A stretch of DNA of 64,000 bases from Polyangia bacterium (GCA_036268875.1 DATATI010000034.1:151875-215874); one strand, 5' to 3'; positions 1 to 64,000 are shown, counted from the stretch's first letter. A program made the numbers and translations. Notes: generated by a model not told the origin, from the letters alone.

Positions 1-8
1 CCCCCGTA

Positions 9-1583
9 TCAAAAGAAAAATGCCATGCTCAGCTGCCCGCGGTTGTTGCGCGCCGTCTGCGCCATGCCGCCGGTGCCCGGCTGGGTCGGCTGAATCGGCT
101 CGCCCGTATACGTGGGCTCCGGCGAGCTCACGTCGCCGAACGTCTGCTTCACGGTCTGGAAGGAGAGGCCCAGGACCACCGCGGGCGTAACCTCCATCTC
201 GATGTTCGCGTCGATATATTCCATCTTGGTGAAGATGGCGGCGAAGCTGTCCATCGGGGTCAGCGTCTTGATGTTGTCCGACCAGACGCGCGAGTAGATC
301 CCCGTCACCCAGATGCGATTGGTCTCCATCGGCAGGTAGTACTGCAAACCGCCGACGAAGGCACGCCAGTTGATGGTCTTGAGACTGTACGTGCGATCAA
401 AGGTTACGAGACCAGGGTCCACGTTCGCGGGATATGCCGGCGCCGGCGTCGTCAAGCCGACGTTCACGACCACCGGAAACCGCGACCCGCCGTCCATGCC
501 GCTGTACATGTCGGCGATGCCGGTGCCGATGCTGAACTCGCCGGTGAGCGTCAGCGCGTTGCTGCGGTCATATTCCGCTCTGGCCGGGATGACCGGCAGC
601 AGGATCGACGCCGCCGCGCCGTACCCATTGGCCGTCACCGCCTCCGACCCAGGGCTGGGGCGGAAGGCCGGCACCTCGAAGTGGCGATACATCCCCGAAA
701 CGCCGATCGACAGCGGCACCAGGTACGGGCTGCCGAAGCCGGACCCAGACCAACCTTTCCAACCTTTGTAGGCGAACTTGATCCCCGCCTGCCCCTCGGG
801 AATGCCGGAGTCGCGTTGCGCCGGCTCCACGGCCGCCGCCGCGATCACCAGCTCGTAGTTGCCGTCGTCGGAGCGCAGTTTTTCTTCCAGACGAAGCTGC
901 GGGTTGCGGTGGTAAATCTGCCCCGGCACGCCCAGGTAGGCGACGGTCGCCGGATAGAAATAACCACCCCACCCGAACAGGTCCTGCGTCTGGCCGGCGA
1001 TGACGTCAATGACATACGTCTCCAGCTTCAGATACGCCTGCCGCATGCGCACCGGCCCGTAGATGATGACGTCGCTGCGCTTGGCGTCCGTGGGCGTCAG
1101 CCCGAAGAAATCGAACTCGATCAGGCCGGACGTGCGCATGCCCTTCAGCTTGGGCGTGATGTCCGGGAACGAAGGGGCGAGGAACTGCAGGCCGACGCGC
1201 GAATCACGCGCGGTCAACGTGGTCCGGCGGTGGTCGCCCTTGTACGTCCCGACGCGCTGGATCATGTTCCCCCCGACATTGCTGTCGAGCGACTGCGTCG
1301 AGTCTTCGGTCATGTCCAGCTTGGCGAAACCGAAAGGTTGGATCGACCAGTCCTCGCGCGCGCCATAGGTGGGCACGCGCTGGGGCTGCGCCGGGATCAG
1401 CTGATCCTGCGGCACTTCCCAGGCCGACTGATCGTGCACGACCTCCGGCACGTCCTCGCCCTTCTTTTCCTCTTCGTCGGGCTTCTTGTCGGGCTTCTTG
1501 TCGGCGGCCAGCGCGGCCACCGAAACGTGCGTCACCGCCAGGGCGATGGCGATCGAAAAAGACCCAAGCGTCCGATATCTCAT
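9..1583 (-). CDS. Porin-like outer-membrane beta-barrel protein
   Basis: The 524-residue product starts with a signal peptide (about residues 1-26, ending in an Ala-rich cleavage site). A Lys/Asp/Glu-rich stretch follows (about 27-46), then a long region with alternating hydrophobic and aromatic residues. It ends in three Phe residues, the usual end of a BAM-inserted outer-membrane barrel. The segment around GFAKLDM, the R-rich strand and the IEFDFFG motif resemble DcaP-type trimeric porins, so it probably forms a diffusion channel; the substrate cannot be told. It faces away from the proA end with about 95 bp between. Family assignment is from memory of the fold, not from a search. Confidence 0.7.
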   Translation of the reverse strand: MRYRTLGSFSIAIALAVTHVSVAALAADKKPDKKPDEEEKKGEDVPEVVHDQSAWEVPQDQLIPAQPQRVPTYGAREDWSIQPFGFAKLDMTEDSTQSLDSNVGGNMIQRVGTYKGDHRRTTLTARDSRVGLQFLAPSFPDITPKLKGMRTSGLIEFDFFGLTPTDAKRSDVIIYGPVRMRQAYLKLETYVIDVIAGQTQDLFGWGGYFYPATVAYLGVPGQIYHRNPQLRLEEKLRSDDGNYELVIAAAAVEPAQRDSGIPEGQAGIKFAYKGWKGWSGSGFGSPYLVPLSIGVSGMYRHFEVPAFRPSPGSEAVTANGYGAAASILLPVIPARAEYDRSNALTLTGEFSIGTGIADMYSGMDGGSRFPVVVNVGLTTPAPAYPANVDPGLVTFDRTYSLKTINWRAFVGGLQYYLPMETNRIWVTGIYSRVWSDNIKTLTPMDSFAAIFTKMEYIDANIEMEVTPAVVLGLSFQTVKQTFGDVSSPEPTYTGEPIQPTQPGTGGMAQTARNNRGQLSMAFFF

Positions 1584-1607
1584 CGGCCCTCCGTCACGCG
1601 CTCATGG

Positions 1608-1632
1608 GTGTCCATCGGGTGGCGACGGACAC
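1608..1632. repeat. Inverted repeat GTGTCC-N13-GGACAC between porin gene and proA
   Basis: A perfect 6-bp inverted repeat with a 13-nt loop lies in the 94-bp gap just downstream of proA and just upstream of the porin start. It could be a weak hairpin ending proBA transcription or an operator for the porin gene. No T-tract follows, so a Rho-independent terminator is not supported. Confidence 0.25.
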
Positions 1633-1677
1633 TATCCTCAGCGGCCTAGACGGTCAACCAGTTCCACGCCCTTTTGG

Positions 1678-2970
1678 CTAGAGATCGCGGTGTTTGAAGG
1701 CACGACCACCAGCGCCATAGTTCGCTGTCTGTTGACCGTTGCCGCGCAGCAGCCACTTATAGGTCAAGAGCCCTTCGACACCGACGGGACCGCGGGCGTG
1801 CAATTTATCGGTGCTGATTCCCACCTCCGCGCCCAAACCATAACGATAGCCATCAGCAAAACGGTTGCTGGCATTGTGAAAGACGCTGGCCGCGTCGACC
1901 GCGCGCAGGAATGTCTCTGCCGCTGAATGGTCCTGTGTAACGATCGACTCTGTGTGCCGCGAACCGTGGGTGGCGATGTGCGCCAGCGCCTGGTCGAGAC
2001 CGCTGACCTGTCGCACCGCCAAGATCAGGGCGCCGAATTCGACGCCGAAGTCCTCGGGGGTGGCCGGGCGCAGGTCGGGGTGCCGGCGCAGGGTCTCGGG
2101 ACAGGCGCGCAATTCGACGCCCGCCTGTTTCAAGGCCGCCACGCAGGCGTCCAACGCCGCCGGCGCCGCCGCGTCCCACAGCAATGTCTCCAGCGCATTG
2201 CAGGCCGCCGGGTACGTGCACTTCGCATCGACGGCCAGGCGCGCGGCCATCGCCGGCTCAGCCGCAGCGTGCACATACAGATGACAGACACCGGCCGCGT
2301 GGCCCATCACCGGGATGCGCGTGCTTTCCTGAACGTGCTGCACGAACGCCGACGAGCCCCGCGCCACGATCAGATCGACGAGACCGTGCAGCCCCAGCAA
2401 TCCGCTGACGGCGGCGCGATCTTCCAGCAGCACCACCAACCCAGCGTCAAGGCCCTGCGCCGCCAGCACCCGGTGTACGACAGCCGTCAGCACGCGGTTG
2501 GTGCCCAGCGCCTCGCGCCCGCCTTTCAGCAGCACGGCGTTGCCGCTGCGCAAAGCCAGGCCGACGATCTGCAACAGCGCATCCGGTCGCGCCTCGAACA
2601 CAACGCCCAGCACGCCCAGCGGACACGACACCCGTTCCAAGATCAGCTCGTCGTCCAGCAGCCGCCGTAGCGTCACCTGGCCGACCAGATCCTTCATCGC
2701 CGCCAGCTGCCGAAGGCCGTCGATCACGCTGTCCAGCTTGGCGGCGTCCAGGCCCAGGCGTTTCAGCAAGGCCGGCGCCAGCTCGCCGCGCGCGGCCTCG
2801 GCCTGGCCTGCCTCCAGGTCGCGCGCGTTGGCGGCGAAGATGGCGGCGCGCGTGCCCGTGTCGCCCAGCGCATCGGCCAGCGCCGACAGCAGCGCGCTGC
2901 GCTCGGCGCCCGAGCGGTTGCAAAGCGCGGCGCCGGCGGCGCGCGCGGCGATGGCGGCGTCGCGAATCAC
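1678..2970 (-). CDS. proA: Glutamate-5-semialdehyde (gamma-glutamyl phosphate) reductase
   Basis: Second step of proline synthesis: NADPH-dependent reduction of gamma-glutamyl phosphate to glutamate-5-semialdehyde, in the cytoplasm. The catalytic Cys lies in the conserved AKCTYPAACNALET stretch, and the cofactor loop around LLKGGREA is also visible. The GTG start at 2970 overlaps the proB stop as GTGA, so the two genes are translationally coupled. This start gives 430 residues, close to the usual length of about 417. A longer reading from 3021 would add 17 residues that belong to the overlap. Together with proB and proC the whole glutamate-to-proline path is present. Confidence 0.95.
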   Translation of the reverse strand: MIRDAAIAARAAGAALCNRSGAERSALLSALADALGDTGTRAAIFAANARDLEAGQAEAARGELAPALLKRLGLDAAKLDSVIDGLRQLAAMKDLVGQVTLRRLLDDELILERVSCPLGVLGVVFEARPDALLQIVGLALRSGNAVLLKGGREALGTNRVLTAVVHRVLAAQGLDAGLVVLLEDRAAVSGLLGLHGLVDLIVARGSSAFVQHVQESTRIPVMGHAAGVCHLYVHAAAEPAMAARLAVDAKCTYPAACNALETLLWDAAAPAALDACVAALKQAGVELRACPETLRRHPDLRPATPEDFGVEFGALILAVRQVSGLDQALAHIATHGSRHTESIVTQDHSAAETFLRAVDAASVFHNASNRFADGYRYGLGAEVGISTDKLHARGPVGVEGLLTYKWLLRGNGQQTANYGAGGRAFKHRDL

Positions 2971-4163
2971 ACCGCCCCCATCACCAGGTTGTCGCGCGTG
3001 ATGACGGCGTCGTAGCCGCACCAGCCCAGGATCGAATCGATCTCGTCGCTGTGGTGCCCGGCCAGCTTGCGGCAGGCCTCCGCGCCATAGTTCACCAGCC
3101 CCCGGCCGTGCACGCGCCCGCTGCCGTCACGGATCTCCACCACGTCGCCTTTGTCGAAGGCACCCTCGACGGAGACCACTCCGATGGGCAGCAGCGACGC
3201 TTTCTCACCGCCGAGCGCGCGCAGGGCGCCGTCGTTCACCACCAGGGCGCCGCGGTGGCGGGCCGAGACGGCGATGTGGCGGATGCGGGCCGGGCGCCGC
3301 TCGCCCACCGCGATCAAGGTCCCGATGTCCTCGCCTTCGAGGGCGCGTTCCAGCACCCGCGGCTCGGCGCCGCCGGCGATCAAGACGGTGGTGCCTTCGC
3401 CGGTGGCCAGCCGCGCCGCCGCCAGCTTGCTGGCCATGCCGCCGGTGCCGCCGCTGCTGCCGCCGTCGGCGCGGGCCAGCGTGGCGTCGTCGACGGCGTC
3501 CAGCTCGGCGATGCGCGTGGCGGTGGGATCGTGCTTGGGGTTGGCGGTGTAAAGCCCCGCCACGTTGGTCAGTAACACCAGCAGATCAGCGTCCAGGCTG
3601 ACCGCCACCCGCGCCGACAAACCGTCGTTGTCGCCGAACCCGGCCACCACCGGCGCCGCGGTCTCCGTCGCCGGCACCGCGGTGGGCTGGGCGCGACGGC
3701 GGTACTCGACCAGCTCTTGCACGCTGACGCTGTCGTTCTCGTTCAAGATGGGAACCGCGCCCAGTTCCAAGAGGCGCATCAACGTCGTGCGCACGCACAG
3801 CGCGCGGTCGCGCTCGGCCAGATCTTCCTGGGTCAGCAGCACCTGCGCCGCGGTCAGGCCCAGCTGGGCGAAGGCTTGCGTGTACACGCCCATCAGGTGC
3901 CCTTGCCCCACCGCCGCGCACGCTTGCCGCAACCCCAGCGAGCGCGGCCGTTCCTTCAAGCCCAGCACGCGCATGCCCATCCCGACCGCGCCGCTGGACA
4001 CCAGCACCACCTCGCGGCCCTGGCGGCGCAGGCGGGCCATCCCTTCGCACAGGGCCATCAGCCGGCCGAGCGCCAGCTCGACACCGTCGTGGGTGACCAC
4101 GTGCGTGCCCAGTTTGACGACGATGCGGTGGGCGTCGCCAAGGTGGCGGCGAGACGGAGTCAT
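2967..4163 (-). CDS. proB: Glutamate 5-kinase with C-terminal PUA domain
   Basis: First step of proline synthesis: ATP-dependent phosphorylation of glutamate, usually feedback-inhibited by proline. The 398-residue chain has an amino-acid-kinase domain (IVVKLGTHVV near the start, LVSSGAV loop, LNENDSV, GDNDGLSA) to about residue 265, then a PUA domain of about 110 residues. Between the NENDSV motif and the GDNDGLSA motif there are roughly 20 extra residues rich in Pro, Thr and Ala that the E. coli enzyme lacks; they sit beside the active site. The ATG is 62 bp from the divergent HEAT-repeat gene, so the two share a promoter region. Confidence 0.95.
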   Translation of the reverse strand: MTPSRRHLGDAHRIVVKLGTHVVTHDGVELALGRLMALCEGMARLRRQGREVVLVSSGAVGMGMRVLGLKERPRSLGLRQACAAVGQGHLMGVYTQAFAQLGLTAAQVLLTQEDLAERDRALCVRTTLMRLLELGAVPILNENDSVSVQELVEYRRRAQPTAVPATETAAPVVAGFGDNDGLSARVAVSLDADLLVLLTNVAGLYTANPKHDPTATRIAELDAVDDATLARADGGSSGGTGGMASKLAAARLATGEGTTVLIAGGAEPRVLERALEGEDIGTLIAVGERRPARIRHIAVSARHRGALVVNDGALRALGGEKASLLPIGVVSVEGAFDKGDVVEIRDGSGRVHGRGLVNYGAEACRKLAGHHSDEIDSILGWCGYDAVITRDNLVMGAV

Positions 4164-4225
4164 GGCGCCCGAATCTACCTGCCCGGGGCTGGGAAAACCA
4201 CCGCCCGCCGTCGTAGTGTGCCGCC

Positions 4226-5869
4226 ATGGCTCGATCCGCGAAGATCAAAACCAGCAAAGGCGGCCAGACGCCGGTGGTGGCAGCGCTGGTGGCCCTGCTG
4301 CGCAGCGACGCGGTCGAAAAGCAGATCGCCGCCACCATCGTGATTGGCGAGCTGGGGGTGCGCGACGCCGGCGCCATCGATGGGCTTTTTGCCCTGGTCG
4401 ACAGCGGTCTTGGCCCGCTGCAGCGGCACGCTCTGGAGGCGCTGACGCGTTTGCAGCCGCGCGGTGTGCTGGAAAAGGCCCTGCCCTTGCTGGCGGTGCG
4501 CGACGAGAGCGTGCGGGCGGCGGCGCTGGGCGCGGTGGTGGCGGCCGGCGAAGCGGCGGTGCCGGCGGTGCGGGCGCGCTTGCCGGAGGCCGACGGCGAA
4601 GAGCGGCGCGCGCTGGAAGCGGCGCTGGCCCGTCTGGGCGGCAAGGACGCTTTCTCGGCGCTGCTGGACAGTCTCGACGCCGACGGCGCCAACCCGGACG
4701 CCTCGCGCGCGGCGATCCTGGCGGTGCGCCAGCGCATCAAGGACGCCGGTGCGCGCGAACGTCAGGGCTACGTCGGCCAGGTGGTGAAATACCTGGGCGC
4801 GAAAAAGATCCGCGCCTCGGTGATGGCGACCGCGGGCGCGGTGAAGATCCTGGGATTTCTCCAGGACCCCGGCTCGGTCAAGCTGCTCTTGGCCCTGGCC
4901 GGCGACAAGAAGCAGGCGGACGCCATTCGCGAGGAAGCGGTGATCGCGCTGCGGTTCGCGTCGCGCGAAAAAACCGCGGCCCAGGCGAAGGTGGCGACGG
5001 CGCTGCTGACCATCGCCGAGACCGCGCCGGCGGCGGTGGCGCGCGCGGCGCTGTACACGCTGGCGGGGATCGCCCTGCCGGCGCCGCTGGTGGCGCGCCT
5101 GCAGAAGCTGGCGGCGCACCCCCAGGGCGAACGCGCGCGGCTGGCCATCGAAGGGCTGGCCCAGACCAGCACGGCGGCGGCGGCCGACGCGCTGGGGAAG
5201 ATCTTGCTAGGCACCGGCGAACGCGCGCGCGCCGAGGCCGCCGGTACGGCGCTGGCGGCGCGGCCCGACGCGGGGGCGGCGCTGGCCCGGGCCCTGCTGG
5301 CCGCGCCCGACGCGGAACGAGCATGGATGTTGGTCAAGATGTTGCGCCCGCACGTGCGCAAGCTGGAGGCGCGGCAGGTGACCGCGCTGCGCGACCAGGC
5401 GCTCGTACGCCTGCGCGCCAACGAACCGCCGTGGGAGCCTTTCCTGCAGGTGGCGCGCGAGGCCGACGCGCGCCTCACCGCCGACGGTCTGCGCCGGTTG
5501 GTGAGCGACCTGCGCAAGGGAAAGAAGCTGGCGCAGGCGCTGGCGGTGGCGCGTCTCCTCGGCGGCAGCGCCGAGGCATTTCCCGAGGACGGTTATGCCC
5601 TGGCCACGCTGGAATGGGCCGCCGGCAAGCGCGACGAGGCGCTACTGGTGTTCGGGCAGCTGGCCGAGCGCGGGTTCGACGTGGCGGCGACCTTGCACAG
5701 GGATCGCGCCGTCGAGCCCGAGCAGCGCTATCAGATCGGGTTTCACTTCGCCGACAAACGCCACCCGCTGGGCGAGGAGATCTTGACCGCCATCGTCGAG
5801 GCCGGCGGACGCAGCAAGGTGGTGCAGATGGCCAAGGCCAAGCTGCGTTCGGCGGGGTTCGCCGAATGA
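4226..5869 (+). CDS. HEAT-repeat protein of unknown function
   Basis: The 547-residue Ala/Leu-rich product is built of repeating helical pairs of the HEAT/armadillo type from about residue 15 to 430, with typical elements such as VRAAALGAVVAAGEAAV. There is no signal peptide or membrane segment, so it is cytoplasmic and probably a protein-binding scaffold. The last 100 residues are less repetitive and look TPR-like. It lies between divergent proB and downstream proC (55 bp gap), an unusual insertion in a proline cluster. No Shine-Dalgarno is seen; a TAGTGT box lies 6 nt before the ATG, which would suit a leaderless transcript. Confidence 0.75.
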   Translation: MARSAKIKTSKGGQTPVVAALVALLRSDAVEKQIAATIVIGELGVRDAGAIDGLFALVDSGLGPLQRHALEALTRLQPRGVLEKALPLLAVRDESVRAAALGAVVAAGEAAVPAVRARLPEADGEERRALEAALARLGGKDAFSALLDSLDADGANPDASRAAILAVRQRIKDAGARERQGYVGQVVKYLGAKKIRASVMATAGAVKILGFLQDPGSVKLLLALAGDKKQADAIREEAVIALRFASREKTAAQAKVATALLTIAETAPAAVARAALYTLAGIALPAPLVARLQKLAAHPQGERARLAIEGLAQTSTAAAADALGKILLGTGERARAEAAGTALAARPDAGAALARALLAAPDAERAWMLVKMLRPHVRKLEARQVTALRDQALVRLRANEPPWEPFLQVAREADARLTADGLRRLVSDLRKGKKLAQALAVARLLGGSAEAFPEDGYALATLEWAAGKRDEALLVFGQLAERGFDVAATLHRDRAVEPEQRYQIGFHFADKRHPLGEEILTAIVEAGGRSKVVQMAKAKLRSAGFAE

Positions 5870-5924
5870 CGGCGCGCCGGGTGAAGCGCCGCCCGGGACC
5901 GGCGCGTATGATAGGACTCGCACA

Positions 5925-6743
5925 ATGTTGAAAGACGACCAGACGCTGACGGTGCTTGGGTGCGGCACGATGGGCGAGGCGATCGTGCGCGGGCTCTTGC
6001 GCGCCGGGCGGCTGAAACCGGGGCAGATCTTCGCCACTGACAGGCGCAGCGAGGTGGTGAAGGCGCTGAAAGACAAGCACGGCATCCGCGCCACCAGCCA
6101 GAACCTGGAGGCCTGCGGCGCCGCCAGCGTGGTCCTGGTCTGCGTGAAACCGCACGAGGTGGCGGTGGCGCTGAACAACGACGACCTGCGCGCGGCCCTG
6201 GCCGGCAAGCTGGTGGTCAGCATCGCCGCCGGCATTCGCCTCGATCAACTGTCCGGCTGGTTGCCGGACAGCGCGGTCATTCGCGCCATGCCCAACACCC
6301 CGTGCTTGATCGGCGAAGGCATGACCGTCATCGCCCGCGGCCGCGGCGTCACCGACGAGCAGGCGGCGCAGGCGATGGCGATCTTCCACGCCGTCGGCCG
6401 CTGCGTGGAAGCCGAGGACAAGGTGATGGACGCCGTGACCAGCCTGAACGGCAGCGGCCCGGCCTTCGCGTACATGATTCTGGAAGCGCTGACCGACGGC
6501 GGCGTGCGCATGGGCCTGCGGCGAGACGCGGCCATGGAGATCGCCGCGCAGATGTTCCAGGGCGCCGCCCGCATGGTTCTGCAGACCGGCATGCACCCGG
6601 CGGCTTTGAAGGATCAGGTGACCACGCCCGCCGGCTGCACCATCGCCGGTTTGCTAACGATGGAAGACGGGCGCATCCGGTCAGTGCTGGCGCGCGCAGT
6701 GGAAGAAGCGGCGCACGTCGCCAGCAAGCTGGGCCAAAGCTGA
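5925..6743 (+). CDS. proC: Pyrroline-5-carboxylate reductase
   Basis: Last step of proline synthesis, NAD(P)H-dependent reduction of pyrroline-5-carboxylate. The 272-residue protein has the N-terminal nucleotide-binding glycine motif GCGTMGEA, the VCVKPHEV motif, AMPNTPC, and the C-terminal dimer-domain signature around LNGSGPAFAYM and TPAGCTIAGL. Length matches the family. A TATGAT box ends 12 nt before the ATG and no clear ribosome binding site is visible. A decayed TerC-type gene follows 4 bp after the stop, so the original operon may have included it. Confidence 0.96.
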   Translation: MLKDDQTLTVLGCGTMGEAIVRGLLRAGRLKPGQIFATDRRSEVVKALKDKHGIRATSQNLEACGAASVVLVCVKPHEVAVALNNDDLRAALAGKLVVSIAAGIRLDQLSGWLPDSAVIRAMPNTPCLIGEGMTVIARGRGVTDEQAAQAMAIFHAVGRCVEAEDKVMDAVTSLNGSGPAFAYMILEALTDGGVRMGLRRDAAMEIAAQMFQGAARMVLQTGMHPAALKDQVTTPAGCTIAGLLTMEDGRIRSVLARAVEEAAHVASKLGQS

Positions 6744-6747
6744 CGGC

Positions 6748-7080
6748 GTGCCCGACTTCAGCGCGTTGCTGTCGGCCGATGGGCTGGTCAGCCTGGTCAG
6801 CCTGACCGCGCTGGAGATCGTCCTCGGCATCGACAACATCATCTTCATCGCCATCCTGGGCGCGATCTGGTGCTGCTGGTCGGCGGGCTGTTTCTGATCG
6901 GCAAATCAGCCCACGAAATCTACCAACTGATGGAGGGCGACGAGGCCGACAGCGGCGGCGCGGCGCACGTCGCGAACCGGCGCGCGCCCGGCGTTCCGGA
7001 CGCGGCCAGCGCCGGGTTTGCCAGCACCCTGGCGCAGCTTCTGGCCCTGGACATCCGTCAGCGAGTTCATCAACCGCCCT
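6748..7080 (+). pseudogene. TerC-family membrane protein pseudogene with two internal deletions
   Basis: A GTG at 6748 opens a frame with the TerC signature LTALEIVLGIDNIIFIAIL. At about 6859 the frame breaks and the text continues in another frame with RDLVLLVGGLFLIGKSAHEI, which in intact relatives lies some 50 residues further on. A second break at about 7056 jumps from LLALDI to VSEFINRP in a third frame, again skipping what would be a membrane segment. I conclude that two deletions have removed transmembrane segments and the gene is dead. TerC/YkoY proteins are inner-membrane proteins tied to metal-ion handling. It follows proC by 4 bp. Confidence 0.8.
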
Positions 7081-7254
7081 TTTTGGATCCGTTTAACAGC
7101 GTCAGAGGAGTGCAAACGCGCGAAAGCCGCCCTCCAATAGGTTGCGTACCTTCGCCCCGCACGTAACGGGTTTGCCTACGGAAATGTGATTAATAAGGTG
7201 AGACGCAGTGACAGGACCCGCCCACGCGAAGCCGGCGCACGCCACAAGATCCCC

Positions 7255-7617
7255 CTAGATCTCCACCACCGCCGATTTCGCCAGGTGGTCGATGATCCGG
7301 ACGTCGGCGGTGGCCAGTCGCCACCCACGCAACCGGGCGTGACCGACAATCAACCGGTCGAACGGATCGCGGGTCCAGGATAGATCGACCGCCGCCTGGA
7401 ACAGCGCCGTGGACGAAGGATCGTCCACGGCGAACCGCTCGTCGTCGGCGATCTTGTCCACCGGAAGCTTGAGCTTGATCCGCCCGAGCTCGGACAGAAA
7501 CTGCATCTCCAGCAGGCTGGCTGGCGAAACGTAAAGACGGCCGCGGTCGGGAATCTTGCCGGCCCGGCGGTGCCCGGCCAAAAGCCAGATCAACGCGTGC
7601 GTGTCGAGCAGGATCAA
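7255..7617 (-). CDS. PIN-domain ribonuclease toxin (VapC-like)
   Basis: A 120-residue PIN-domain protein, the toxin of a type II toxin-antitoxin pair; such enzymes cleave RNA with acidic-residue-bound Mg2+. The N-terminal LLDTHALIWLL motif carries the first catalytic Asp, and acidic residues recur in the middle and in the ATADVRI motif near the end. I choose the TTG at 7617 because it overlaps the antitoxin stop as TTGA, the usual coupling, and places the PIN motif at residue 2-3. A longer ATG reading from 7671 would overlap the antitoxin by 58 bp. Confidence 0.85.
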   Translation of the reverse strand: MILLDTHALIWLLAGHRRAGKIPDRGRLYVSPASLLEMQFLSELGRIKLKLPVDKIADDERFAVDDPSSTALFQAAVDLSWTRDPFDRLIVGHARLRGWRLATADVRIIDHLAKSAVVEI

Positions 7618-7862
7618 CGGCGCTTCCGGCCGACGAAGGTCAACCCCGCCGCGCCCCCCGCCCAGGTCCAATCGCCGCGGTCGACCGCCGGATCGACGAT
7701 CTCCACCACCGGCGCCCGGGCCCGGGGCGGCCTGTTCTTGGTGGCCACCAGCTGAAAGCGCACGCCCTGCCGTTCGATGATCACCGCCTCGCCGCGCTCG
7801 GCGCTGTCCAGCAGCTCGGCCATGCGCATGCGGGCGTGGGCCACGCTGTAGCGTTTGGTCAC
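7614..7862 (-). CDS. Phd/YefM-family antitoxin
   Basis: An 82-residue antitoxin. The N-terminal half (SVAHARMRMAELLDSAERGE, then VIIERQGVRFQLV) matches the Phd/YefM DNA-binding fold. The Pro/Arg/Gly-rich C-terminal half would be the disordered toxin-binding tail. It starts with GTG at 7862 and is coupled to the PIN toxin by a 4-bp overlap. A TGTACA inverted repeat touches the start codon and is the likely autoregulatory operator. No Shine-Dalgarno lies at normal distance, so the transcript may be leaderless or start at a later codon. Confidence 0.85.
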   Translation of the reverse strand: MTKRYSVAHARMRMAELLDSAERGEAVIIERQGVRFQLVATKNRPPRARAPVVEIVDPAVDRGDWTWAGGAAGLTFVGRKRR

Positions 7863-7863
7863 A

Positions 7864-7876
7864 TGTACAATGTACA
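7864..7876 (-). promoter_or_regulatory. TGTACA-N-TGTACA operator of the toxin-antitoxin operon
   Basis: The 13-bp sequence TGTACAATGTACA is a near-perfect palindrome ending one base before the antitoxin GTG. TGTACA is the known core of YefM-YoeB operators in E. coli, so autorepression by the Phd/YefM antitoxin is the natural reading. Confidence 0.75.
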
Positions 7877-7953
7877 GGCGCTCACCTTGACGGTCGAGGG
7901 TAATTCTTGCCCGCGCGCCGGAGGCGTGTTACCGCCTGGCCCGGAGGTATTGA

Positions 7954-8553
7954 ATGAAATCCAGTTCGTCGAAGTGGGCCCTGACGTTTTCGTCGTTCCT
8001 GTTCCTGGCCGTGGTGCTGTCGCCGACGGCGGCGTCGGCGCAGGGCAACGGACCGTTCGCGCAACCGCCGGGACCGGGCGGCTTCGGCGCGGCCGGGCAG
8101 TTCGTGCTGACCGGTGGCGATTCGACCGAACTGAACAACACCCCCAGCTTCAGCATCATCAAACGGAGCGGCGATCGAACGTCGATCAACATCCAGCCTG
8201 CCCTCGACTACTTCATCATCCCAAACGTCACCATCGGTGGCATCGTTGGTCTATTCACCCAATCGGGCCGGGGTGCCGAAACCGCCATTACCTTGGGCGT
8301 CCGCGCCGGGTACAACCTTCAACTGGGGGATCGCTTCAGTCTCTGGCCCACCGTGGGACTCAATTACCAGCACTTCTCTTTTTCGGACGGCGGCGGCTCC
8401 GACAGCAACACCTATTTCAACCTGGACGTTCCCTTCCTCTTTCACGTCGTCCCGCACTTCTTCCTGGGCCTCGGGCCGTTCGTTCACGTGGGCCTGGGCG
8501 ACGGCGATCCGAATGTCTTCGGCATCCAGTCGCTGATCGGCGGCTGGTTCTAG
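7954..8553 (+). CDS. Small outer-membrane beta-barrel protein
   Basis: A 199-residue protein with a clear signal peptide (residues 1-29, cut after SAQ or nearby). A short Pro/Gly-rich stretch is followed by about eight amphipathic strands with Gly and aromatic residues, and the chain ends in Gly-Gly-Trp-Phe, a typical outer-membrane barrel end. A GGAGG sequence 8 nt before the ATG sets the start. It resembles opacity-like or OmpW-sized barrels, but no specific family could be named. It is transcribed away from the toxin-antitoxin operon and convergently with the RecD2-like gene. Confidence 0.7.
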   Translation: MKSSSSKWALTFSSFLFLAVVLSPTAASAQGNGPFAQPPGPGGFGAAGQFVLTGGDSTELNNTPSFSIIKRSGDRTSINIQPALDYFIIPNVTIGGIVGLFTQSGRGAETAITLGVRAGYNLQLGDRFSLWPTVGLNYQHFSFSDGGGSDSNTYFNLDVPFLFHVVPHFFLGLGPFVHVGLGDGDPNVFGIQSLIGGWF

Positions 8554-8574
8554 CCGCGCCGGCGATCGTTCCGT

Positions 8575-10824
<2,250 letters not shown>

Positions 10825-10916
10825 GCCCCAAATTCACCACGAAGATCCCCTTCGAGCAATGCGCGGGCGCGATCGTCGATCGCCGGGCCCGGCATCGGAT
10901 GCTAAAGTCGCCCCGC

Positions 10917-13706
10917 ATGTCGCCGTCGCAGCTCCCCCCGGGCCCGCGCCCGGGCCCACCCGCTCCGGTCCGACGGCGGCTGGAGATCGCCAACCCATCC
11001 GATGGCGGTTTTTTCTACTGGCTGCTGAAGTTCTATCTGTTCGGCGCGATGGTGGCCGGCGGACTGTTCCTGTGCGGCGGCTTCATCGCCTACTGCTATT
11101 TCGCCGACACGCTGCCCAGCGTCCCCGACCTGGCCACCTATCATCAGGTTGCCGCCACCACCACCGTCGTGCGCGCCTGGGACGGCACCACCCTGGGCGA
11201 GCTGGCCAGCGAGCGACGGGAGATCCTTCCTTATGATCGCTTCCCGCCGCAGCTGATCCACGCTTTTTTGGCCGCCGAAGATCGCCGGTTCTACGAACAC
11301 GGCGGCCTGGATCTGCGCGGCATCGCCCGCGCCCTGGGCGCCAATCTGCGCGCCGGCGGCGTGGCCCAAGGCGGATCGACGATCACCCAGCAAGTGGCCA
11401 AGTCGTTCCTGTCGTCCGAGCGGACGCTGCAGCGAAAGATCCGCGAGGCCATCCTGGCCCGGCGATTGGAGTCGCACTATTCAAAGCGCGACATCCTGAC
11501 GCTGTACCTGAACCAGATTTTTCTTGGCAATGGCGCCTACGGCGTGGCGGCAGCGGCGCGGCGGTACTTCGACAAGTCGATCGACGACATCGATCTCGGC
11601 GAGATGGCCATGCTGGCCGGCCTGGCGCGCGCGCCGTCGCGTTTTTCTCCGCTGGCCAGCATCGATCGGGCGCGGGCCCGGCGCGATCAGGTGCTGACGG
11701 CGATGGTGGCGTCCGGATACTTGACCGACAGCGAAGCCAACGGCTGGCGCGCCAAGCCGGTGGTGGTGCGGCAGCGGCCGGATTTCTTCCGCCTGATCTC
11801 GCCGTATTTCACCGAGCACGTGCGGCGCGACGTGGCGCGACGGTACGGCGAGAAGAAGCTGTGGGAAGGCGGCCTGCAGATCGAGACCACGTTGCTGCCG
11901 TGGATCGATCTGTCGGCGCAGGAGAACGTCGACTTTTCGCTGCGCAAGCTGGACAAGCGGCAGGGCTGGCGTGGGCCGGTGGTGCGGCTGTCGCCGGCGG
12001 CGGCGGCGGAGTTTCGCCAGCGCTCGCTGGAACGGTACGGCGCCGATCCGCCGGTCGAGGGACGCCTGTACCTCGGCCTGGTGGAATCGGTGGGCGAGGA
12101 CGGCGCCCAGGTGCGGGTCGGAAAGTGGACCTATGTGTTGCCGCCGGCGGCGATGAGCTGGGCGTTTCCTTACAGCGCGAGAGACTTCGTCAACGATCGG
12201 GGCCTCGAGTCCACCGCCAACGTGCTGCACGTGGGCGACGTCGTCTGGGTGACCAATGCTTATCGCTCCAAGCTGCGCCGATTTTCCGAGTGGGTGTACG
12301 ACAGCAAAAGCGAAGTGCAGTGGTTGGCGGCGTTCGACGACAAGGCCGCCGGCCGCGCCCCGCCCAAGACCGTCGAGCTGTTCCTGGAACAGACGCCGCG
12401 CGTACAGGGCGCGGTCTTCAGCTACGACCATCACAGCGGATACGTCATGGCCATGGTGGGCGGCCACGATTACGACCGATCCGAATTCAACCGCGTGGTG
12501 CAGGCCTGCCGCCAGCCAGGCTCGGCGTACAAGCCGATCTATTACTCGCTGGCGCTGGACAAAGGGTACGGCTTTGGCTCGTTGCTGAACGACGTGCCGC
12601 GCGCCGAGGTTGATCCCATCACCGGCGAGGTGTGGACGCCGACCAACCTGAACAACACCGTCGAATATCAGGTCACGCTGGAGTACGCGCTGATCTGGTC
12701 GAAGAACGTGCCGTCGGTGCAGCTGTTCAAGCTGATGGGCGGACACGAGGTGGAGAAATGGGCGCGGCGGCTGGGCATCAGCACGCCGATCATTCCTGAT
12801 CAGGCGTTGGCGCTGGGCGCGTCGTGCTCGCGCATGGACGAGATGACGCGGGCGTTCAGCGCGTTCGCGCGGAACGGCGTGCTGGTCGATCCGGTGTACA
12901 TCCGCCGCATCCGCGATCGCAACGGGGCCGTGCTGGAAGACAACACCGCCATCGGCGATCCGGTGGGCCCGCCCAGCGATCGGCTGGATCGATTGGTGGC
13001 CCTGGCGGGACAAAAACAAGAGCCGGTGATCTCGCCGCGTACTGCTTACCTGACGTCGACCCTTTTGCGCCACGTGGTCACGCGCGGCCACGCGCCGGCC
13101 ATCCGCGTCGCCAATTATCCAGCGGCGGGAAAGACCGGCACGTCCAGCGCCACCATGGACGCCTGGTTTGTCGGGTTCACCTCGCGCTGGATGACGTCGA
13201 CATGGATGGGCGACGATCTGCGCGAGCGGCCGCTCGGACAAAGAGACGCCGCGTTCATGCTGACCGTGCCGCTGTTCACCCGCTACATGACCGAAGTGAC
13301 CGCCGGCCAGCCGTTGCAAGAGATCCCCTGGGAGCGGCCGAAAGGCGTCAAGCCCGGCGACACCGGCGGCAAGGTGCGGACCACCGTCGAGGAGGTGCTG
13401 GCCGATCGGCCCGGCGACACGCGGCCTGGCCCGGGTGGCAGCGGCGCGGTGAAATCAGCGGCGGCGAAGCGAATCAAGGCGCCCCCCCCACCGCCGGCGC
13501 CGCGCGCGGTGCCACAAAAAGCGGCGGCCCTCACCGCGCCGGCACAAGAGTCATCGCCCCAACCGGCGCCGCGCCCTGCTCCCCCGCCGCGACAGACCCA
13601 GATGCAACGAACACGCCCGCCTTCGCCAGAGCCGGCCGCGGTGACGGCGCCGCCGATCAAGAAGCCGAACAGGTCCACAGCCGGCGCCCGCCCGACAAAG
13701 CGATAA
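10917..13706 (+). CDS. Class A penicillin-binding protein (PBP1A-type)
   Basis: A bifunctional peptidoglycan synthase of 929 residues, anchored by one N-terminal membrane helix (about residues 25-55). The glycosyltransferase-51 domain shows AAEDRRFYEHGG with the catalytic Glu, GGSTITQQVAK and LYLNQIFLG. The transpeptidase domain shows the SxxK box in PGSAYKP, the SKN box in IWSKNVPS and KTGTS near residue 740. After about residue 805 comes a Pro/Ala/Lys-rich tail of some 120 residues with no fold. The start at 10917 lies 8 nt after a TAAAGT box; an ATG at 10899 would add six residues. It is divergent from recD2. Confidence 0.95.
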   Translation: MSPSQLPPGPRPGPPAPVRRRLEIANPSDGGFFYWLLKFYLFGAMVAGGLFLCGGFIAYCYFADTLPSVPDLATYHQVAATTTVVRAWDGTTLGELASERREILPYDRFPPQLIHAFLAAEDRRFYEHGGLDLRGIARALGANLRAGGVAQGGSTITQQVAKSFLSSERTLQRKIREAILARRLESHYSKRDILTLYLNQIFLGNGAYGVAAAARRYFDKSIDDIDLGEMAMLAGLARAPSRFSPLASIDRARARRDQVLTAMVASGYLTDSEANGWRAKPVVVRQRPDFFRLISPYFTEHVRRDVARRYGEKKLWEGGLQIETTLLPWIDLSAQENVDFSLRKLDKRQGWRGPVVRLSPAAAAEFRQRSLERYGADPPVEGRLYLGLVESVGEDGAQVRVGKWTYVLPPAAMSWAFPYSARDFVNDRGLESTANVLHVGDVVWVTNAYRSKLRRFSEWVYDSKSEVQWLAAFDDKAAGRAPPKTVELFLEQTPRVQGAVFSYDHHSGYVMAMVGGHDYDRSEFNRVVQACRQPGSAYKPIYYSLALDKGYGFGSLLNDVPRAEVDPITGEVWTPTNLNNTVEYQVTLEYALIWSKNVPSVQLFKLMGGHEVEKWARRLGISTPIIPDQALALGASCSRMDEMTRAFSAFARNGVLVDPVYIRRIRDRNGAVLEDNTAIGDPVGPPSDRLDRLVALAGQKQEPVISPRTAYLTSTLLRHVVTRGHAPAIRVANYPAAGKTGTSSATMDAWFVGFTSRWMTSTWMGDDLRERPLGQRDAAFMLTVPLFTRYMTEVTAGQPLQEIPWERPKGVKPGDTGGKVRTTVEEVLADRPGDTRPGPGGSGAVKSAAAKRIKAPPPPPAPRAVPQKAAALTAPAQESSPQPAPRPAPPPRQTQMQRTRPPSPEPAAVTAPPIKKPNRSTAGARPTKR

Positions 13707-13723
13707 GCGCCACGCGGACCGCG

Positions 13724-14320
13724 TTATTGCATCAGGGTGCGCGCCGCCGCAAAGACCGGGTCGATGTTGCTGACGTACACGCCCTTGCCGTTGCAGGCGT
13801 AGAAATCGTCCAGATAGGTCTTGTCACCGGCCGGCGTGGTGACGGTCAACGCCAGCGTCTCCTTGTCAGCGCCGCAGGTCTTCTGGGTCGACACCGTCAC
13901 CGCGTTCAACGCGTCCACCAGCGAAGCCAGCTGGGCATCGTTCAACGGTCGGCTGCCGTCGACATATTGATAGGGGCCGGTGGCGATCGCTGATGGTGCT
14001 TGGCAAACGTGCCACGCCAGCACCTTGTCGGCCTTCGTCAAAGTGAAGGTGCCCTGCCGCAAATAAGGGCAGGCGGAGCCGGTGGGCGCCGGCCCGACAA
14101 AGCCGCCGCCCATGTCTTCCGCCACCATCTTGGTGGCGTTGTCCGGCCACACCTGATTCGTCGACGGCGCGTCGGACGCGTCGGATGTTGGTGGGACCTC
14201 GACGATGTCGGGGCCGCTGTCGGAAGACGGCGGCGATCCGTCGTTGCCAGGCAACGCGCCGCCGCTGCTGCAACCTACTGCCAGCGTGGCAACCAGCACC
14301 AAGCGACGTTTGTTATTCAT
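13724..14320 (-). CDS. Lipoprotein of unknown function
   Basis: A 198-residue product with a lipobox ending at Cys17 (AVGCSS), then a Ser/Pro/Asp-rich linker to about residue 60. The globular part has a few Cys residues (one in CPYLRQG, one in WHVCQ, one in KTCGAD, one in FYACN) that could form disulfides. The gene starts within the end of the nitronate monooxygenase gene (8-bp overlap), so the two are one transcription unit, although a functional link is not obvious. It converges on the PBP gene with 17 bp between the stops. No family recognised. Confidence 0.6.
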   Translation of the reverse strand: MNNKRRLVLVATLAVGCSSGGALPGNDGSPPSSDSGPDIVEVPPTSDASDAPSTNQVWPDNATKMVAEDMGGGFVGPAPTGSACPYLRQGTFTLTKADKVLAWHVCQAPSAIATGPYQYVDGSRPLNDAQLASLVDALNAVTVSTQKTCGADKETLALTVTTPAGDKTYLDDFYACNGKGVYVSNIDPVFAAARTLMQ

Positions 14321-15380
14321 GGTTGTTTGTTGATGAGAAGGGGCGCGCCAATTCTCGCGTGAGAGCCGCCGCGGCCACTTCCTTGCAGCCGCTGACGTTC
14401 TGCCCCGCCCACAACGGCGAGAAATCGCCCCTGCCCTGACTCTCTGCCTTTGCGCGCAGAGGCGCGATGGCCGATGTCGCCAGGGGGAAAGCGGGGACGG
14501 CGCCGCTCATGGGACCAAGCTCCCTCATGATGCGATTGACGATACCCCGCGCGGCCCGTCCGGTGAACAAGTTGGTGAGCGCCGTGACGTGGGCGGCGTC
14601 GCTCTTGAGGGCCGCTCGGTGCACCGTGCTGGTGGTGGCCTCCGGACACAGCAGGTACGCCGTCCCGATCTGAACGCCGCTCGCTCCCAGCGCCAGGGCG
14701 GCCGCGACGCCCCGCGCGTCGGCGAGGCCACCGGCGGCGATGACTGGAATCTTCACCGCGTCCACGATCTGCGGCACCAGCGCCAAGGTGCCGAGCTGCG
14801 CGCTCAGGTCCTCGGACAGAAAGCTGCCGCGATGGCCGCCCGCCTGGATCCCTTGAGCGATGACCGCGTCGACACCACGAGCCTCCAGCCAGCGCGCCTC
14901 GGCGACCGTGGTCGCCGAAGACAGGACCCTCGCTCCCCAGCGGCGCACCCGGGCGAGCAGCGTTTCCGACGGCAAACCAAAGTGAAAGCTCACCACCGCC
15001 GGCCTGAAAACGCCGATCACATCGGCGGCCTCGGCACCAAAAGGCGATCGGCCGGGACCGGCCGCGATGGCGTCGGCGTCGATTCCCAACTCGGCAAAGT
15101 ACGGCGCCAGCGCCTGACGCCAGAGCGCTTCCCGCGCCTCGTTCGGCCCCGGTTGGGTGTGACAGAAGAAGTTCACGTTGAAGGGCCTGGTGGTTTGCGC
15201 CTTGATAGCAGCCAGCTCCGTGCGCAACGCTTCCACCCCGAGCGTCGCACAGGGCAGCGAGCCAAGACCGCCAGCGTTGCAGACGGCGACGGCAAGCGCG
15301 CTGCCCTGCACGCCGGCCATCGGTGCCTGAACAATGGGCAGCTCGGTCCCGAGGAGCTCTTTGAGGGTCGCGAATGGCAT
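14313..15380 (-). CDS. Nitronate monooxygenase (2-nitropropane dioxygenase family)
   Basis: A 355-residue FMN-dependent TIM-barrel enzyme. Visible motifs are PIVQAPMAGVQ at the N-terminus, GGLGSLPCA, the IAQGIQAGGHRG motif with its His, IPVIAAGGLAD and GASGVQIGTAYL for FMN phosphate. Such enzymes oxidise alkyl nitronates and protect against propionate-3-nitronate. Its start lies 9 bp after the stop of the FKBP gene on the same strand, and its end overlaps the next lipoprotein start by 8 bp, suggesting one operon. Confidence 0.9.
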   Translation of the reverse strand: MPFATLKELLGTELPIVQAPMAGVQGSALAVAVCNAGGLGSLPCATLGVEALRTELAAIKAQTTRPFNVNFFCHTQPGPNEAREALWRQALAPYFAELGIDADAIAAGPGRSPFGAEAADVIGVFRPAVVSFHFGLPSETLLARVRRWGARVLSSATTVAEARWLEARGVDAVIAQGIQAGGHRGSFLSEDLSAQLGTLALVPQIVDAVKIPVIAAGGLADARGVAAALALGASGVQIGTAYLLCPEATTSTVHRAALKSDAAHVTALTNLFTGRAARGIVNRIMRELGPMSGAVPAFPLATSAIAPLRAKAESQGRGDFSPLWAGQNVSGCKEVAAAALTRELARPFSSTNNHE

Positions 15381-15389
15381 CGAAAAACA

Positions 15390-16259
15390 CTATCGAATGG
15401 ACAGCAACTCGATATCGAAGACCAGGGGGCCGCTTGGCGCTCCGGTCCGGGTCGGGGTGTCGCCATAGGCCAGGGCACTCGGGATCCAGAAGCGCGCCTT
15501 GTCCCCGACCACCATCAATTGAACGCCCTCGGTCCAGCCTTTGATCACACTGTTCAAGGGGAAGCTGGTCGACTTGCCCCGGCTGACCGAGCTGTCGAAC
15601 AGCACCCCATCGGGCGTCCATCCACTGTAGTGAACCTCGACAGTGCTGGTCGCCTTGGGGTGCTCTTTCCCTTTTCCGCGCACCAGAAATCGATAGGCGA
15701 GACCGGACGGCGTCCGCTGCGTATCCACCGGTGCCGCGCCGACATCTTCTGGCACCAGGATGGGATCAGGCATCTTCACGAACTCGACCAGCTCGACATC
15801 GAACACAGAAGGTCGCGCTGGTCCGCGGCGCCGGGGCTGACCCGAGATGGCCAGAGCGGCCGGAATCCACAGGCGGCGTTTCTCGCCCTTGGCCATCAGG
15901 CGCACCCCTTCGGACAGCCCCTTGATGAGGTCGTCGATCAGGAACGGCCATGGCTCACCGTCGGGGATCGAGCTGGCGATGAGATCGCCTTCCGGCGTCC
16001 AGCCCGTGAAGTTGAGGATCACCTTGTCGTGCAAACCAGGGTGGGCGGCTCCGTTTCCTTTCGACAGGATCTTCCAGGCCAGTCCGTTCGGGGCCTTGGT
16101 CGCCTGCGGCGGCGCCTCCGCCACGTCGGGGGGCGCCCCCGGCGCGACAGGGCGGGCGCTCACCAACGGCTCGATCGGTTGGGAGACCGCCACGGGACCG
16201 ACCAGCAGAGCGGCGAGAACAGTCGTCACAACGAAGATCGTCGGAGGGTGCGACAGCAT
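15390..16259 (-). CDS. Exported tandem FKBP-type peptidyl-prolyl isomerase
   Basis: A 289-residue protein with an N-terminal signal or anchor (about residues 8-27) and two FKBP domains, about 55-155 and 180-289. The second keeps the usual residues: VEVHYSGWTPDG, FDSS, VIKGWTEGVQLM, WIPSALAYGD and FDIELL. The first is altered: the Tyr-Gly of the active-site loop is replaced by Ile-Ser (ALAISG) and the loop after it is rich in Arg and Pro, so it may bind without catalysing. It probably helps fold periplasmic proteins. It heads an operon with nitronate monooxygenase and a lipoprotein. Confidence 0.88.
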   Translation of the reverse strand: MLSHPPTIFVVTTVLAALLVGPVAVSQPIEPLVSARPVAPGAPPDVAEAPPQATKAPNGLAWKILSKGNGAAHPGLHDKVILNFTGWTPEGDLIASSIPDGEPWPFLIDDLIKGLSEGVRLMAKGEKRRLWIPAALAISGQPRRRGPARPSVFDVELVEFVKMPDPILVPEDVGAAPVDTQRTPSGLAYRFLVRGKGKEHPKATSTVEVHYSGWTPDGVLFDSSVSRGKSTSFPLNSVIKGWTEGVQLMVVGDKARFWIPSALAYGDTPTRTGAPSGPLVFDIELLSIR

Positions 16260-16337
16260 TTCAGTCCGGCAACGATACCGGAATTCAGCGGCGGCGAGGA
16301 GAGCGAGCGGAGCGACCGATCCTCGTGTCGCCCAACC

Positions 16338-18221
16338 TCACGGAGCCGTGGCGCAAGCTTCGGCGGAGTTGCCACTTTCGCCAGCGGCGCTGGTGGCCAC
16401 GACCACATAGCAGTACGGCGTGCCGCTGGTGACCGCGGGATCGATCGCGCTGGTGGCGTTGCTGCCGGCGATCGGCACGCTGTAGGGACCGCCGCTGGCC
16501 CCGCGCTTGACGAGGTAACCGGTGGCCCCGGCCGAGGGCGTCCATGAAACGTTCACCTGGGCGGCGCCGCCAGCCGCAGTTACGCCGACGGGCGGGGCTG
16601 GCGGCGCCGTGGCCCCAGCGCCCGACGGCGTAAAGGCGTTGTCGTTGGTGATCAGCAATCGGTCCAGCTTGGCCCCGTCCTCCCGGTAGGCGACCTGCAA
16701 GAGATGGTCACCGGCGGCCAGGCCAAGCTGGACCAGCTGGTTCGAATGGCCAGAGTCGTGCGCCGAGGTCCAGTGCCAGGCGGACCCGGGCGCGATGTCG
16801 TTCCACATGATCGGTGTACCGCCGTCCACGATCAGCCAGAAGGAATCGTCGTTGGTGGTCGGCGCGATCACGCGCCCCCAGATCTTGAACGTCCCCGCCG
16901 CGGCCAGCGTGAACGGGAACGTGGCCCGGCCCATGGTCGGAGCGCTGGTCGGACTATTGTTGCCAGCCGCCACCGTGACGTACTTGCCGCCCACCGCGTT
17001 GCCGTCGCTGGCGATCTGCACAGGCGGCGTGAGGCGGGCGCTCTCCGCTTCGCGCCAGAGGGACTGCGGAGAAAAACCGAGCACCTGCTTGACCGCGATG
17101 TTGTCGACCGCGACAACGCCGCTGACGTCGAGGCGCCACTTGTCCATGTACTGGCGGGGTCGCACCAACCTCACGCTCGATTGGCTGAGATACGACTCCA
17201 GGGCCGAGTCGGAAAACGCGCTGGTGCCAGCCAGGAACGCGCCCGACAGGCCATCCCAGTGCACCGGCAGGTACGCTTTGGGCTTGATCACCGGAAGAAC
17301 CAATTGCGCCACTGATTTTCCCCCGCTACCGATCCACAGATCGACCGACGTGAGTCCGGCGTCGCTCATTGCCGCCTTGAGGTTATCCAGAGGCGCACCG
17401 TAATTGACCCCATCGAGCACGATGGGAACGCTGAGGTCCGTCGGGCTGGCCGAGTTTTGGTAGAACCAACTGAAGCGGCCCTGTGGCCCGTCGACGGTGA
17501 ATAGAAATCCGCGCCCGCCGCCGCCGTTGGGAAAATCCTCCGCCACACCGGCGTGCAGGCCCCCCGTCACCGGGTCGGGAATGGGAACGTCCTTCAGCTC
17601 GACGGGGTTGTGTTGCTCCGGATTGCTGGTGGGATCGCCGCTGTGGTTCCAGCGGACCACTCTCATGGTGACCCCATCGGCGAGCGCGATCCGTTCGCCG
17701 CCGAAAATGGGCGTGCAGCGCTCGGCAGGGAGGTTCTGCGCCAGGACCTGGTAGCAGGTGGTCTTCGAGCCGAAGATCGGCGCGCCGGTCATGCTCGACC
17801 AGGTCGCCGTATCGAACGTATGGTCAAAGTGGCTGTGGCCGGTGAGCAGAAGGTTCACCGCCGTCGCGCCGCCCAGCGCATCGCGAACGCGGGCGACCAT
17901 GGGCAGGTCGGGTTTGAAGGCGTGGTGGGTATGAGCCAAGCCGCCGCCGCCCCCATAAAACTCGCTCGCCGGGATGCGGGTAAAATAGCCGTCGGTGAGG
18001 ATCTTCAAGGACCCCAGCTGGTAATACACGTTCGAGATGGACATCCACGTGATGTCCACGAACGCGGGCCCGACGGCTGTGACAGTGGCAGCCTCGGAGA
18101 CGGACGCGATTTCGGGGCTCGTTGCCGGCGCATCATCGGTACAGCTGCCGGTGGCCACCAGTACGAACAACAGTGGCAGGCCGCGCGCCCATCGAACTCT
18201 GGCTGTCTTTCGGTCCGTCAA
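16338..18221 (-). CDS. Metallo-beta-lactamase-fold lipoprotein with carbohydrate-binding-like and FN3 domains
   Basis: A 627-residue lipoprotein (lipobox near residue 27, TGSC). Residues 45-350 look like a metallo-beta-lactamase-fold hydrolase with the metal motif HSHFDH, here in TGHSHFDHTF, and a later LPVHWDGL histidine. Residues about 385-530 resemble a jelly-roll carbohydrate-binding module (WREAESARL, then WGRVIAP and a HLLQVAYREDG strand). A fibronectin type III domain closes the chain (about 540-627). Surface or periplasmic; substrate unknown. The TTG start at 18221 follows a GAGGTGA sequence. Confidence 0.8.
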   Translation of the reverse strand: MTDRKTARVRWARGLPLLFVLVATGSCTDDAPATSPEIASVSEAATVTAVGPAFVDITWMSISNVYYQLGSLKILTDGYFTRIPASEFYGGGGGLAHTHHAFKPDLPMVARVRDALGGATAVNLLLTGHSHFDHTFDTATWSSMTGAPIFGSKTTCYQVLAQNLPAERCTPIFGGERIALADGVTMRVVRWNHSGDPTSNPEQHNPVELKDVPIPDPVTGGLHAGVAEDFPNGGGGRGFLFTVDGPQGRFSWFYQNSASPTDLSVPIVLDGVNYGAPLDNLKAAMSDAGLTSVDLWIGSGGKSVAQLVLPVIKPKAYLPVHWDGLSGAFLAGTSAFSDSALESYLSQSSVRLVRPRQYMDKWRLDVSGVVAVDNIAVKQVLGFSPQSLWREAESARLTPPVQIASDGNAVGGKYVTVAAGNNSPTSAPTMGRATFPFTLAAAGTFKIWGRVIAPTTNDDSFWLIVDGGTPIMWNDIAPGSAWHWTSAHDSGHSNQLVQLGLAAGDHLLQVAYREDGAKLDRLLITNDNAFTPSGAGATAPPAPPVGVTAAGGAAQVNVSWTPSAGATGYLVKRGASGGPYSVPIAGSNATSAIDPAVTSGTPYCYVVVATSAAGESGNSAEACATAP

Positions 18222-18347
18222 AGGTCACCTCTCATCCGTCCCCGTTCCGATCAGTTCGGAAATAACAAACCTTCAGGGACCAAACGAGCGGCGCCGCTGA
18301 TCTTCACTGCGAAATCGCAAATTCCGGGTTGGGCGGCCGCGCGACGA

Positions 18348-18902
18348 TCAGGCGTCGACTTCCCACAGACCTGGATATCTCCGGACGAACCCACTCTGAT
18401 CGACTTCGAGAAGCGCCGCATAGGTGAAGCGCGGGGCCTGGTACCAATACGTGGTCTCCGATCGCCGTTCATAGCGTTGGACGAGAATGTCGAGAGTACC
18501 TGTCGACACGTCCAACCAGGCGGCTGGTGCGTCCGCGGCCTGACCACAATCCAGCGCCAGTCGCCGGAGTTGCAGGAGATTCGTCGAAGGAGTGAAGCCA
18601 AAATCGAGATCCATGCAGTCACGAACACCGGGTACGTCCTCGTCGTTCAGTGTCCAGCCTCCCGCCGCTGTTCGCTCGATAGAGAACGCGACGCTCCGCT
18701 CCCCGATCCAACCCCGGACATGACCGCTCTGCGCGCGCCACGAAACGTCGCAGGTTGCAGCGTACGTCAAACGAGCTGGCCGTCCGCCAAGCCCGAACAC
18801 GGCCGCACCGTCAATCTGCCAGCCGGAGCCGTGCTGCTCGATCCGACACGCGTCGTGCCCCGGACTATCGAGCCGTCGCCAGAGAATTGAACCGACCGTC
18901 AT
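18348..18902 (-). CDS. Putative glycolipid-binding domain protein (DUF1089-like)
   Basis: A 184-residue cytoplasmic protein without signal peptide. Features of the putative glycolipid-binding family are ILWRRLDSPGHDA at the start, a central DLDFGFTPSTNLLQLRRL block, QRYERRS and the end RRYPGLWE. The family has a beta-rich lipid-binding fold whose role in the cell is not settled. The ATG is at 18902, and the start of the divergent small membrane protein lies about 120 bp away. Confidence 0.8.
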   Translation of the reverse strand: MTVGSILWRRLDSPGHDACRIEQHGSGWQIDGAAVFGLGGRPARLTYAATCDVSWRAQSGHVRGWIGERSVAFSIERTAAGGWTLNDEDVPGVRDCMDLDFGFTPSTNLLQLRRLALDCGQAADAPAAWLDVSTGTLDILVQRYERRSETTYWYQAPRFTYAALLEVDQSGFVRRYPGLWEVDA

Positions 18903-19020
18903 GCAAGGCTTCCGTGTCCGGCGAGGATACTGGCGTTCAGCGATGGATGCGACGGGGAGCGCGCGACCCTTGACACTCGTCGACCCTGACGGGAAATTGC
19001 CGCTCAGAACGGAGACAAGA

Positions 19021-19335
19021 ATGCGTTGGTATCACTATTTGGCGTATTTTTTTGGCGGGGCCTTCCTGGCGAACACGCTCCCGCATCTTGGGAACGGAAT
19101 CTCGGGGCACCCGTTCCAGACCCCATTCGCATCGCCGCCGGGGGAAGGCCTGTCGTCGTCGACGGTCAATGTCCTGTGGGGCCTGTTCAATCTGGCCATC
19201 GGCTACCTGCTGGTCTGTCGGGTTGGAAAATTCGATCTGCGGAACACCAGGCAGGTGGTCGTCCTCGGTGCCGGCGTCGTAGCCCTCTCCCTCATGGCTG
19301 CCCGTGGCTTTGGTCGGTTCCACGGAGGTCTATGA
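19021..19335 (+). CDS. Small membrane protein
   Basis: A 104-residue protein with three hydrophobic stretches (about residues 4-20, 45-66 and 74-94). GGAGA lies just before the ATG at 19021, so I prefer this start to a longer reading from 18901, which would add 40 unlikely residues. The N-terminus (MRWYHYLAYFFGGAFLANTLPH) resembles small uncharacterised membrane proteins common in proteobacteria. Function unknown. Its end overlaps the degraded toxin frame on the other strand. Confidence 0.65.
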   Translation: MRWYHYLAYFFGGAFLANTLPHLGNGISGHPFQTPFASPPGEGLSSSTVNVLWGLFNLAIGYLLVCRVGKFDLRNTRQVVVLGAGVVALSLMAARGFGRFHGGL

Positions 19336-19591
19336 GCTGACCTGCGCCTTCCAGCACAAAGAGGCCGCAGCAGGAACGTGGCCCAGACGTCGCTCGGTCT
19401 TCGCACGATCGCTTGACGGTCTTGCTGCGTGCAGCGGGGTACGGTAACGCGGGAATGCCCCCGGCCTCCACGATTCGTTCGACGATCATCGTCGCGTATT
19501 TGGGTGAATCCCGTCCGATGAAGTCTCGAATGGCCTGGAGATCGTCGTTGGCTTGCGGCGCCCACCTGATCGGACCCACCCCAGAAATCAC
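19292..19591 (-). pseudogene. Degraded ParE/RelE-type toxin
   Basis: A GTG at 19591 overlaps the antitoxin remnant stop as GTGA, the normal layout. The first 47 residues (IRWAPQANDDLQAIRDFIGRD and the helix after it) match ParE-family toxins. After about 19450 the frame no longer fits: fragments resembling the expected C-terminal strands appear in other frames. The 99-residue open frame therefore runs off the family pattern and the toxin is most likely dead. Confidence 0.65.
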
Positions 19592-19755
19592 TTCTTGACG
19601 TCCTCATGAGGAACCGTCTCGCCGGACTCCGATTGTTCCAACCCCGCTCGAACTTCGCTAGAAAATACAAGCGCTCCATGGCGTCCTCAACCGTAGCGTT
19701 CCTCGGGCAAGGTGTTCGACGGTCTCGACGACCTTCGGCTTCAGACCTGTTGAAC
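19588..19755 (-). pseudogene. Degraded antitoxin remnant (two frameshifts)
   Basis: Three adjacent frames together spell a typical antitoxin: LKPKVVETVEHLARG, then ATVEDAMERLYFLAK, then VRAGLEQSESGETVPHEDVK ending at the TGA at 19588. Each step needs a frameshift (near 19710 and 19655). The last piece is the conserved tail of antitoxins that partner ParE/RelE toxins. No single open frame covers it. Confidence 0.65.
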
Positions 19756-20096
19756 CTATGCCCAGAAGACGTCTCGCCCACCACTGATCCGGCGCTCGCC
19801 GGCCCACGATTTGACGTTCAGCTGTGGGCAGCAGGAGGGTCGCGTTGGGCAGGGACATCAGTTCAGCGGTTTTGCTTCCCAATGATCAGCAACCTTCGCG
19901 ACCGCTTCGCAATCGCAGTATCCCCCGCTTTCCTCAAGCCACTGGAGGCGCTTGTCGCTGGGTGATCCACGTCTTGGTGGCCTTCAATGAGTGATCACAT
20001 CCGTCTCGCGCAACTGCCGAAGAGACGTGTGAGATTCAGCGGCGAGTGCCCGTACGAGCGTAGCGAGGAAGGACGATCGGCCGCTGCAATGCTTTG
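19756..20096. other. Intergenic stretch without a recognised gene
   Basis: About 340 bp between the toxin-antitoxin remnant and the zinc-ribbon nuclease-like gene. Short frames on both strands have no recognisable motif, and no tRNA-like or clear promoter structure was seen. Probably decayed DNA. Confidence 0.4.
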
Positions 20097-20876
20097 CTAG
20101 GCCGCGTCCTTCGTTCCAACAGGACAGGTCAAGGCCATGAATCGATCACCGAACTCGCCCATTTTTACCATATGCGATTGAAGGCGTTTGGAATCTACTG
20201 CATCGGCGTCGAACCGACCAATCGCGCCAAATACCAACAAACAATCCTCCGCGAAATTGTGCTGGACGGAGCTGAACCTTCCGTTCAGCGGATCAAGAGT
20301 CAGCGGAAACGATTGCGTGTGCTTGGCATAGTACGCGAGCTTTTGCAGGTCGTCCTCAAACACGGGATACCCGTGAGGTACAAATTTGAGCTCGACAGCG
20401 GCGACAACCTTTCCCGCCTCGATAACAAGAATGTCCGGAATTGCACGAATTGCAGCCATTTCGAAACCAGCCTCGCAGAGAACGGTGCGATCAGGCACCG
20501 CATCCTGCAGGAATCTGAAGAAGAACGCCTGCATGGTTCGTTCTGAATTGATACGCCCGTTCCTATATTGGCCGCAGACCATCTCCCAGGATTCCCAGAT
20601 CGCATTCTTCATAGCAAAATACCCCCACGGTTTCGGAATCACGACCTCGAGGTAGGGAACGAGGCCATCACGTCCAAGAAACATACGGCGCAGATCGTCC
20701 GGTGCCGAACACTCTTCGCACCAACCGCAGTCCGGTCGACACGCCGAACATCCGATGAAGCCACAAGACGGACAAACGTAGAGGCAGTCGTCGTCCATCG
20801 AGATCGGCGAGCCGCAGGTCGAACATCCACTGTTCGCCGTCGAGATACTCCCAGTTGGGAAGTCACACCCTAGCAC
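20097..20876 (-). CDS. Zinc-ribbon protein with PD-(D/E)XK nuclease-like domain
   Basis: A 259-residue protein of unknown function. The first 60 residues carry CxxC pairs at 18/21, 35/38, 43/46 and 53/56, plus single Cys at 31 and 50, so two or more zinc ribbons are likely. Residues about 110-215 show the PD-(D/E)XK pattern: Glu112 on a helix, Pro147-Asp148, then Glu162-x-Lys164 in AAVELKF. This is the active-site set of restriction-type nucleases. The gene stands alone between decayed DNA and an empty stretch, and its base composition looks lower in GC than its neighbours, suggesting transfer. The GTG start at 20876 is a guess. Confidence 0.6.
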   Translation of the reverse strand: MLGCDFPTGSISTANSGCSTCGSPISMDDDCLYVCPSCGFIGCSACRPDCGWCEECSAPDDLRRMFLGRDGLVPYLEVVIPKPWGYFAMKNAIWESWEMVCGQYRNGRINSERTMQAFFFRFLQDAVPDRTVLCEAGFEMAAIRAIPDILVIEAGKVVAAVELKFVPHGYPVFEDDLQKLAYYAKHTQSFPLTLDPLNGRFSSVQHNFAEDCLLVFGAIGRFDADAVDSKRLQSHMVKMGEFGDRFMALTCPVGTKDAA

Positions 20877-21488
20877 GACCGTATTATGCCGGCGTCGGTC
20901 AAGCCCGGCAAGCGCCTAGCAGTACTGGAATTCGCCAGCGGCTGCAGCCCGTCCGCTGCAATTCCGGTTAGCCGGCGGGATCGACATTCCAGTGTCCGCG
21001 CTCCAACACTGATCTTGCCACACCGCCACACCCAGGACAGAGCGAGGCACCGCTCACTCCTTCTCTCGCGAGTAGACGCATGAGATACGGTGATTGTCGG
21101 TTCGAAAAGGGTGAACTTTTTGAATCCAAGCGCTTCCTAAACGTTCCGCAACTTCAACATCGAGACCGCTAGCCGCGACCGGATCACCCCCTCCATTCGT
21201 CGAGATCGCTTTTAACGTAAATACTCCACGCTGCGCGCGTAGGTTTGGAATGCACGCGGTCGCCAAGGAAACGATAGGAAAAGCCAGTCTTGGCCGTCGG
21301 GGTGAAAGCGGTTTTGTCGCCGCGACCATTGCTGCACTGGTCAAATAACAGGGGCGCGACGGTCTTGCCGATGACGGCAGCGCAGGCGCCGGCTGATCAG
21401 TGCAATCGAACCGGGCCGGATCCGCGGCGTTGTCAGTGCGTGAGATACTTGGCAGAGTCTGATCATTGGCGATGGCTTTCCTCTCCAC
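20877..21488. other. Gene-poor stretch
   Basis: About 610 bp with only short frames on either strand, none with a recognisable motif or ribosome binding site. It should hold the promoter of the histidine kinase gene at 21489, but no convincing box could be picked out. Confidence 0.4.
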
Positions 21489-22877
21489 ATGAACGCCCAC
21501 GTCCTCATCGCGGACGGAGACCAGGCGATGGCCGAGAACATCGCCGCGACAGTGCAAACACTGGGCGCCCACACCACCATCGTGGCCGATCGACAGAACG
21601 CCCTGGCCCGGGCCACAAAGACTCGGTTCGACGTCGCCCTGATCGACGTGACGCTGCCCGACGGCGACGGCGTCTCCTTGCTCGATCCGCTGCGCGCGCT
21701 GTCGGCGTCCACGCAGATGGTGCTCCTCTGCGGCAACCCCAGCCTGGAGGGGGCGATGGCCGCGCTGCGGGCCGGCGCCCTGGCCTACGTACACAAGCCA
21801 TTTTCGTCATCCGACCTGCTGGAGATCGTCCGCCGCGCTTGCGCCCAGGCGGCGCGATATCGGGAAGCAGAAAGTCTGCGCCTCGAGCTTGAGCTGTCCG
21901 AGCGCCGCTGGGAGCTGGTCGAATCGATGCCGTCATTCGCGTTGGCGCTGGACGAGATGGGGCGAATCACCACCTGGAATCGCCAGCTGGAGCAGGTGAC
22001 CGGCCTTTCTCGTGAAGAGATGTTGGGGACGCCGGGCGCTGCCCTGGTCGGCTACGGTGAAGCACCGCAGGCGCTGCCGGTGAAAGGGGGCGGCGAACGC
22101 CAGGTGCGCTGGCGCCACGCCGAAGTTCAGGGACGGAGCGGCGAGCCCATGATCTATGCCGTCGGTATCGACGTCACCGACGAGCAAGAGATGTTGCGCC
22201 GCACGGCGCGGGCCGAGCGCCTGGCCGCGGTCGGCACCATGGCCGCCGGGCTGGCGCACGAGGTTCGCAACCCGCTCAACTCGGCCTCGCTGCAACTCAC
22301 GTTGCTCGCGCGGAGCCTGACCGACGGGGAAGGCCCGGAGAGCACGCTGCCGATCACTCTCATCATCAAAAGCGAGATCGAGCGCCTGGAGAGGTTGGTG
22401 AGGGACTTCCTGGCGTTCGCCCAGCCAAGACCCATCGAACGGCACCCGGTCGACGTCCGCAAGCTCCTGACCGCCGTCGTGACGCTGATCCGTCCGGAAA
22501 CCGACGCTGCCAACGTGCGCGTGGACCAGGAACTGGATCCCTATCTGCCGCCCGTGATCGGAGACCCCGCCCGCTTGCGACAGGTGTTTTTGAATCTGAC
22601 CCGAAACGCCTCCGAGGCCATGCACGCCAAGGGTGGCGGCTTGCTGACCATCCGCACCCGCAGCGTCGATGCCGCCGTCGAGATCGACGTCGAGGACGAT
22701 GGCCCTGGATTCGCCGAGGATCTGCCGGTGTTCGACGCTTTCTTCACCACCAAGCCGCACGGCACGGGCCTTGGTCTATCGCTGGTTCACCGCATCGTCA
22801 CCGACCATGGAGGCGCGATTCGCGTCCAATCAGAGGCCGGTTGCACTTGCTTTACGCTCACCCTTCCGTGCGCCTAG
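21489..22877 (+). CDS. Soluble histidine kinase with N-terminal receiver and PAS domains
   Basis: A 462-residue cytoplasmic sensor kinase without membrane segments. Domain order: receiver (1-120, acidic Asp9/Asp11, phospho-acceptor Asp53 in LIDVTLPDG, Lys in YVHKPF), PAS (about 140-235, WNRQLEQVTGLSREE), HisKA with H-box GLAHEVRNPLN (His257), and HATPase with N box LTRNASEA, DDGPGF and GTGLGLSLVHRI. A receiver at the N-terminus means it can take phosphate from another kinase. It converges on the NtrC-type regulator gene with only 6 bp between stops, so the two are probably partners. Confidence 0.9.
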   Translation: MNAHVLIADGDQAMAENIAATVQTLGAHTTIVADRQNALARATKTRFDVALIDVTLPDGDGVSLLDPLRALSASTQMVLLCGNPSLEGAMAALRAGALAYVHKPFSSSDLLEIVRRACAQAARYREAESLRLELELSERRWELVESMPSFALALDEMGRITTWNRQLEQVTGLSREEMLGTPGAALVGYGEAPQALPVKGGGERQVRWRHAEVQGRSGEPMIYAVGIDVTDEQEMLRRTARAERLAAVGTMAAGLAHEVRNPLNSASLQLTLLARSLTDGEGPESTLPITLIIKSEIERLERLVRDFLAFAQPRPIERHPVDVRKLLTAVVTLIRPETDAANVRVDQELDPYLPPVIGDPARLRQVFLNLTRNASEAMHAKGGGLLTIRTRSVDAAVEIDVEDDGPGFAEDLPVFDAFFTTKPHGTGLGLSLVHRIVTDHGGAIRVQSEAGCTCFTLTLPCA

Positions 22878-22883
22878 CCTAGC

Positions 22884-24281
22884 CTAGCCTGACTCAGGAT
22901 CGCGGTCAGAGACGGATCGGCGGGCCGACTTCGGAGCACTTTGGTACTCCTGCAGCTTGTAATTGATCTTCCGGACACTGATGTTGAGGATGTCGGCGGC
23001 GGCGCCGGTCGCCCCGCCGGTCGACTCGAGGGTCTTGGTGATGGCGTAACGCTCGATCTCCTCCATGGTGGCGCCTGGGATCTCGACGGCGCGCCGGCTC
23101 CTGGCGGGGACCAGATTGGGAGGCAGATCGGCGAGCGTGATCTCCGGGCCGTTCGCCACGACCACGCCGCGCTCGACCACGTTCTCGAGCTCGCGCACGT
23201 TGCCCGGCCAGTGGTAGTTCGTCAGGAGTTCCAATGCGTCGGCGGAGAAACCACCGATCGCCTTGTCGTTCTCCGCGGTGTACTTGTGCAGGAAGTGGAC
23301 GGCCAGCAGCGGAACATCCGATGGCCGCTCACGCAGTGCGGGCATGACCAGGTTGATCACGTTCAACCGGTAGAAGAGGTCCTCCCTGAACTTGCCGGCG
23401 GCAACCATTTGCGTGAGGTTGCGATTGGTCGCTGCAATGACCCGGACATCGACGCTGATGGTCTCGCTGCCGCCCACCCGCTCGAACTCGCGCTCCTGCA
23501 AAAACCGCAGCAGCTTGACCTGCACCGCCGGCGAAATCTCGCCAATCTCGTCGAGGAACAGCGTCCCGCCGTCGGCCCGAAAGAAACGGCCTTCGCGCCG
23601 GGCCTGCGCGCCGGTGAAGGCTCCCCGCTCGTATCCGAAAAGCTCACTCTCCAGCAGCGACTCGGCCAGCGCCGCACAGTGCAGCTTGACGAAAGGCCCC
23701 TTGTTGCGCGGGCTCCGCTCGTGGATTGCGGCGGCGACCAGCTCCTTGCCGGTGCCAGACTCGCCGGTAATCAGGACGCTGGCGCGGGCGCGAGCGATCT
23801 GGGCGATGGTCTTGAACACCGCTTGCATCAGGACGGCATTGCCCACCAGATTCTCGAACGGATTGCGTTCCACCAAGCGCGCCCGCAACTGTTTGGTATC
23901 GGTGCGGATCCGGCGCTGCTCCATCTCGCGCTCCAGGACCGCCGACAGCTCGCCCATGTTGATGGGCTTGGTCAGGTAATCGCAGGCGCCGGCCCGCATG
24001 GCGCCGACCGCTGTCTCGACGACACCGTAGGCAGTCATGATGATGACGGCAGTCTCGGGGTCGTGCTCGCGCACCCGAGAGAGAAGCTCGATGCCGTTCA
24101 TCCCCGGCATCATGAGATCGGTCAGCACCACGTCGGGGGCAAACTCCTCCAGCTTGCCCAGAGCCTTGAATCCGTCGGCCGCGGACTCGACGGCATACCG
24201 TTCGCCGCGGAGCAGTTTGACCAGCGCGATGCGCGCATTGGCCTCATCGTCGGCGATCAAGACGCGTCCCCGGGTGTCCAA
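22884..24281 (-). CDS. NtrC-family sigma-54-dependent response regulator
   Basis: Receiver (phospho-acceptor in LTDLMMPG), AAA+ domain (Walker A GESGTGKE, the GAFTGA loop that contacts sigma-54, Walker B TLFLDEIGE, RNLTQMV and a WPGNVRELENV motif) and a C-terminal Fis-type helix-turn-helix. I place the start at the TTG at 24281, preceded by GGAAGGAG, which puts the receiver at once (465 residues); an ATG at 24413 would add 44 unlike residues. It lies downstream of the GH114, glmS and deacetylase genes on the same strand, and sigma-54-like elements lie upstream of that locus. Confidence 0.92.
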   Translation of the reverse strand: MDTRGRVLIADDEANARIALVKLLRGERYAVESAADGFKALGKLEEFAPDVVLTDLMMPGMNGIELLSRVREHDPETAVIIMTAYGVVETAVGAMRAGACDYLTKPINMGELSAVLEREMEQRRIRTDTKQLRARLVERNPFENLVGNAVLMQAVFKTIAQIARARASVLITGESGTGKELVAAAIHERSPRNKGPFVKLHCAALAESLLESELFGYERGAFTGAQARREGRFFRADGGTLFLDEIGEISPAVQVKLLRFLQEREFERVGGSETISVDVRVIAATNRNLTQMVAAGKFREDLFYRLNVINLVMPALRERPSDVPLLAVHFLHKYTAENDKAIGGFSADALELLTNYHWPGNVRELENVVERGVVVANGPEITLADLPPNLVPARSRRAVEIPGATMEEIERYAITKTLESTGGATGAAADILNISVRKINYKLQEYQSAPKSARRSVSDRDPESG

Positions 24282-24306
24282 GCTCTCCTTCCAGCTTGGC
24301 TTGTCT

Positions 24307-24320
24307 GCAAGGATTGCACC
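24307..24320 (-). promoter_or_regulatory. Weak sigma-54-like element before the NtrC-type regulator gene
   Basis: On the minus strand the text reads GGTGCAATCCTTGC, with GG and GC ten bases apart and a perfect TTGC at -12, but GGTGC rather than GGCAC at -24. Transcription would begin near 24295, 14 nt before the TTG. It may allow autoregulation; chance occurrence is possible. Confidence 0.3.
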
Positions 24321-24474
24321 CAGCTCGCACCCCTCAAATCCGGCTGATAACTTCAATGATTCCGCCTTTGGTAACCCGAAGAGACGCCCCGATCTGCGCG
24401 GCGAAACAACCATTGTTGTCCCCCAAGCAACAGGTCGGTCGGGCTTGGCCCCTGATGGCCGCCGCCAGCGGCGC

Positions 24475-25257
24475 TCATGGGCAGGCCTGTCGCTTGGCGC
24501 CGAGGTTGCGGTCCTTGATCAGCGTACTGAACCGCAGTCTCTTGGCGCGCGGGCAGATCACCGCGGCAGCGGGCAAGACATACTCGACGTTGAACACCGC
24601 TTTGCCGGCAGCAATGAAGGGCAAGAGGCGGTCGCACTCGTTTTCGGCGAAACACTCTTCGTTCAAGGCCCAGTCGAACACGCCGACCAGCGATGGGATC
24701 TGATCGAGGTCGTTCTTCAAACCGACCGACAGGCCGCGGGCGTGAGCGTGATTGGCCAGCAGCAGGTTGTAACGAAGCTGGTCGGCGGCGGTCAGCGGAA
24801 ATCCCGTGTCGTTGCTGTACCCATCGACGTTGTCCAACTCGATTCCGTCAAAGCCCTTGGCCCGACACAGATCCATCCGTGCGTCCATGATCGATGCCAG
24901 CTGTTCCATCTGTCGAATGTCCAGCCAGCTTTCCCCGGGCCAACCCACCAGCGGTTTTCCCTTCAAGGCCGCGGGGAAGCGCGGGGCGTCCGGCCGCCAG
25001 TTCTCGAACGAACCAGCGTTGACGTAACAGACGGCGATTCGTCCCCGCTGGTGCAGCGCCGCCACGGTGGTCGCCGGCACGTCGAACAGATCGACGTCGA
25101 ACATGACGGCGTCAACAGTGAGATCGATGGTGCCGCTCAGCTGCCATTGCCAGGACAGACCCGGCGCCGGCTTCCAGCCGGCCACCGGTTCGGCCGCCTG
25201 GGCAACCAGCGCGGCCGAAAAGAGCCCCAGACCAAACCCAACCGATCGTCGTTGCAC
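24475..25257 (-). CDS. GH114-type endo-alpha-1,4-polygalactosaminidase
   Basis: A 260-residue exported glycoside hydrolase. A signal peptide (1-21, ending AQA) is followed by a single (beta/alpha)8-type domain with family hallmarks: WQWQLSGTID, VMFDVDLFD, ICYVNAGS-like AVCYVNAGSFENWRPDA, GWPGESWLDIR, KGFDGIELDNVDGY and FDWALNEECF. Family GH114 cuts galactosamine-rich polymers, which is what Pel is; in Pseudomonas this activity is the N-terminal half of PelA. Here it is a separate gene, 12 bp after glmS. Confidence 0.88.
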   Translation of the reverse strand: MQRRSVGFGLGLFSAALVAQAAEPVAGWKPAPGLSWQWQLSGTIDLTVDAVMFDVDLFDVPATTVAALHQRGRIAVCYVNAGSFENWRPDAPRFPAALKGKPLVGWPGESWLDIRQMEQLASIMDARMDLCRAKGFDGIELDNVDGYSNDTGFPLTAADQLRYNLLLANHAHARGLSVGLKNDLDQIPSLVGVFDWALNEECFAENECDRLLPFIAAGKAVFNVEYVLPAAAVICPRAKRLRFSTLIKDRNLGAKRQACP

Positions 25258-25269
25258 GATTGCCGATCC

Positions 25270-27108
25270 TCACTCGACGGTCACGCTCTTGGCCAGGTTG
25301 CGTGGCTGGTCGACGTCGTTGCCGCGCGCCACCGCCACCGCATAGCTCAAGAGCTGCAGCGGTAAAACCGTGAGGAGCGGCTGCAGCAGGGGCGGCGCCT
25401 CCGGGATCCACAGCACGTGCTGGCACTGCTCTTCGATCTGGCGATCGCCGACGGTGGCGACGGCGATGATCGCCGCCTGGCGCGCGCGCACCTCGGCCAG
25501 GTTCGACAGCACCTTCTCGTAGCTTGGACCCTGGGGCGCGATCACCACCACCGGCAAGCCGTCGTCGATGAGGGCGATCGGCCCGTGCTTCATCTCGCCG
25601 GCGGGATAGCCCTCGGCGTGAATGTACGAGATCTCTTTCAGCTTCAACGCGCCTTCCAGGGCGATGGGATAGTTGGTCCCGCGCCCCAGAAAAAGCACGT
25701 CGCGAACGCCGGCAAATCGACCGGTGAGCTGCTCCAGGTCCGCCAGCCCAGCCAGCGCTGCTTCCATGTCGGTGGCGATGCGGGCTAGCCCCGTGGCCAG
25801 GGCGCGTGCCCTGTTCACGCCGCTGCCGCCGCGACCCCACCGGCTGGTGCGCCGGCCCATGTGTACGGCCACCAGCGCCAGCGCCGCCAGCTGCGAGGTG
25901 AACGCCTTGGTCGAGGCCACGCCGATCTCCAGGCCCGCGCGCGTGTACAGCGCGCCGTCGGAGGCGCGAGGAATGGCCGACCCGACCACGTTCGAGATGG
26001 CCAGCACCCGCGCGCCTTGAGCGCGCGCCTCTTTGACGGCCGCCAGGGTGTCGGCGGTCTCGCCGCTTTGACTGATGGCGATCACCAGATCGCTCGGCTC
26101 CAGCACGGACTCGCGGTAGCGAAACTCGCTGGCCACGTCCACTTCGCAGGGAATGCGCGCGGTCGATTCGATCATGAACTTGCCGACCAGCCCGGCGTGG
26201 TACGAGGTGCCGCAAGCGAGCAGCACCACGCGCCGCACCTGCTTCGGATCGATGACGAAACCGTCCAGGTCAGCGTCGCCTTGCTCGACCAGCAGCCGCC
26301 CACGCAAAGTGTCCGCCACCGCCCGCGGCTGCTCGTCGATCTCTTTGCGCATGAAGTGCGGATAGCCGCCTTTTTCGGCCTGGGCGGCGTCCCAGACGAC
26401 GGTCTCCGGGGCTCGCGTGATGGGGGCGCCGTCGAGCGACGACAACCGAACACCGGTGCGCGTCAGCTCGGCGATCTCGCCGTCCTCCAGGAACATCACT
26501 TGGCGCGTGTGCTCGATGAGCGCGGGGACGTCGGAGGCGATGAACATCTCACCGTCGCCCAGCCCCACCACCAGCGGCGACGCCTTCTTCGCCGCGACGA
26601 CGCACTGTTTGTCGTCGTCCGAAAGCACCACCAGCGCATACGTACCGCGCAAGAGGGCCAGCGCCCGGCGCACCGCCTCGACCAAGTTGGGAGCACCGCC
26701 GGCCAGCGCCTCGTCGACCAGGTGGGCGACGATCTCGGTGTCGGTCTGCGACAAGAAATGCCGGCCGGCGTTTTCCAGGCGGCGGCGCAGCTCGATGTGG
26801 TTTTCGATGATGCCGTTGTGCACGACGGAGATGGGCCCGACCTTGTGCGGGTGGGCGTTCTCGACGGAAGGACGGCCGTGGGTCGCCCACCGCGTGTGGC
26901 CGATTCCCATGTTGCCGTGCAGTCCGTGCGCCGCCACCCGCACTTCCAAGTTGGCCAGCTTGCCCCGGCAGCGCACCACCTCGGCCGGACCGCCGTTGGC
27001 CACCGCGACACCCGCCGAATCATAGCCCCGGTACTCGAGGTGGCGGAGACCACTGATCAGGATCGGCGCCGCCTCACGATCGCCCACGTAGCCGACGATG
27101 CCGCACAC
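25270..27108 (-). CDS. glmS: Glutamine-fructose-6-phosphate aminotransferase (isomerizing)
   Basis: Makes glucosamine-6-phosphate from fructose-6-phosphate and glutamine, the entry to UDP-GlcNAc and so to UDP-GalNAc. The 612 residues comprise an N-terminal glutaminase (CGIVGYVG with Cys as residue 2 and nucleophile), two SIS sugar-binding domains (GTSYHAGLVGKF, SQSGETADT) and the terminal LAKSVTVE. The GTG at 27108 is the only start that exposes Cys after Met removal, and AAGGAG lies 9 nt upstream. It begins 2 bp after the deacetylase stop, so it is in an operon with the polysaccharide genes. Confidence 0.95.
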   Translation of the reverse strand: MCGIVGYVGDREAAPILISGLRHLEYRGYDSAGVAVANGGPAEVVRCRGKLANLEVRVAAHGLHGNMGIGHTRWATHGRPSVENAHPHKVGPISVVHNGIIENHIELRRRLENAGRHFLSQTDTEIVAHLVDEALAGGAPNLVEAVRRALALLRGTYALVVLSDDDKQCVVAAKKASPLVVGLGDGEMFIASDVPALIEHTRQVMFLEDGEIAELTRTGVRLSSLDGAPITRAPETVVWDAAQAEKGGYPHFMRKEIDEQPRAVADTLRGRLLVEQGDADLDGFVIDPKQVRRVVLLACGTSYHAGLVGKFMIESTARIPCEVDVASEFRYRESVLEPSDLVIAISQSGETADTLAAVKEARAQGARVLAISNVVGSAIPRASDGALYTRAGLEIGVASTKAFTSQLAALALVAVHMGRRTSRWGRGGSGVNRARALATGLARIATDMEAALAGLADLEQLTGRFAGVRDVLFLGRGTNYPIALEGALKLKEISYIHAEGYPAGEMKHGPIALIDDGLPVVVIAPQGPSYEKVLSNLAEVRARQAAIIAVATVGDRQIEEQCQHVLWIPEAPPLLQPLLTVLPLQLLSYAVAVARGNDVDQPRNLAKSVTVE

Positions 27109-27110
27109 GT

Positions 27111-30100
27111 TCAGAATCTCCTTCCACGCGAACCCCGACCACGAATCACCAGCCACGCGCCCAGGGCCAGCGCCAGGCCCAGCCCGAACGGTTGCGGCGC
27201 CTCACCAGCGACGGTGCAGCCGCTGCCGGAGGCGACCTTCGTCGGGCCGACCGTGCCTGGCGTCGCCGATACGTCGGCCGCGCCGGTATCAGGAGAGGCT
27301 CCGCTGTCGGGGCGGGCGCCGATGGTTCCGGAGCCGCCCATGCCGCCCACACCAAAGGGGATGCCACTGTTCCCGCCCGAGCCGTCGCCCGGCACCGTCC
27401 CGGGAAGTCCGCCCGTTCCACCGGTCGCGCCGCCCGAGCCAGAGGCCATCTGACCGCCTGAGCCGCTCGCGCCACCTGAGCCCATTGCCCCGCCCGAGCC
27501 CATGGCGGGTGCACCGCCTGAGCCAGAAACTGGTGCGCCGCCGCTGCCGCTGGCGCCGCCCGTACCTGCGCCCGGATCACCACCCGCGTTTCCACCGGAG
27601 CCGGCCGCCACTGCGCCACCGCTGCCCGTCGCGCCGCCGGAGCCCATCACCACCGCCGGTGCGCCACCGCTGCCCGTCGCGCCGCCGGAACCCATCACCA
27701 CCACCGGTGCGCCGCCGCTGCCGATCGCGCCACCGGTGCCGTCAACCATGGCGCCACCAGTGCCCGTCGCGCCGCCGGAACCCATCACCACCACCGGTGC
27801 GCCGCCGCTGCCGATCGCGCCGCCGATGCCGCCTGCACCGATCGGGATGCCACTGTTCGCGCCCGCGCCGTCACCCGGCACCGTCGTGGGCCCCCCTCCC
27901 GTTCCACCGGTCGCGTCGCCTGAGCCGGGCGCCATCTGACCACCGGTGCCGACGGCGCCGCCGGTGCCTTCTGCCTCCGCGCCGCCAGTGCCCGTCGCGC
28001 CGCCGGAACCCATCACCGGTGCGCCACCGCTGCCGACGGCTCCGCCGGTGCCTTCGACGATCGCGCCGCCGCTGCCCGTCGCGCCGCCCGAGCCGCCAAC
28101 ATCGGCGCCTGCATCGGTTCCACCGGCATCAACCGCGGCTGCGCCTCCGGTCCCGGCGTCGGGCGCGCCCGCATCAGCCATCGCGCCTCCGGTTCCCGCG
28201 TCGCTGCCACCGGCGCCGCCGCTGCCGTCGTTGCAGCCAACCAGCGAGAACGTCGCGTCTTGTCCGGCCGCCAGCGGAACGTACGAGATACGACGACCGG
28301 CGTAGGTCTCCGCCGTGGGGGTGCACAACCCCGTCACCGGGACCGTGACGGCGGCCGTGGCGTGGACGGTGATCGTCGATCCCGGTCCGATCGATGCGGT
28401 CACACCAGCGGCGTTGAACTGCATGCGATCGGTAATGTGGCCGCCGATCTGTTCCATGGTGGGGCTCATGATCGGCAGTCGCGACAGCGCCCCGAACTTG
28501 GTGAACGCGCTGTCGTGCAAGTCGGACAGCAAGCTGTGGCCACCGCTGTAACTGCGGGTGTTGGCCTGGTGAAACATCCACGGGTCGTTCTCGCCGCGGA
28601 GCAAATAGGTCAAAAGCAGATCGCTCTCGAAGTCCTGGATCTCCGCGACGGTGAGGTCGCGGCCCCAGTACGCGTGGTAAAGCGCGTTGTACTCGTTCGC
28701 CCATTCATCCGGCGTCGAGACGTTGTAAAAAAGGTTGGTGGGCCGGCGCGGGATGATCAATATGTCCGGCTGCAGCGGATTCCAGAGCCCGGCCTTGGGC
28801 GTCGGGTTGTTGTAGCCGGCCACCGACGTGTCCCCGACGAGAAAGCGAATGCCGGCGTCGTGCGCGGCGAGCATGGCCGCCGGGTTGGTCAACCCGGAAA
28901 CCCCCGGGGTGACGATGTTGCGAAGATCGAACGGTTCAAGGCCCAGCTTGGCGATCAGTTTGTCGTTGCGCACGAACTCGTTCAGCGCCTGGGAGTAGCT
29001 GCCGGCCCACAGGTCACCTGGATCTGGCGGCGGCGTCGAATCGAGATAGGCGTGATCCCAGGTGTGGCTGATCCATTTGAACGCCGGGCCCAGCACCTGC
29101 GCGCGCGCCGTCAGCGGATCGCCGGGGATCTCGGCCGAACCTTGCCCGTTGAGCGCCCAATCGACGCGAAAGTCCGGGGTCGACGGATGCGAGCGCACCG
29201 TCTCTTGCCAGTCGCTGACGTTCTGCATGTCGTCCGCCGAAATTCGATAGCCGGCGGGATCGCCGAGGTAAGTCTCCGTCGACAGAAACAGGTCGTCGAT
29301 CTGGGTGTCGTCATAGATGTGCCGTTCGCCGACGTAGACGCCGCGGGTCACCCAGGTCACGACGTCGGGCAGCAGCGCCAGCGAGTGCACGAGGCTGGGG
29401 CTCTGCGCGAAGGTGAGGACCAGGGTCTCGCGGTTGGCGCCGTGCTCGCGAATGGCGGCCAAGATGTTTCCGTTGGCGTCAACCAGCAGCGGCTCCGTCG
29501 CCGCGTCGGTGGCGACGGCCGGGTAGGCCCAGGCCTGCTTGATGGTCACGCCGGCGTCGCAGTTGAGTTCGCTGAACACCTGGACGCCCAGCGGGGTGCA
29601 GCTGGCGGGCAGCGGCGTCATCGACGTGTCGATCCCGGCGAGCGGCGTTATCCCGTAGGCCGTCGCTTCGGGATAGGTGTAAAGCGCCGCGCGCCGGACG
29701 ACAAAGCGTGTCTCGTAGTCGGACAGCACCGTCCATTCATCGACGGAGAAGGCGCTGGTGGTGTTCGATGCCAGGTTCCCGAGGTCGAGGATCACGCCGT
29801 AATAAAGTCCGTGGCTGCCGGTGGCCAGGCGGTCGGCGGTCAGCGGCGGCTCGGTGGCGGCGTTGAAGACGTCGAACGGCGTTCCGAGGTATTGCAAGTT
29901 CTCGACGATCGCCAGATACGCCGGGTCGGTGCCATCGGCCGTGATCACCAAGAGGCGGGCATCAACGCTGGTCGCTTCGCCCGTGGTCGGCGCTGGCGCA
30001 GGCGTGGGGTCAATCGTCAGCATCGATTGCTGTTGGCGGGTCTGATAGGCGGTCGGCGCCAGCGGGCCGCGCGCCAGTTCGTGGCCAGTCGGTGCGATGC

Positions 30101-30191
30101 CCGACGGCGTCCGCTCATCGCATCCCAGCAGGCAGGTGGTCGCCAAACCCAGGCCGCCCACTAAAATGCTTGTTACCTTCTGCCTAAACAT
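27111..30191 (-). CDS. Surface-anchored polysaccharide deacetylase-like protein (PelA/Agd3-type) with MYXO-CTERM tail
   Basis: A 1026-residue lipoprotein (Cys24 after CLLG). Residues about 75-285 look like an all-beta binding region. Residues about 290-640 resemble the deacetylase domain of PelA and fungal Agd3: paired Asp299-Asp300 in QIDDLFL and the His pair His376/His380 in SHTWDH as metal ligands. Residues about 655-985 are a Gly/Ser/Thr/Ala linker. The end (Cys992, a hydrophobic helix, then RGRGSRGRR) is a MYXO-CTERM-type sorting signal. It would remove acetyl groups from GalNAc/GlcNAc polymer outside the cell. First gene of an operon with glmS and GH114; AGGAAGGG lies 3 nt before the ATG. 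Confidence 0.75.
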   Translation of the reverse strand: MFRQKVTSILVGGLGLATTCLLGCDERTPSGIAPTGHELARGPLAPTAYQTRQQQSMLTIDPTPAPAPTTGEATSVDARLLVITADGTDPAYLAIVENLQYLGTPFDVFNAATEPPLTADRLATGSHGLYYGVILDLGNLASNTTSAFSVDEWTVLSDYETRFVVRRAALYTYPEATAYGITPLAGIDTSMTPLPASCTPLGVQVFSELNCDAGVTIKQAWAYPAVATDAATEPLLVDANGNILAAIREHGANRETLVLTFAQSPSLVHSLALLPDVVTWVTRGVYVGERHIYDDTQIDDLFLSTETYLGDPAGYRISADDMQNVSDWQETVRSHPSTPDFRVDWALNGQGSAEIPGDPLTARAQVLGPAFKWISHTWDHAYLDSTPPPDPGDLWAGSYSQALNEFVRNDKLIAKLGLEPFDLRNIVTPGVSGLTNPAAMLAAHDAGIRFLVGDTSVAGYNNPTPKAGLWNPLQPDILIIPRRPTNLFYNVSTPDEWANEYNALYHAYWGRDLTVAEIQDFESDLLLTYLLRGENDPWMFHQANTRSYSGGHSLLSDLHDSAFTKFGALSRLPIMSPTMEQIGGHITDRMQFNAAGVTASIGPGSTITVHATAAVTVPVTGLCTPTAETYAGRRISYVPLAAGQDATFSLVGCNDGSGGAGGSDAGTGGAMADAGAPDAGTGGAAAVDAGGTDAGADVGGSGGATGSGGAIVEGTGGAVGSGGAPVMGSGGATGTGGAEAEGTGGAVGTGGQMAPGSGDATGGTGGGPTTVPGDGAGANSGIPIGAGGIGGAIGSGGAPVVVMGSGGATGTGGAMVDGTGGAIGSGGAPVVVMGSGGATGSGGAPAVVMGSGGATGSGGAVAAGSGGNAGGDPGAGTGGASGSGGAPVSGSGGAPAMGSGGAMGSGGASGSGGQMASGSGGATGGTGGLPGTVPGDGSGGNSGIPFGVGGMGGSGTIGARPDSGASPDTGAADVSATPGTVGPTKVASGSGCTVAGEAPQPFGLGLALALGAWLVIRGRGSRGRRF
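27671..27821. repeat. 61-bp perfect direct repeat inside the Gly/Ser linker of the deacetylase gene
   Basis: Bases 27671-27731 and 27761-27821 are identical over 61 bp, 90 bp apart, within a larger field of imperfect repeats (about 27330-28220) that encodes the GSGG-type linker. Such repeats recombine easily, so linker length probably varies between strains. Confidence 0.85.
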
Positions 30192-30263
30192 GATCCCTTC
30201 CTTTCAATTGACGCGAGGGGCACTGGCCATCGACTGACTGCCCACTTCTCGGCTGAAGTGAGA

Positions 30264-30278
30264 GCACCCGCCGTGCCA
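30264..30278 (-). promoter_or_regulatory. Sigma-54-like promoter toward the deacetylase-glmS-GH114 operon
   Basis: The minus strand reads TGGCACGGCGGGTGC: the -24 box TGGCACG is perfect, GG and GC are 10 bp apart, and the -12 box is GTGC instead of TTGC. Transcription would begin near 30252, about 60 nt before the ATG at 30191. Confidence 0.6.
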
Positions 30279-30477
30279 TCGGCTCGATCCCTGCCGCGCT
30301 CGGACGGCGCGACGCGTGTCTATCATTAGATCAGTCGCATTCTTGCAAAGGTCGGCTAGCCACCCAGGTGTGGGATGGCTGCGGTCAAATGCGCACTTCT
30401 AGCTCTGCAACAGAAATTACAGGCCAGAATTGCGCAGTTCGGTGGTCCCCGGCTGCCTGACCGCCCGAATTCTCGTG

Positions 30478-30493
30478 AGGCACGGCGGTTGCT
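30478..30493 (+). promoter_or_regulatory. Sigma-54-like promoter toward pelB
   Basis: AGGCACGGCGGTTGCT has GG and GC 10 bp apart, GGCACG at -24 and a perfect TTGCT at -12. It differs in only two bases from the divergent element at 30264. Transcription would begin near 30504, leaving a leader of only about 6 nt before the ATG at 30510, which is a weak point. Confidence 0.55.
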
Positions 30494-30509
30494 AGTTCAG
30501 CGGTCCAAG

Positions 30510-32327
30510 ATGCGACGAGTTGAGTTTGTTCGATTCGCACTTCGCCGCTGGGCCTTACCAATCGCATTCGCTTCGCTGCTGGCGTCGGCGACGTCGCGCG
30601 CCGAGACCCCTCCCGCCGCAACGCGCCCGACCGAGGAGGAGGTGGACCGGGGTCGCGACGCTCGGACCGCCGCCACGATCGCCCTTGGCGAGGGCGCCTT
30701 CGATCGGGCCGCCACACTGTTAGCGCAAGCGAACACCCTCGCCCGCCACCAATCTGATCCTGAGCTGCACTATCTGCGCAGTGAGGTGCTCTTCGCGCTG
30801 GAGCGGGACGACGAAGCGGACAACGAGCTGCGCATCGCCGAACACGAGATCGGACCGGCGCCGACTGAGAGGATGCCCAAGCTGTGGCTCGGCCGCATCT
30901 ACGCTCGTCGCGGGGAACTCCAGCGCGCCGACCTGATTTACGAAACGCTTTGGCCGTCCCCGCCCGCGGTGGACGCCGAGGTGGCGATCTGCCAGGCCGA
31001 ATCGCACCTGCTTCGTCACGACTGGCTGGGAGGCCGGCAGGTTCTGGAACGACTGCTGGCGCGCGATCCGCACAATGTCCGCGCCCGCGAGGTCCTGGCG
31101 TGGGCGCTGGAGGCGAGCGGCGATCTCGACCATGAACTGTCGCTGCGCTCCGGCCTGGCAGCGGAGCGTCCCACCATCACGAGCTTCTTGGCCTGGGCCC
31201 GCGCTTTGGAACGAGCGGGCGACTTTCGCGGCGCCCGCGATCTCTATGAAAGCGCCATCACTGCGGAGGCGGGACAGCGCGACGATACGCTGGCCATCTC
31301 GCTGGCGCGTGTCCGCTATCGCACCACACCCGAAGTCAGCGCCAGCGTCATCGCCCGCCGCGATCCGCAGGCCGACGCGCTTCGCCTGCAAGCCGGCGTC
31401 GCCGTGCCGTTCGGCTCGCGTCAGGTCGCCTCGCTGGTGGGCTGGCACGAAACGTCGTCGGGCCAGGTGCTGCGCGGGGGGACGTTGGTCAATGGTGGAG
31501 GCGCCTCCACCGGTGTCCGCGCCGGTCTGATCCTGGGCACCAGCCAGGGCGCGTGGTGGCTGGTGGCGGGCGATCTGGGCCAGATCTCTGCGGCTTCGCG
31601 TGCGCCCGCTACCGACGCGTCGGTTGATCGCCTGCGCCTCGGCGCCAGCAGCGAGCTGACGTTGCCGTTGCTGGGCCATGCCGAAGTGCACCTGCGCGGC
31701 GAGCTGAACCAGCCCTGGAACGACGCCGCCGTGACCGTCTCCGAAGGCGGCAGCACGAACAGCGCCGGCGGCGAGGTGTTCGCCTACCCGACCTCGCGAC
31801 GCATGATTCTGGTGCTGGCCGGCCAGTGGCGGCAGTTTCGCCTGACCCCCGGGGTTGCGCAGGAAGATCCCGTTTCCACGCAGCGAAATCTGATCGGCGG
31901 CGCCGACCTGGTCCTCTGGAGCAACCCGGAGCAGCTGTTGCGGGTAGAGGCACTTGACGATCGCATGGTGTCTCGCTCGTCGTTCAGCGACGCCGCCATC
32001 TTGAGTTACCGCCACCAGGAAATGTGGGGCGACTCGACGTCCGATTTCTTGTCGCGCATCGTGCTGGCGCCGCGGGCGCGCGTGGACCTGGCGACGGCCA
32101 CCGTGCGCAAGGTGCTGGCCGCCCAGCAAGCCGGCCTCGAACTGCGCGGCGGGTTTGGTTACGACAACGCCCGCAGCGCCACCTTGTACAGCGTGGGCGC
32201 GGTGGCGACCGTCGCGCTGTCCTGGTCCACCAAGCTGCTGGTCAACTACGAGCTCGTGAAGGAAACGACCACCGGCTTTACCGGGACCCGCCAGACGGGA
32301 TGGGTGGCTTTCCATGCGGACCTCTGA
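30510..32327 (+). CDS. pelB: PelB-like TPR and outer-membrane beta-barrel protein
   Basis: A 605-residue exported protein: signal peptide (1-33), TPR helices (about 45-320: WLGRIYARRGELQRA, GDFRGARDLYE) and a C-terminal barrel of about 280 residues ending in a strand with final Leu. This is the plan of PelB, the outer-membrane exit for Pel, although the TPR part is much shorter than in Pseudomonas. The start at 30510 is preferred because it opens directly on the signal peptide; a longer reading from 30375 would run across the sigma-54-like box. It overlaps pelD by 14 bp. Confidence 0.65.
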   Translation: MRRVEFVRFALRRWALPIAFASLLASATSRAETPPAATRPTEEEVDRGRDARTAATIALGEGAFDRAATLLAQANTLARHQSDPELHYLRSEVLFALERDDEADNELRIAEHEIGPAPTERMPKLWLGRIYARRGELQRADLIYETLWPSPPAVDAEVAICQAESHLLRHDWLGGRQVLERLLARDPHNVRAREVLAWALEASGDLDHELSLRSGLAAERPTITSFLAWARALERAGDFRGARDLYESAITAEAGQRDDTLAISLARVRYRTTPEVSASVIARRDPQADALRLQAGVAVPFGSRQVASLVGWHETSSGQVLRGGTLVNGGGASTGVRAGLILGTSQGAWWLVAGDLGQISAASRAPATDASVDRLRLGASSELTLPLLGHAEVHLRGELNQPWNDAAVTVSEGGSTNSAGGEVFAYPTSRRMILVLAGQWRQFRLTPGVAQEDPVSTQRNLIGGADLVLWSNPEQLLRVEALDDRMVSRSSFSDAAILSYRHQEMWGDSTSDFLSRIVLAPRARVDLATATVRKVLAAQQAGLELRGGFGYDNARSATLYSVGAVATVALSWSTKLLVNYELVKETTTGFTGTRQTGWVAFHADL

Positions 32328-33354
32328 GCTTCGCAGCACCAGCATGGAAGCGCTGGGGGTGGGCTGCATTGGTGTGGGATTGGCGCTCCTGATCTCGCCC
32401 GCTGACGCGGCCTTGAGCGCGCGGGGTCCGCACGTCGCCTGGATCGCGGTCATTCTGATGGCGGCCCGCTATGGCACCGAGGGACTGTTGCTGGCGCTGC
32501 CGCTGGTGTGGGGACCGCTGTTGGCAGCGGCCGCTTTTCTGAATGCCTTCGGGGCGCTGACCGCGCGGTTCGATCGCGCCGACGATCTGGCCGGGCTGGC
32601 GGCCGCGGTGTTGGTCGGCTGGGTTGCCTCGACGCACGAACGGCGTCACGGCGATCTGACGACCAAGCTGGAAGTCTCGCGCCAGCGCAGCGTCGCCCAG
32701 CAATCGCTGCTGGATGAATTCGAGGAGGCGTTCCTGGGACTGTGCGGGCGCGCCGATCGACTGGAGCTGTCGCTGAGCTTTCTACGCGACGTGGCCGCGC
32801 GCATCGAGGGAGATGATCCGGAAGCCGCAGCCGAGGCCACTTTGGATCTGGCTCTGGCGCGGCTGGGGGCGCGCGCCGGTTTGGTGCAACGGTTGAGCGA
32901 CGACGTGGGCAGAAGTCCGCTGGCCGCGGCTGGTGCGTGGTCGACCGGCGGCGGGGCGGCAGATCTGAGCGGCGACCACGCGGTGATGGCCGCCATCCGC
33001 ACGCGCCTGCCGGTGCGTGCCGGCGACCTGGCCGACGCCTCTGCGTCGGATGCGGATCTCGTGGTGCCGCTGCTGGACGCTGCCTCCGTGCTGATCGGCG
33101 TGCTGGCGGTTCGCGGTGTTCCCCAGGGGGGCACCAGCCCGGCCGCGCTGCAGGACCTGACAGTGATGGGTGGTTGGCTGTCGGCCGCTCTCTGTCGGGC
33201 TGACCGCACCCAGGCCGCCAGCGACGGGCGCCAGATCGACGACGGCTTCGACAGCGAGCGGATTTCATCGGTGCCGGAATACTTCGAGATCACGTTCCTG
33301 CATCCGGGGTTCGCGCCTGCGCTTGCTGGTTGTCAGGATGGTGCATCGTCATGA
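32314..33354 (+). CDS. pelD: PelD-like membrane protein with GAF region, lacking the GGDEF-like domain
   Basis: A 346-residue inner-membrane protein: about four membrane helices (residues 10-105), a coiled-coil linker (about 108-165) and a GAF-like domain (about 150-305). Pseudomonas PelD is about 455 residues and ends in a degenerate GGDEF domain whose RxxD site binds c-di-GMP; here the chain stops before such a domain and no RxxD site is seen. Known PelD scaffolds PelE, PelF and PelG. Assignment rests on the gene order B-D-E-F-G and topology. It overlaps pelB by 14 bp and pelE by 4 bp. Confidence 0.7.
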   Translation: MRTSELRSTSMEALGVGCIGVGLALLISPADAALSARGPHVAWIAVILMAARYGTEGLLLALPLVWGPLLAAAAFLNAFGALTARFDRADDLAGLAAAVLVGWVASTHERRHGDLTTKLEVSRQRSVAQQSLLDEFEEAFLGLCGRADRLELSLSFLRDVAARIEGDDPEAAAEATLDLALARLGARAGLVQRLSDDVGRSPLAAAGAWSTGGGAADLSGDHAVMAAIRTRLPVRAGDLADASASDADLVVPLLDAASVLIGVLAVRGVPQGGTSPAALQDLTVMGGWLSAALCRADRTQAASDGRQIDDGFDSERISSVPEYFEITFLHPGFAPALAGCQDGASS

Positions 33355-34421
33355 TCGACGCGCGCACAGGGACGAGACAGCGAGCGCCGGAACGTCGAAT
33401 GGCCAGCCGCGCATCGCGCGGGCCCGAGGCGCCCGGGTTTTCCGCGCGGCCCCCGCTGCCCATCTTGACGCTGGCTCTTTGCGCGGGGATCGATCTTGGC
33501 GCGCTGGCCTTGCCGGTGCTGGCGGGAAGCGCGCTGCCCTTCTTGCTGGGAGCAACCGCGCTGCACGCCCTGGCGGCGTTGACCATCGTCCTTTTGCGAA
33601 AGCGTCTGCCCGGCAGCGGGTGCACACTGGCGGTGGCGTTGATCCTGACCTTGCCGGTGGTCGGCGTGGTGCTGGTGGCCCTGGCCTTGGGCACCACCCC
33701 TCAAGCAGCGCTGAACGAGCTGGCGCCCGTGGACGCCGACGAGCGGGAGTTGCCCGATCGGCAACATGTCCGGCGCATCGCCGCGGCCTTGCCGGCGTGC
33801 GAGATGCTGATGGCGGCGACGATCGACGATCGACGGGCAACGCTGGCGGCGCTGGCCCGGCGGGGTGACGCCAACGCCGTGTCGTTGTTGCGCTGGGTGA
33901 TCTCCACCGGCGGTGAGATGGCCGTCGAAGGTGCGCTGGCCTTGGATGAACTGGGCACCGGTTTCGACTCTGCCCTGGCTGCCCTGCGTGATGAGATGGC
34001 GGTCGAACCGTCGGAGGCGATCGCCCTCGACGGCGCCATGCTGATCGCCCGCGCCCTGGAGAGCGGGATCGTCGAGCCGACGATGATGGAGGCGCTGGCC
34101 ACGGAAGCGCGCGGCTATCTGCTCAGCGCCAGCGACAGCACGCGGCAGACTCTGGGGGCGCGCCAAGGCGGCAGCGGCGCCGCGATAGTGAGCGCCCGGC
34201 TGGAGCTGGCGGCGATGCAGCCAGCGTCGGCGCTGGCGATTCTGGACCAGGAGCTATCGAACGGGACCCCGAAGGGCGTCGCGGCGGAGGCGATGCGGGC
34301 GCTGCGCACAGAGGCGCGGTTGCGCTCGCACACGCCAGTCGAGAACAGCATTCCGAGCACCGCCCTGCCCCGATTTGCTGCGGCGATTTCGAAAGAAGGA
34401 GCACTCGATGTCCGTCGCTGA
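33351..34421 (+). CDS. pelE: PelE-like membrane protein
   Basis: A 356-residue protein with two membrane helices (about residues 38-80 and 88-115), followed by helical repeats (about 135-330) that could be TPR-like, matching PelE, the partner of PelD in the inner-membrane complex. The ATG at 33351 overlaps the pelD stop as ATGA; an upstream ATG at 33330 would lengthen the overlap. Sequence identity is too low to be sure by eye, so the name rests mainly on position and topology. Its end overlaps the start of pelF by 14 bp. Confidence 0.6.
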   Translation: MIDARTGTRQRAPERRMASRASRGPEAPGFSARPPLPILTLALCAGIDLGALALPVLAGSALPFLLGATALHALAALTIVLLRKRLPGSGCTLAVALILTLPVVGVVLVALALGTTPQAALNELAPVDADERELPDRQHVRRIAAALPACEMLMAATIDDRRATLAALARRGDANAVSLLRWVISTGGEMAVEGALALDELGTGFDSALAALRDEMAVEPSEAIALDGAMLIARALESGIVEPTMMEALATEARGYLLSASDSTRQTLGARQGGSGAAIVSARLELAAMQPASALAILDQELSNGTPKGVAAEAMRALRTEARLRSHTPVENSIPSTALPRFAAAISKEGALDVRR

Positions 34422-36057
34422 GGTCCGCCCGTTTGCACCGGCGTTTGACGAAGAGGCTTGGTTCCAGGCCGGCGAAGACGCCGAACCAACGGCCGAGCGC
34501 GCGGACATTTGCCTGCTGGTGGAAGGGACGTACCCGTTCGTGTCGGGCGGCGTGTCCTCGTGGGTGCACGACATCATCAAGGGTATGCCCGAGAGGACGT
34601 TCGACGTGCTCAACATCGGCTCGCACGACGGCTCCTACGGCAAACCTCGCTACACGCTGGCGCCGAACGTGCTGGCGCTGCGTTGCCTTTTCTGCCGCGA
34701 CCAGGACGCGGCGCTGATCGGCAGCGCCGAGCGCGCCGAGCTGGAGCAACAGATTCGCGCCATCCGCCGCCTCGCCAGCCACGAGGCGCCGTCGCGCGTG
34801 TTGCGCGCCCTCCGCCGCTTGCACTTGGAAGACGGCGTTGACGACGCGCTGGTGGCCGATCTGGCGGCGGATGACCTGGACGTATCGACGTTTCTGCACG
34901 GCGCCGCCAGCTTCGATTTGCTGGTGGAGATCGGACAGAAGCTGGCGCCGAGCACGTCATTCCTCGATCTTTTCTGGCAGTTCCGCGCCATGCACGTGCC
35001 GTTGCTGCGCCTGCTGGCCGCGCCCACTCCCGCCGCTGGCTGCTATCACGCCGTCTCCACCGGCTATGCTGGCTTGCTGGGCGCGGTCTGGGCCTTTCGC
35101 ACCGGGCGGCCGTTCGCGGTCACCGAGCACGGCATCTACACGCGCGAGCGCGAGATGGAGCTGGCCCGCGCGCAATGGATCCGCGACGACGGCACCCCCG
35201 ATCGGCTGACCGCGTTCGCGCCGGCACCATCGGCGCTGCGCCAACTGTGGGCCAGGTTCTTCCGCAAGCTGGCGGCGATCGCTTATCACCGGGCCGAGCG
35301 CATCGTCACGCTCAGCGAGGTGAACCGCCAAAAGCAGATCAGCGACGGCGCGCCGCCCGCCAAGATCGACATCGTTCCCAACGGCGTCGAGCTGGCCGCC
35401 GCTGACGCCACTGCGATCAGCGAAGGCGAGACCGAGCACGAGGTTGCACCGGTGTCTGCGCTTGGCGCCCCGGCGCCTCTGCGGGTGGGCTTCGTCGGCC
35501 GGGTGGTGCCGATCAAGGACGTCATCACCTTCATCAAGGCCTGCGATCTGGCCATGCGGCAGACGCCTCTGGACGTGCGCATCATCGGGCCGTTCGACGA
35601 AGAGCCGGCCTACGCCGCTCGCTGCCAGGCGCTGGTGAAGACGCTGGGACGGCAGGACAGCATTCGATTCTTGGGCCCCATGCCGGCAGCGCAGATCTAC
35701 CGGCAGATCGACGTCGTCGCCCTCACCAGCTTCAGCGAAGGTCAGCCGCTGGTGATCCTGGAGGCGTACGCCGCCGGCATCCCCGCCGTCGCCAGCGACG
35801 TCGGCGCCTGCCGCGAGATGATCGAGGGACTGCCCGGCGCCGATCGCGCTCTCGGCCCAAGCGGCCTGGTCACGCGGGTGGCCGCCCCGCGCGAGACCGC
35901 CGCGGCGCTGGTGAGACTGGCGTCGGACAATTTGCTGCGGCGTCGACTGGGCCGGATCGGACGGCAACGGGTGACCGCCTATTATCAGCGGCGCGAAATG
36001 CTGCAGAGCTATCGCGAACTTTATCGACGGATGGTGGAGACAACATGGCCGGCATAG
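34408..36057 (+). CDS. pelF: Pel polysaccharide glycosyltransferase (GT4 family)
   Basis: A 549-residue cytoplasmic GT-B enzyme that polymerises Pel from a UDP-amino sugar. Family marks are ICLLVEGTYPFVSGGVSSWVH near residue 35, GRVVPIKDV in the C-terminal lobe and the Glu-x7-Glu motif in SEGQPLVILEAYAAG. The start at 34408 is set by GAAGGAG 7 nt upstream; the longer frame from 34375 lies within pelE. Its stop overlaps pelG by 13 bp. This is the most clearly recognisable Pel gene here. Confidence 0.92.
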   Translation: MSVAEVRPFAPAFDEEAWFQAGEDAEPTAERADICLLVEGTYPFVSGGVSSWVHDIIKGMPERTFDVLNIGSHDGSYGKPRYTLAPNVLALRCLFCRDQDAALIGSAERAELEQQIRAIRRLASHEAPSRVLRALRRLHLEDGVDDALVADLAADDLDVSTFLHGAASFDLLVEIGQKLAPSTSFLDLFWQFRAMHVPLLRLLAAPTPAAGCYHAVSTGYAGLLGAVWAFRTGRPFAVTEHGIYTREREMELARAQWIRDDGTPDRLTAFAPAPSALRQLWARFFRKLAAIAYHRAERIVTLSEVNRQKQISDGAPPAKIDIVPNGVELAAADATAISEGETEHEVAPVSALGAPAPLRVGFVGRVVPIKDVITFIKACDLAMRQTPLDVRIIGPFDEEPAYAARCQALVKTLGRQDSIRFLGPMPAAQIYRQIDVVALTSFSEGQPLVILEAYAAGIPAVASDVGACREMIEGLPGADRALGPSGLVTRVAAPRETAAALVRLASDNLLRRRLGRIGRQRVTAYYQRREMLQSYRELYRRMVETTWPA

Positions 36058-37403
36058 GGTGGAAGCTGCAACGAATGATCGATCGCGGCTCGCTGGCGTC
36101 GACCATCGGGGCCTACATGACCGGGGTGGCGGTGACGTCAGCGCCGTGGCTGTTGACCACCGCGGTGCTGACCAGCCTGCGCATCTTGTCGCGCGACCAC
36201 GGCACACACACCTTCGCCGGCATTGAACGCATCGTCACCTTGATCTACGCACTGACCGTGGTGACGTCGGCGCCGGTGCACGTGGTGGTGTCGCGCTATG
36301 CCGCCGATCGACTGTATGAACAGCGGCCTGAACGAATCGCCGCGCCGCTGTGGCGCGCGTTGGCTCTCACGCTGGTAGGCGCCAGCGTGCTGGGCGCAAT
36401 CCTGATGGGTATCTTGCGCGTTCCTCTCGCGGTGGGCGTGGCGGGGTCGTTGTTGACCGCGATCGTGGCGGCGGAATGGCTGCTGCTGTCGGTGGGCGGC
36501 GGGATGGCCTCGCCGCTGGTGGTGCTGCGCGCGTTCGGGGCGGGCGCGCCACTCAGCATCGGGCTGGCGCTGACCTTCGAACGAACGTTGCAATGGGGAC
36601 CGGTCGGGTACTTGATCGGCTTTTCGGCGGGACAGCTGCTGACGCTGGCTTTGTTGCTGCGAGCGACGGCGCAGGCGCTGCCGGTCGCCACCGACGAGGG
36701 TGCTCGCCTTTGGCCGGCCTTCGCCGAATACCGCCTGCTGGCCCTGGCAGCGTTTGCCTATCACCTGGCGATCTGGGCGGACAAGATCATGGTCTGGATC
36801 GTCTCCGGCCCCGCGGTGGCGTCGCTTTATGCCAGCGTGTCGGCCCTGGCCTGGTTCTCGTCGATCCCCGCTTTCGGGTGGATCTATGTCCAGGTGGAAA
36901 GCAGCTTTTATCGCCGCTTCCGCACGTTCTATGACGATCTTGAACGGGGCGCGCCGCTGGTTCGCCTGCGCGACGGGGCCGAGCGCGTCGCCGCCGAGAG
37001 CACGCGCATCTTGCGCGGCGCCGTGTCCATCCAGGCAACGGTGATGATCATGGTGCTGCTGGCGGCGCCCAGCATCGTGCGCGCGGCGGGTCTGCCGCCC
37101 AGCGCCGCCTGGCCGTTCCGGTTGGCGGTGACCGGCGCGGCCATGCAGGTGCTGGCCCTGCTGGAGATCTTGTTCCTTTACTACTTCGATCTGCGGCGCG
37201 AGGCGCTGGCGGTGTCTTTGATCCTGCTGGGAGGCGAGGCGGTTTTCGTCGCCGCTGCCCACGGCGTCGGCTGGCCCCCCAGCCTCGGTTATCCCGTCGC
37301 CTGCGTCAGTGCCGCCGCTGTTGGTCTGTGGGTGGTGCGGAGCCGCTTGCGAACGCTGCTGGTTGACACGTTCCAGTCGCAACCGTTCGGGCGGGCGGCC
37401 TAA
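36045..37403 (+). CDS. pelG: Pel exopolysaccharide transporter, Wzx-like membrane protein
   Basis: A 452-residue protein with about 12 membrane helices and the PelG start motif (MAGIGWKLQRMIDRGSLAS, then GVAVTSAPWLLT). PelG is a flippase-like protein that with PelF, PelD and PelE moves Pel across the inner membrane. The start overlaps pelF by 13 bp. It ends the plus-strand pel operon; no gene for the lipoprotein PelC or for a PelX-type epimerase was found near it. Confidence 0.9.
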   Translation: MAGIGWKLQRMIDRGSLASTIGAYMTGVAVTSAPWLLTTAVLTSLRILSRDHGTHTFAGIERIVTLIYALTVVTSAPVHVVVSRYAADRLYEQRPERIAAPLWRALALTLVGASVLGAILMGILRVPLAVGVAGSLLTAIVAAEWLLLSVGGGMASPLVVLRAFGAGAPLSIGLALTFERTLQWGPVGYLIGFSAGQLLTLALLLRATAQALPVATDEGARLWPAFAEYRLLALAAFAYHLAIWADKIMVWIVSGPAVASLYASVSALAWFSSIPAFGWIYVQVESSFYRRFRTFYDDLERGAPLVRLRDGAERVAAESTRILRGAVSIQATVMIMVLLAAPSIVRAAGLPPSAAWPFRLAVTGAAMQVLALLEILFLYYFDLRREALAVSLILLGGEAVFVAAAHGVGWPPSLGYPVACVSAAAVGLWVVRSRLRTLLVDTFQSQPFGRAA

Positions 37404-37844
37404 AGCGCGATCGAATCGCCGCCACACGCGGCCGCGGAGCCCCCAGACGGTCCTTGCAGACCCGAATGCGGCGCCGTGTTCATGCCTCGCAATTCAATCC
37501 GGTTCCGCGACCGGCCGCGGATCGAGGTAAACTGCCCGGGCCATGATTGCGTACAAGGAGCGGGTGCTGGCGGGCGAGTCACGCGCGCGGCGCAAGCCTC
37601 CCGGTACTGGCCGAAGGCGTCTTTCAAGTTCAAGCGCAACGACCGCCACGCCTTCCTCGCCGCCACCTCTGGCGGGAGCGCGAGGCGGACCAACTGGGGG
37701 ACGAGGGCGAACGCCTGGGCCGCTCTGCGCCTGTAGGCGTCTCGGCGATCGATGACCCTGCCCAAAACCGGCACAGCGGCGTTCACGGGACGGCAGCGTC
37801 CTGCCGATAGAATACTGGCGCGGCGATTTCTGCCGCCATCGAAA
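37404..37844 (+). other. Gap after pelG with a possible small or decayed gene
   Basis: About 440 bp without a supported gene. An ATG at 37543 preceded at 9 nt by TAAACT opens a 70-residue Arg/Pro/Gly-rich frame (to 37755) that matches nothing I know, and neighbouring frames carry more protein-like text, so a decayed gene is possible. The remaining part should hold the promoter of the lipoprotein gene at 37845. Confidence 0.25.
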
Positions 37845-39944
37845 ATGCGAACCGCGTCACATTCACCACGGACCTCTCTGTTGTTTCTCGTCATCGTCGC
37901 GGCCCTTGGCTGCGGCAGCAACAGGCCGGCCACCGGCGACGTCGGCCTGACCGTTCAAGTGGCCGGCGTCTCTCTGAAGGCAGTCTCGTACAACATGAGC
38001 GGGCCGAAGGGTTTCTCGCGTACCGGTTCGCTGGCAGTCAACCAGAGCGCGACGTTGTCCGCGGTTATCTCGTCGCTGCCGGTTGGCACCGGGTTTTCGA
38101 TCGCCATCAACGCGACGGTCACCGACGGCACCATGCAGTGCGCGGGCTCGGCGACGTTCGCCGTCAGCGCCCGTGCCACCACCGCGGTCACGGTTCCGCT
38201 GGTTTGCAAGGCGGCACCGCGCACCGGATCAGTGTTGCCGAACGGTTCACTCAACCTCTGTCCCATGGTGGATGGTGTGGGAACGAACCGGGCTGAGGCG
38301 CCGGTTGGCGGCGCCATCATGCTGACGGCAACTGCGCACGACCCCGACGCCGCGCCTGGCCCGCTAGCGTATCAATGGACTGCGACGGGCGGCGGCACGC
38401 TGGGCAATGCCACCACCGCCAGCATCATCCTCACCTGCACCAGCCCTGGCCAGGGTACGGTGACCGTCACGATCAGCGACGGCGATTGCGGCGATACGTT
38501 TCAGGTTGACGTTCAGTGCACGAGCGGCCCCGACGTGCGCATCAACGAGGTCGAATCGAGCGGCGGTGTCCCCGGCGACTGGGTCGAGCTGTTCAGCACC
38601 GGCAGCGCTGCTTTCGACATCTCGGGCTGGAAGCTCACTGACAGCGACGACAGCCACATCTACATCGTTCCGGCAAAGACGGTCCTTGCGCCGGGTGCTT
38701 ACTTGGTGCTGGAGGAGGCGCAGTTCGTCTTCGGGCTGGGCGCCCCCGATTCGGTGCGGCTCTACGACGCCGCCGGCAATCTGATCGATTCGTACAGCTG
38801 GACAGTGCACGCGACCACGACGTACGGCCGCTGCCCGAACGGCACCGGGCCGTTCGTCACCACCGCGTCCAGCACGAAGGGTGGCGCGAACGACTGCGGC
38901 ACGGGCGGCACTGGCAGTGGCGGCGCCGGCGTCGGCGGCATGGATGGCGGCGCCGGCGGCATGGACGGCGGCGCGGGCGTCTTCCCCTGGCCGGGCACCG
39001 ACGTGGTGGTCACTGTCGACGATGCCAACACCTTCGGCCCTGACCTGTCCGGGCTGAATTATCAACCCGCGACCGCCGACCAGCCCGCCGTTTTGTGGGC
39101 GATCCAGAACGACCCGTCGAGGCTGTATCGCCTGCTCTGGAACGGCACCACGTGGGCCTCCGATCCCGCGAACGGCTGGGGGACGGGCAAGCTGATCCAT
39201 TATGCCGATGGGACCGGCGGCCCCGATTCAGAAGGGGTGACCAAAGCGGAGTGGACGGACAATGCCATCTACGTCTCCACCGAGCGCGACAACAACAATG
39301 GCGCCGTCAGCCGCCTCAGCGTGTTGCGCTACGACACCGCGGCTGCCGGTACAGAGCTGACCGCTACCAACGACTGGAACCTGACCGCCGACCTGCCGGC
39401 GGTGGGGCCCAACCTGGGTCTGGAAGCGATAACGTACATCCCGGACAGCGCGCTCATGGCGGGAGGCTTCTTCGATGAGGCGACGAACGCGCCGTACAAT
39501 CCGGCGAATTATCCGAACCACGGCACGGGGCTTTTCTTCGTGGGCCTGGAGGGCAACGGTTCGATCTACGGCTACGCGCTCGACCACGCCACGAACGCGT
39601 TCGTTCGCGTCGCCACGCTGCCCAGCGGCCAGGTATCGATCATGGACCTGGCGTACGATCGCGAGGTTGGTTACCTGTGGGGCTACTGCGACAATACCTG
39701 TGGCAACAAGGCGACCGTGTTCCGCCTGGACGAAAACGCGACGTCGCCGACCGTCGGCCGCTTCCAGATCGGGCGCGTCTTCGATCATCCGGCCACACTG
39801 CCTGATTCGAACTTCGAGGGGATCACGTTTGCGCCGCAGGCCGAGTGCGTGGCCGGCCAGCGCGCGTTCTACTGGAGCGACGACGATCAGCTGGACGGGC
39901 ACGCCCTGCGGCGCGGGAGTATCCCCTGCGGCGCTTTCTTCTGA
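37845..39944 (+). CDS. Lipoprotein with lamin-tail domain and C-terminal esterase-like/propeller region
   Basis: A 699-residue lipoprotein (lipobox near residue 22, AALGCGS). An Ig-like region with Cys residues (about 40-235) is followed by a lamin-tail domain (RINEVESSGGVPGDWVELF, then ISGWKLTDSD, about 240-345). A Gly-rich linker (about 350-375) leads to a 320-residue domain with repeated strands that resembles esterase-like or propeller proteins (LNYQPA, GLEAITYIPD, FEGITFAP). Secreted or surface-exposed. I choose the ATG at 37845, which opens on the signal peptide; an ATG at 37752 would add 31 residues. Confidence 0.7.
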   Translation: MRTASHSPRTSLLFLVIVAALGCGSNRPATGDVGLTVQVAGVSLKAVSYNMSGPKGFSRTGSLAVNQSATLSAVISSLPVGTGFSIAINATVTDGTMQCAGSATFAVSARATTAVTVPLVCKAAPRTGSVLPNGSLNLCPMVDGVGTNRAEAPVGGAIMLTATAHDPDAAPGPLAYQWTATGGGTLGNATTASIILTCTSPGQGTVTVTISDGDCGDTFQVDVQCTSGPDVRINEVESSGGVPGDWVELFSTGSAAFDISGWKLTDSDDSHIYIVPAKTVLAPGAYLVLEEAQFVFGLGAPDSVRLYDAAGNLIDSYSWTVHATTTYGRCPNGTGPFVTTASSTKGGANDCGTGGTGSGGAGVGGMDGGAGGMDGGAGVFPWPGTDVVVTVDDANTFGPDLSGLNYQPATADQPAVLWAIQNDPSRLYRLLWNGTTWASDPANGWGTGKLIHYADGTGGPDSEGVTKAEWTDNAIYVSTERDNNNGAVSRLSVLRYDTAAAGTELTATNDWNLTADLPAVGPNLGLEAITYIPDSALMAGGFFDEATNAPYNPANYPNHGTGLFFVGLEGNGSIYGYALDHATNAFVRVATLPSGQVSIMDLAYDREVGYLWGYCDNTCGNKATVFRLDENATSPTVGRFQIGRVFDHPATLPDSNFEGITFAPQAECVAGQRAFYWSDDDQLDGHALRRGSIPCGAFF

Positions 39945-39961
39945 TCAAGGCGCTCTTCTGA

Positions 39962-41086
39962 TCAAGGCGCGCACAGCGTCTCGACGATCGGCGCGCCGAC
40001 ACCTTCTCCCGAGGTGATGAATCCAAGACCGTCCGCGCGATAGTCGATGCCTTCGCTCTGCGGTTCGTCAGGCATGGCCACCACCTGCGGGGTGGTGGTG
40101 AAGGACGCCTCGAATCCCTCGCCGGGGGGAACCGTGAACTCGTAGACCTTGTCGTAGGTTCTCAGGATGAAGCCAAGCCCGCACGGGTGGGCGGCGGCGG
40201 CCGAAGCCGCGAGGTCCGTGCCGGTGGGAACGGACAGAGTCGCCACCTTGGTGGCCGTCGTCATCGACGGCGGAAGGCGATAGACGCTGCTCGGGCCCGT
40301 CGCGGGAACGCGGCCACCGGTGCCGGGGGCGACCTTCGTCACGACGTAAATCGTGCCGTCAGGAGAGACCATCAGGCCTTCGGCGTTGTGACTGCCGTCC
40401 TCATAGACGAACGCGAAGCGGTCGTAAGCGGGCGTCATCGTGGTGTTGCCCGGCGTGGTCGGCACAGTGGGCAGGAGGAATCGATAGACCGCGTATTCCG
40501 TGCGCCGCGCATTGTTGTCGCCGATGTCACCGAGGAAGACGCAGTTCGCCGCTCCGCAAGGGCCGATGGCGATGTCCTCGAAGTCGCTATCGGTCGCCCC
40601 TGCCCCGGTGAGGGTGATTTGTGCGAGCGCGCGTCCCTGGAGATCGAGCGCGTACACGACGGGCCGGTCGCGATCGTTGTGCATGAAGATGATGTCCGGC
40701 TGCGCGCGGCTTACCGCCAGGCCCGACAATGAGTCGAGCGCGGCGACGCCACCGGTTGCCACCTTGACCGGCGGCGCGTACGCCGTGCACCGGCGGCACG
40801 CTGCGACCGACCAGTCGGTGCTCCCGTCCGGCTCGACGTCGGCCTGGGCGTCCGCGCGGTCCGCCGCCGCGTCGCTGCCCGTCGCTCCCGCTTCGGCGTC
40901 GCCGCCGGTTCCGCTGCTCGCTCCGCCGGTGCCACCCTGGCCCAAGTCCGCGCCGCCTTCACCTGTTGCGCCGCCGGCGCTCGCGTCGGACCCGGCACGT
41001 CCGCCGCCGCTCTTCCCACAGCCAGCCGCTACCAGCCACGCCAGCGGAACGAACGCCCAAAGCCGCGCGCTCACTCCGGCAGCCAA
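39962..41086 (-). CDS. Lipoprotein with a propeller-like domain
   Basis: A 374-residue lipoprotein (lipobox near residue 23, VAAGCGK) with a Gly/Ala/Asp-rich linker to about residue 88. A domain with repeated strands follows (LSGLAVSRAQPDIIFMHNDRD, DSDFEDIAIGPC, NAEGLMVSPDGTIYVVTK), resembling the SMP-30/propeller-like family around DUF3616. It has paired Cys residues near 98/101. It converges with the preceding lipoprotein gene (17 bp between stops) and lies 3 bp from the next lipoprotein gene on the same strand. Confidence 0.65.
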   Translation of the reverse strand: MAAGVSARLWAFVPLAWLVAAGCGKSGGGRAGSDASAGGATGEGGADLGQGGTGGASSGTGGDAEAGATGSDAAADRADAQADVEPDGSTDWSVAACRRCTAYAPPVKVATGGVAALDSLSGLAVSRAQPDIIFMHNDRDRPVVYALDLQGRALAQITLTGAGATDSDFEDIAIGPCGAANCVFLGDIGDNNARRTEYAVYRFLLPTVPTTPGNTTMTPAYDRFAFVYEDGSHNAEGLMVSPDGTIYVVTKVAPGTGGRVPATGPSSVYRLPPSMTTATKVATLSVPTGTDLAASAAAAHPCGLGFILRTYDKVYEFTVPPGEGFEASFTTTPQVVAMPDEPQSEGIDYRADGLGFITSGEGVGAPIVETLCAP

Positions 41087-41089
41087 AGA

Positions 41090-41785
41090 TCATCCTCCGC
41101 CCGGGCAGCGGTAATTCCGGCAGATGTTGATGCCGATGGCCGGGCAGCAGAAGGGACGATCGCCGGGACAGTCGGCGTTGTTCCGGCACAGCACGGTGGA
41201 GAAGCCGTCGGAGCACTGTGCCGCCGCCGAGCACGCCGTCGCCTGACCGACCAGCGTCAGGCAGCAGACGTTCCCACCGCCGCAGCTGCCGGCCATGCAG
41301 CCGATGCTGGACCCGTTCGAACATTGTTCGGTGATCGGGATGCAGCTCTCGACGCGCGTGCCATTCACGACCTGGACGCAGCAGCTCTCGGTGCCGGTCT
41401 GGCAGCTCATATCGCCGCAGCCGACGGCGCCCGGCGCGCCGCCCGAGCCCATACCCATCGCACCGCCGGTGCCGGCGATGACGCCGCCACCGCCGCCGGT
41501 TCCCGTGATGCCACCGCTGCCGCCGCCACCCTTGCCGCCGCTGGACCCGCCGCCCTTGCCGCCGCCGGCCGTCGCGCCGCCGCTTCCGAACTGGCCGCTG
41601 GCGCCGCCCGCGCTGCCACCGTTGCCCGTCGTCCCTCCGGTCCCCGAATGGCCGGTGCCGCCGCTGCCGTTTTCCACGTTGCTGGTCGGCACGACGACGT
41701 TATCCAGATCGTCGCGGCCGCAGCCGGCGAAATATCCTCCGGCGATGAATCCGATGCACAAGGCGAGCGACCGAAACTTCGTCAT
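41090..41785 (-). CDS. Cys-rich lipoprotein with Gly-rich linker
   Basis: A 231-residue lipoprotein (lipobox near residue 22, YFAGCGR). Residues about 35-125 are almost only Gly, Ser, Thr and Ala. The C-terminal 105 residues hold about 16 Cys, among them CC pairs (ESCCVQ, NVCCLT, PFCCPA), pointing to a small disulfide-knotted domain outside the cytoplasm. It is the first of two lipoprotein genes on this strand. No family recognised. Confidence 0.65.
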   Translation of the reverse strand: MTKFRSLALCIGFIAGGYFAGCGRDDLDNVVVPTSNVENGSGGTGHSGTGGTTGNGGSAGGASGQFGSGGATAGGGKGGGSSGGKGGGGSGGITGTGGGGGVIAGTGGAMGMGSGGAPGAVGCGDMSCQTGTESCCVQVVNGTRVESCIPITEQCSNGSSIGCMAGSCGGGNVCCLTLVGQATACSAAAQCSDGFSTVLCRNNADCPGDRPFCCPAIGINICRNYRCPGGG

Positions 41786-41935
41786 AGCCAGCTCCCGACA
41801 ATCGAATGACAGAGTCTAAGCGAAACTGTGGAGACCGACATCGAAAAGCGCTCCTGTGGTCGAACCTGCACTGACGAAGTATCTTGCTGTGAAGCTATGA
41901 TCGTCTCGCGTTCCGGGCGTGGCAGGAGTTCGCGA

Positions 41936-42967
41936 ATGTACCAGCGTCTCGGTGACCTTGTGACGCGGGCGGCGATTCGCAAATGCTTCCGGGCACCGCG
42001 AGCGGCGGTCGCGTTTGGTTGTCTCTTGCTGGGGGCGTGTGGCGGCTCAACGCCAAACTCCGGCGCGCGCGATTGGCGGCGGTCGCCGGCTGTCTTCCAG
42101 GCTGATAACGTTTCGGAGATCGACGCCCTCGGTGACGTCCATGGCGATCCCGCCGTGACGGTTCGCGTGCTCGCGGCGGCCGGGCTCGTCGCCGCGGAAG
42201 CGCCGCACAACTGGATCGGAGGGAGGCGGGTTCTGATCGTCACGGGCGACGTCATCGACAAGGGCGCCGCGGCGACGCCGATCATCGATATGCTCGTTAC
42301 CATCGCCTCGCAAGCAGAGGCAGCCGGTGGAAAGGTCGTCGTCACGCTCGGCAACCACGAGGCCGAGTTCGTGGCCGACCCTCAGAACAGCAAGTCCACC
42401 GAGTTCCGGAACGAGCTCACGTCGCTGGGGCTCGACCCCGCGGCGGTGGCGCGCGGCGAGACGAAGTATGGCGCGTGGCTGGCCAGCCGCCCTGTCGCCG
42501 CGATCGTCGACAAGTGGTTTTTCTCCCACGGCGGCAACACCCGGGGCATGGGCCTCGACGAGCTGGCGACCGCGTACCAGGCAACCTTCACGGCCGAGGG
42601 CAAGCCGCAATTCGACGACCCGTTCCTGGTGGGCGACAACAGCTTGCTCGAGGCACAGACCTGGTGGTTCGGCAGCGGCGCGGCGACTTCGGCTTCGAAC
42701 CTGGACTTCGACCTCGCGGCCTTGCCGGCGAGCCACTTCGTGTTCGGCCATGATCCAGGGGCGGTCCCCTTCCCCGACGATCCCGCCGGCGACCGCGCTG
42801 CCGGCGAGATGGTCGCGCGGTACGGGGGGCGCCTGTTCATGATCGACGTCGGAATGTCGTACGCGGTCGGCTACTCCGGCGGGTCGCTCTTGCGCATCAC
42901 GCACGGCGTCCCGGACACCGCCACGCAGGTACTCGCTGACGGCACGATGCAGGCGTTGTGGCCCTGA
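41936..42967 (+). CDS. Metallophosphoesterase lipoprotein
   Basis: A 343-residue lipoprotein (lipobox near residue 33, LLGACGG) of the calcineurin-type phosphoesterase fold. Metal-binding motifs appear in order: GDVHGD, GDVIDKG, GNHEAEF, a His in FSHGG and GHDPG near the end. It resembles exported Ser/Thr phosphatase-like proteins of the Shewanella type. AGGAG 7 nt before the ATG at 41936 sets the start; a frame from 41828 would add 36 residues. It is 48 bp upstream of an endostatin-like lipoprotein on the same strand. Confidence 0.85.
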   Translation: MYQRLGDLVTRAAIRKCFRAPRAAVAFGCLLLGACGGSTPNSGARDWRRSPAVFQADNVSEIDALGDVHGDPAVTVRVLAAAGLVAAEAPHNWIGGRRVLIVTGDVIDKGAAATPIIDMLVTIASQAEAAGGKVVVTLGNHEAEFVADPQNSKSTEFRNELTSLGLDPAAVARGETKYGAWLASRPVAAIVDKWFFSHGGNTRGMGLDELATAYQATFTAEGKPQFDDPFLVGDNSLLEAQTWWFGSGAATSASNLDFDLAALPASHFVFGHDPGAVPFPDDPAGDRAAGEMVARYGGRLFMIDVGMSYAVGYSGGSLLRITHGVPDTATQVLADGTMQALWP

Positions 42968-43015
42968 ACCCGTTCTGCTTCGACGGATTGATCAGTCGCG
43001 GCACTAAAGGAGACC

Positions 43016-43843
43016 ATGAAGCGTGAACCGATGATCCCCGGGCACGTCGCGAGGCGAGCCACGCGCGTCGCGGCCGTCGCATTGCTCGCGTTCGGAACTG
43101 GGTGTGGCTCATCAGGAGGCCGCGGCCCCACCGACGGCGCGGCGGGGGCGAGCCCGTACCTGGCGAAGTTCAGCTTCTTCGTCATCAGCCTCGAAGCGGT
43201 GCGCGCGATCTCCGGCAGCCAGGACGGTTTCGGAGGGGACCTTGGCGGTCTCGACGGCGCCGACCACATCTGCGCGCAAGCCGCCGAGATGGGAATCGCA
43301 GGGGCGGGCGCAAAGACGTGGCGCGCGTTCCTCAGCACGAGCACGGTCAACGCCAAAGATCGCGTGGGCGTGGGCCCCTGGTACGATGCGCTCGGGCGCC
43401 TCGTCGCCTCTGACCTGGCACATCTGATCATGGACCGGCCCGCTGACGCGAGCCCATCGATCAAGAACGACCTGCCCAATGAGACTGGGCTACCCAACAT
43501 GATGGACGGCGCGCCAGGGTGCACGACGAACTGCCCGACGAACCACCAGATCCTCACCGGCAGCGGTGCCGACGGCACGCACTACTTGGCGACGATGCCC
43601 GCCACGGATGCGACTTGCGACGATTGGACGTCGAAGGCGCCGAGCGGCCACCCGCGGGTCGGACACTCCTATCCCGGTAACGGCAGCGGCACGAGCTGGA
43701 TCTCGGACGAGGACGGGGCGGGCTGCGCGCCGTGCGCGCTCGCTGACATGCCGTCCGTCGACGGTGGCCTGCCTGCGTGCGTGGGCGCGACGGGCGGCTA
43801 CGGCGCGTTCTATTGTTTCGCGGAAAACATAAGGCCAAACTGA
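43016..43843 (+). CDS. Endostatin-like (DUF1554-type) lipoprotein 1
   Basis: A 275-residue lipoprotein (lipobox FGTGCGS). After a short linker comes a C-type-lectin/endostatin-like domain with the block FSFFVISLEAVRAISGS, GLDGADHICAQAAE, WRAFLST, GPWYD, NDLPNE, GHSYPG and an end GGYGAFYCF. DUF1554-type domains occur in surface proteins of Leptospira and in Deltaproteobacteria; their ligand is unknown. Paralogues at 50918 and 61293 share these blocks. AAAGGAGA precedes the ATG. Confidence 0.75.
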   Translation: MKREPMIPGHVARRATRVAAVALLAFGTGCGSSGGRGPTDGAAGASPYLAKFSFFVISLEAVRAISGSQDGFGGDLGGLDGADHICAQAAEMGIAGAGAKTWRAFLSTSTVNAKDRVGVGPWYDALGRLVASDLAHLIMDRPADASPSIKNDLPNETGLPNMMDGAPGCTTNCPTNHQILTGSGADGTHYLATMPATDATCDDWTSKAPSGHPRVGHSYPGNGSGTSWISDEDGAGCAPCALADMPSVDGGLPACVGATGGYGAFYCFAENIRPN

Positions 43844-43850
43844 GGCCGCG

Positions 43851-44840
43851 CTACTCGAGCGCGAACGTATCAAGGACGATCACGGTCGACGTCGGCGGCG
43901 CGCCTGCGTCGTTGCCGCCGGCCTCCAGCGGGTCGGCATTGGCGTCGGTATCGGCGTCGGCGTCGAGATCGCCGCCGTCGGGCACGGGCATATCCAGCGG
44001 AACCTCCGCTGCCGAGCCGTCGAGGGCCCCCGCGTCGCCGTTCGGAGCGCTCGACTGGACGATGACACCGAATGCGACGATCGTGTCGGGCGTGAACGGC
44101 GCCGCGCAGGACGAGAAGTCGAGACGATATTGCACCCACGCGCCGATCGCGGCCACCGGCGTGACGCTGGAGCAGGTCTCGTAGACCGCCACGCCGCCGT
44201 CGGTCGGGTGGCTCGCGGGCAGGTAGCACTTTGCGGGATCGGGCGGACAGGTCGAGGAAGCGCCGCCGTCCGCGCTGCCGCTGAAGCTCTGCGCGTAGAC
44301 TTGGACCGACAACGCCAACCCCGACGCCGGCGTCGACGCGACCTTGATCCAGGACGTCAGCGCCACTTTGCCGCGCCAGTCCTGCGGGAACGGTGCGCCG
44401 TAACTCTTCTGCACGTCGATCAGTTGGTTCGCGCCGTCGAACGGTGCTGCGCACACGAGTGCGCCCGCCGCCGGACTGCCGTCGGCGCCGGTCCAGGCGA
44501 GCGACGCGCCGGCACCGCCGCCGACGTTACCAGGGTCGTCCTCGGTTCCGAGGGCAAAACCTTCAAGCCCGGGGCTCGCGTCGGCATAGGGGTCGAAGGA
44601 CGCGAGCACGCGCACGAACGGCCCGCTGTCCGTCGACGTGTCGCCGGTCGCGGCGTCCACGGCGGCGCCCCCGGTGCCGCCGTCCGTGTCTCCGCCGCCG
44701 GCCGAGCCGCCGCTGCCTCCCGCGCGGGAGGCGGTCGAGCCGCCGCAGCTCCCGAGCACCCCCGCCAGCAAGCCGACAATGCACGAACCGAGCGCCGGCC
44801 GTTTGAGCACGATTGTCAAATCGCCGCGCGACACGAGCAT
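43851..44840 (-). CDS. Lipoprotein with a possible carbohydrate-binding fold
   Basis: A 329-residue lipoprotein (lipobox around residue 32, LGSCGG) with a Gly/Ser/Ala linker to about residue 80. A beta-rich domain (about 85-290) follows: LEGFALGTED, WRGKVALTSWIKVASTP, CSSVTPVAAIGAWVQYRLDFSSC. It looks like a jelly-roll domain. The end is Asp/Ala/Pro-rich with a final strand. Convergent with the endostatin-like gene (7 bp between stops). No family recognised. Confidence 0.6.
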   Translation of the reverse strand: MLVSRGDLTIVLKRPALGSCIVGLLAGVLGSCGGSTASRAGGSGGSAGGGDTDGGTGGAAVDAATGDTSTDSGPFVRVLASFDPYADASPGLEGFALGTEDDPGNVGGGAGASLAWTGADGSPAAGALVCAAPFDGANQLIDVQKSYGAPFPQDWRGKVALTSWIKVASTPASGLALSVQVYAQSFSGSADGGASSTCPPDPAKCYLPASHPTDGGVAVYETCSSVTPVAAIGAWVQYRLDFSSCAAPFTPDTIVAFGVIVQSSAPNGDAGALDGSAAEVPLDMPVPDGGDLDADADTDANADPLEAGGNDAGAPPTSTVIVLDTFALE

Positions 44841-44951
44841 CCACTCACGCTAACGTGAGCACCAAGAGAATCGCCAGCCAATTTTGACAATGTGATCCTG
44901 ATCTTTTCATCGGCTCGTCATCAACAAAATTTTCCCTCGCGGCACATACAA

Positions 44952-45995
44952 ATGGTGAGTGTGTCTTCTCGGTTGGTCAGAGGGTCGTTCCTGCTCCCGC
45001 TGCTCGTTGCCGGCTGCAGCAGCAGCGGAGGAGGCGGCGCAAAGGACGGCTCGTGCTCGAGCAGCGCCGCCAGCGCAACGCTCGCGGGTCCATGTGACCT
45101 CGCGGATCACGTCGGGCAGTTCTCGCTCGCGCTCGAGGCCGCCTCCGGATCGACGCCCGCCTACAGCCAGCTTGCGGGCAGCGTCCATGACAAGGTGGAT
45201 CCGTCGACGGTGTGGACGGCCGCCATGACGTCAGGCGGCTGCAGCGTGCTCACGGGACCGACGTATACCTGCGCGACGAAGTGCGTGAGCCCGCAGATCT
45301 GCGTGGCCCAGGATACCTGCGGCGCGGCGCACACGCTGCAGAGCGCGGGCGACGTCACGCTGACCGGCGTCGGCTGTGCGCGCACGGAAGCGTTCATGCC
45401 GGCGTCCGGGTATTTCGACAGCCTCACGGGCATTGCCTACCCGCCTGTCGATCCCGGCACCGCGCTCTCGATTTCGGCCGCCGGCGGCGCCGCCGCCGCG
45501 TTCACGCTGCACGGCGAAGGCATCGAGCCACTGGCCGTTCCGACCGGCATGCTGTCGCTGGTCAGCGGTCAGGACCTGACGGTGACCTGGACGGCGCCCC
45601 TGGCGGCCAGCATGGCGTCGATCCAGATCGTGATCGACGCCGCCCACCACGGCGGCACGCTCGCGCGGCTCGAGTGCGACACCCTCCCCGACACGGGCAC
45701 GGCGACGATCGACGGCGCCCTCGTCGCGGCGCTCATCAGCAAGGGGGTCGCCGGCTTCCCGACCATCACCATTACCCGGCGCGCGGTCGATTCGACGATG
45801 ATCGGCGCCGGCTGCGTCGACTTCAGCGTGTCCTCGTCGGTGACCAGCGCGATCATGGTGTGCCAGGCGGCGGGTAGCTGCACGGTGTCCTGCAATTGTG
45901 GCGGCAGCTCGGGAAGCGGCGCCTGCTCGGGCGCCGCCAGCGACGTACCCTGCGCGCCAGGCATGACCTGCCAGGCGGACCTGACATGCAAGTGA
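44952..45995 (+). CDS. Lipoprotein, family A member 1
   Basis: A 347-residue lipoprotein (lipobox LVAGCSS). It holds two Cys-containing beta-rich regions and ends with a Cys cluster (CSGAASDVPCAPGMTCQADLTCK). A paralogue lies at 49938, sharing the opening SLALEAASGSTPAY/LLNEALDGTPAY, the ISHHGG/DAAHHGG block and the same CQxDLxCK end. Unknown function. Its stop overlaps the dikinase-like gene by 10 bp, so both are one operon. The ATG at 44952 opens directly on the signal peptide. Confidence 0.65.
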   Translation: MVSVSSRLVRGSFLLPLLVAGCSSSGGGGAKDGSCSSSAASATLAGPCDLADHVGQFSLALEAASGSTPAYSQLAGSVHDKVDPSTVWTAAMTSGGCSVLTGPTYTCATKCVSPQICVAQDTCGAAHTLQSAGDVTLTGVGCARTEAFMPASGYFDSLTGIAYPPVDPGTALSISAAGGAAAAFTLHGEGIEPLAVPTGMLSLVSGQDLTVTWTAPLAASMASIQIVIDAAHHGGTLARLECDTLPDTGTATIDGALVAALISKGVAGFPTITITRRAVDSTMIGAGCVDFSVSSSVTSAIMVCQAAGSCTVSCNCGGSSGSGACSGAASDVPCAPGMTCQADLTCK

Positions 45996-48265
45996 GGGCG
46001 CGGCCGATCGCGCTCGCGGCGTCTCTGGCGGCAGTCGTCGGCTGCGGCGGCGGCGGCTCGTCCGGTGCGCAGCAGTGCCGACTGGCGGCGTCCGTGCTCG
46101 CCTCGGCGAACGACGCCAGCGATGGCGGCAACGACGACGACGGCGGCGCGGCCGGCGTGCCCGACGACCTGCAAGAGATCGGCTGCTATGGCGACTTCGA
46201 GGCGCTGGCCTCGGTGCCCATCGATCAATCGATCCCCGGCGGCATCTCGGCCAAGATCGTCTACGACTCGTCCGGCGCCAAGCCGGCGTTGTACTTTCAG
46301 AACAGCAAACGCTTCCTCATCCACTACGACTTCGCCTCGAAGAACCTCTCCGGCCCCGAGCACCCGACCGTCCCGCCGCTGGCCCAGTTCAACACCACGG
46401 AGTACGGCGGCTCGACGGAGAGCGGCCGGCGCTTTCTGCTCGGCGACGTCACGTACTACGAGGGTCCGAAGATCTTCGCGATCGAGATCGCCCCGTACGA
46501 CACCATGCCGGCGGGCGACATCGCCAAGTTCTTCCGGGCGATCAAGGCCAGCGCCTACTTCGGCGCCCGGCTGACCTTTCACCCGACGTCGGACTCGGTA
46601 ACGGCCGTCGCTGCGACCCTTCCCGCCGACGTGCCCGTCAAGACCACCGACGACATCTTCGCCGCCATCGACTACGAGCCGCTGAACCTGGCGACGACTG
46701 TCGGGCAGATCAAGTTCCACACGGCGGCCGAGCTGGCCAGTGACGACAGCGTCGTCGGCTACCAGGACATCGTGGTGCTCGACTCCGCGGTCGGCCAGAT
46801 CCCTCCCTGCGCCGGCCTCATCACCCAGGACTTCCAGACGCCGCTGTCGCACCTCAACGTGCTGTCGGAGAACCGCGGCACGCCGAACATGGGCCTGCGC
46901 AGCGCGCTCACGAATCCGACGTTGCTCCAGTATCAGAATCAATGGGTGCAGTTCACCGTGGGCCCAAGCTCGTGGTCGGCGACGCCGGTCAGCGATGCGT
47001 TCGCGCAGCAATGGTGGGCCGACAACAAGCCGACGCCCGTGACGTTGCCGGTGGCTGATTTCAGCGTCACCGCCATGACCGACGTGCAGGATCTGGTCAT
47101 CGAGGATCCGAAGCACCCCGAGCTGCTTGGCCCGGAGATCGCGACCGCAACCCGCGCGTTCGGTTCCAAGGGCAGCAACTATGGCGTCCTCGCCAATACG
47201 GGCGTCGACGCCGGCGGCAACGTCATCAGCCTGGGCAAGGACGCGACAGGCGCGACGCTGAACGATCCTGAGAAGGCCGTCTACCGCGTGCCCGTGCGTC
47301 CGGCGTTCGTGATTCCGCTTTACTGGTATCACCAGTTCTTCGTCGAGAACGGCTTTTACGATCAGGTGGACGCCATGCTCGCCGACGAGAGCTTCGTCAA
47401 CGACTCGGCGAAGCGCACGCAGGTGCTCACCGACTTCATGAACCAGATCATCGCGGCGCCGCTCAGCCAGGCGTTCTCGGACACGCTGCGCGCGAAGCTC
47501 GAGGCCGCCGGGATCGCGGGCAAGACCGTCCGCTTTCGCAGCAGCACGAACGCCGAGGACCTGGACGCCTTCCCGTGCGCCGGCTGTTACGACTCGAAGA
47601 CCGGCGATCCCGCCGACTGGACGGGCAGCCTGCTGGTCGCCGTGAAGGAGGCCTGGGCGAGCGCGTGGAAGCCGCGCACCTTCGACGAGCGCACGCAGCA
47701 CAGCATCGACCACAAGACCGTCGCCATGGGCTTGCTGGTGCATGAAAACTTCGCCAACCCCAGCGAGTACGCCAACGGCGTCACGCTGACCGCCAACCCC
47801 TTCGAACCGTCGGGCCTCGAGCCCGCCTTCTTCCTCAACTACCAGCAGGGTGGTCAGTACGACGTCGTCGAGCCGGCGGCCGGGATCACGAGCGATGAGA
47901 TCGTCTATTACTGGTACAACTTGCCCGACCAGCCAACAACGTACCTCGCGCACTCGAACATCGTGCTGCCGACGCAGACGGTGCTCAACGCCGCACAGCT
48001 GAACGTTCTCGGCACGGCGCTGGACACCATTCACAAGCGCTTCTCTTACGCCTATGGCCCGCTCGCCGCGACGCCGAACAAAGGCTTTTACGCCGTCGAC
48101 GACGAGAGCAAGTTCCTGTGCACGGCCGACCCGACCGAGAAGACCTTCGTGCCGACGAACTGCAACTACGCCGATCCCAGCAAGAACCACACGGTGCTGA
48201 TCATCAAACAGGCGCGTCCGAACAGCGGCGAGGGTTACCTGAGCAATTCGGGCAACGACAATTGA
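45986..48265 (+). CDS. Secreted dikinase-like lipoprotein (phosphohistidine swivel and PEP-synthase ATP-binding motifs)
   Basis: A 759-residue lipoprotein (lipobox near residue 20, VVGCGG). Residues about 225-320 look like the phosphohistidine swivel domain of PEP-utilising enzymes: FQTPLSHLNVLSENRGTPN, with His289 as candidate. Residues about 395-700 resemble the N-terminal ATP-binding domain of PEP synthase and pyruvate phosphate dikinase: VRFRSSTNAEDLDAF (515-529) and LVHENFAN. Swivel before ATP-binding domain is the order of alpha-glucan, water dikinases. An export signal is odd, as ATP is scarce outside. It starts within the previous gene (10-bp overlap). Confidence 0.7.
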   Translation: MQVRARPIALAASLAAVVGCGGGGSSGAQQCRLAASVLASANDASDGGNDDDGGAAGVPDDLQEIGCYGDFEALASVPIDQSIPGGISAKIVYDSSGAKPALYFQNSKRFLIHYDFASKNLSGPEHPTVPPLAQFNTTEYGGSTESGRRFLLGDVTYYEGPKIFAIEIAPYDTMPAGDIAKFFRAIKASAYFGARLTFHPTSDSVTAVAATLPADVPVKTTDDIFAAIDYEPLNLATTVGQIKFHTAAELASDDSVVGYQDIVVLDSAVGQIPPCAGLITQDFQTPLSHLNVLSENRGTPNMGLRSALTNPTLLQYQNQWVQFTVGPSSWSATPVSDAFAQQWWADNKPTPVTLPVADFSVTAMTDVQDLVIEDPKHPELLGPEIATATRAFGSKGSNYGVLANTGVDAGGNVISLGKDATGATLNDPEKAVYRVPVRPAFVIPLYWYHQFFVENGFYDQVDAMLADESFVNDSAKRTQVLTDFMNQIIAAPLSQAFSDTLRAKLEAAGIAGKTVRFRSSTNAEDLDAFPCAGCYDSKTGDPADWTGSLLVAVKEAWASAWKPRTFDERTQHSIDHKTVAMGLLVHENFANPSEYANGVTLTANPFEPSGLEPAFFLNYQQGGQYDVVEPAAGITSDEIVYYWYNLPDQPTTYLAHSNIVLPTQTVLNAAQLNVLGTALDTIHKRFSYAYGPLAATPNKGFYAVDDESKFLCTADPTEKTFVPTNCNYADPSKNHTVLIIKQARPNSGEGYLSNSGNDN

Positions 48266-48275
48266 GGAGGACAGG

Positions 48276-49025
48276 ATGAAGATCGGACTGGCGGTCCTGG
48301 CCCTGGCCACCATCGGCGCGTCGGCGTGCGGCTCGGGCGGCGGGACGTCCGGCGCGATCATCGACGGCACAGGCTCGTACTATCCGCTCGCCGTCGGCAA
48401 CTCGTGGACGTTCCAGGAGACGGCCACCGACGGCACGGTTTCGAGCGAAGTCGTCTCGGTGGTCGCGCAGGAGATGGTTGGCGGCACCGGTCCAAACGCC
48501 GCCCAGACCGCCTTCAGAGTCGTCACCGGCAACAAGGTCAACGACCCCAACGGCGACAGCGACTGGGAGGCCGAGGTGCAGACGCCCGACCTGCGCGTGG
48601 TGCGCTATCGCGAGGTGAACGTGGGCGAGGGCAAAGGCCTGGAGAAGAACGAGGCCTATTGGGATCCGCCGCGCCTTCGCTGCGAAGAGGCGGCCGACCG
48701 AATCATCGCCGCCGCCAGCTGGGAAGAGGATCCGTACACCGAGTACGACACCGACGTGGACTCCGACGCCGACGGCGGGACGTTCATCCCCGACGGCGGC
48801 ATGACGTCATCCGTCGAGGACGACATCTGGTCAGTCATTGGCGTCGACGAGACGGTGACGGTGCTCGCCGGCAAGTTCAAGACCCTGCACGTCAAGCGCA
48901 TCAACAAGGACTCGTCGGACGGCGTGAAGGAATTTTGGTTTGCCCGCGGCGTCGGCCGCGTCAAGGAGATCGGTGACGGCAAGCCAACGCACGTGCTCAG
49001 CTCGTATCACGTCGTCTCGCCGTAA
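48276..49025 (+). CDS. Lipoprotein of unknown function
   Basis: A 249-residue lipoprotein (lipobox near residue 18, GASACGS), preceded by a strong GAGGAGG ribosome binding site and 10 bp after the dikinase-like gene, so third in the same operon. The sequence YYPLAVGNSWTF and the end WFARGVGRVKEIG occur in a family of uncharacterised exported proteins with a beta-rich fold. There is an Asp-rich loop in the middle (DTDVDSDADGG) that could bind calcium. Confidence 0.65.
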   Translation: MKIGLAVLALATIGASACGSGGGTSGAIIDGTGSYYPLAVGNSWTFQETATDGTVSSEVVSVVAQEMVGGTGPNAAQTAFRVVTGNKVNDPNGDSDWEAEVQTPDLRVVRYREVNVGEGKGLEKNEAYWDPPRLRCEEAADRIIAAASWEEDPYTEYDTDVDSDADGGTFIPDGGMTSSVEDDIWSVIGVDETVTVLAGKFKTLHVKRINKDSSDGVKEFWFARGVGRVKEIGDGKPTHVLSSYHVVSP

Positions 49026-49074
49026 CCGGTGCGCCCTGGAACCGAGCAGCGGAAGGATCGCCGGCGACGGTGCA

Positions 49075-49887
49075 TCAATGCGCGATCACGTGCTCGCGCA
49101 AGGCCGCGAGATCGGCCGGCGAGACGCCTTTCGCCAGCAGGGCGGCCGCGACACCGCCGCGTGCGGCGATCGCGTCGAGGAGGCCCTCGAGGCTTTGCGG
49201 ATACGCGCCCACGGTCAGCGCAGAGAGCGCGTACTCGGCCAGGACATCGTCGCGCGAGGCGCCGAGGGCCAGCAACACGGTGGCGGCCACGATGCCCGTT
49301 CGATCGCGACCAAACGTGCAGTGGAAGTAGACCGGGTACGCATCGGCGCTGGCGAGCGTGTGGAACACCAGCGCAATCGAGGGGTCCGTGTCGAAGTCGG
49401 CGAGGTAGTCCGTCGTGTCGACGTCGAAGGGGATGGGCAGCGGCGCGGCGACCACGGCTGCACCGACGCAGGCTTCATCGGGAAGCGCGGCGCGCTCGGC
49501 GTCCGTGCGGAGGTCGATCAACGTCCGCAGGCCCAGCGCCGCAGCGTCGGCGCAGCCCGATGCCGAGAGGCTCCCAAGCGGCGGCCCACGAAAAAGGACC
49601 CCGCAGGCGACACTGTCCCCCCCGCCCAGCGGCACGCCTCCGAGATCGCGTGCGTTCATGACGTCGCAGGCGAGGACGGGACGGCTGCGCGGGCAGCCGG
49701 CGCCGCCGCCGAGGCCGTCGGACGAGCAATCGGCACGGGCGTCATCGCCAGTGGTCCCTCCCCCATTCGGCGCGACCGCCGGCAAGAGTGGAGAGGTACA
49801 GGCGATGCCGAGCAGACCCAAAATCCCAAGCGCGACCGGCGGGGAGCTTCGGCCACCAATCGATCCACTCCGGCGACAAGGAATCAT
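49075..49887 (-). CDS. Exported tyrosine-protein phosphatase-like lipoprotein
   Basis: A 270-residue protein with a lipobox near residue 30 (LLGIACTS). It has the Cys-x5-Arg phosphatase signature HCTFGRDRTG, the NARDLGG motif and an LIDLRTDAERA block, which fit the Tyr phosphatase family of PF13350 type. Such enzymes can act on phosphotyrosine or phosphoinositides. Extracytoplasmic location suggests it acts on secreted or surface phosphoproteins. It is divergent from the operon at 49938 with about 50 bp between starts. Confidence 0.85.
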   Translation of the reverse strand: MIPCRRSGSIGGRSSPPVALGILGLLGIACTSPLLPAVAPNGGGTTGDDARADCSSDGLGGGAGCPRSRPVLACDVMNARDLGGVPLGGGDSVACGVLFRGPPLGSLSASGCADAAALGLRTLIDLRTDAERAALPDEACVGAAVVAAPLPIPFDVDTTDYLADFDTDPSIALVFHTLASADAYPVYFHCTFGRDRTGIVAATVLLALGASRDDVLAEYALSALTVGAYPQSLEGLLDAIAARGGVAAALLAKGVSPADLAALREHVIAH

Positions 49888-49937
49888 CGTTTTCTTTCAA
49901 CACAATGACACCGTTGAGGCACAAAATCGTTACCGAG

Positions 49938-50921
49938 ATGTCACGCCCCCGCGCAAGCTTCCCTGGGCAGATGGGGGGGGGCGTGCCCGGAGCACTTCTC
50001 CTCGCGGCGCTCTGCGCGGACGCCTGCTCGGGCGGCAGTTCCGCGTCAATACCCGACGGCGGTGACGCGGGCGATCCGGTCGGTGCGTTCAGCGTCCTGC
50101 TGAACGAGGCTCTGGACGGAACCCCGGCCTACGTGTTGATCGTCGGCAACGTCCACAGCGGACCGACGCCCCTGGCGGTGCAGCTCACAGTGAGTGACAC
50201 CGCCGGTAGCTGCCAGCTCTCGAAGCCGGTGGCGTACGCCTGCGGCTCCGGCTGCGGCGGCACCGCCGTCTGCGTCGCTGACGGTGTCTGTCAGAACTCC
50301 CCGACGCTCGAGGACGTCGGCGCGGTGACCGTGTCGGGCGTGGCGAAGGCGATGGGCGACAAGACCGTGATGCTGACATCAGTGAACGGCAACTACAGCC
50401 CGACGGCGGACGAGGAGCCGGCTTATCCGCCTTTCTCCGAGGGCGACGACGTCGAGGTCGACGCGACCGGCGGGAAATACGCGGCGTTCTCGATCCGCGC
50501 GAAGGCGATCGCCCCGCTCGTGCTGCCCGCCGACACCGTCACTGTTCAAAGGAACCAACCCGTGTCGTTGAAGTGGACAGCCGCCGGCGCCGCCGCGACG
50601 TCGAAGATCCACGTCAAGCTGGAGATCAGCCATCACGGCGGCCTCAAAGGACAGATCGACTGCGACACCACGGACACGGGCGCGCTGGATATCTCCGGGT
50701 CGCTGGTGACCGAACTTGTGGACCTGGGGTACTCGGGCTACCCGTCGATTACCGTCAGCCGCAGCGCGATCGGATCCACGACGATCGCGCTCGGGCGCGT
50801 CGATCTGAGAGTCGGCGAGGACATCATTCGTGACGTGCAGATCCCGGGATTGGTCTCGTGCACCGCGGACGCGGACTGCCCGACCGGTCAGACGTGCCAG
50901 ACGGACCTGCAATGCAAATGA
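49938..50921 (+). CDS. Lipoprotein, family A member 2; first gene of the VTC operon
   Basis: A 327-residue lipoprotein (lipobox near residue 32, CADACSG) paralogous to the product at 44952: same Cys pattern, same ISHHGG block, and the CQTDLQCK end. Two beta-rich halves around 40-140 and 160-300. Its stop overlaps the next gene as ATGA. I choose the ATG at 49938, which gives a normal signal peptide and does not run into the phosphatase gene; frames from 49788 or 49905 are longer. Unknown function. Confidence 0.65.
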   Translation: MSRPRASFPGQMGGGVPGALLLAALCADACSGGSSASIPDGGDAGDPVGAFSVLLNEALDGTPAYVLIVGNVHSGPTPLAVQLTVSDTAGSCQLSKPVAYACGSGCGGTAVCVADGVCQNSPTLEDVGAVTVSGVAKAMGDKTVMLTSVNGNYSPTADEEPAYPPFSEGDDVEVDATGGKYAAFSIRAKAIAPLVLPADTVTVQRNQPVSLKWTAAGAAATSKIHVKLEISHHGGLKGQIDCDTTDTGALDISGSLVTELVDLGYSGYPSITVSRSAIGSTTIALGRVDLRVGEDIIRDVQIPGLVSCTADADCPTGQTCQTDLQCK

Positions 50922-51970
50922 AGCCGACGGCGCCCAAGGACGCGCTCCGAATCCGCGCGCTGGCGCAGGCGGCGCTCTTCGCTGCGCTCGGGTCATCGGT
51001 CGCTTGCGGCGGGAGCACGAACGCCGGCGGAGCGGGCACCGGCGGTCAAAGGGGCGGGACGGGAGGCGCCGGGACGGGAGGCGCCGGGACCGGGGGTAAC
51101 GCGGATGCGGCGGCGGGCACCGGCGGCAGCGGTACCGGCGGCTCGACTGCGAGCGGAGCGGCAGGAGACGCCGGCTCGAGCGGCGGAAGCGGCGGCGGGA
51201 CGGGGACCGACGGCTCGTCAGGCGACGCCGGAGCGCTCGCTGACGCCGGGACAGACATCGCCATCCCGACGGCGAAATTCAGCTTCTTCGTGACCAGCCT
51301 CAAGGCGCTGCAGGCGCTCTCCGGCAGCTCGCAAGGTTTCGGAGGGGACCTCCGCTTCGGCGAGACCGGCGCGGGGGCGGGCCTTCGCGGCGCCGACAAG
51401 ATCTGCGCCGCCATCGCGGAACGGAGCCTCCCGGGCACGGGCGCCAAGCCCTGGCGAGCGTTCCTCTCGGCCGTCGCTGGCGAAGACGGCAAGCAAGTGA
51501 ACGCCGTCGATCGGATCGGCGCTGGCCCCTGGTACGACCGCCTGGCACGCACGTTCGCGCTCACGAAGGCCGATCTGCTCTTCACGCGTCCGCGCAACGC
51601 GAACCCGGCGGTCGCCAATGACTTCCCGAACGAAGACGGCGTGGCAAACCACGCGCCCGATGCCACGGCCGGCCAGGTCGACAATCATGACTTTCTCACC
51701 GGTACGAACGCCTCGGGCCAGCTCAACGGACCGAGGTCAACCTGCGCCGACTGGACGGGCAAGACCGGCACAGAAGGCCCGCCGCACGTGGGTCACTCGT
51801 GGCCGCGCGGCACAACGGGTGGATCGGCGAATTGGATGTCCGCGCTCGACGAGGCTGGCTGCGCGGCGGGCATCAATCTCGTCGAGCAGGGCGGACCGAT
51901 CAAAGGACAGGACACCGTGGGCTCCGGGGGCGGATACGGCGGCTTTTATTGTTTCTCACTCACCCCATGA
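50918..51970 (+). CDS. Endostatin-like (DUF1554-type) lipoprotein 2
   Basis: A 350-residue lipoprotein (lipobox GSSVACGG) with a Gly/Thr-rich linker to about residue 105, then the endostatin-like domain: FSFFVTSLKALQALSGSS, GADKICAAIAE, WRAFLSAVAG, GPWYDRLA, NDFPNEDG, DNHDFLTGT, GHSWPRG and a GGYGGFYCF end. ATGA overlap with the family A lipoprotein gene and an 18-bp gap to the VTC gene place it in the same operon, suggesting that it works at the surface with the export genes. Confidence 0.75.
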   Translation: MKPTAPKDALRIRALAQAALFAALGSSVACGGSTNAGGAGTGGQRGGTGGAGTGGAGTGGNADAAAGTGGSGTGGSTASGAAGDAGSSGGSGGGTGTDGSSGDAGALADAGTDIAIPTAKFSFFVTSLKALQALSGSSQGFGGDLRFGETGAGAGLRGADKICAAIAERSLPGTGAKPWRAFLSAVAGEDGKQVNAVDRIGAGPWYDRLARTFALTKADLLFTRPRNANPAVANDFPNEDGVANHAPDATAGQVDNHDFLTGTNASGQLNGPRSTCADWTGKTGTEGPPHVGHSWPRGTTGGSANWMSALDEAGCAAGINLVEQGGPIKGQDTVGSGGGYGGFYCFSLTP

Positions 51971-51988
51971 GGCGCGAACGTTTCATCG

Positions 51989-52873
51989 ATGGCCGGTAGC
52001 AAATTGAATCTCGTTTGGTCATCAGCGCGTGTCGACGGCAAAGAAGCAGCAGAGACGGTGGCGCGCGCGCCGCTCATCAACCTGCCCGTGCGCGAGGTCG
52101 ATCGCTTCGAGCTCAAGTACTGGGTTCCGAACGCCGTCTGCCAGGAGGTCGTCGAGTACGCTCGCCCCTACCTCATACTTGATCCATGGAACGTCAAGGT
52201 GGGGCTCGAACGTCAGTACAATTCGACGCTCTACCTCGAGACACCGCGTCTCGATGCGTACCAGACACACAAGGATCAGGCAGCCGATCGCTACAAGCTG
52301 CGTGTGCGCGCCTACGGCGAGATCCCGGCCGGCATGGCGTTCTTCGAGGTCAAGCGCAAGATCAACGCCATAACCGTGAAGACGCGGGCGCCGGTGCCGA
52401 TCGAAGAGGTCGGGCCCCTCCTCGAAGGAATGGGGCCGATGCCCGAAAAGCTGTCGACCGAAGAACGCCGCAGCCTGGAGAACTTCCTCTTCCTGCAGAC
52501 GGCGACGGGCGCCCGGCCCTACGTGCTCGTGCGAGCGCATCGCGAGTCGTACTGCACGCCCGACCCGCGCGAGGACGTGCGCCTGACGTTCGATCGCGAC
52601 ATCGGCTTCCAGTCGGTGCGCGGGCCGTCGCTCCGCGGCGATCCGCGCGGGTGGATCCCAATCGACGGCTATGACCAGCACGGGTTCTACGGCCAGCACA
52701 CCATGATCGAACTCAAGTTCCCACGTTTCGCGCCTGCCTGGATGGGCCACCTAATTAATAGGCTAGACATGTGGCGGGTCGCCTACTCGAAGTACGTCGC
52801 CGCCGTGCAGTCGCTTATCGATCAGCCGATGACGGACGCGATGGCCTGGGACTTCGCTGGGGAGATCGACTAG
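51989..52873 (+). CDS. VTC-domain polyphosphate polymerase
   Basis: A 294-residue cytoplasmic protein with the tunnel-fold VTC domain that polymerises ATP gamma-phosphates into polyphosphate. Tunnel residues known from yeast Vtc4 appear to be kept: Arg39, Glu41 and Lys43 in RFELKYWV, Tyr78 and the LYLET strand, Lys103/Arg105/Arg107 in KLRVRAYG, Glu120/Lys122 in FEVKRK, Arg182/Arg185, Arg198 with FD at 201-202, Glu241/Lys243 in IELKF and Ser267-Lys268 in YSKYV. There is no SPX domain and no membrane segment. Next gene, DUF4956, starts directly after the stop. Confidence 0.88.
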   Translation: MAGSKLNLVWSSARVDGKEAAETVARAPLINLPVREVDRFELKYWVPNAVCQEVVEYARPYLILDPWNVKVGLERQYNSTLYLETPRLDAYQTHKDQAADRYKLRVRAYGEIPAGMAFFEVKRKINAITVKTRAPVPIEEVGPLLEGMGPMPEKLSTEERRSLENFLFLQTATGARPYVLVRAHRESYCTPDPREDVRLTFDRDIGFQSVRGPSLRGDPRGWIPIDGYDQHGFYGQHTMIELKFPRFAPAWMGHLINRLDMWRVAYSKYVAAVQSLIDQPMTDAMAWDFAGEID

Positions 52874-53527
52874 GTGGAGCAGCGCATCGCCTGGGAAACG
52901 GCAGTCGCGTCGCTCGCGCTTGCCTTCGCGCTCTCGGTCGTCGTCGCCTGGCTTTACTCGGCGACCCATGCCGGACTGTCCTATCTTCGTGGATTCACCC
53001 AGAGCATCGCGATGGGCGGCATCATCGCCGCGTCCGTCATGCTGGCCATCGGCGACGACGTGGCGCGCGGCCTCGGCGTGGTGGGCGCGCTCACCATCGT
53101 CCGCTTCCGGACAACTATCAAGGATACGCGCGACCTCATGTTCGTCTTCGCGGGGCTCGCCGCCGGTGTCGCCAGCGGCGTGCAGAGCTACGCCGTGGCC
53201 ATAGCCGGCACGGGCATGTTCGCTGTGGCCGTCGGCTTCCTGCACGTGACGTCGTTCGGCACGCACCGGCAGTTCGACGCCGTTTTGCGCATCCGCATGC
53301 CCGCCAACTCGCCCGAGCAGCGCGCGTTCACCGACTTGCTTGAACGGCACTGCCGACGCTTCATGCTCGTCAACCTGCGCGAGGCCGGCCACGAGATCTA
53401 CGAGCACTCCTACCAAGTGCAGTTCTCCGATCCAAAGGCCGGCGCCGCCCTCTTGCGCGAGATCAACCTTCTGCCCGGACTCACGGGGGCAACCCTCCTC
53501 ATGCAGGACTCGTCGCTCGAACTATGA
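52874..53527 (+). CDS. DUF4956-family inner-membrane protein
   Basis: A 217-residue protein with four membrane helices (about residues 10-30, 38-60, 70-95, 100-125) and a cytoplasmic domain of about 90 residues. The signature GVVGALTIVRFRTTIKDTRD is kept. The family nearly always sits beside VTC-type genes, often with a CotH-like kinase, and is thought to work with them. It starts with GTG immediately after the VTC stop and overlaps the adaptor gene as ATGA. No CotH gene is near. Confidence 0.88.
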   Translation: MEQRIAWETAVASLALAFALSVVVAWLYSATHAGLSYLRGFTQSIAMGGIIAASVMLAIGDDVARGLGVVGALTIVRFRTTIKDTRDLMFVFAGLAAGVASGVQSYAVAIAGTGMFAVAVGFLHVTSFGTHRQFDAVLRIRMPANSPEQRAFTDLLERHCRRFMLVNLREAGHEIYEHSYQVQFSDPKAGAALLREINLLPGLTGATLLMQDSSLEL

Positions 53528-54549
53528 TCAGATCACGCGCCCGCTTTGCGGCCCCAGCCGCCATCCTCGCCGCAGGGGCCATCTTCTGGACGCTCGCCCA
53601 TGGCGGTACGTTGGGCGGCCTCTCCGCGCGCGGCTACGCCGAGGATCTCGACACGCCTGCCGCGCCGGTCGCCGCCGGCCGCGTCGCGCGCGTCCTTGTC
53701 GAGGTGGGCCAAGCCACGCACACGGGCGACGTCGTGGCTGTCATGGACACGGCCGAGCTGGAGCTCAAGCTCGCGAACGCGCGCCTCGCGCTCAGCCGCT
53801 CGAATACCCAGCTCGGCGCAGGCGAGTTCAAGGCCGGCGCCGCGGTCGCGCGCGCCGAGCTGCTCGTGCTCAGGACCGAGGGGACGCTGACGCGCGACCG
53901 CGCCGAACTGACCGAGGTACAGCAACAACTCGCGCGCCTGGAGAAGCTGGCAAGCGATCAGCTCGTGCAGGCGCGCACCGTCGAGCAGGAAAAGCTCAAG
54001 GAGGCCGACCTCAGGGCCAGCGTCGAGCTGCTGGACGCCGCGACGAAGCAGCGCCGCGCGGGCCTTGGGCGCAAGCAGGGAGGCCAGGCGGCGCTCGACG
54101 AGGTCGAGCTGCAGCTCGCGCCACTGCGCGATGCTGTGCATGTCGCCGAAACGTCCGTCAAGCTCGCGCAGCTTGCCTACGACGAGGCCACCGTGCGTGC
54201 CCACGCCGACGGCGTCGTGTCGGCGATCCTCCGTCACGCGGGCGACGTCGTGCCCGCCGGCACCGAGCTGGTCCGGATCGTCAGCGGCCGCCCCGGCCGG
54301 GTCGTGTGCTGGGTACCGGAGCGTGAGCTCGGCAAGGTCGCCGTCGGGCGCGGCGTCCACCTGCGTGGCCAGAGCCTGTGGAGCGCGCGCTGGAGCGGGC
54401 GCATCGCGGTGGTCGCGCCCGAGGTCGAGGAGGTCCCGGTGCGCGCGCGCCTGGCGCCTCAGGTGCCCGCCTGGGGCCGTCGCGTCGAGCTTGAAACCTG
54501 GCCGCCTCAACCGTTCGTTCTGGGTGAGGTGGTCCATGTTCGTTTCTGA
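53524..54549 (+). CDS. HlyD-type periplasmic adaptor (membrane fusion protein)
   Basis: A 341-residue protein with one N-terminal membrane anchor (about 8-25), a biotinyl-lipoyl half near residues 50-75 (AAGRVARVLVEVGQATHTGDVV), a long coiled coil (about 78-205), then the second lipoyl half (VRAHADGVVSAILRHAGDVV) and a beta-barrel. Adaptors link an inner-membrane transporter to a TolC-type channel. No ABC, RND or MFS pump is encoded nearby, so DUF4956 is the only inner-membrane partner in the operon. Overlaps its neighbours by 4 and 14 bp. Confidence 0.88.
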   Translation: MIRSRARFAAPAAILAAGAIFWTLAHGGTLGGLSARGYAEDLDTPAAPVAAGRVARVLVEVGQATHTGDVVAVMDTAELELKLANARLALSRSNTQLGAGEFKAGAAVARAELLVLRTEGTLTRDRAELTEVQQQLARLEKLASDQLVQARTVEQEKLKEADLRASVELLDAATKQRRAGLGRKQGGQAALDEVELQLAPLRDAVHVAETSVKLAQLAYDEATVRAHADGVVSAILRHAGDVVPAGTELVRIVSGRPGRVVCWVPERELGKVAVGRGVHLRGQSLWSARWSGRIAVVAPEVEEVPVRARLAPQVPAWGRRVELETWPPQPFVLGEVVHVRF

Positions 54550-55525
54550 GCTCGCCCTGGCGTTGCCCCTCGTGGTCGCTGCTGCATCGAGCGAACCAGC
54601 GGCCCCGTCCGAGCCGGCGCCGCCGCTCATCGGCGTACCCGCGAGGCTCGCCCGGCGATCCGCGACGCTTGAGCCCTCAGGCATCGTGTGGGCGGCGAAG
54701 CTCGATCGCTATCTCGTGGTAAGCGACGACACGGGCCCCGCCAAGCACCACCACGAGCCATGGGTTCTGGCCATGAGCCGCGACGGCGTCTTCGACGCAG
54801 AGCCCGTGCCGCTGCTGGGCCTCGACGAGCTCAACGACGCCGAATCGATCTGCGCCGGCCCGAACGGGCTCTTCTTCCTGGTGACCTCGCACTCGCTCAA
54901 CAGGCGCGGCCTCGACAAGAACGCGCGCGATATGCTGTTGCTCCTCGGGCTCGAAGGGCGTGGACTGAGCGTGCTCGGCCGTCTCGATCTCAAAACGGCG
55001 CGGGCCTCCGACGGTAGCGGCTCGCTGCTCTCGCGTGCGGGCCTGCCAGCCGACGGACGACTCGACATCGAGGCCATCACGTATCGCGATGGCGCGTTGC
55101 TCGTCGGTCTGAAATCACCACTTTCCGCGCATGACGGCGCCGTCGTCCTCGCCTTCGCGAACCCCGTGGCGGCGCTACGGGCGGGCCGCCTGCCGCCGGG
55201 GGCCATCACGCGCCGGTGGGAGATCGCTCTTCATGGCGCGGCGGGCGGGGTCCCGGAGGGTATCGCCGACCTCACGACGCTGCCCGACGGGCGCATCGCC
55301 GTACTGGCGAATTCACCGAAGGGCCGTGCGAGCGACCATGGCGGCTCACTGTACTGGTTTCACCCTGACACGGGCGGCGTGACCTTCGTGCGCCAGTGGG
55401 TCGGCTTCCACCCCGAAGGGATAACGCTCGCGGCTGACGGCAAGGGGCTCGTGATCGTGTTCGACGCCAACACGGAACCGCCGCGCTGGACACGCTGGCC
55501 CTTGCCAGCGCTGGGCGCGCCTTGA
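54536..55525 (+). CDS. Exported DUF3616-like protein
   Basis: A 329-residue protein with a signal peptide (about 1-17). Strand-turn repeats suggest a beta-propeller: EPSGIVWAAKLDRYLVVSDD, DELNDAESIC, FLVTSHSLNRRG, RLDIEAITYRDG, VPEGIADLTTL. The SHS and dE motifs resemble DUF3616. The ATG at 54536 is in frame with a longer reading (from 54065) that lies inside the adaptor gene; GGTGAGG precedes it. Its TGA overlaps the TTG of the TolC-type gene. Function unknown; perhaps binds or cleaves the exported product. Confidence 0.65.
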   Translation: MFVSELALALPLVVAAASSEPAAPSEPAPPLIGVPARLARRSATLEPSGIVWAAKLDRYLVVSDDTGPAKHHHEPWVLAMSRDGVFDAEPVPLLGLDELNDAESICAGPNGLFFLVTSHSLNRRGLDKNARDMLLLLGLEGRGLSVLGRLDLKTARASDGSGSLLSRAGLPADGRLDIEAITYRDGALLVGLKSPLSAHDGAVVLAFANPVAALRAGRLPPGAITRRWEIALHGAAGGVPEGIADLTTLPDGRIAVLANSPKGRASDHGGSLYWFHPDTGGVTFVRQWVGFHPEGITLAADGKGLVIVFDANTEPPRWTRWPLPALGAP

Positions 55526-56898
55526 AGGCGGCCCGCGGCGCGCGACGCCGGGCTGCCGCGGAGCTCGCTTACGCAGCCGCGGCGCTGGTCGCGGCCGGCT
55601 GTTATCACCCGCGTCCGCTCGATGCGCGCGCCCTCATGAACGAGCTCGCGGCCCAACCTGAGAACGGTTCCGCGGCCGCGCCTGGGCGGCCCGCAATCAC
55701 GCCTCCACCCGGGCTGACCGAGGAGGCGGCGGTCGCATTCGCGATGCGCGGCAACCCCGACCTGCGCGCCTTGCGCCTTGCCCGCGGCATCGCCGAGGGC
55801 GAGGTCGTCGCCGCAGGCGCGCTGGCCAACCCCACGATCGGGTTCGACGTCATCCACATCGAGGATTGGGTGAAGACGGAGACCAAGACGCAAGGATGGG
55901 CTTTGCAGCTCGGGTGGCAGCCGCCGCAGCCGGAGGCGTTCGCCGCGAAGCGCGCGGCCGCGCGCGCCGGTGCGCAAGCCGTCGACGCCGACATCGCCGA
56001 GGCGGAATGGCAAGTCGCCACATCCGTGCGCGCGGCACACGCGGCCCTGCTCACGCTCGCCGACAAGCGCGCGCTTGTCGAGAAGGAGCTCGAGGCGCGC
56101 CGCAAGATTGTTGACCTCGTGGGCAAGCGCGTCGCGGGAGGCGCCTCGACGCGTCTTGACCTTGGTGTCGCGCAGCTGGCCGTCGCCCAAGTCGAACGGG
56201 AACATGACGAGCTCGCGGCGGAGCAGATCGAGGCGGGGACGTTGCTCGGCCAGCTCCTCGGCACGGCGCCGGTGTCCGACGTCGCCGGTGCGCTCGCCGG
56301 CGAGACGCGCTCTCCGCCCGCGCTCGACGCGCTCGTCGACGCGGCGCTGGAAGTACGGCCGGCGCTGGCCGCCGAAGAGCGGCGCTACCACCAGCGCGAA
56401 GAAAACGTGAGGCTCGAACACGCTCAGCGTTTTCCGTGGTTCAAATTCACGGCCATCCCGCGCTACCGCGCCGACGGCTCGGACGTCCACCCGCGCGATT
56501 TCTCCGCGGGTATCGAGCTCACCGTGCCGATCCTCAACCTGAACGGCGGCCCCATCCAGATCGCCGAGGCGTCTCGGGATCGGGAGCGCGAGCTGTTCGC
56601 CAAGCTCGTGGGAGGCATCCGGCGGGACCTCGCGGGCGCGCGCGAAGAGATTGAGCTGCGCGCCGTGACGCTGCGCCGCTACCAGGCCGACGTGCTGCCG
56701 AGCCTCGACGCACAGGAGAAGCTGCTGGCGGCGGCCGTCGCGGGCGGACAGCTCGACATCGTCGCGCTCACGACGGCCGAGGATGGCATCCTGCGCACGC
56801 GCAGCACCTACGTCGACCTCAAACTCGCCGCCTACCGGGCATGGTTGGCACTCGATCGCGCCGTCGGACGGCGACAGTCTACGCCGGCGTCGCGCTGA
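55522..56898 (+). CDS. TolC-family outer-membrane factor
   Basis: A 458-residue outer-membrane efflux protein with a lipobox-like N-terminus (VAAGCYHP), as in the NodT-type branch of TolC proteins. Two long helical repeats are visible (about 85-250 and 290-440) with barrel strands between, such as FSAGIELTVPILNLNGG. The TTG start overlaps the previous stop as TTGA. It closes the operon that begins at 49938 and gives it an outer-membrane exit. Convergent with the choice-of-anchor-type gene, 17 bp between. Confidence 0.88.
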   Translation: MKAARGARRRAAAELAYAAAALVAAGCYHPRPLDARALMNELAAQPENGSAAAPGRPAITPPPGLTEEAAVAFAMRGNPDLRALRLARGIAEGEVVAAGALANPTIGFDVIHIEDWVKTETKTQGWALQLGWQPPQPEAFAAKRAAARAGAQAVDADIAEAEWQVATSVRAAHAALLTLADKRALVEKELEARRKIVDLVGKRVAGGASTRLDLGVAQLAVAQVEREHDELAAEQIEAGTLLGQLLGTAPVSDVAGALAGETRSPPALDALVDAALEVRPALAAEERRYHQREENVRLEHAQRFPWFKFTAIPRYRADGSDVHPRDFSAGIELTVPILNLNGGPIQIAEASRDRERELFAKLVGGIRRDLAGAREEIELRAVTLRRYQADVLPSLDAQEKLLAAAVAGGQLDIVALTTAEDGILRTRSTYVDLKLAAYRAWLALDRAVGRRQSTPASR

Positions 56899-56915
56899 AG
56901 AATCACTGCACCGGA

Positions 56916-58172
56916 TCATTGCACCGGAGCTGGCGCGGCGGCCCCACACACGCCACCCGCCTGGGTGAGCGCGGGGTCGTAGCTGATGTGGACGTCGCCA
57001 CCGACCGAGAGCGTCCCCACGAACAGGCTGCCGGAGAGGGACAGGCCCTGGCCCGCCGAGAACACGGCGGCCGGCGCGTAGACGAATGCGCCGAATTGGA
57101 TCTGGTCGGGCAGCGAGACCGTCGATGATCCAACCCAAAGACGCGTCGAAGCGGGCGTCTGCGGCGAACCGAAAACCCTTCCCGTCGCATAGAACGAGCC
57201 CCCGACGACGAGGTCGAGGGTCGCGCCCTCATCGAGTGTCACCGAGAGCGTGTTGCCGAGCCGGACGTCGCCGGCGACGAAGATGCCCACGTGGCCGTGC
57301 ACGCGCAGCTCGAGGGCACCCGCGTCCCCGGTGTGGATCGTGTCGAGGTAATATTCGCCGCATGGCCAGTCCACGCTCTGCGCCGTCTCGAGATCGTCGA
57401 GCAGGTCGTCCGAGAAGGGCAAAAATGCGTTCGCGTTCTTCGCTCGCCGCGCCGCAACGGCGGCGCCGACGTCGAATGCGGGACCGGACGCGCAGCCGCA
57501 GGGCGGCGCGACGGACACGGGCTCGCGCTTCGTCGACTTGGCCTGGACGGAGGTGGCGACAGTGGCGTCCGCGGGCGCATGTAGCGTGGCCCCGACGACC
57601 AGACCGCCCGAGACGTCACCCGAGAGGTAGCCGTCGCCCGTGATCCAGTAGGACGAGGACACATGAACGTTGCCCGCGAGGTGGGCGTTGCCGAGGACGT
57701 GTCCCCCGGTGCCGAGAACGACATCGCCCGTGCCCGCGGAGATGAAGCTCCCGGGCACGTCCCAGTGCCCGGGGACACGCAAGGCGCCGTCGGTGCCGAC
57801 GGCTGCGAAGAAGCTGTGCGCGAGCAGCCCGTCGACGGGGTGGCTGCCGGGCCAGGGGTTCGCCGGTGGCGGCGGGCCGCCGGGCGGCGGCGGCGGACCG
57901 CCGGAGCCGCTCGGGGTCCCGAAAGCACCGACCAAAAAGTTGCCGGCGAGCACGAGATCGTTGCAGGCACACAGTGCGTAGCGCCCGATCTGGGCGGCGA
58001 GGGCGCCGGCACAGGCGCTCTGGCTCCCGTCGACAAGCTGGATGGGCGGCCCGGGGGCCGCGCAGGCGGCCGTCGCCGGCGCCTCGACGAGCTCCGTCGT
58101 GCGCGTGCACCCGAGCGCGCCGGCAATAAAAGCCAGCGCGACGACTGAGAGCACGCGCGTCACGGCCCTCAC
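56916..58172 (-). CDS. Lipoprotein with polymer-forming or adhesin-like beta-helix
   Basis: A 418-residue lipoprotein (lipobox near residue 22, AGALGCTR) with a Pro/Gly-rich segment (about 90-110). The rest has repeated short strands typical of a right-handed beta-helix (VLGTGGHVLGNAHLAGNVHVSS, GYLSGDVSGGLVVGATLHA). It resembles DUF7305/bactofilin-like and adhesin-type surface proteins of Myxococcota. The GTG start overlaps the anti-sigma stop as GTGA, so it is last in the sigma-factor operon and a likely target or partner. Confidence 0.7.
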   Translation of the reverse strand: MRAVTRVLSVVALAFIAGALGCTRTTELVEAPATAACAAPGPPIQLVDGSQSACAGALAAQIGRYALCACNDLVLAGNFLVGAFGTPSGSGGPPPPPGGPPPPANPWPGSHPVDGLLAHSFFAAVGTDGALRVPGHWDVPGSFISAGTGDVVLGTGGHVLGNAHLAGNVHVSSSYWITGDGYLSGDVSGGLVVGATLHAPADATVATSVQAKSTKREPVSVAPPCGCASGPAFDVGAAVAARRAKNANAFLPFSDDLLDDLETAQSVDWPCGEYYLDTIHTGDAGALELRVHGHVGIFVAGDVRLGNTLSVTLDEGATLDLVVGGSFYATGRVFGSPQTPASTRLWVGSSTVSLPDQIQFGAFVYAPAAVFSAGQGLSLSGSLFVGTLSVGGDVHISYDPALTQAGGVCGAAAPAPVQ

Positions 58173-59356
58173 TCGCGCGCGTGGAGCTGCCGAATTCGCT
58201 CGTCCGCCTCACGCGCGAAGCGTCCACGCGGGTAGCGCGCGAGATAGTCGTCGAAAGCCGCGCGCGCTGCCGCCTCGGCGCCGCGCTCGGATAGAAGCTG
58301 GCCAGCCGCGAAGGCCGCGGTCTCGCCCTCGGGCGTCCTTTCGTACCGGCGTGTCACGGCCCGGTAGGCCGCGATTGCCTCGTCAGGGCGGCGCTCGACG
58401 AGCAGCACATCCGCCGCGAGGAGATCGAGACTCGGGCGCTCGGACGCCCTCGGACCTGCGGCGCGCGCCCGAGCCATCAGGGTGCGCGAGCGATCGGAGT
58501 CGCCTTCGGAGAGCGCGGCGCGCGCGCGAGCGAGAAGGTCGGCGACGCTGACGACGAAGCGCCGCACCGGAGCGCGCGCAGCCGTCGGCGTCGCCGACAC
58601 GAGGTGCGCGGGCGCGACCTCGGGCACGGGCAGGGGCGTGACCGCCGGCGCGACGTCGGCTGGCGGCGGGCTCCAGGATTGGCCGGCCGAGACATATGCC
58701 AGCTCGTGCCCATCGAGGTCGAGGACTTCAACGCGCCCGCGGAGCGTGCGCACACCCGACAGCGTGACGACGAAACGCGTCCCCAGCACCTCGACGATGA
58801 AGCGGCCCGTCGTCACGCGGAAGCGGCGCGCGCTGTGCTCGATCACGTCGACGTCGACTCGGCCGCGCGTGAGCGCGAGGGTCCGTGTCGTCGGATGGAA
58901 CGTCAGCACTGTGCCGTCGTCGTATCGTACGTCGGCGCCGCCGAAGGCGAGCACGCCAGGTTGAGATCGTTCGAGCGTCTGGCCCTCGGCAAATACCGGA
59001 GAGCCGGTGAGGCGCGGCGGCAGGCGCCACACGGCGACCAGCCCTCCAGCGCCGACCGCGAGCGCGGCGAAGGCAGCGAGCGCGACGCGCGAACGACGGC
59101 GCGGCGCCGCACCGAGGCGCGACCGCGTGGACGATTCGGTCGTCACAAGGCGCGCGACGATCCGCCGCTCCGCAGCCGGCCCGAGCCGGGGAGGCGGCTG
59201 GCCGCGTAGCTCGCCGAGAAGCTGAAAAGCGGCGCGCGACTCTCGACAGCGCGCGCAACCCTCGAGATGACCCTCGACCTCCAGTCGCACGCCGTCGCTC
59301 GCCGTGTCGCGCACGATGTCGAGCAATCGCCGTTCGATCGAGCCACAGGAGCTCAC
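58169..59356 (-). CDS. Anti-sigma factor-like protein with FecR domain and TPR tail
   Basis: A 395-residue protein: zinc-finger of HC2 type at the N-terminus (HLEGCARC), one membrane helix (about 88-110), a FecR-type domain (about 120-225, FRVTTGRFIVEVLGTRFVV) and TPR-like helices to the end (GPRASERPSL, GETAAFAAGQLLSERG). It would hold the sigma factor in the cytoplasm and sense a signal in the periplasm. I choose the GTG at 59356, which overlaps the sigma stop as GTGA; an ATG at 59374 is also possible. Confidence 0.82.
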   Translation of the reverse strand: MSSCGSIERRLLDIVRDTASDGVRLEVEGHLEGCARCRESRAAFQLLGELRGQPPPRLGPAAERRIVARLVTTESSTRSRLGAAPRRRSRVALAAFAALAVGAGGLVAVWRLPPRLTGSPVFAEGQTLERSQPGVLAFGGADVRYDDGTVLTFHPTTRTLALTRGRVDVDVIEHSARRFRVTTGRFIVEVLGTRFVVTLSGVRTLRGRVEVLDLDGHELAYVSAGQSWSPPPADVAPAVTPLPVPEVAPAHLVSATPTAARAPVRRFVVSVADLLARARAALSEGDSDRSRTLMARARAAGPRASERPSLDLLAADVLLVERRPDEAIAAYRAVTRRYERTPEGETAAFAAGQLLSERGAEAAARAAFDDYLARYPRGRFAREADERIRQLHARE

Positions 59357-60015
59357 GTGTTCTCCTCCGGCCAATCGCCGATCAGCCCCGCCGCCAGCTC
59401 CCGGAGCTCGGGATCATTGCGCACGATCTTCCGCAGCTCGCGGCGCGCGAAAAACATGCGCGAGCGCGTCGCCGTCTGGGTCGCGCGCATGAGCGCGGCG
59501 ATCTCCTCGACGGAGCGATCTTCCAGGACGTAGAGCAAGAGCGCGATGCGCTTCTTCGGGGCGATGCGGTCGCACGCCGCGTGCAGCTTGGCGGCCAGGC
59601 GTCGCCCGTCGAGGCGGTCATCGGCCTCGACGCCGCTGCCATCGACGAGCGCGAGGGAGGTCGGCGCTCGATCGTCGGCGACAAGCTCGAGCGGGACGTG
59701 GCGCCGCACCTTGCCTGCGCGCAGGTGGTGGTGGGCGACGTTGACCGCGATCCCGCACAGCCAGGTGCTGAGCTTGGCCTCGCCGCGGAAACGTCCGAGG
59801 TTGGCGATCGCCTCGGCGAACGTCGTCTGCACCAGGTCTTCGAAATCAGCGGTCGGCCCCACCAGGCGGCCAATGACGCCCTCGATCATCGCGCCATACG
59901 CGCGGTAGAGCGCCTCCACGGCCTCGGGCCGCCGGGCGCGGCAGCCGGCCAGGGCGGGATCGTCCGCAGCCATCTCGAGGATCGGGAAAGCGCGCGCTTT
60001 GGCGGATCTGGTCAT
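59353..60015 (-). CDS. ECF-type RNA polymerase sigma factor
   Basis: A 220-residue sigma-70 family protein with region 2 (FEDLVQTTFAEAIANLGRFRGEAKLSTWL) and region 4 (KKRIALLLYVLEDRSVEEIAALM). There is no region 3, as in extracytoplasmic-function factors. GGAGGTC just before the ATG at 60015 sets the start; a longer frame from 60138 is less likely. It is coupled by overlap to its anti-sigma factor, and follows the barrel gene after about 46 bp. Confidence 0.88.
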   Translation of the reverse strand: MTRSAKARAFPILEMAADDPALAGCRARRPEAVEALYRAYGAMIEGVIGRLVGPTADFEDLVQTTFAEAIANLGRFRGEAKLSTWLCGIAVNVAHHHLRAGKVRRHVPLELVADDRAPTSLALVDGSGVEADDRLDGRRLAAKLHAACDRIAPKKRIALLLYVLEDRSVEEIAALMRATQTATRSRMFFARRELRKIVRNDPELRELAAGLIGDWPEENT

Positions 60016-60061
60016 TGACCTCCGGTGAGTGCCTTCACAGTATGATCGTGTTGAAAGCAGC

Positions 60062-61156
60062 TCACAGAAGCAACCACTCGAGGCCGATGGCCGCGCTCGA
60101 CACCATGCCGCCCGTGTCGAGGGCGGGCTGCGCCGCAATCGTGAATTGCTGTTTCGGCACCAAGGCTTCGATCGTCGCGCTGAGGAACACCTTCATGTAG
60201 GCAGCGAGCGGGACATCGACGCGCGCGACGCCGCCGAGGCCGAGCGAATAACGACGCACGCCGCGCATGAGATCTTCGCCGTCGTTGATCGTGACGTCGA
60301 ACGCGTGGAGGCTGGCGCGGGGACCGGCTCCCAAGCTCGCGAAGGAGCCGACGCGCGTCAACACGAGGCCGAGGCCCACCGGCACGTCGGAAATGGTCAC
60401 GGCATAGCCACGCACCATCGCCGTGGGCTGCGTTGTGATCTTCGCGTCCAAGACAAGTGACACCGGCGTTGCGGCGCTGCGGCCGAGCCGCGCCTCGACA
60501 GCGACCAGGATGCCGTGGCGGAGCCAGTTCGAATCGGATGGCACGACGACGTTGTAGGCCACTGCTAGACCGAAGCGGTGCGCGGGTACCGGTTCGGCGG
60601 CCGGACGCGCCACGATGGCGGGCGGCGCGCCCGCACCCGTCGGCTCGGGCGGTCTGACGGTAGGTGGCGGAGCCGGCGCCGTCACGGGTTTGGGCTTTGG
60701 CGAAGCCACTGCGGGCGCGTCTTCGGCGGCGCGCGCCTGACGACGGGACAGAAGCGAGCGCACCTTTAACGCAACGTCCTCGGCGGCGCGCTCGGCACCG
60801 AGCGGTGCGATCTCGGTCTGCCGGAGATCGCGCGCGTCGACATCGAAGGCGCAATAAGCAGAACGTCCATCCGCCAGTCGGCTGCTCCACAGAACGATGT
60901 CCGCACTCTCGTGGCGCGCGTCCTCGACCAGCTGGCGGACGACGGCGAGCCCGCATGTCCTCGGCGCCGGGCCGCCGAGCACAAGGCGCCGATCGACATC
61001 GCCCGTGTAGATCCGTAGCGCCTCGACGAGGCGCGCGTCCTCGGTGCCGAGGGCGCTGCTCAGCACGAGGATCGTCGAGGCATCTGCGCGGGCCCGGCCG
61101 CCGGCGGCCATCACCATGAAGAACGGCATGACGAGCGCGACGCGCGACCTGGACAC
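60062..61156 (-). CDS. Outer-membrane beta-barrel protein upstream of the sigma factor
   Basis: A 364-residue exported protein: signal peptide (about 1-24, ending ARADA), a Rossmann-like or PEGA-like periplasmic part (about 25-145), a Pro/Ala linker (about 150-195) and a C-terminal barrel of about 170 residues ending with LEWLLL. I choose the GTG at 61156 as it gives a normal signal peptide; a TTG at 61186 would add ten residues. First gene of the operon with the ECF sigma and anti-sigma, so perhaps the sensor or target. No family recognised. Confidence 0.6.
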   Translation of the reverse strand: MSRSRVALVMPFFMVMAAGGRARADASTILVLSSALGTEDARLVEALRIYTGDVDRRLVLGGPAPRTCGLAVVRQLVEDARHESADIVLWSSRLADGRSAYCAFDVDARDLRQTEIAPLGAERAAEDVALKVRSLLSRRQARAAEDAPAVASPKPKPVTAPAPPPTVRPPEPTGAGAPPAIVARPAAEPVPAHRFGLAVAYNVVVPSDSNWLRHGILVAVEARLGRSAATPVSLVLDAKITTQPTAMVRGYAVTISDVPVGLGLVLTRVGSFASLGAGPRASLHAFDVTINDGEDLMRGVRRYSLGLGGVARVDVPLAAYMKVFLSATIEALVPKQQFTIAAQPALDTGGMVSSAAIGLEWLLL

Positions 61157-61264
61157 CCGATCGAGCTTAACAGTGCGTTGTCGCAATCGCTTTGGGCATA
61201 CGACGGTTCTGGTGACGACCTTTCAACATTACTGTTACTGAAGGCACTGATCCCAGCAAACCCT

Positions 61265-61280
61265 TCAGGCCGTCGCCTGA
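61265..61280. promoter_or_regulatory. Inverted repeat TCAGGC-N4-GCCTGA before the endostatin-like gene
   Basis: A perfect 6-bp inverted repeat with a 4-nt loop ends 12 nt before the ATG at 61293, between divergent genes. It could be an operator or a small hairpin over the ribosome binding site. Confidence 0.3.
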
Positions 61281-61292
61281 TCCGAGGCCCCC

Positions 61293-62285
61293 ATGACGAA
61301 CCTGCGACGCCGAACGATGATTGTGCCTTTGGCCATCGCCCTCGTGACGGCTTGTTCGGCCTCCAGCGAGCCGATGGGAGGTGCGTCCGGCGGTAGCAGC
61401 GGCGAGTCGGGCGGCGCCGGGGGCGGTACTGGCGGGACGCCGGGTGGTAGCGGCGGCGCCGGTGGGACGATGGCCGGGAACGGTACCGGCGGGACGGTGG
61501 GCGCGAATGGCACAGGTGGGACAGCGGGCGCGAGCGGCACCGGTGGCGCCTCGGGCGCCGGCGGCGCTTTGGCGCACTTCAGCTTCTTCGCGACAAGCCT
61601 CAAGGCCATGAGGATGCTTTCGGGCAACGAAAATGGGTTCGGCGGCGACCTGCATTACGGCCAGGCGAACGGGCTCGCCGGTGCAGACATGATCTGTTCC
61701 GACATCGCGGAGATGTCGATGCCGGGCTCGAGCGCGAAGCAGTGGCGCGCCTTCCTGAGCACGGTCTCAAACCCGAGCCAGGTTAATGCGAAGGATCGAA
61801 TTGGCACGGGCCCCTGGTACGATCGCACGGGCCGGCTCATCGCTTCCACCCTCACGGCGCTGCTGATGCAGCGGCCCGGGGATGCGAGCGCAGCGATCAG
61901 GAACGACTTGCCAAACGAGAACGGCATTGCCAACCACAACCCCGACGGCACGGGCCAGGTTGATAACCACGACTTCCTCACCGGCACGGGCACGGACGGC
62001 AACCTCTATAAGCCGTCGTCGGGCGGTATGGGCCCGACCCGCGCTGGTTCTCTGACCGCGACGTGTTACGACTGGACCTCGAACATGCAGGCCGCGAACA
62101 TGGGCCCTTGGTGCGGTCACTCGTGGGGCGCGCAGAGCGGCCAGGATTGGAAGTCGTCCCTGGCGGAGGGCGGTTGCGGGGCAGGCGTCAACCTCATCGA
62201 GATGGGCGGCCCGCAAAGGGGCGTGTACACCGTGGGGACGGGCGGCGGCTACGGCGGCATCTACTGCTTCGCGCTCACACCGTAG
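61293..62285 (+). CDS. Endostatin-like (DUF1554-type) lipoprotein 3
   Basis: A 330-residue lipoprotein (lipobox ALVTACSA) with a Gly/Ser/Thr-rich linker (about 25-92), then the same endostatin-like domain as the products at 43016 and 50918: FSFFATSLKAMRMLSGNE, GLAGADMICSDIAE, WRAFLSTV, GPWYDRTG, NDLPNENG, DNHDFLTGTG, GHSWGAQ and GGYGGIYCFALTP. GAGG lies before the ATG. It is next to the DUF47 gene, about 65 bp apart. Confidence 0.75.
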   Translation: MTNLRRRTMIVPLAIALVTACSASSEPMGGASGGSSGESGGAGGGTGGTPGGSGGAGGTMAGNGTGGTVGANGTGGTAGASGTGGASGAGGALAHFSFFATSLKAMRMLSGNENGFGGDLHYGQANGLAGADMICSDIAEMSMPGSSAKQWRAFLSTVSNPSQVNAKDRIGTGPWYDRTGRLIASTLTALLMQRPGDASAAIRNDLPNENGIANHNPDGTGQVDNHDFLTGTGTDGNLYKPSSGGMGPTRAGSLTATCYDWTSNMQAANMGPWCGHSWGAQSGQDWKSSLAEGGCGAGVNLIEMGGPQRGVYTVGTGGGYGGIYCFALTP

Positions 62286-62350
62286 GTTTCTGGTAGGGCC
62301 GGAGACACCGCCTCAAGCTCGGCATCAGAGCGCAATCCGGTGAACACGCC

Positions 62351-62971
62351 ATGAGACTCCTGCCGCACGATCGCTCGTTCTTTTCTCATTTCGAGGCGCA
62401 GGGACGCAAGACGGTCGAGGGATGCAAGGCCTTCGTCAACATGATCGACAATCCAACGGGATTGCCCGGTCAGGCCCAGCGAATCAAGCAGATTGAGCAC
62501 GAGTGTGACGAGATTACCCACGCCGTCGTGTCCGCGTTACATAAGACCTTCATCACGCCGATAGACCGCAATGACATTTACAAGCTCATTACCAAGATGG
62601 ACGACATCATGGACCTCGTCGAAGCCGCCGCCGAGCGGCTCGCCCTTTATGAGCTCACCGCGATGACGAAGGAGGCCGGAGATCTCGCGCGTTGCCTCGT
62701 GAGCAGCGCCGAGCATGTCCTCGGCGCAGTCATAGGAGTTCGCGACCTTGGAAAGCCCGATGCCATACTCGAGCATTGCCTCGAGATCAACAGGCTCGAG
62801 AACGTCGCCGACGACCTCTTGCGTGGCGCCCTCGCCAGGTTGTTCCGCGAGGAGAAAGATCCAATCTCCGTCATCAAATGGAAGGAGATCTACGAGACAC
62901 TTGAAGCCGCCACCGACCGCTGCGAAGACGTCGCGAACGTTATCGAAGGTGTAGTCCTGGAGAATAGCTGA
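62351..62971 (+). CDS. DUF47 (PhoU-like) phosphate transport regulator
   Basis: A 206-residue all-helical protein of the DUF47 family, distant kin of PhoU. The N-terminal LLPHDRSFFSHFEAQ, the EHECDEITHAVV metal-binding type motif and the RLENVADDLLR motif fit well. Such proteins usually sit beside a PitA-type phosphate transporter and control phosphate uptake; the transporter is not in this window. Its presence here adds to the phosphate theme set by the VTC operon. Weak ribosome binding site. Confidence 0.88.
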   Translation: MRLLPHDRSFFSHFEAQGRKTVEGCKAFVNMIDNPTGLPGQAQRIKQIEHECDEITHAVVSALHKTFITPIDRNDIYKLITKMDDIMDLVEAAAERLALYELTAMTKEAGDLARCLVSSAEHVLGAVIGVRDLGKPDAILEHCLEINRLENVADDLLRGALARLFREEKDPISVIKWKEIYETLEAATDRCEDVANVIEGVVLENS

Positions 62972-63117
62972 AGGTCCTGTCCTGAGTTTCGTTTAGCCGG
63001 ATCTTCTGGCCGCGGACCGGTAGCCGGCCTTCGCAATGTCTTCGTGTGCTGAAATTGGATCGAGGCCCAATCACGCCGCTTCCCGGCGGTAGATGTTCGG
63101 CAAGCCGTTGATGAACG

Positions 63118-63517
63118 TTGCAAGGCATCGCCGATGAAATGGCGGACGCCGCGTTCTCACCCGACGGCCAGCACATCGCCTCGACCAGCAGCGAGGGCAA
63201 CGACCAAGAGTTGAGACGCCCGCACAGGCGCGCTGTTGCAGACGTTGTCCGCCCATGCGGCGTACGTCAGTCATGTCGTGTGGATCGACGCGGATCGTTT
63301 CGTCAGCAATGACTGGGTAGGGATGGTTCAGCTTTGGGCGCGGGGAGCCAGCGGCGTCTTTTCGCTGTCGCGTTCTTGGTTCGACTGGTGGTCAGTGCGC
63401 GCCCGCGCTAGGCCACCGGCGAACAGCAAACTCGGCAGGCATGCCGCCCGTCCTCGGGACGCGACCCTAATCATCGAAGAAGGTCGCGCAATACCTTCGC
63501 CAGTCAAACGGGAGTGA
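63118..63517 (+). pseudogene. WD40-repeat protein remnant
   Basis: One frame spells ADAAFSPDGQHIASTSSEG, a typical WD40 repeat. About 63200 the text continues in another frame with a TGA at 63212-63214 exactly where the Trp of the WD motif belongs, then DARTGALLQTLSAHAAYVSHVVW and VGMVQLW, the next repeat. A frameshift and a nonsense change therefore kill the gene, and only about two repeats remain. Confidence 0.75.
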
Positions 63518-63530
63518 CTACGAAAGTGGT

Positions 63531-63845
63531 ATGTGGAACTGGAAATCTGGGTTGATAGGACTGGTACTGACAATCCTGGCGAGCCCGGTAGCCTCGGCGG
63601 CCGAAGTGATCATTCGCGAGGGACCGCGAACACCACCGCCAGCGGTGGTGGAGGAGCACTATTCACCTCGGCGCGGATACGTGTGGGTCGGCGGCCACCA
63701 CGCTTGGCACCATCATCGATACGTCTGGACACACGGCCACTATGCCCGCGAACGTCGAGGATATGATTACGAGCCTGGCCGCTGGCAGCAGCGCGACGAC
63801 CATTATTACGAATGGCACGACGGCGAGTGGCACCCGCACCGGTAG
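63531..63845 (+). CDS. Small exported WxxGxW-repeat protein
   Basis: A 104-residue protein with a signal peptide (1-23, ending ASA). The rest is rich in His, Tyr, Trp and Arg with repeats such as YVWVGGHHAWHH, YVWTHGHY and YEPGRWQQRDD, as in the YXWQXGHW or BcpO-related repeat family. Likely periplasmic or surface; the His clusters could bind metal. Complete in the window; what follows to 64000 holds no clear gene start. Confidence 0.75.
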   Translation: MWNWKSGLIGLVLTILASPVASAAEVIIREGPRTPPPAVVEEHYSPRRGYVWVGGHHAWHHHRYVWTHGHYARERRGYDYEPGRWQQRDDHYYEWHDGEWHPHR

Positions 63846-64000
63846 CCGCGCGGCCAGTGCCCATCGGCCGCCGCCTTCGATCCGGTAGGGAATCAACGCT
63901 CGATCGAGCGCGAGCCGGGGGGCCCTGGGCCTCAAGTGGTCCTTGTCGGTCGAGACGGAACCATTCGCGAACATGACAGACCGCCGAACCGGAACGACAC

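Follow-up and report, generated by a model that had tools for sequence, protein, structure and literature searches.

A dedicated, pump-less VTC-DUF4956-HlyD-TolC system is established here at the gene level, since its gene order is conserved, the tunnel residues of its polymerase are invariant and no nearby pump is conserved with it. The system was recognised in a 64,000-nucleotide stretch of DNA from a Polyangia bacterium (GCA_036268875.1, DATATI010000034.1:151875-215874), referred to below as the window, which belongs to the Polyangia class of Myxococcota and which kinship labels and the tree alike assign to the class of the Polyangium-like genomes. In the reading that we favour, and which we hold to be reasonably probable, the VTC protein makes polyphosphate from ATP, DUF4956 passes the polymer through the inner membrane, and the HlyD-type adaptor together with the TolC-type factor carries it outside. 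The gene set is a concrete and widespread candidate for a dedicated polyphosphate route across the outer membrane of diderm bacteria.

Organization of the locus

The locus comprises seven tightly packed genes at positions 49938-56898, all on the plus strand, and their coordinates confirm the statement of an earlier note on this DNA that the genes overlap or nearly touch. The first two encode accessory predicted lipoproteins, namely LP1 (49938..50921, 327 aa, no Pfam family) and a DUF1554-like protein (50918..51970, 350 aa; PF07588 at E 1e-3, below cut-off), with a 4 bp overlap between them. After a gap of 18 bp follows the gene encoding a cytoplasmic VTC-domain polyphosphate polymerase of the triphosphate-tunnel type (51989..52873, 294 aa; PF09359, E 3e-30) and, with a gap of 0, that of the DUF4956 inner-membrane protein, the proposed inner-membrane conduit (52874..53527, 217 aa; PF16316, E 4e-11). 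The DUF4956 gene overlaps by 4 bp with the gene of a HlyD/EmrA-type periplasmic adaptor with one N-terminal membrane helix (53524..54549, 341 aa; PF13437 or HlyD_3, E 8e-12, and PF16576 or HlyD_D23, E 4e-10). A 14 bp overlap joins the latter to the gene of a phytase/apyrase-like periplasmic domain of the five-bladed-propeller type (54536..55525, 329 aa), which in turn overlaps by 4 bp with the gene of a TolC/OprM-type outer-membrane factor (55522..56898, 458 aa; PF02321 or OEP, E 6e-27, two stretches) whose translation contains an AAGC lipobox. The identities originally proposed for the VTC, DUF4956, HlyD-type and TolC-type proteins are upheld, as each window protein scores above the Pfam cut-off. 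The sixth gene, however, had been regarded as DUF3616-like, whereas in Pfam its product is closest to the Phytase-like family PF13449 (E 1e-5), a match that narrowly misses the curated cut-off (25.7 versus 27.6 bits). The genome from which the window comes has a single VTC gene and a single DUF4956 gene, and its two PPK1 genes are separate from the locus.

Conservation of the gene order and its distribution

VTC was found in 133 of the 379 genomes of the phylum. A first set of 60 neighbourhoods was taken around the best VTC matches, 58 of them with DUF4956 and 57 with room to test. In 56 of these 57 testable Myxococcota neighbourhoods, HlyD is encoded within 250 bp downstream of DUF4956 on the same strand, and hence the gene order holds in other Myxococcota, a point that the earlier note had asked to be checked. 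The adaptor and the propeller constitute one protein in 27 loci of this set and are neighbours in 3, and TolC is present in 35 of the 44 loci with room. The second set, which overlaps with the first for Myxococcota, was obtained by a DUF4956-anchored scan and contains 80 loci, 78 of them testable for HlyD. Here HlyD lies in the cluster in 76 of the 78 loci (74 downstream, as well as L128 and L158 with another gene order), fused adaptor-propellers occur in 42 loci and TolC in 50 of the 58 loci with room, and in 69 loci VTC is encoded on that same stretch. VTC is unlinked in 11 loci, and 9 of these 11 genomes, including both Sorangium strains, carry it elsewhere. TolC was not found in 9 loci with room in the first set and 8 in the second, and may therefore be supplied from elsewhere in such cases. 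When these loci are compared, it is not the set of seven genes that is conserved: the core is VTC-DUF4956-HlyD(-propeller)-TolC, and the two lipoproteins that the earlier note counted in belong to a lineage-limited addition, of which the secreted dikinase-like protein described below is also a part.

VTC, DUF4956 and HlyD are linked in some 130 loci, in part overlapping, from 13 named phyla of diderm bacteria, a recurrence far beyond chance; a chance juxtaposition is ruled out by this conservation. Besides Myxococcota, these phyla are Acidobacteriota, Pseudomonadota, Fidelibacterota, Bdellovibrionota, Kiritimatiellota, Calditrichota, Planctomycetota, Thermodesulfobacteriota, Verrucomicrobiota, Ignavibacteriota, Lentisphaerota and Gemmatimonadota, with Pseudomonadota represented by one firm locus (L109), as the rest are apparently contigs of Myxococcota with an outdated name.

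The adaptor-linked form is a distinct subtype. In a contrast sample drawn from the weaker Myxococcota matches to VTC (20 loci), 16 fall outside the adaptor form; these retain VTC-DUF4956, usually have CotH, and only 1 of the 16 has a HlyD-like gene nearby. Since the VTC-DUF4956 pair is also found without the adaptor, it has some function that is independent of outer-membrane export. In a tree of DUF4956 proteins, a single group of 118 rows, with moderate support (89/85), unites the adaptor-linked form. The sole two real exceptions within this group are L119 and L163, where HlyD was not found; at L056, L063, L076, L120, L162 and L164, all with over-extended ORFs, HlyD is present.

A proposed route for polyphosphate and its alternatives

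We know of no experiment in which polyphosphate was made or exported by any bacterial VTC; the following mechanism is a proposal. The cytoplasmic VTC protein, as strongly predicted from its residues, would polymerise polyphosphate from ATP and hand the growing chain to DUF4956, whose invariant arginines on the predicted cytoplasmic face could accept it. Passage through the inner membrane would be driven by polymerisation and the membrane potential, as proposed for yeast VTC, and the HlyD/EmrA-type adaptor, often fused to the propeller, would span the periplasm to the TolC-type channel and deliver polyphosphate to the surface, with the propeller possibly binding, trimming or releasing the chain. 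Neither an ATPase nor a proton-driven pump would be necessary, since the polymerase would act in its place. In yeast VTC, synthesis is coupled to translocation, and tunnel and channel are connected by a basic path (PMC9911596). The putative DUF4956 conduit may be likened to this path, and we infer both translocation of polyphosphate by DUF4956 and its export.

The periplasmic part of this route was addressed using a homologue (L067) in which adaptor and propeller are fused, whose model has a pLDDT of 90 and one membrane helix. Its adaptor part matches EmrA (4tko, Z 18.6 over 319 residues), and its propeller part matches YjiK (3qqz, Z 19.6) and the human calcium-activated apyrase (1s18, Z 17.5). 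With this fold match, and with HlyD and OEP above their cut-offs, the adaptor and outer-membrane factor of a tripartite efflux pump are both in place. The separate propeller of the window has the invariant residues E46, S48, D64, D101, R131, E179, E294 and D310, and this acidic and basic set suggests a binding or active site. Such a site could also serve an arrangement in which polyphosphate reaches only the periplasm and is used or degraded there by the propeller or other proteins, with HlyD and TolC acting as a scaffold or handling a side product. The existence of VTC-DUF4956 pairs without an adaptor is consistent with periplasmic delivery, and so is a fused propeller whose conserved constellation sits on a fold common to a phosphoanhydride-cleaving apyrase. 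However, a periplasmic store needs neither an adaptor adjoining DUF4956 nor a TolC-type channel, and both recur in 13 named phyla, so that we regard delivery to the periplasm alone as unlikely, albeit the least unlikely of the alternatives, and prefer export to the surface.

For the enzyme itself, the VTC domain scores 105.8 bits against a PF09359 cut-off of 23. A PDB search with a single VTC protein gave nothing useful, but a profile of bacterial VTCs matches yeast Vtc4 (3g3q) at E 7e-22, ahead of Vtc2 and Vtc3. On alignment the tunnel residues, which the earlier note had wanted to see there, are indeed present: 13 Vtc4 residues were checked, including the catalytic lysine, and each is kept in 53-54 of 54 bacterial VTC sequences. 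In the window protein these are R39, K43, R105, R107, E120, K122 and K131, equivalent to R196, K200, R264, R266, E279, K281 and K294 of Vtc4, respectively, followed by R133, R185, R198, E241, K243 and K268, equivalent to R296, R361, R373, E426, K428 and K458. A dead VTC domain is ruled out by these conserved residues. Tunnel enzymes catalyse diverse reactions, and the hydrolytic ones have glutamates in place of four basic Vtc4 residues (PMC4641920). By an inferred mapping of these positions, three of the four are basic in the window protein as in Vtc4, and one is a glutamate, E41 (T198 in Vtc4). Polymerase activity is hence the likely reading, and synthesis of polyphosphate from ATP is strongly predicted for the VTC protein from the 13 conserved Vtc4 residues. 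The diversity of the family and the hydrolase-like E41 would also accommodate a different tunnel-enzyme reaction, with export of some other phosphate-containing or acidic product. Such a product seems to us slightly less probable than purely periplasmic delivery, since K458 and the basic K294 and K428 positions are among the 13 retained residues and the profile favours the catalytic Vtc4 over Vtc2/Vtc3.

Translocation of polyphosphate, as preferred here, would fall to DUF4956, the sole polytopic membrane protein that is conserved in the unit among the loci compared. Its AlphaFold2 model (pLDDT 88) has five predicted membrane helices and a C-terminal ACT/ferredoxin-like domain. A fold search that covered the C-domain alone gave ACT-like matches, among them the MgtC C-domain (2lqj), and a PDB profile search with DUF4956 found no credible relative. 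The invariant residues are Y28, R77, R79, D87, G98, G102 and R139. Loops 1 and 3 are basic and, following the positive-inside rule, are predicted to lie with the C-domain on the cytoplasmic side. By Pfam, the window protein matches DUF4956 alone, with no MgtC match over the cut-off, and is unrelated to the yeast VTC membrane domain. A remote kinship with MgtC is nevertheless probable from profile comparisons: the MgtC profile matches two DUF4956 homologues at E 6e-6 and 6e-4, both below the cut-off, and hhalign of DUF4956 versus MgtC gives a probability of 77% with E 2e-5. This kinship, together with the C-domain, as ACT-like domains are a common regulatory fold, would suit an MgtC-like protein that regulates the polymerase or ATP synthase, with the polymer crossing the inner membrane by another route. 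We consider a purely regulatory DUF4956 improbable, because the unit offers no other conserved polytopic membrane protein and because the DUF4956 arginines are invariant and membrane-proximal.

In a motif and size screen within 3 kb of 137 adaptor loci, no linked energised pump (ABC, RND or MFS) was recurrent, which sustains the description of an adaptor and outer-membrane factor without a pump. Seven candidates were noted among the 137 loci, but they are sporadic and recur just as duplicate copies of the same contigs, and clustering of the neighbour genes revealed no recurrent pump gene; a hidden pump nearby was thus rejected. The closest fold match of the adaptor is EmrA, which partners an MFS pump, but collaboration of HlyD and TolC with an unlinked ABC, RND or MFS pump, the VTC-DUF4956 linkage reflecting only shared regulation, is very improbable in view of the immediate linkage in 13 named phyla without a recurrent pump and of an adaptor that has no close paralogue within its own genome.

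Accessory lipoproteins and CotH

The first two genes of the locus do encode predicted lipoproteins, as had been described, the second being DUF1554-like; overlooked, however, were two further plus-strand genes upstream. One encodes a secreted PPDK_N/dikinase-like lipoprotein of about 760 aa (~45986..48265; PPDK_N, PF01326, E 8e-17) and the other, directly upstream of it, an LP1 paralogue (44892..45995; LP1 profile, E ~1e-104). The dikinase-like protein has conserved PL[SA]H, R[ST]S[TS]N[AS]EDL and KQ[AV]RP motifs, with a conserved histidine and ATP-grasp motifs. Its gene and LP1 homologues lie close to the core in, among others, Polyangium and Sorangium, and DUF1554-like homologues occur in the Polyangium/Sorangium clusters. 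CotH was not found anywhere in the genome of the window, so that the window set differs from VTC-DUF4956-CotH sets, but it lies near 20 of 58 related loci in the first set and 25 of 80 in the second.

It may be speculated that the exported polymer is acted upon or used by surface lipoproteins, namely CotH in many genomes and the dikinase-like protein, LP1 and the DUF1554-like protein here. A more specific suggestion, doubtful at present, is that exported polyphosphate serves as phosphate donor or energy source for surface lipoprotein kinases such as CotH or, here, the dikinase-like enzyme; if true, this would allow extracellular phosphorylation without extracellular ATP.

Relation to known systems

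All parts come from known families, but we regard the arrangement itself as new, since it has no pump, as a tripartite pump would have, and no SPX or VTC1-type domain, as the eukaryotic VTC has. In synthase-dependent polysaccharide export (cellulose, alginate, Pel), synthesis takes place at the inner membrane and the polymer leaves while it grows. The proposed system would share synthesis at the inner membrane with concurrent export, but its predicted product is inorganic polyphosphate, its conduit is a TolC-type bridge and the synthase and scaffold families of those systems are absent from it. With EmrAB-TolC and type I tripartite exporters it has in common the HlyD/EmrA-type adaptor and the TolC-type channel; here, however, the polymerase and DUF4956 occupy the inner-membrane place of the pump, and the adaptor is commonly fused to a propeller. 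The eukaryotic VTC complex (Vtc1/3/4) resembles it in having a cytoplasmic tunnel-type polymerase with the same catalytic residues and a membrane part with basic residues (PMC9911596). The bacterial set differs in that Pfam detects nothing but VTC and DUF4956 in its polymerase and membrane protein, in the MgtC-like DUF4956 as membrane part, and in facing the cell envelope, joined by an adaptor and an outer-membrane channel.

The same VTC-DUF4956 pair is known from Gram-positive VTC-DUF4956-CotH sets, and CotH is frequent near the present loci too, but an adaptor or outer-membrane factor is unreported there (PMC7112168, PMC2879425). Next to the Pel clusters of streptococci, clostridia and bifidobacteria, genes for CotH, DUF4956 and a poly-phosphate polymerase were noted as accessories (PMC7112168), and in the C. 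perfringens VTC/CotH locus the gene adjoining VTC is annotated as tubulin-like (PMC2879425). Polyphosphate outside a diderm cell, as proposed here, has a precedent in the gonococcal pseudo-capsule, for which a 2023 study states only that other gene products may help in crossing the outer membrane, although the polymer there is attributed to PPK (PMC10237660). No description of the adaptor-TolC form was found in the literature searched, outside of which lay preprints and most subscription journals. If true, the proposed mechanism would represent a tripartite conduit through the envelope, supplied by a polymerase and not by a pump, as well as the bacterial equivalent of yeast VTC. Cultured hosts of the gene set include Nannocystis exedens DSM 71, Sorangium cellulosum, Polyangium fumosum and Desulfoluna limicola.

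VTC and DUF4956 genes in other genomes

A second type of VTC-DUF4956 locus, linked to at least one CotH gene and lacking the adaptor, is present in Myxococcota among the weak VTC matches of the phylum (L193-L212). In C. perfringens, two membrane proteins of 222-226 aa adjoining VTC, CP4_0461 and CP4_0464, carry the annotation 'tubulin/FtsZ GTPase' (PMC2879425), and are probably DUF4956 proteins, since their size and position beside VTC fit. In Sorangium cellulosum, megabases separate the VTC gene (loci L216 and L217) from the DUF4956-adaptor cluster (L135 and L154 in two strains); the VTC gene is nevertheless retained in Sorangium despite this distance.

Genes surrounding the cluster

A secreted lipoprotein is predicted at window 45986-48265 (+ strand), bearing an ATP-grasp of the PPDK/PEP-synthase kind as well as a phosphohistidine-like motif; dikinases are normally located in the cytoplasm. 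Its relatives were found near the core genes in Polyangium, Sorangium and others. Convergent to the cluster lies an ECF sigma factor adjoining a zinc-finger/FecR/TPR protein (58169-60138, - strand), a pair accompanied by a DUF7305/ice-binding-like protein (56916-58172). A few kb 3' of the cluster, a DUF47/PhoU-like protein is encoded (62351-62971, + strand), a type of protein that is usually associated with the transport of phosphate. The cluster is also flanked on each side by one more protein that is DUF1554-like and predicted to be secreted (43016-43843 and 61293-62285, both + strand).
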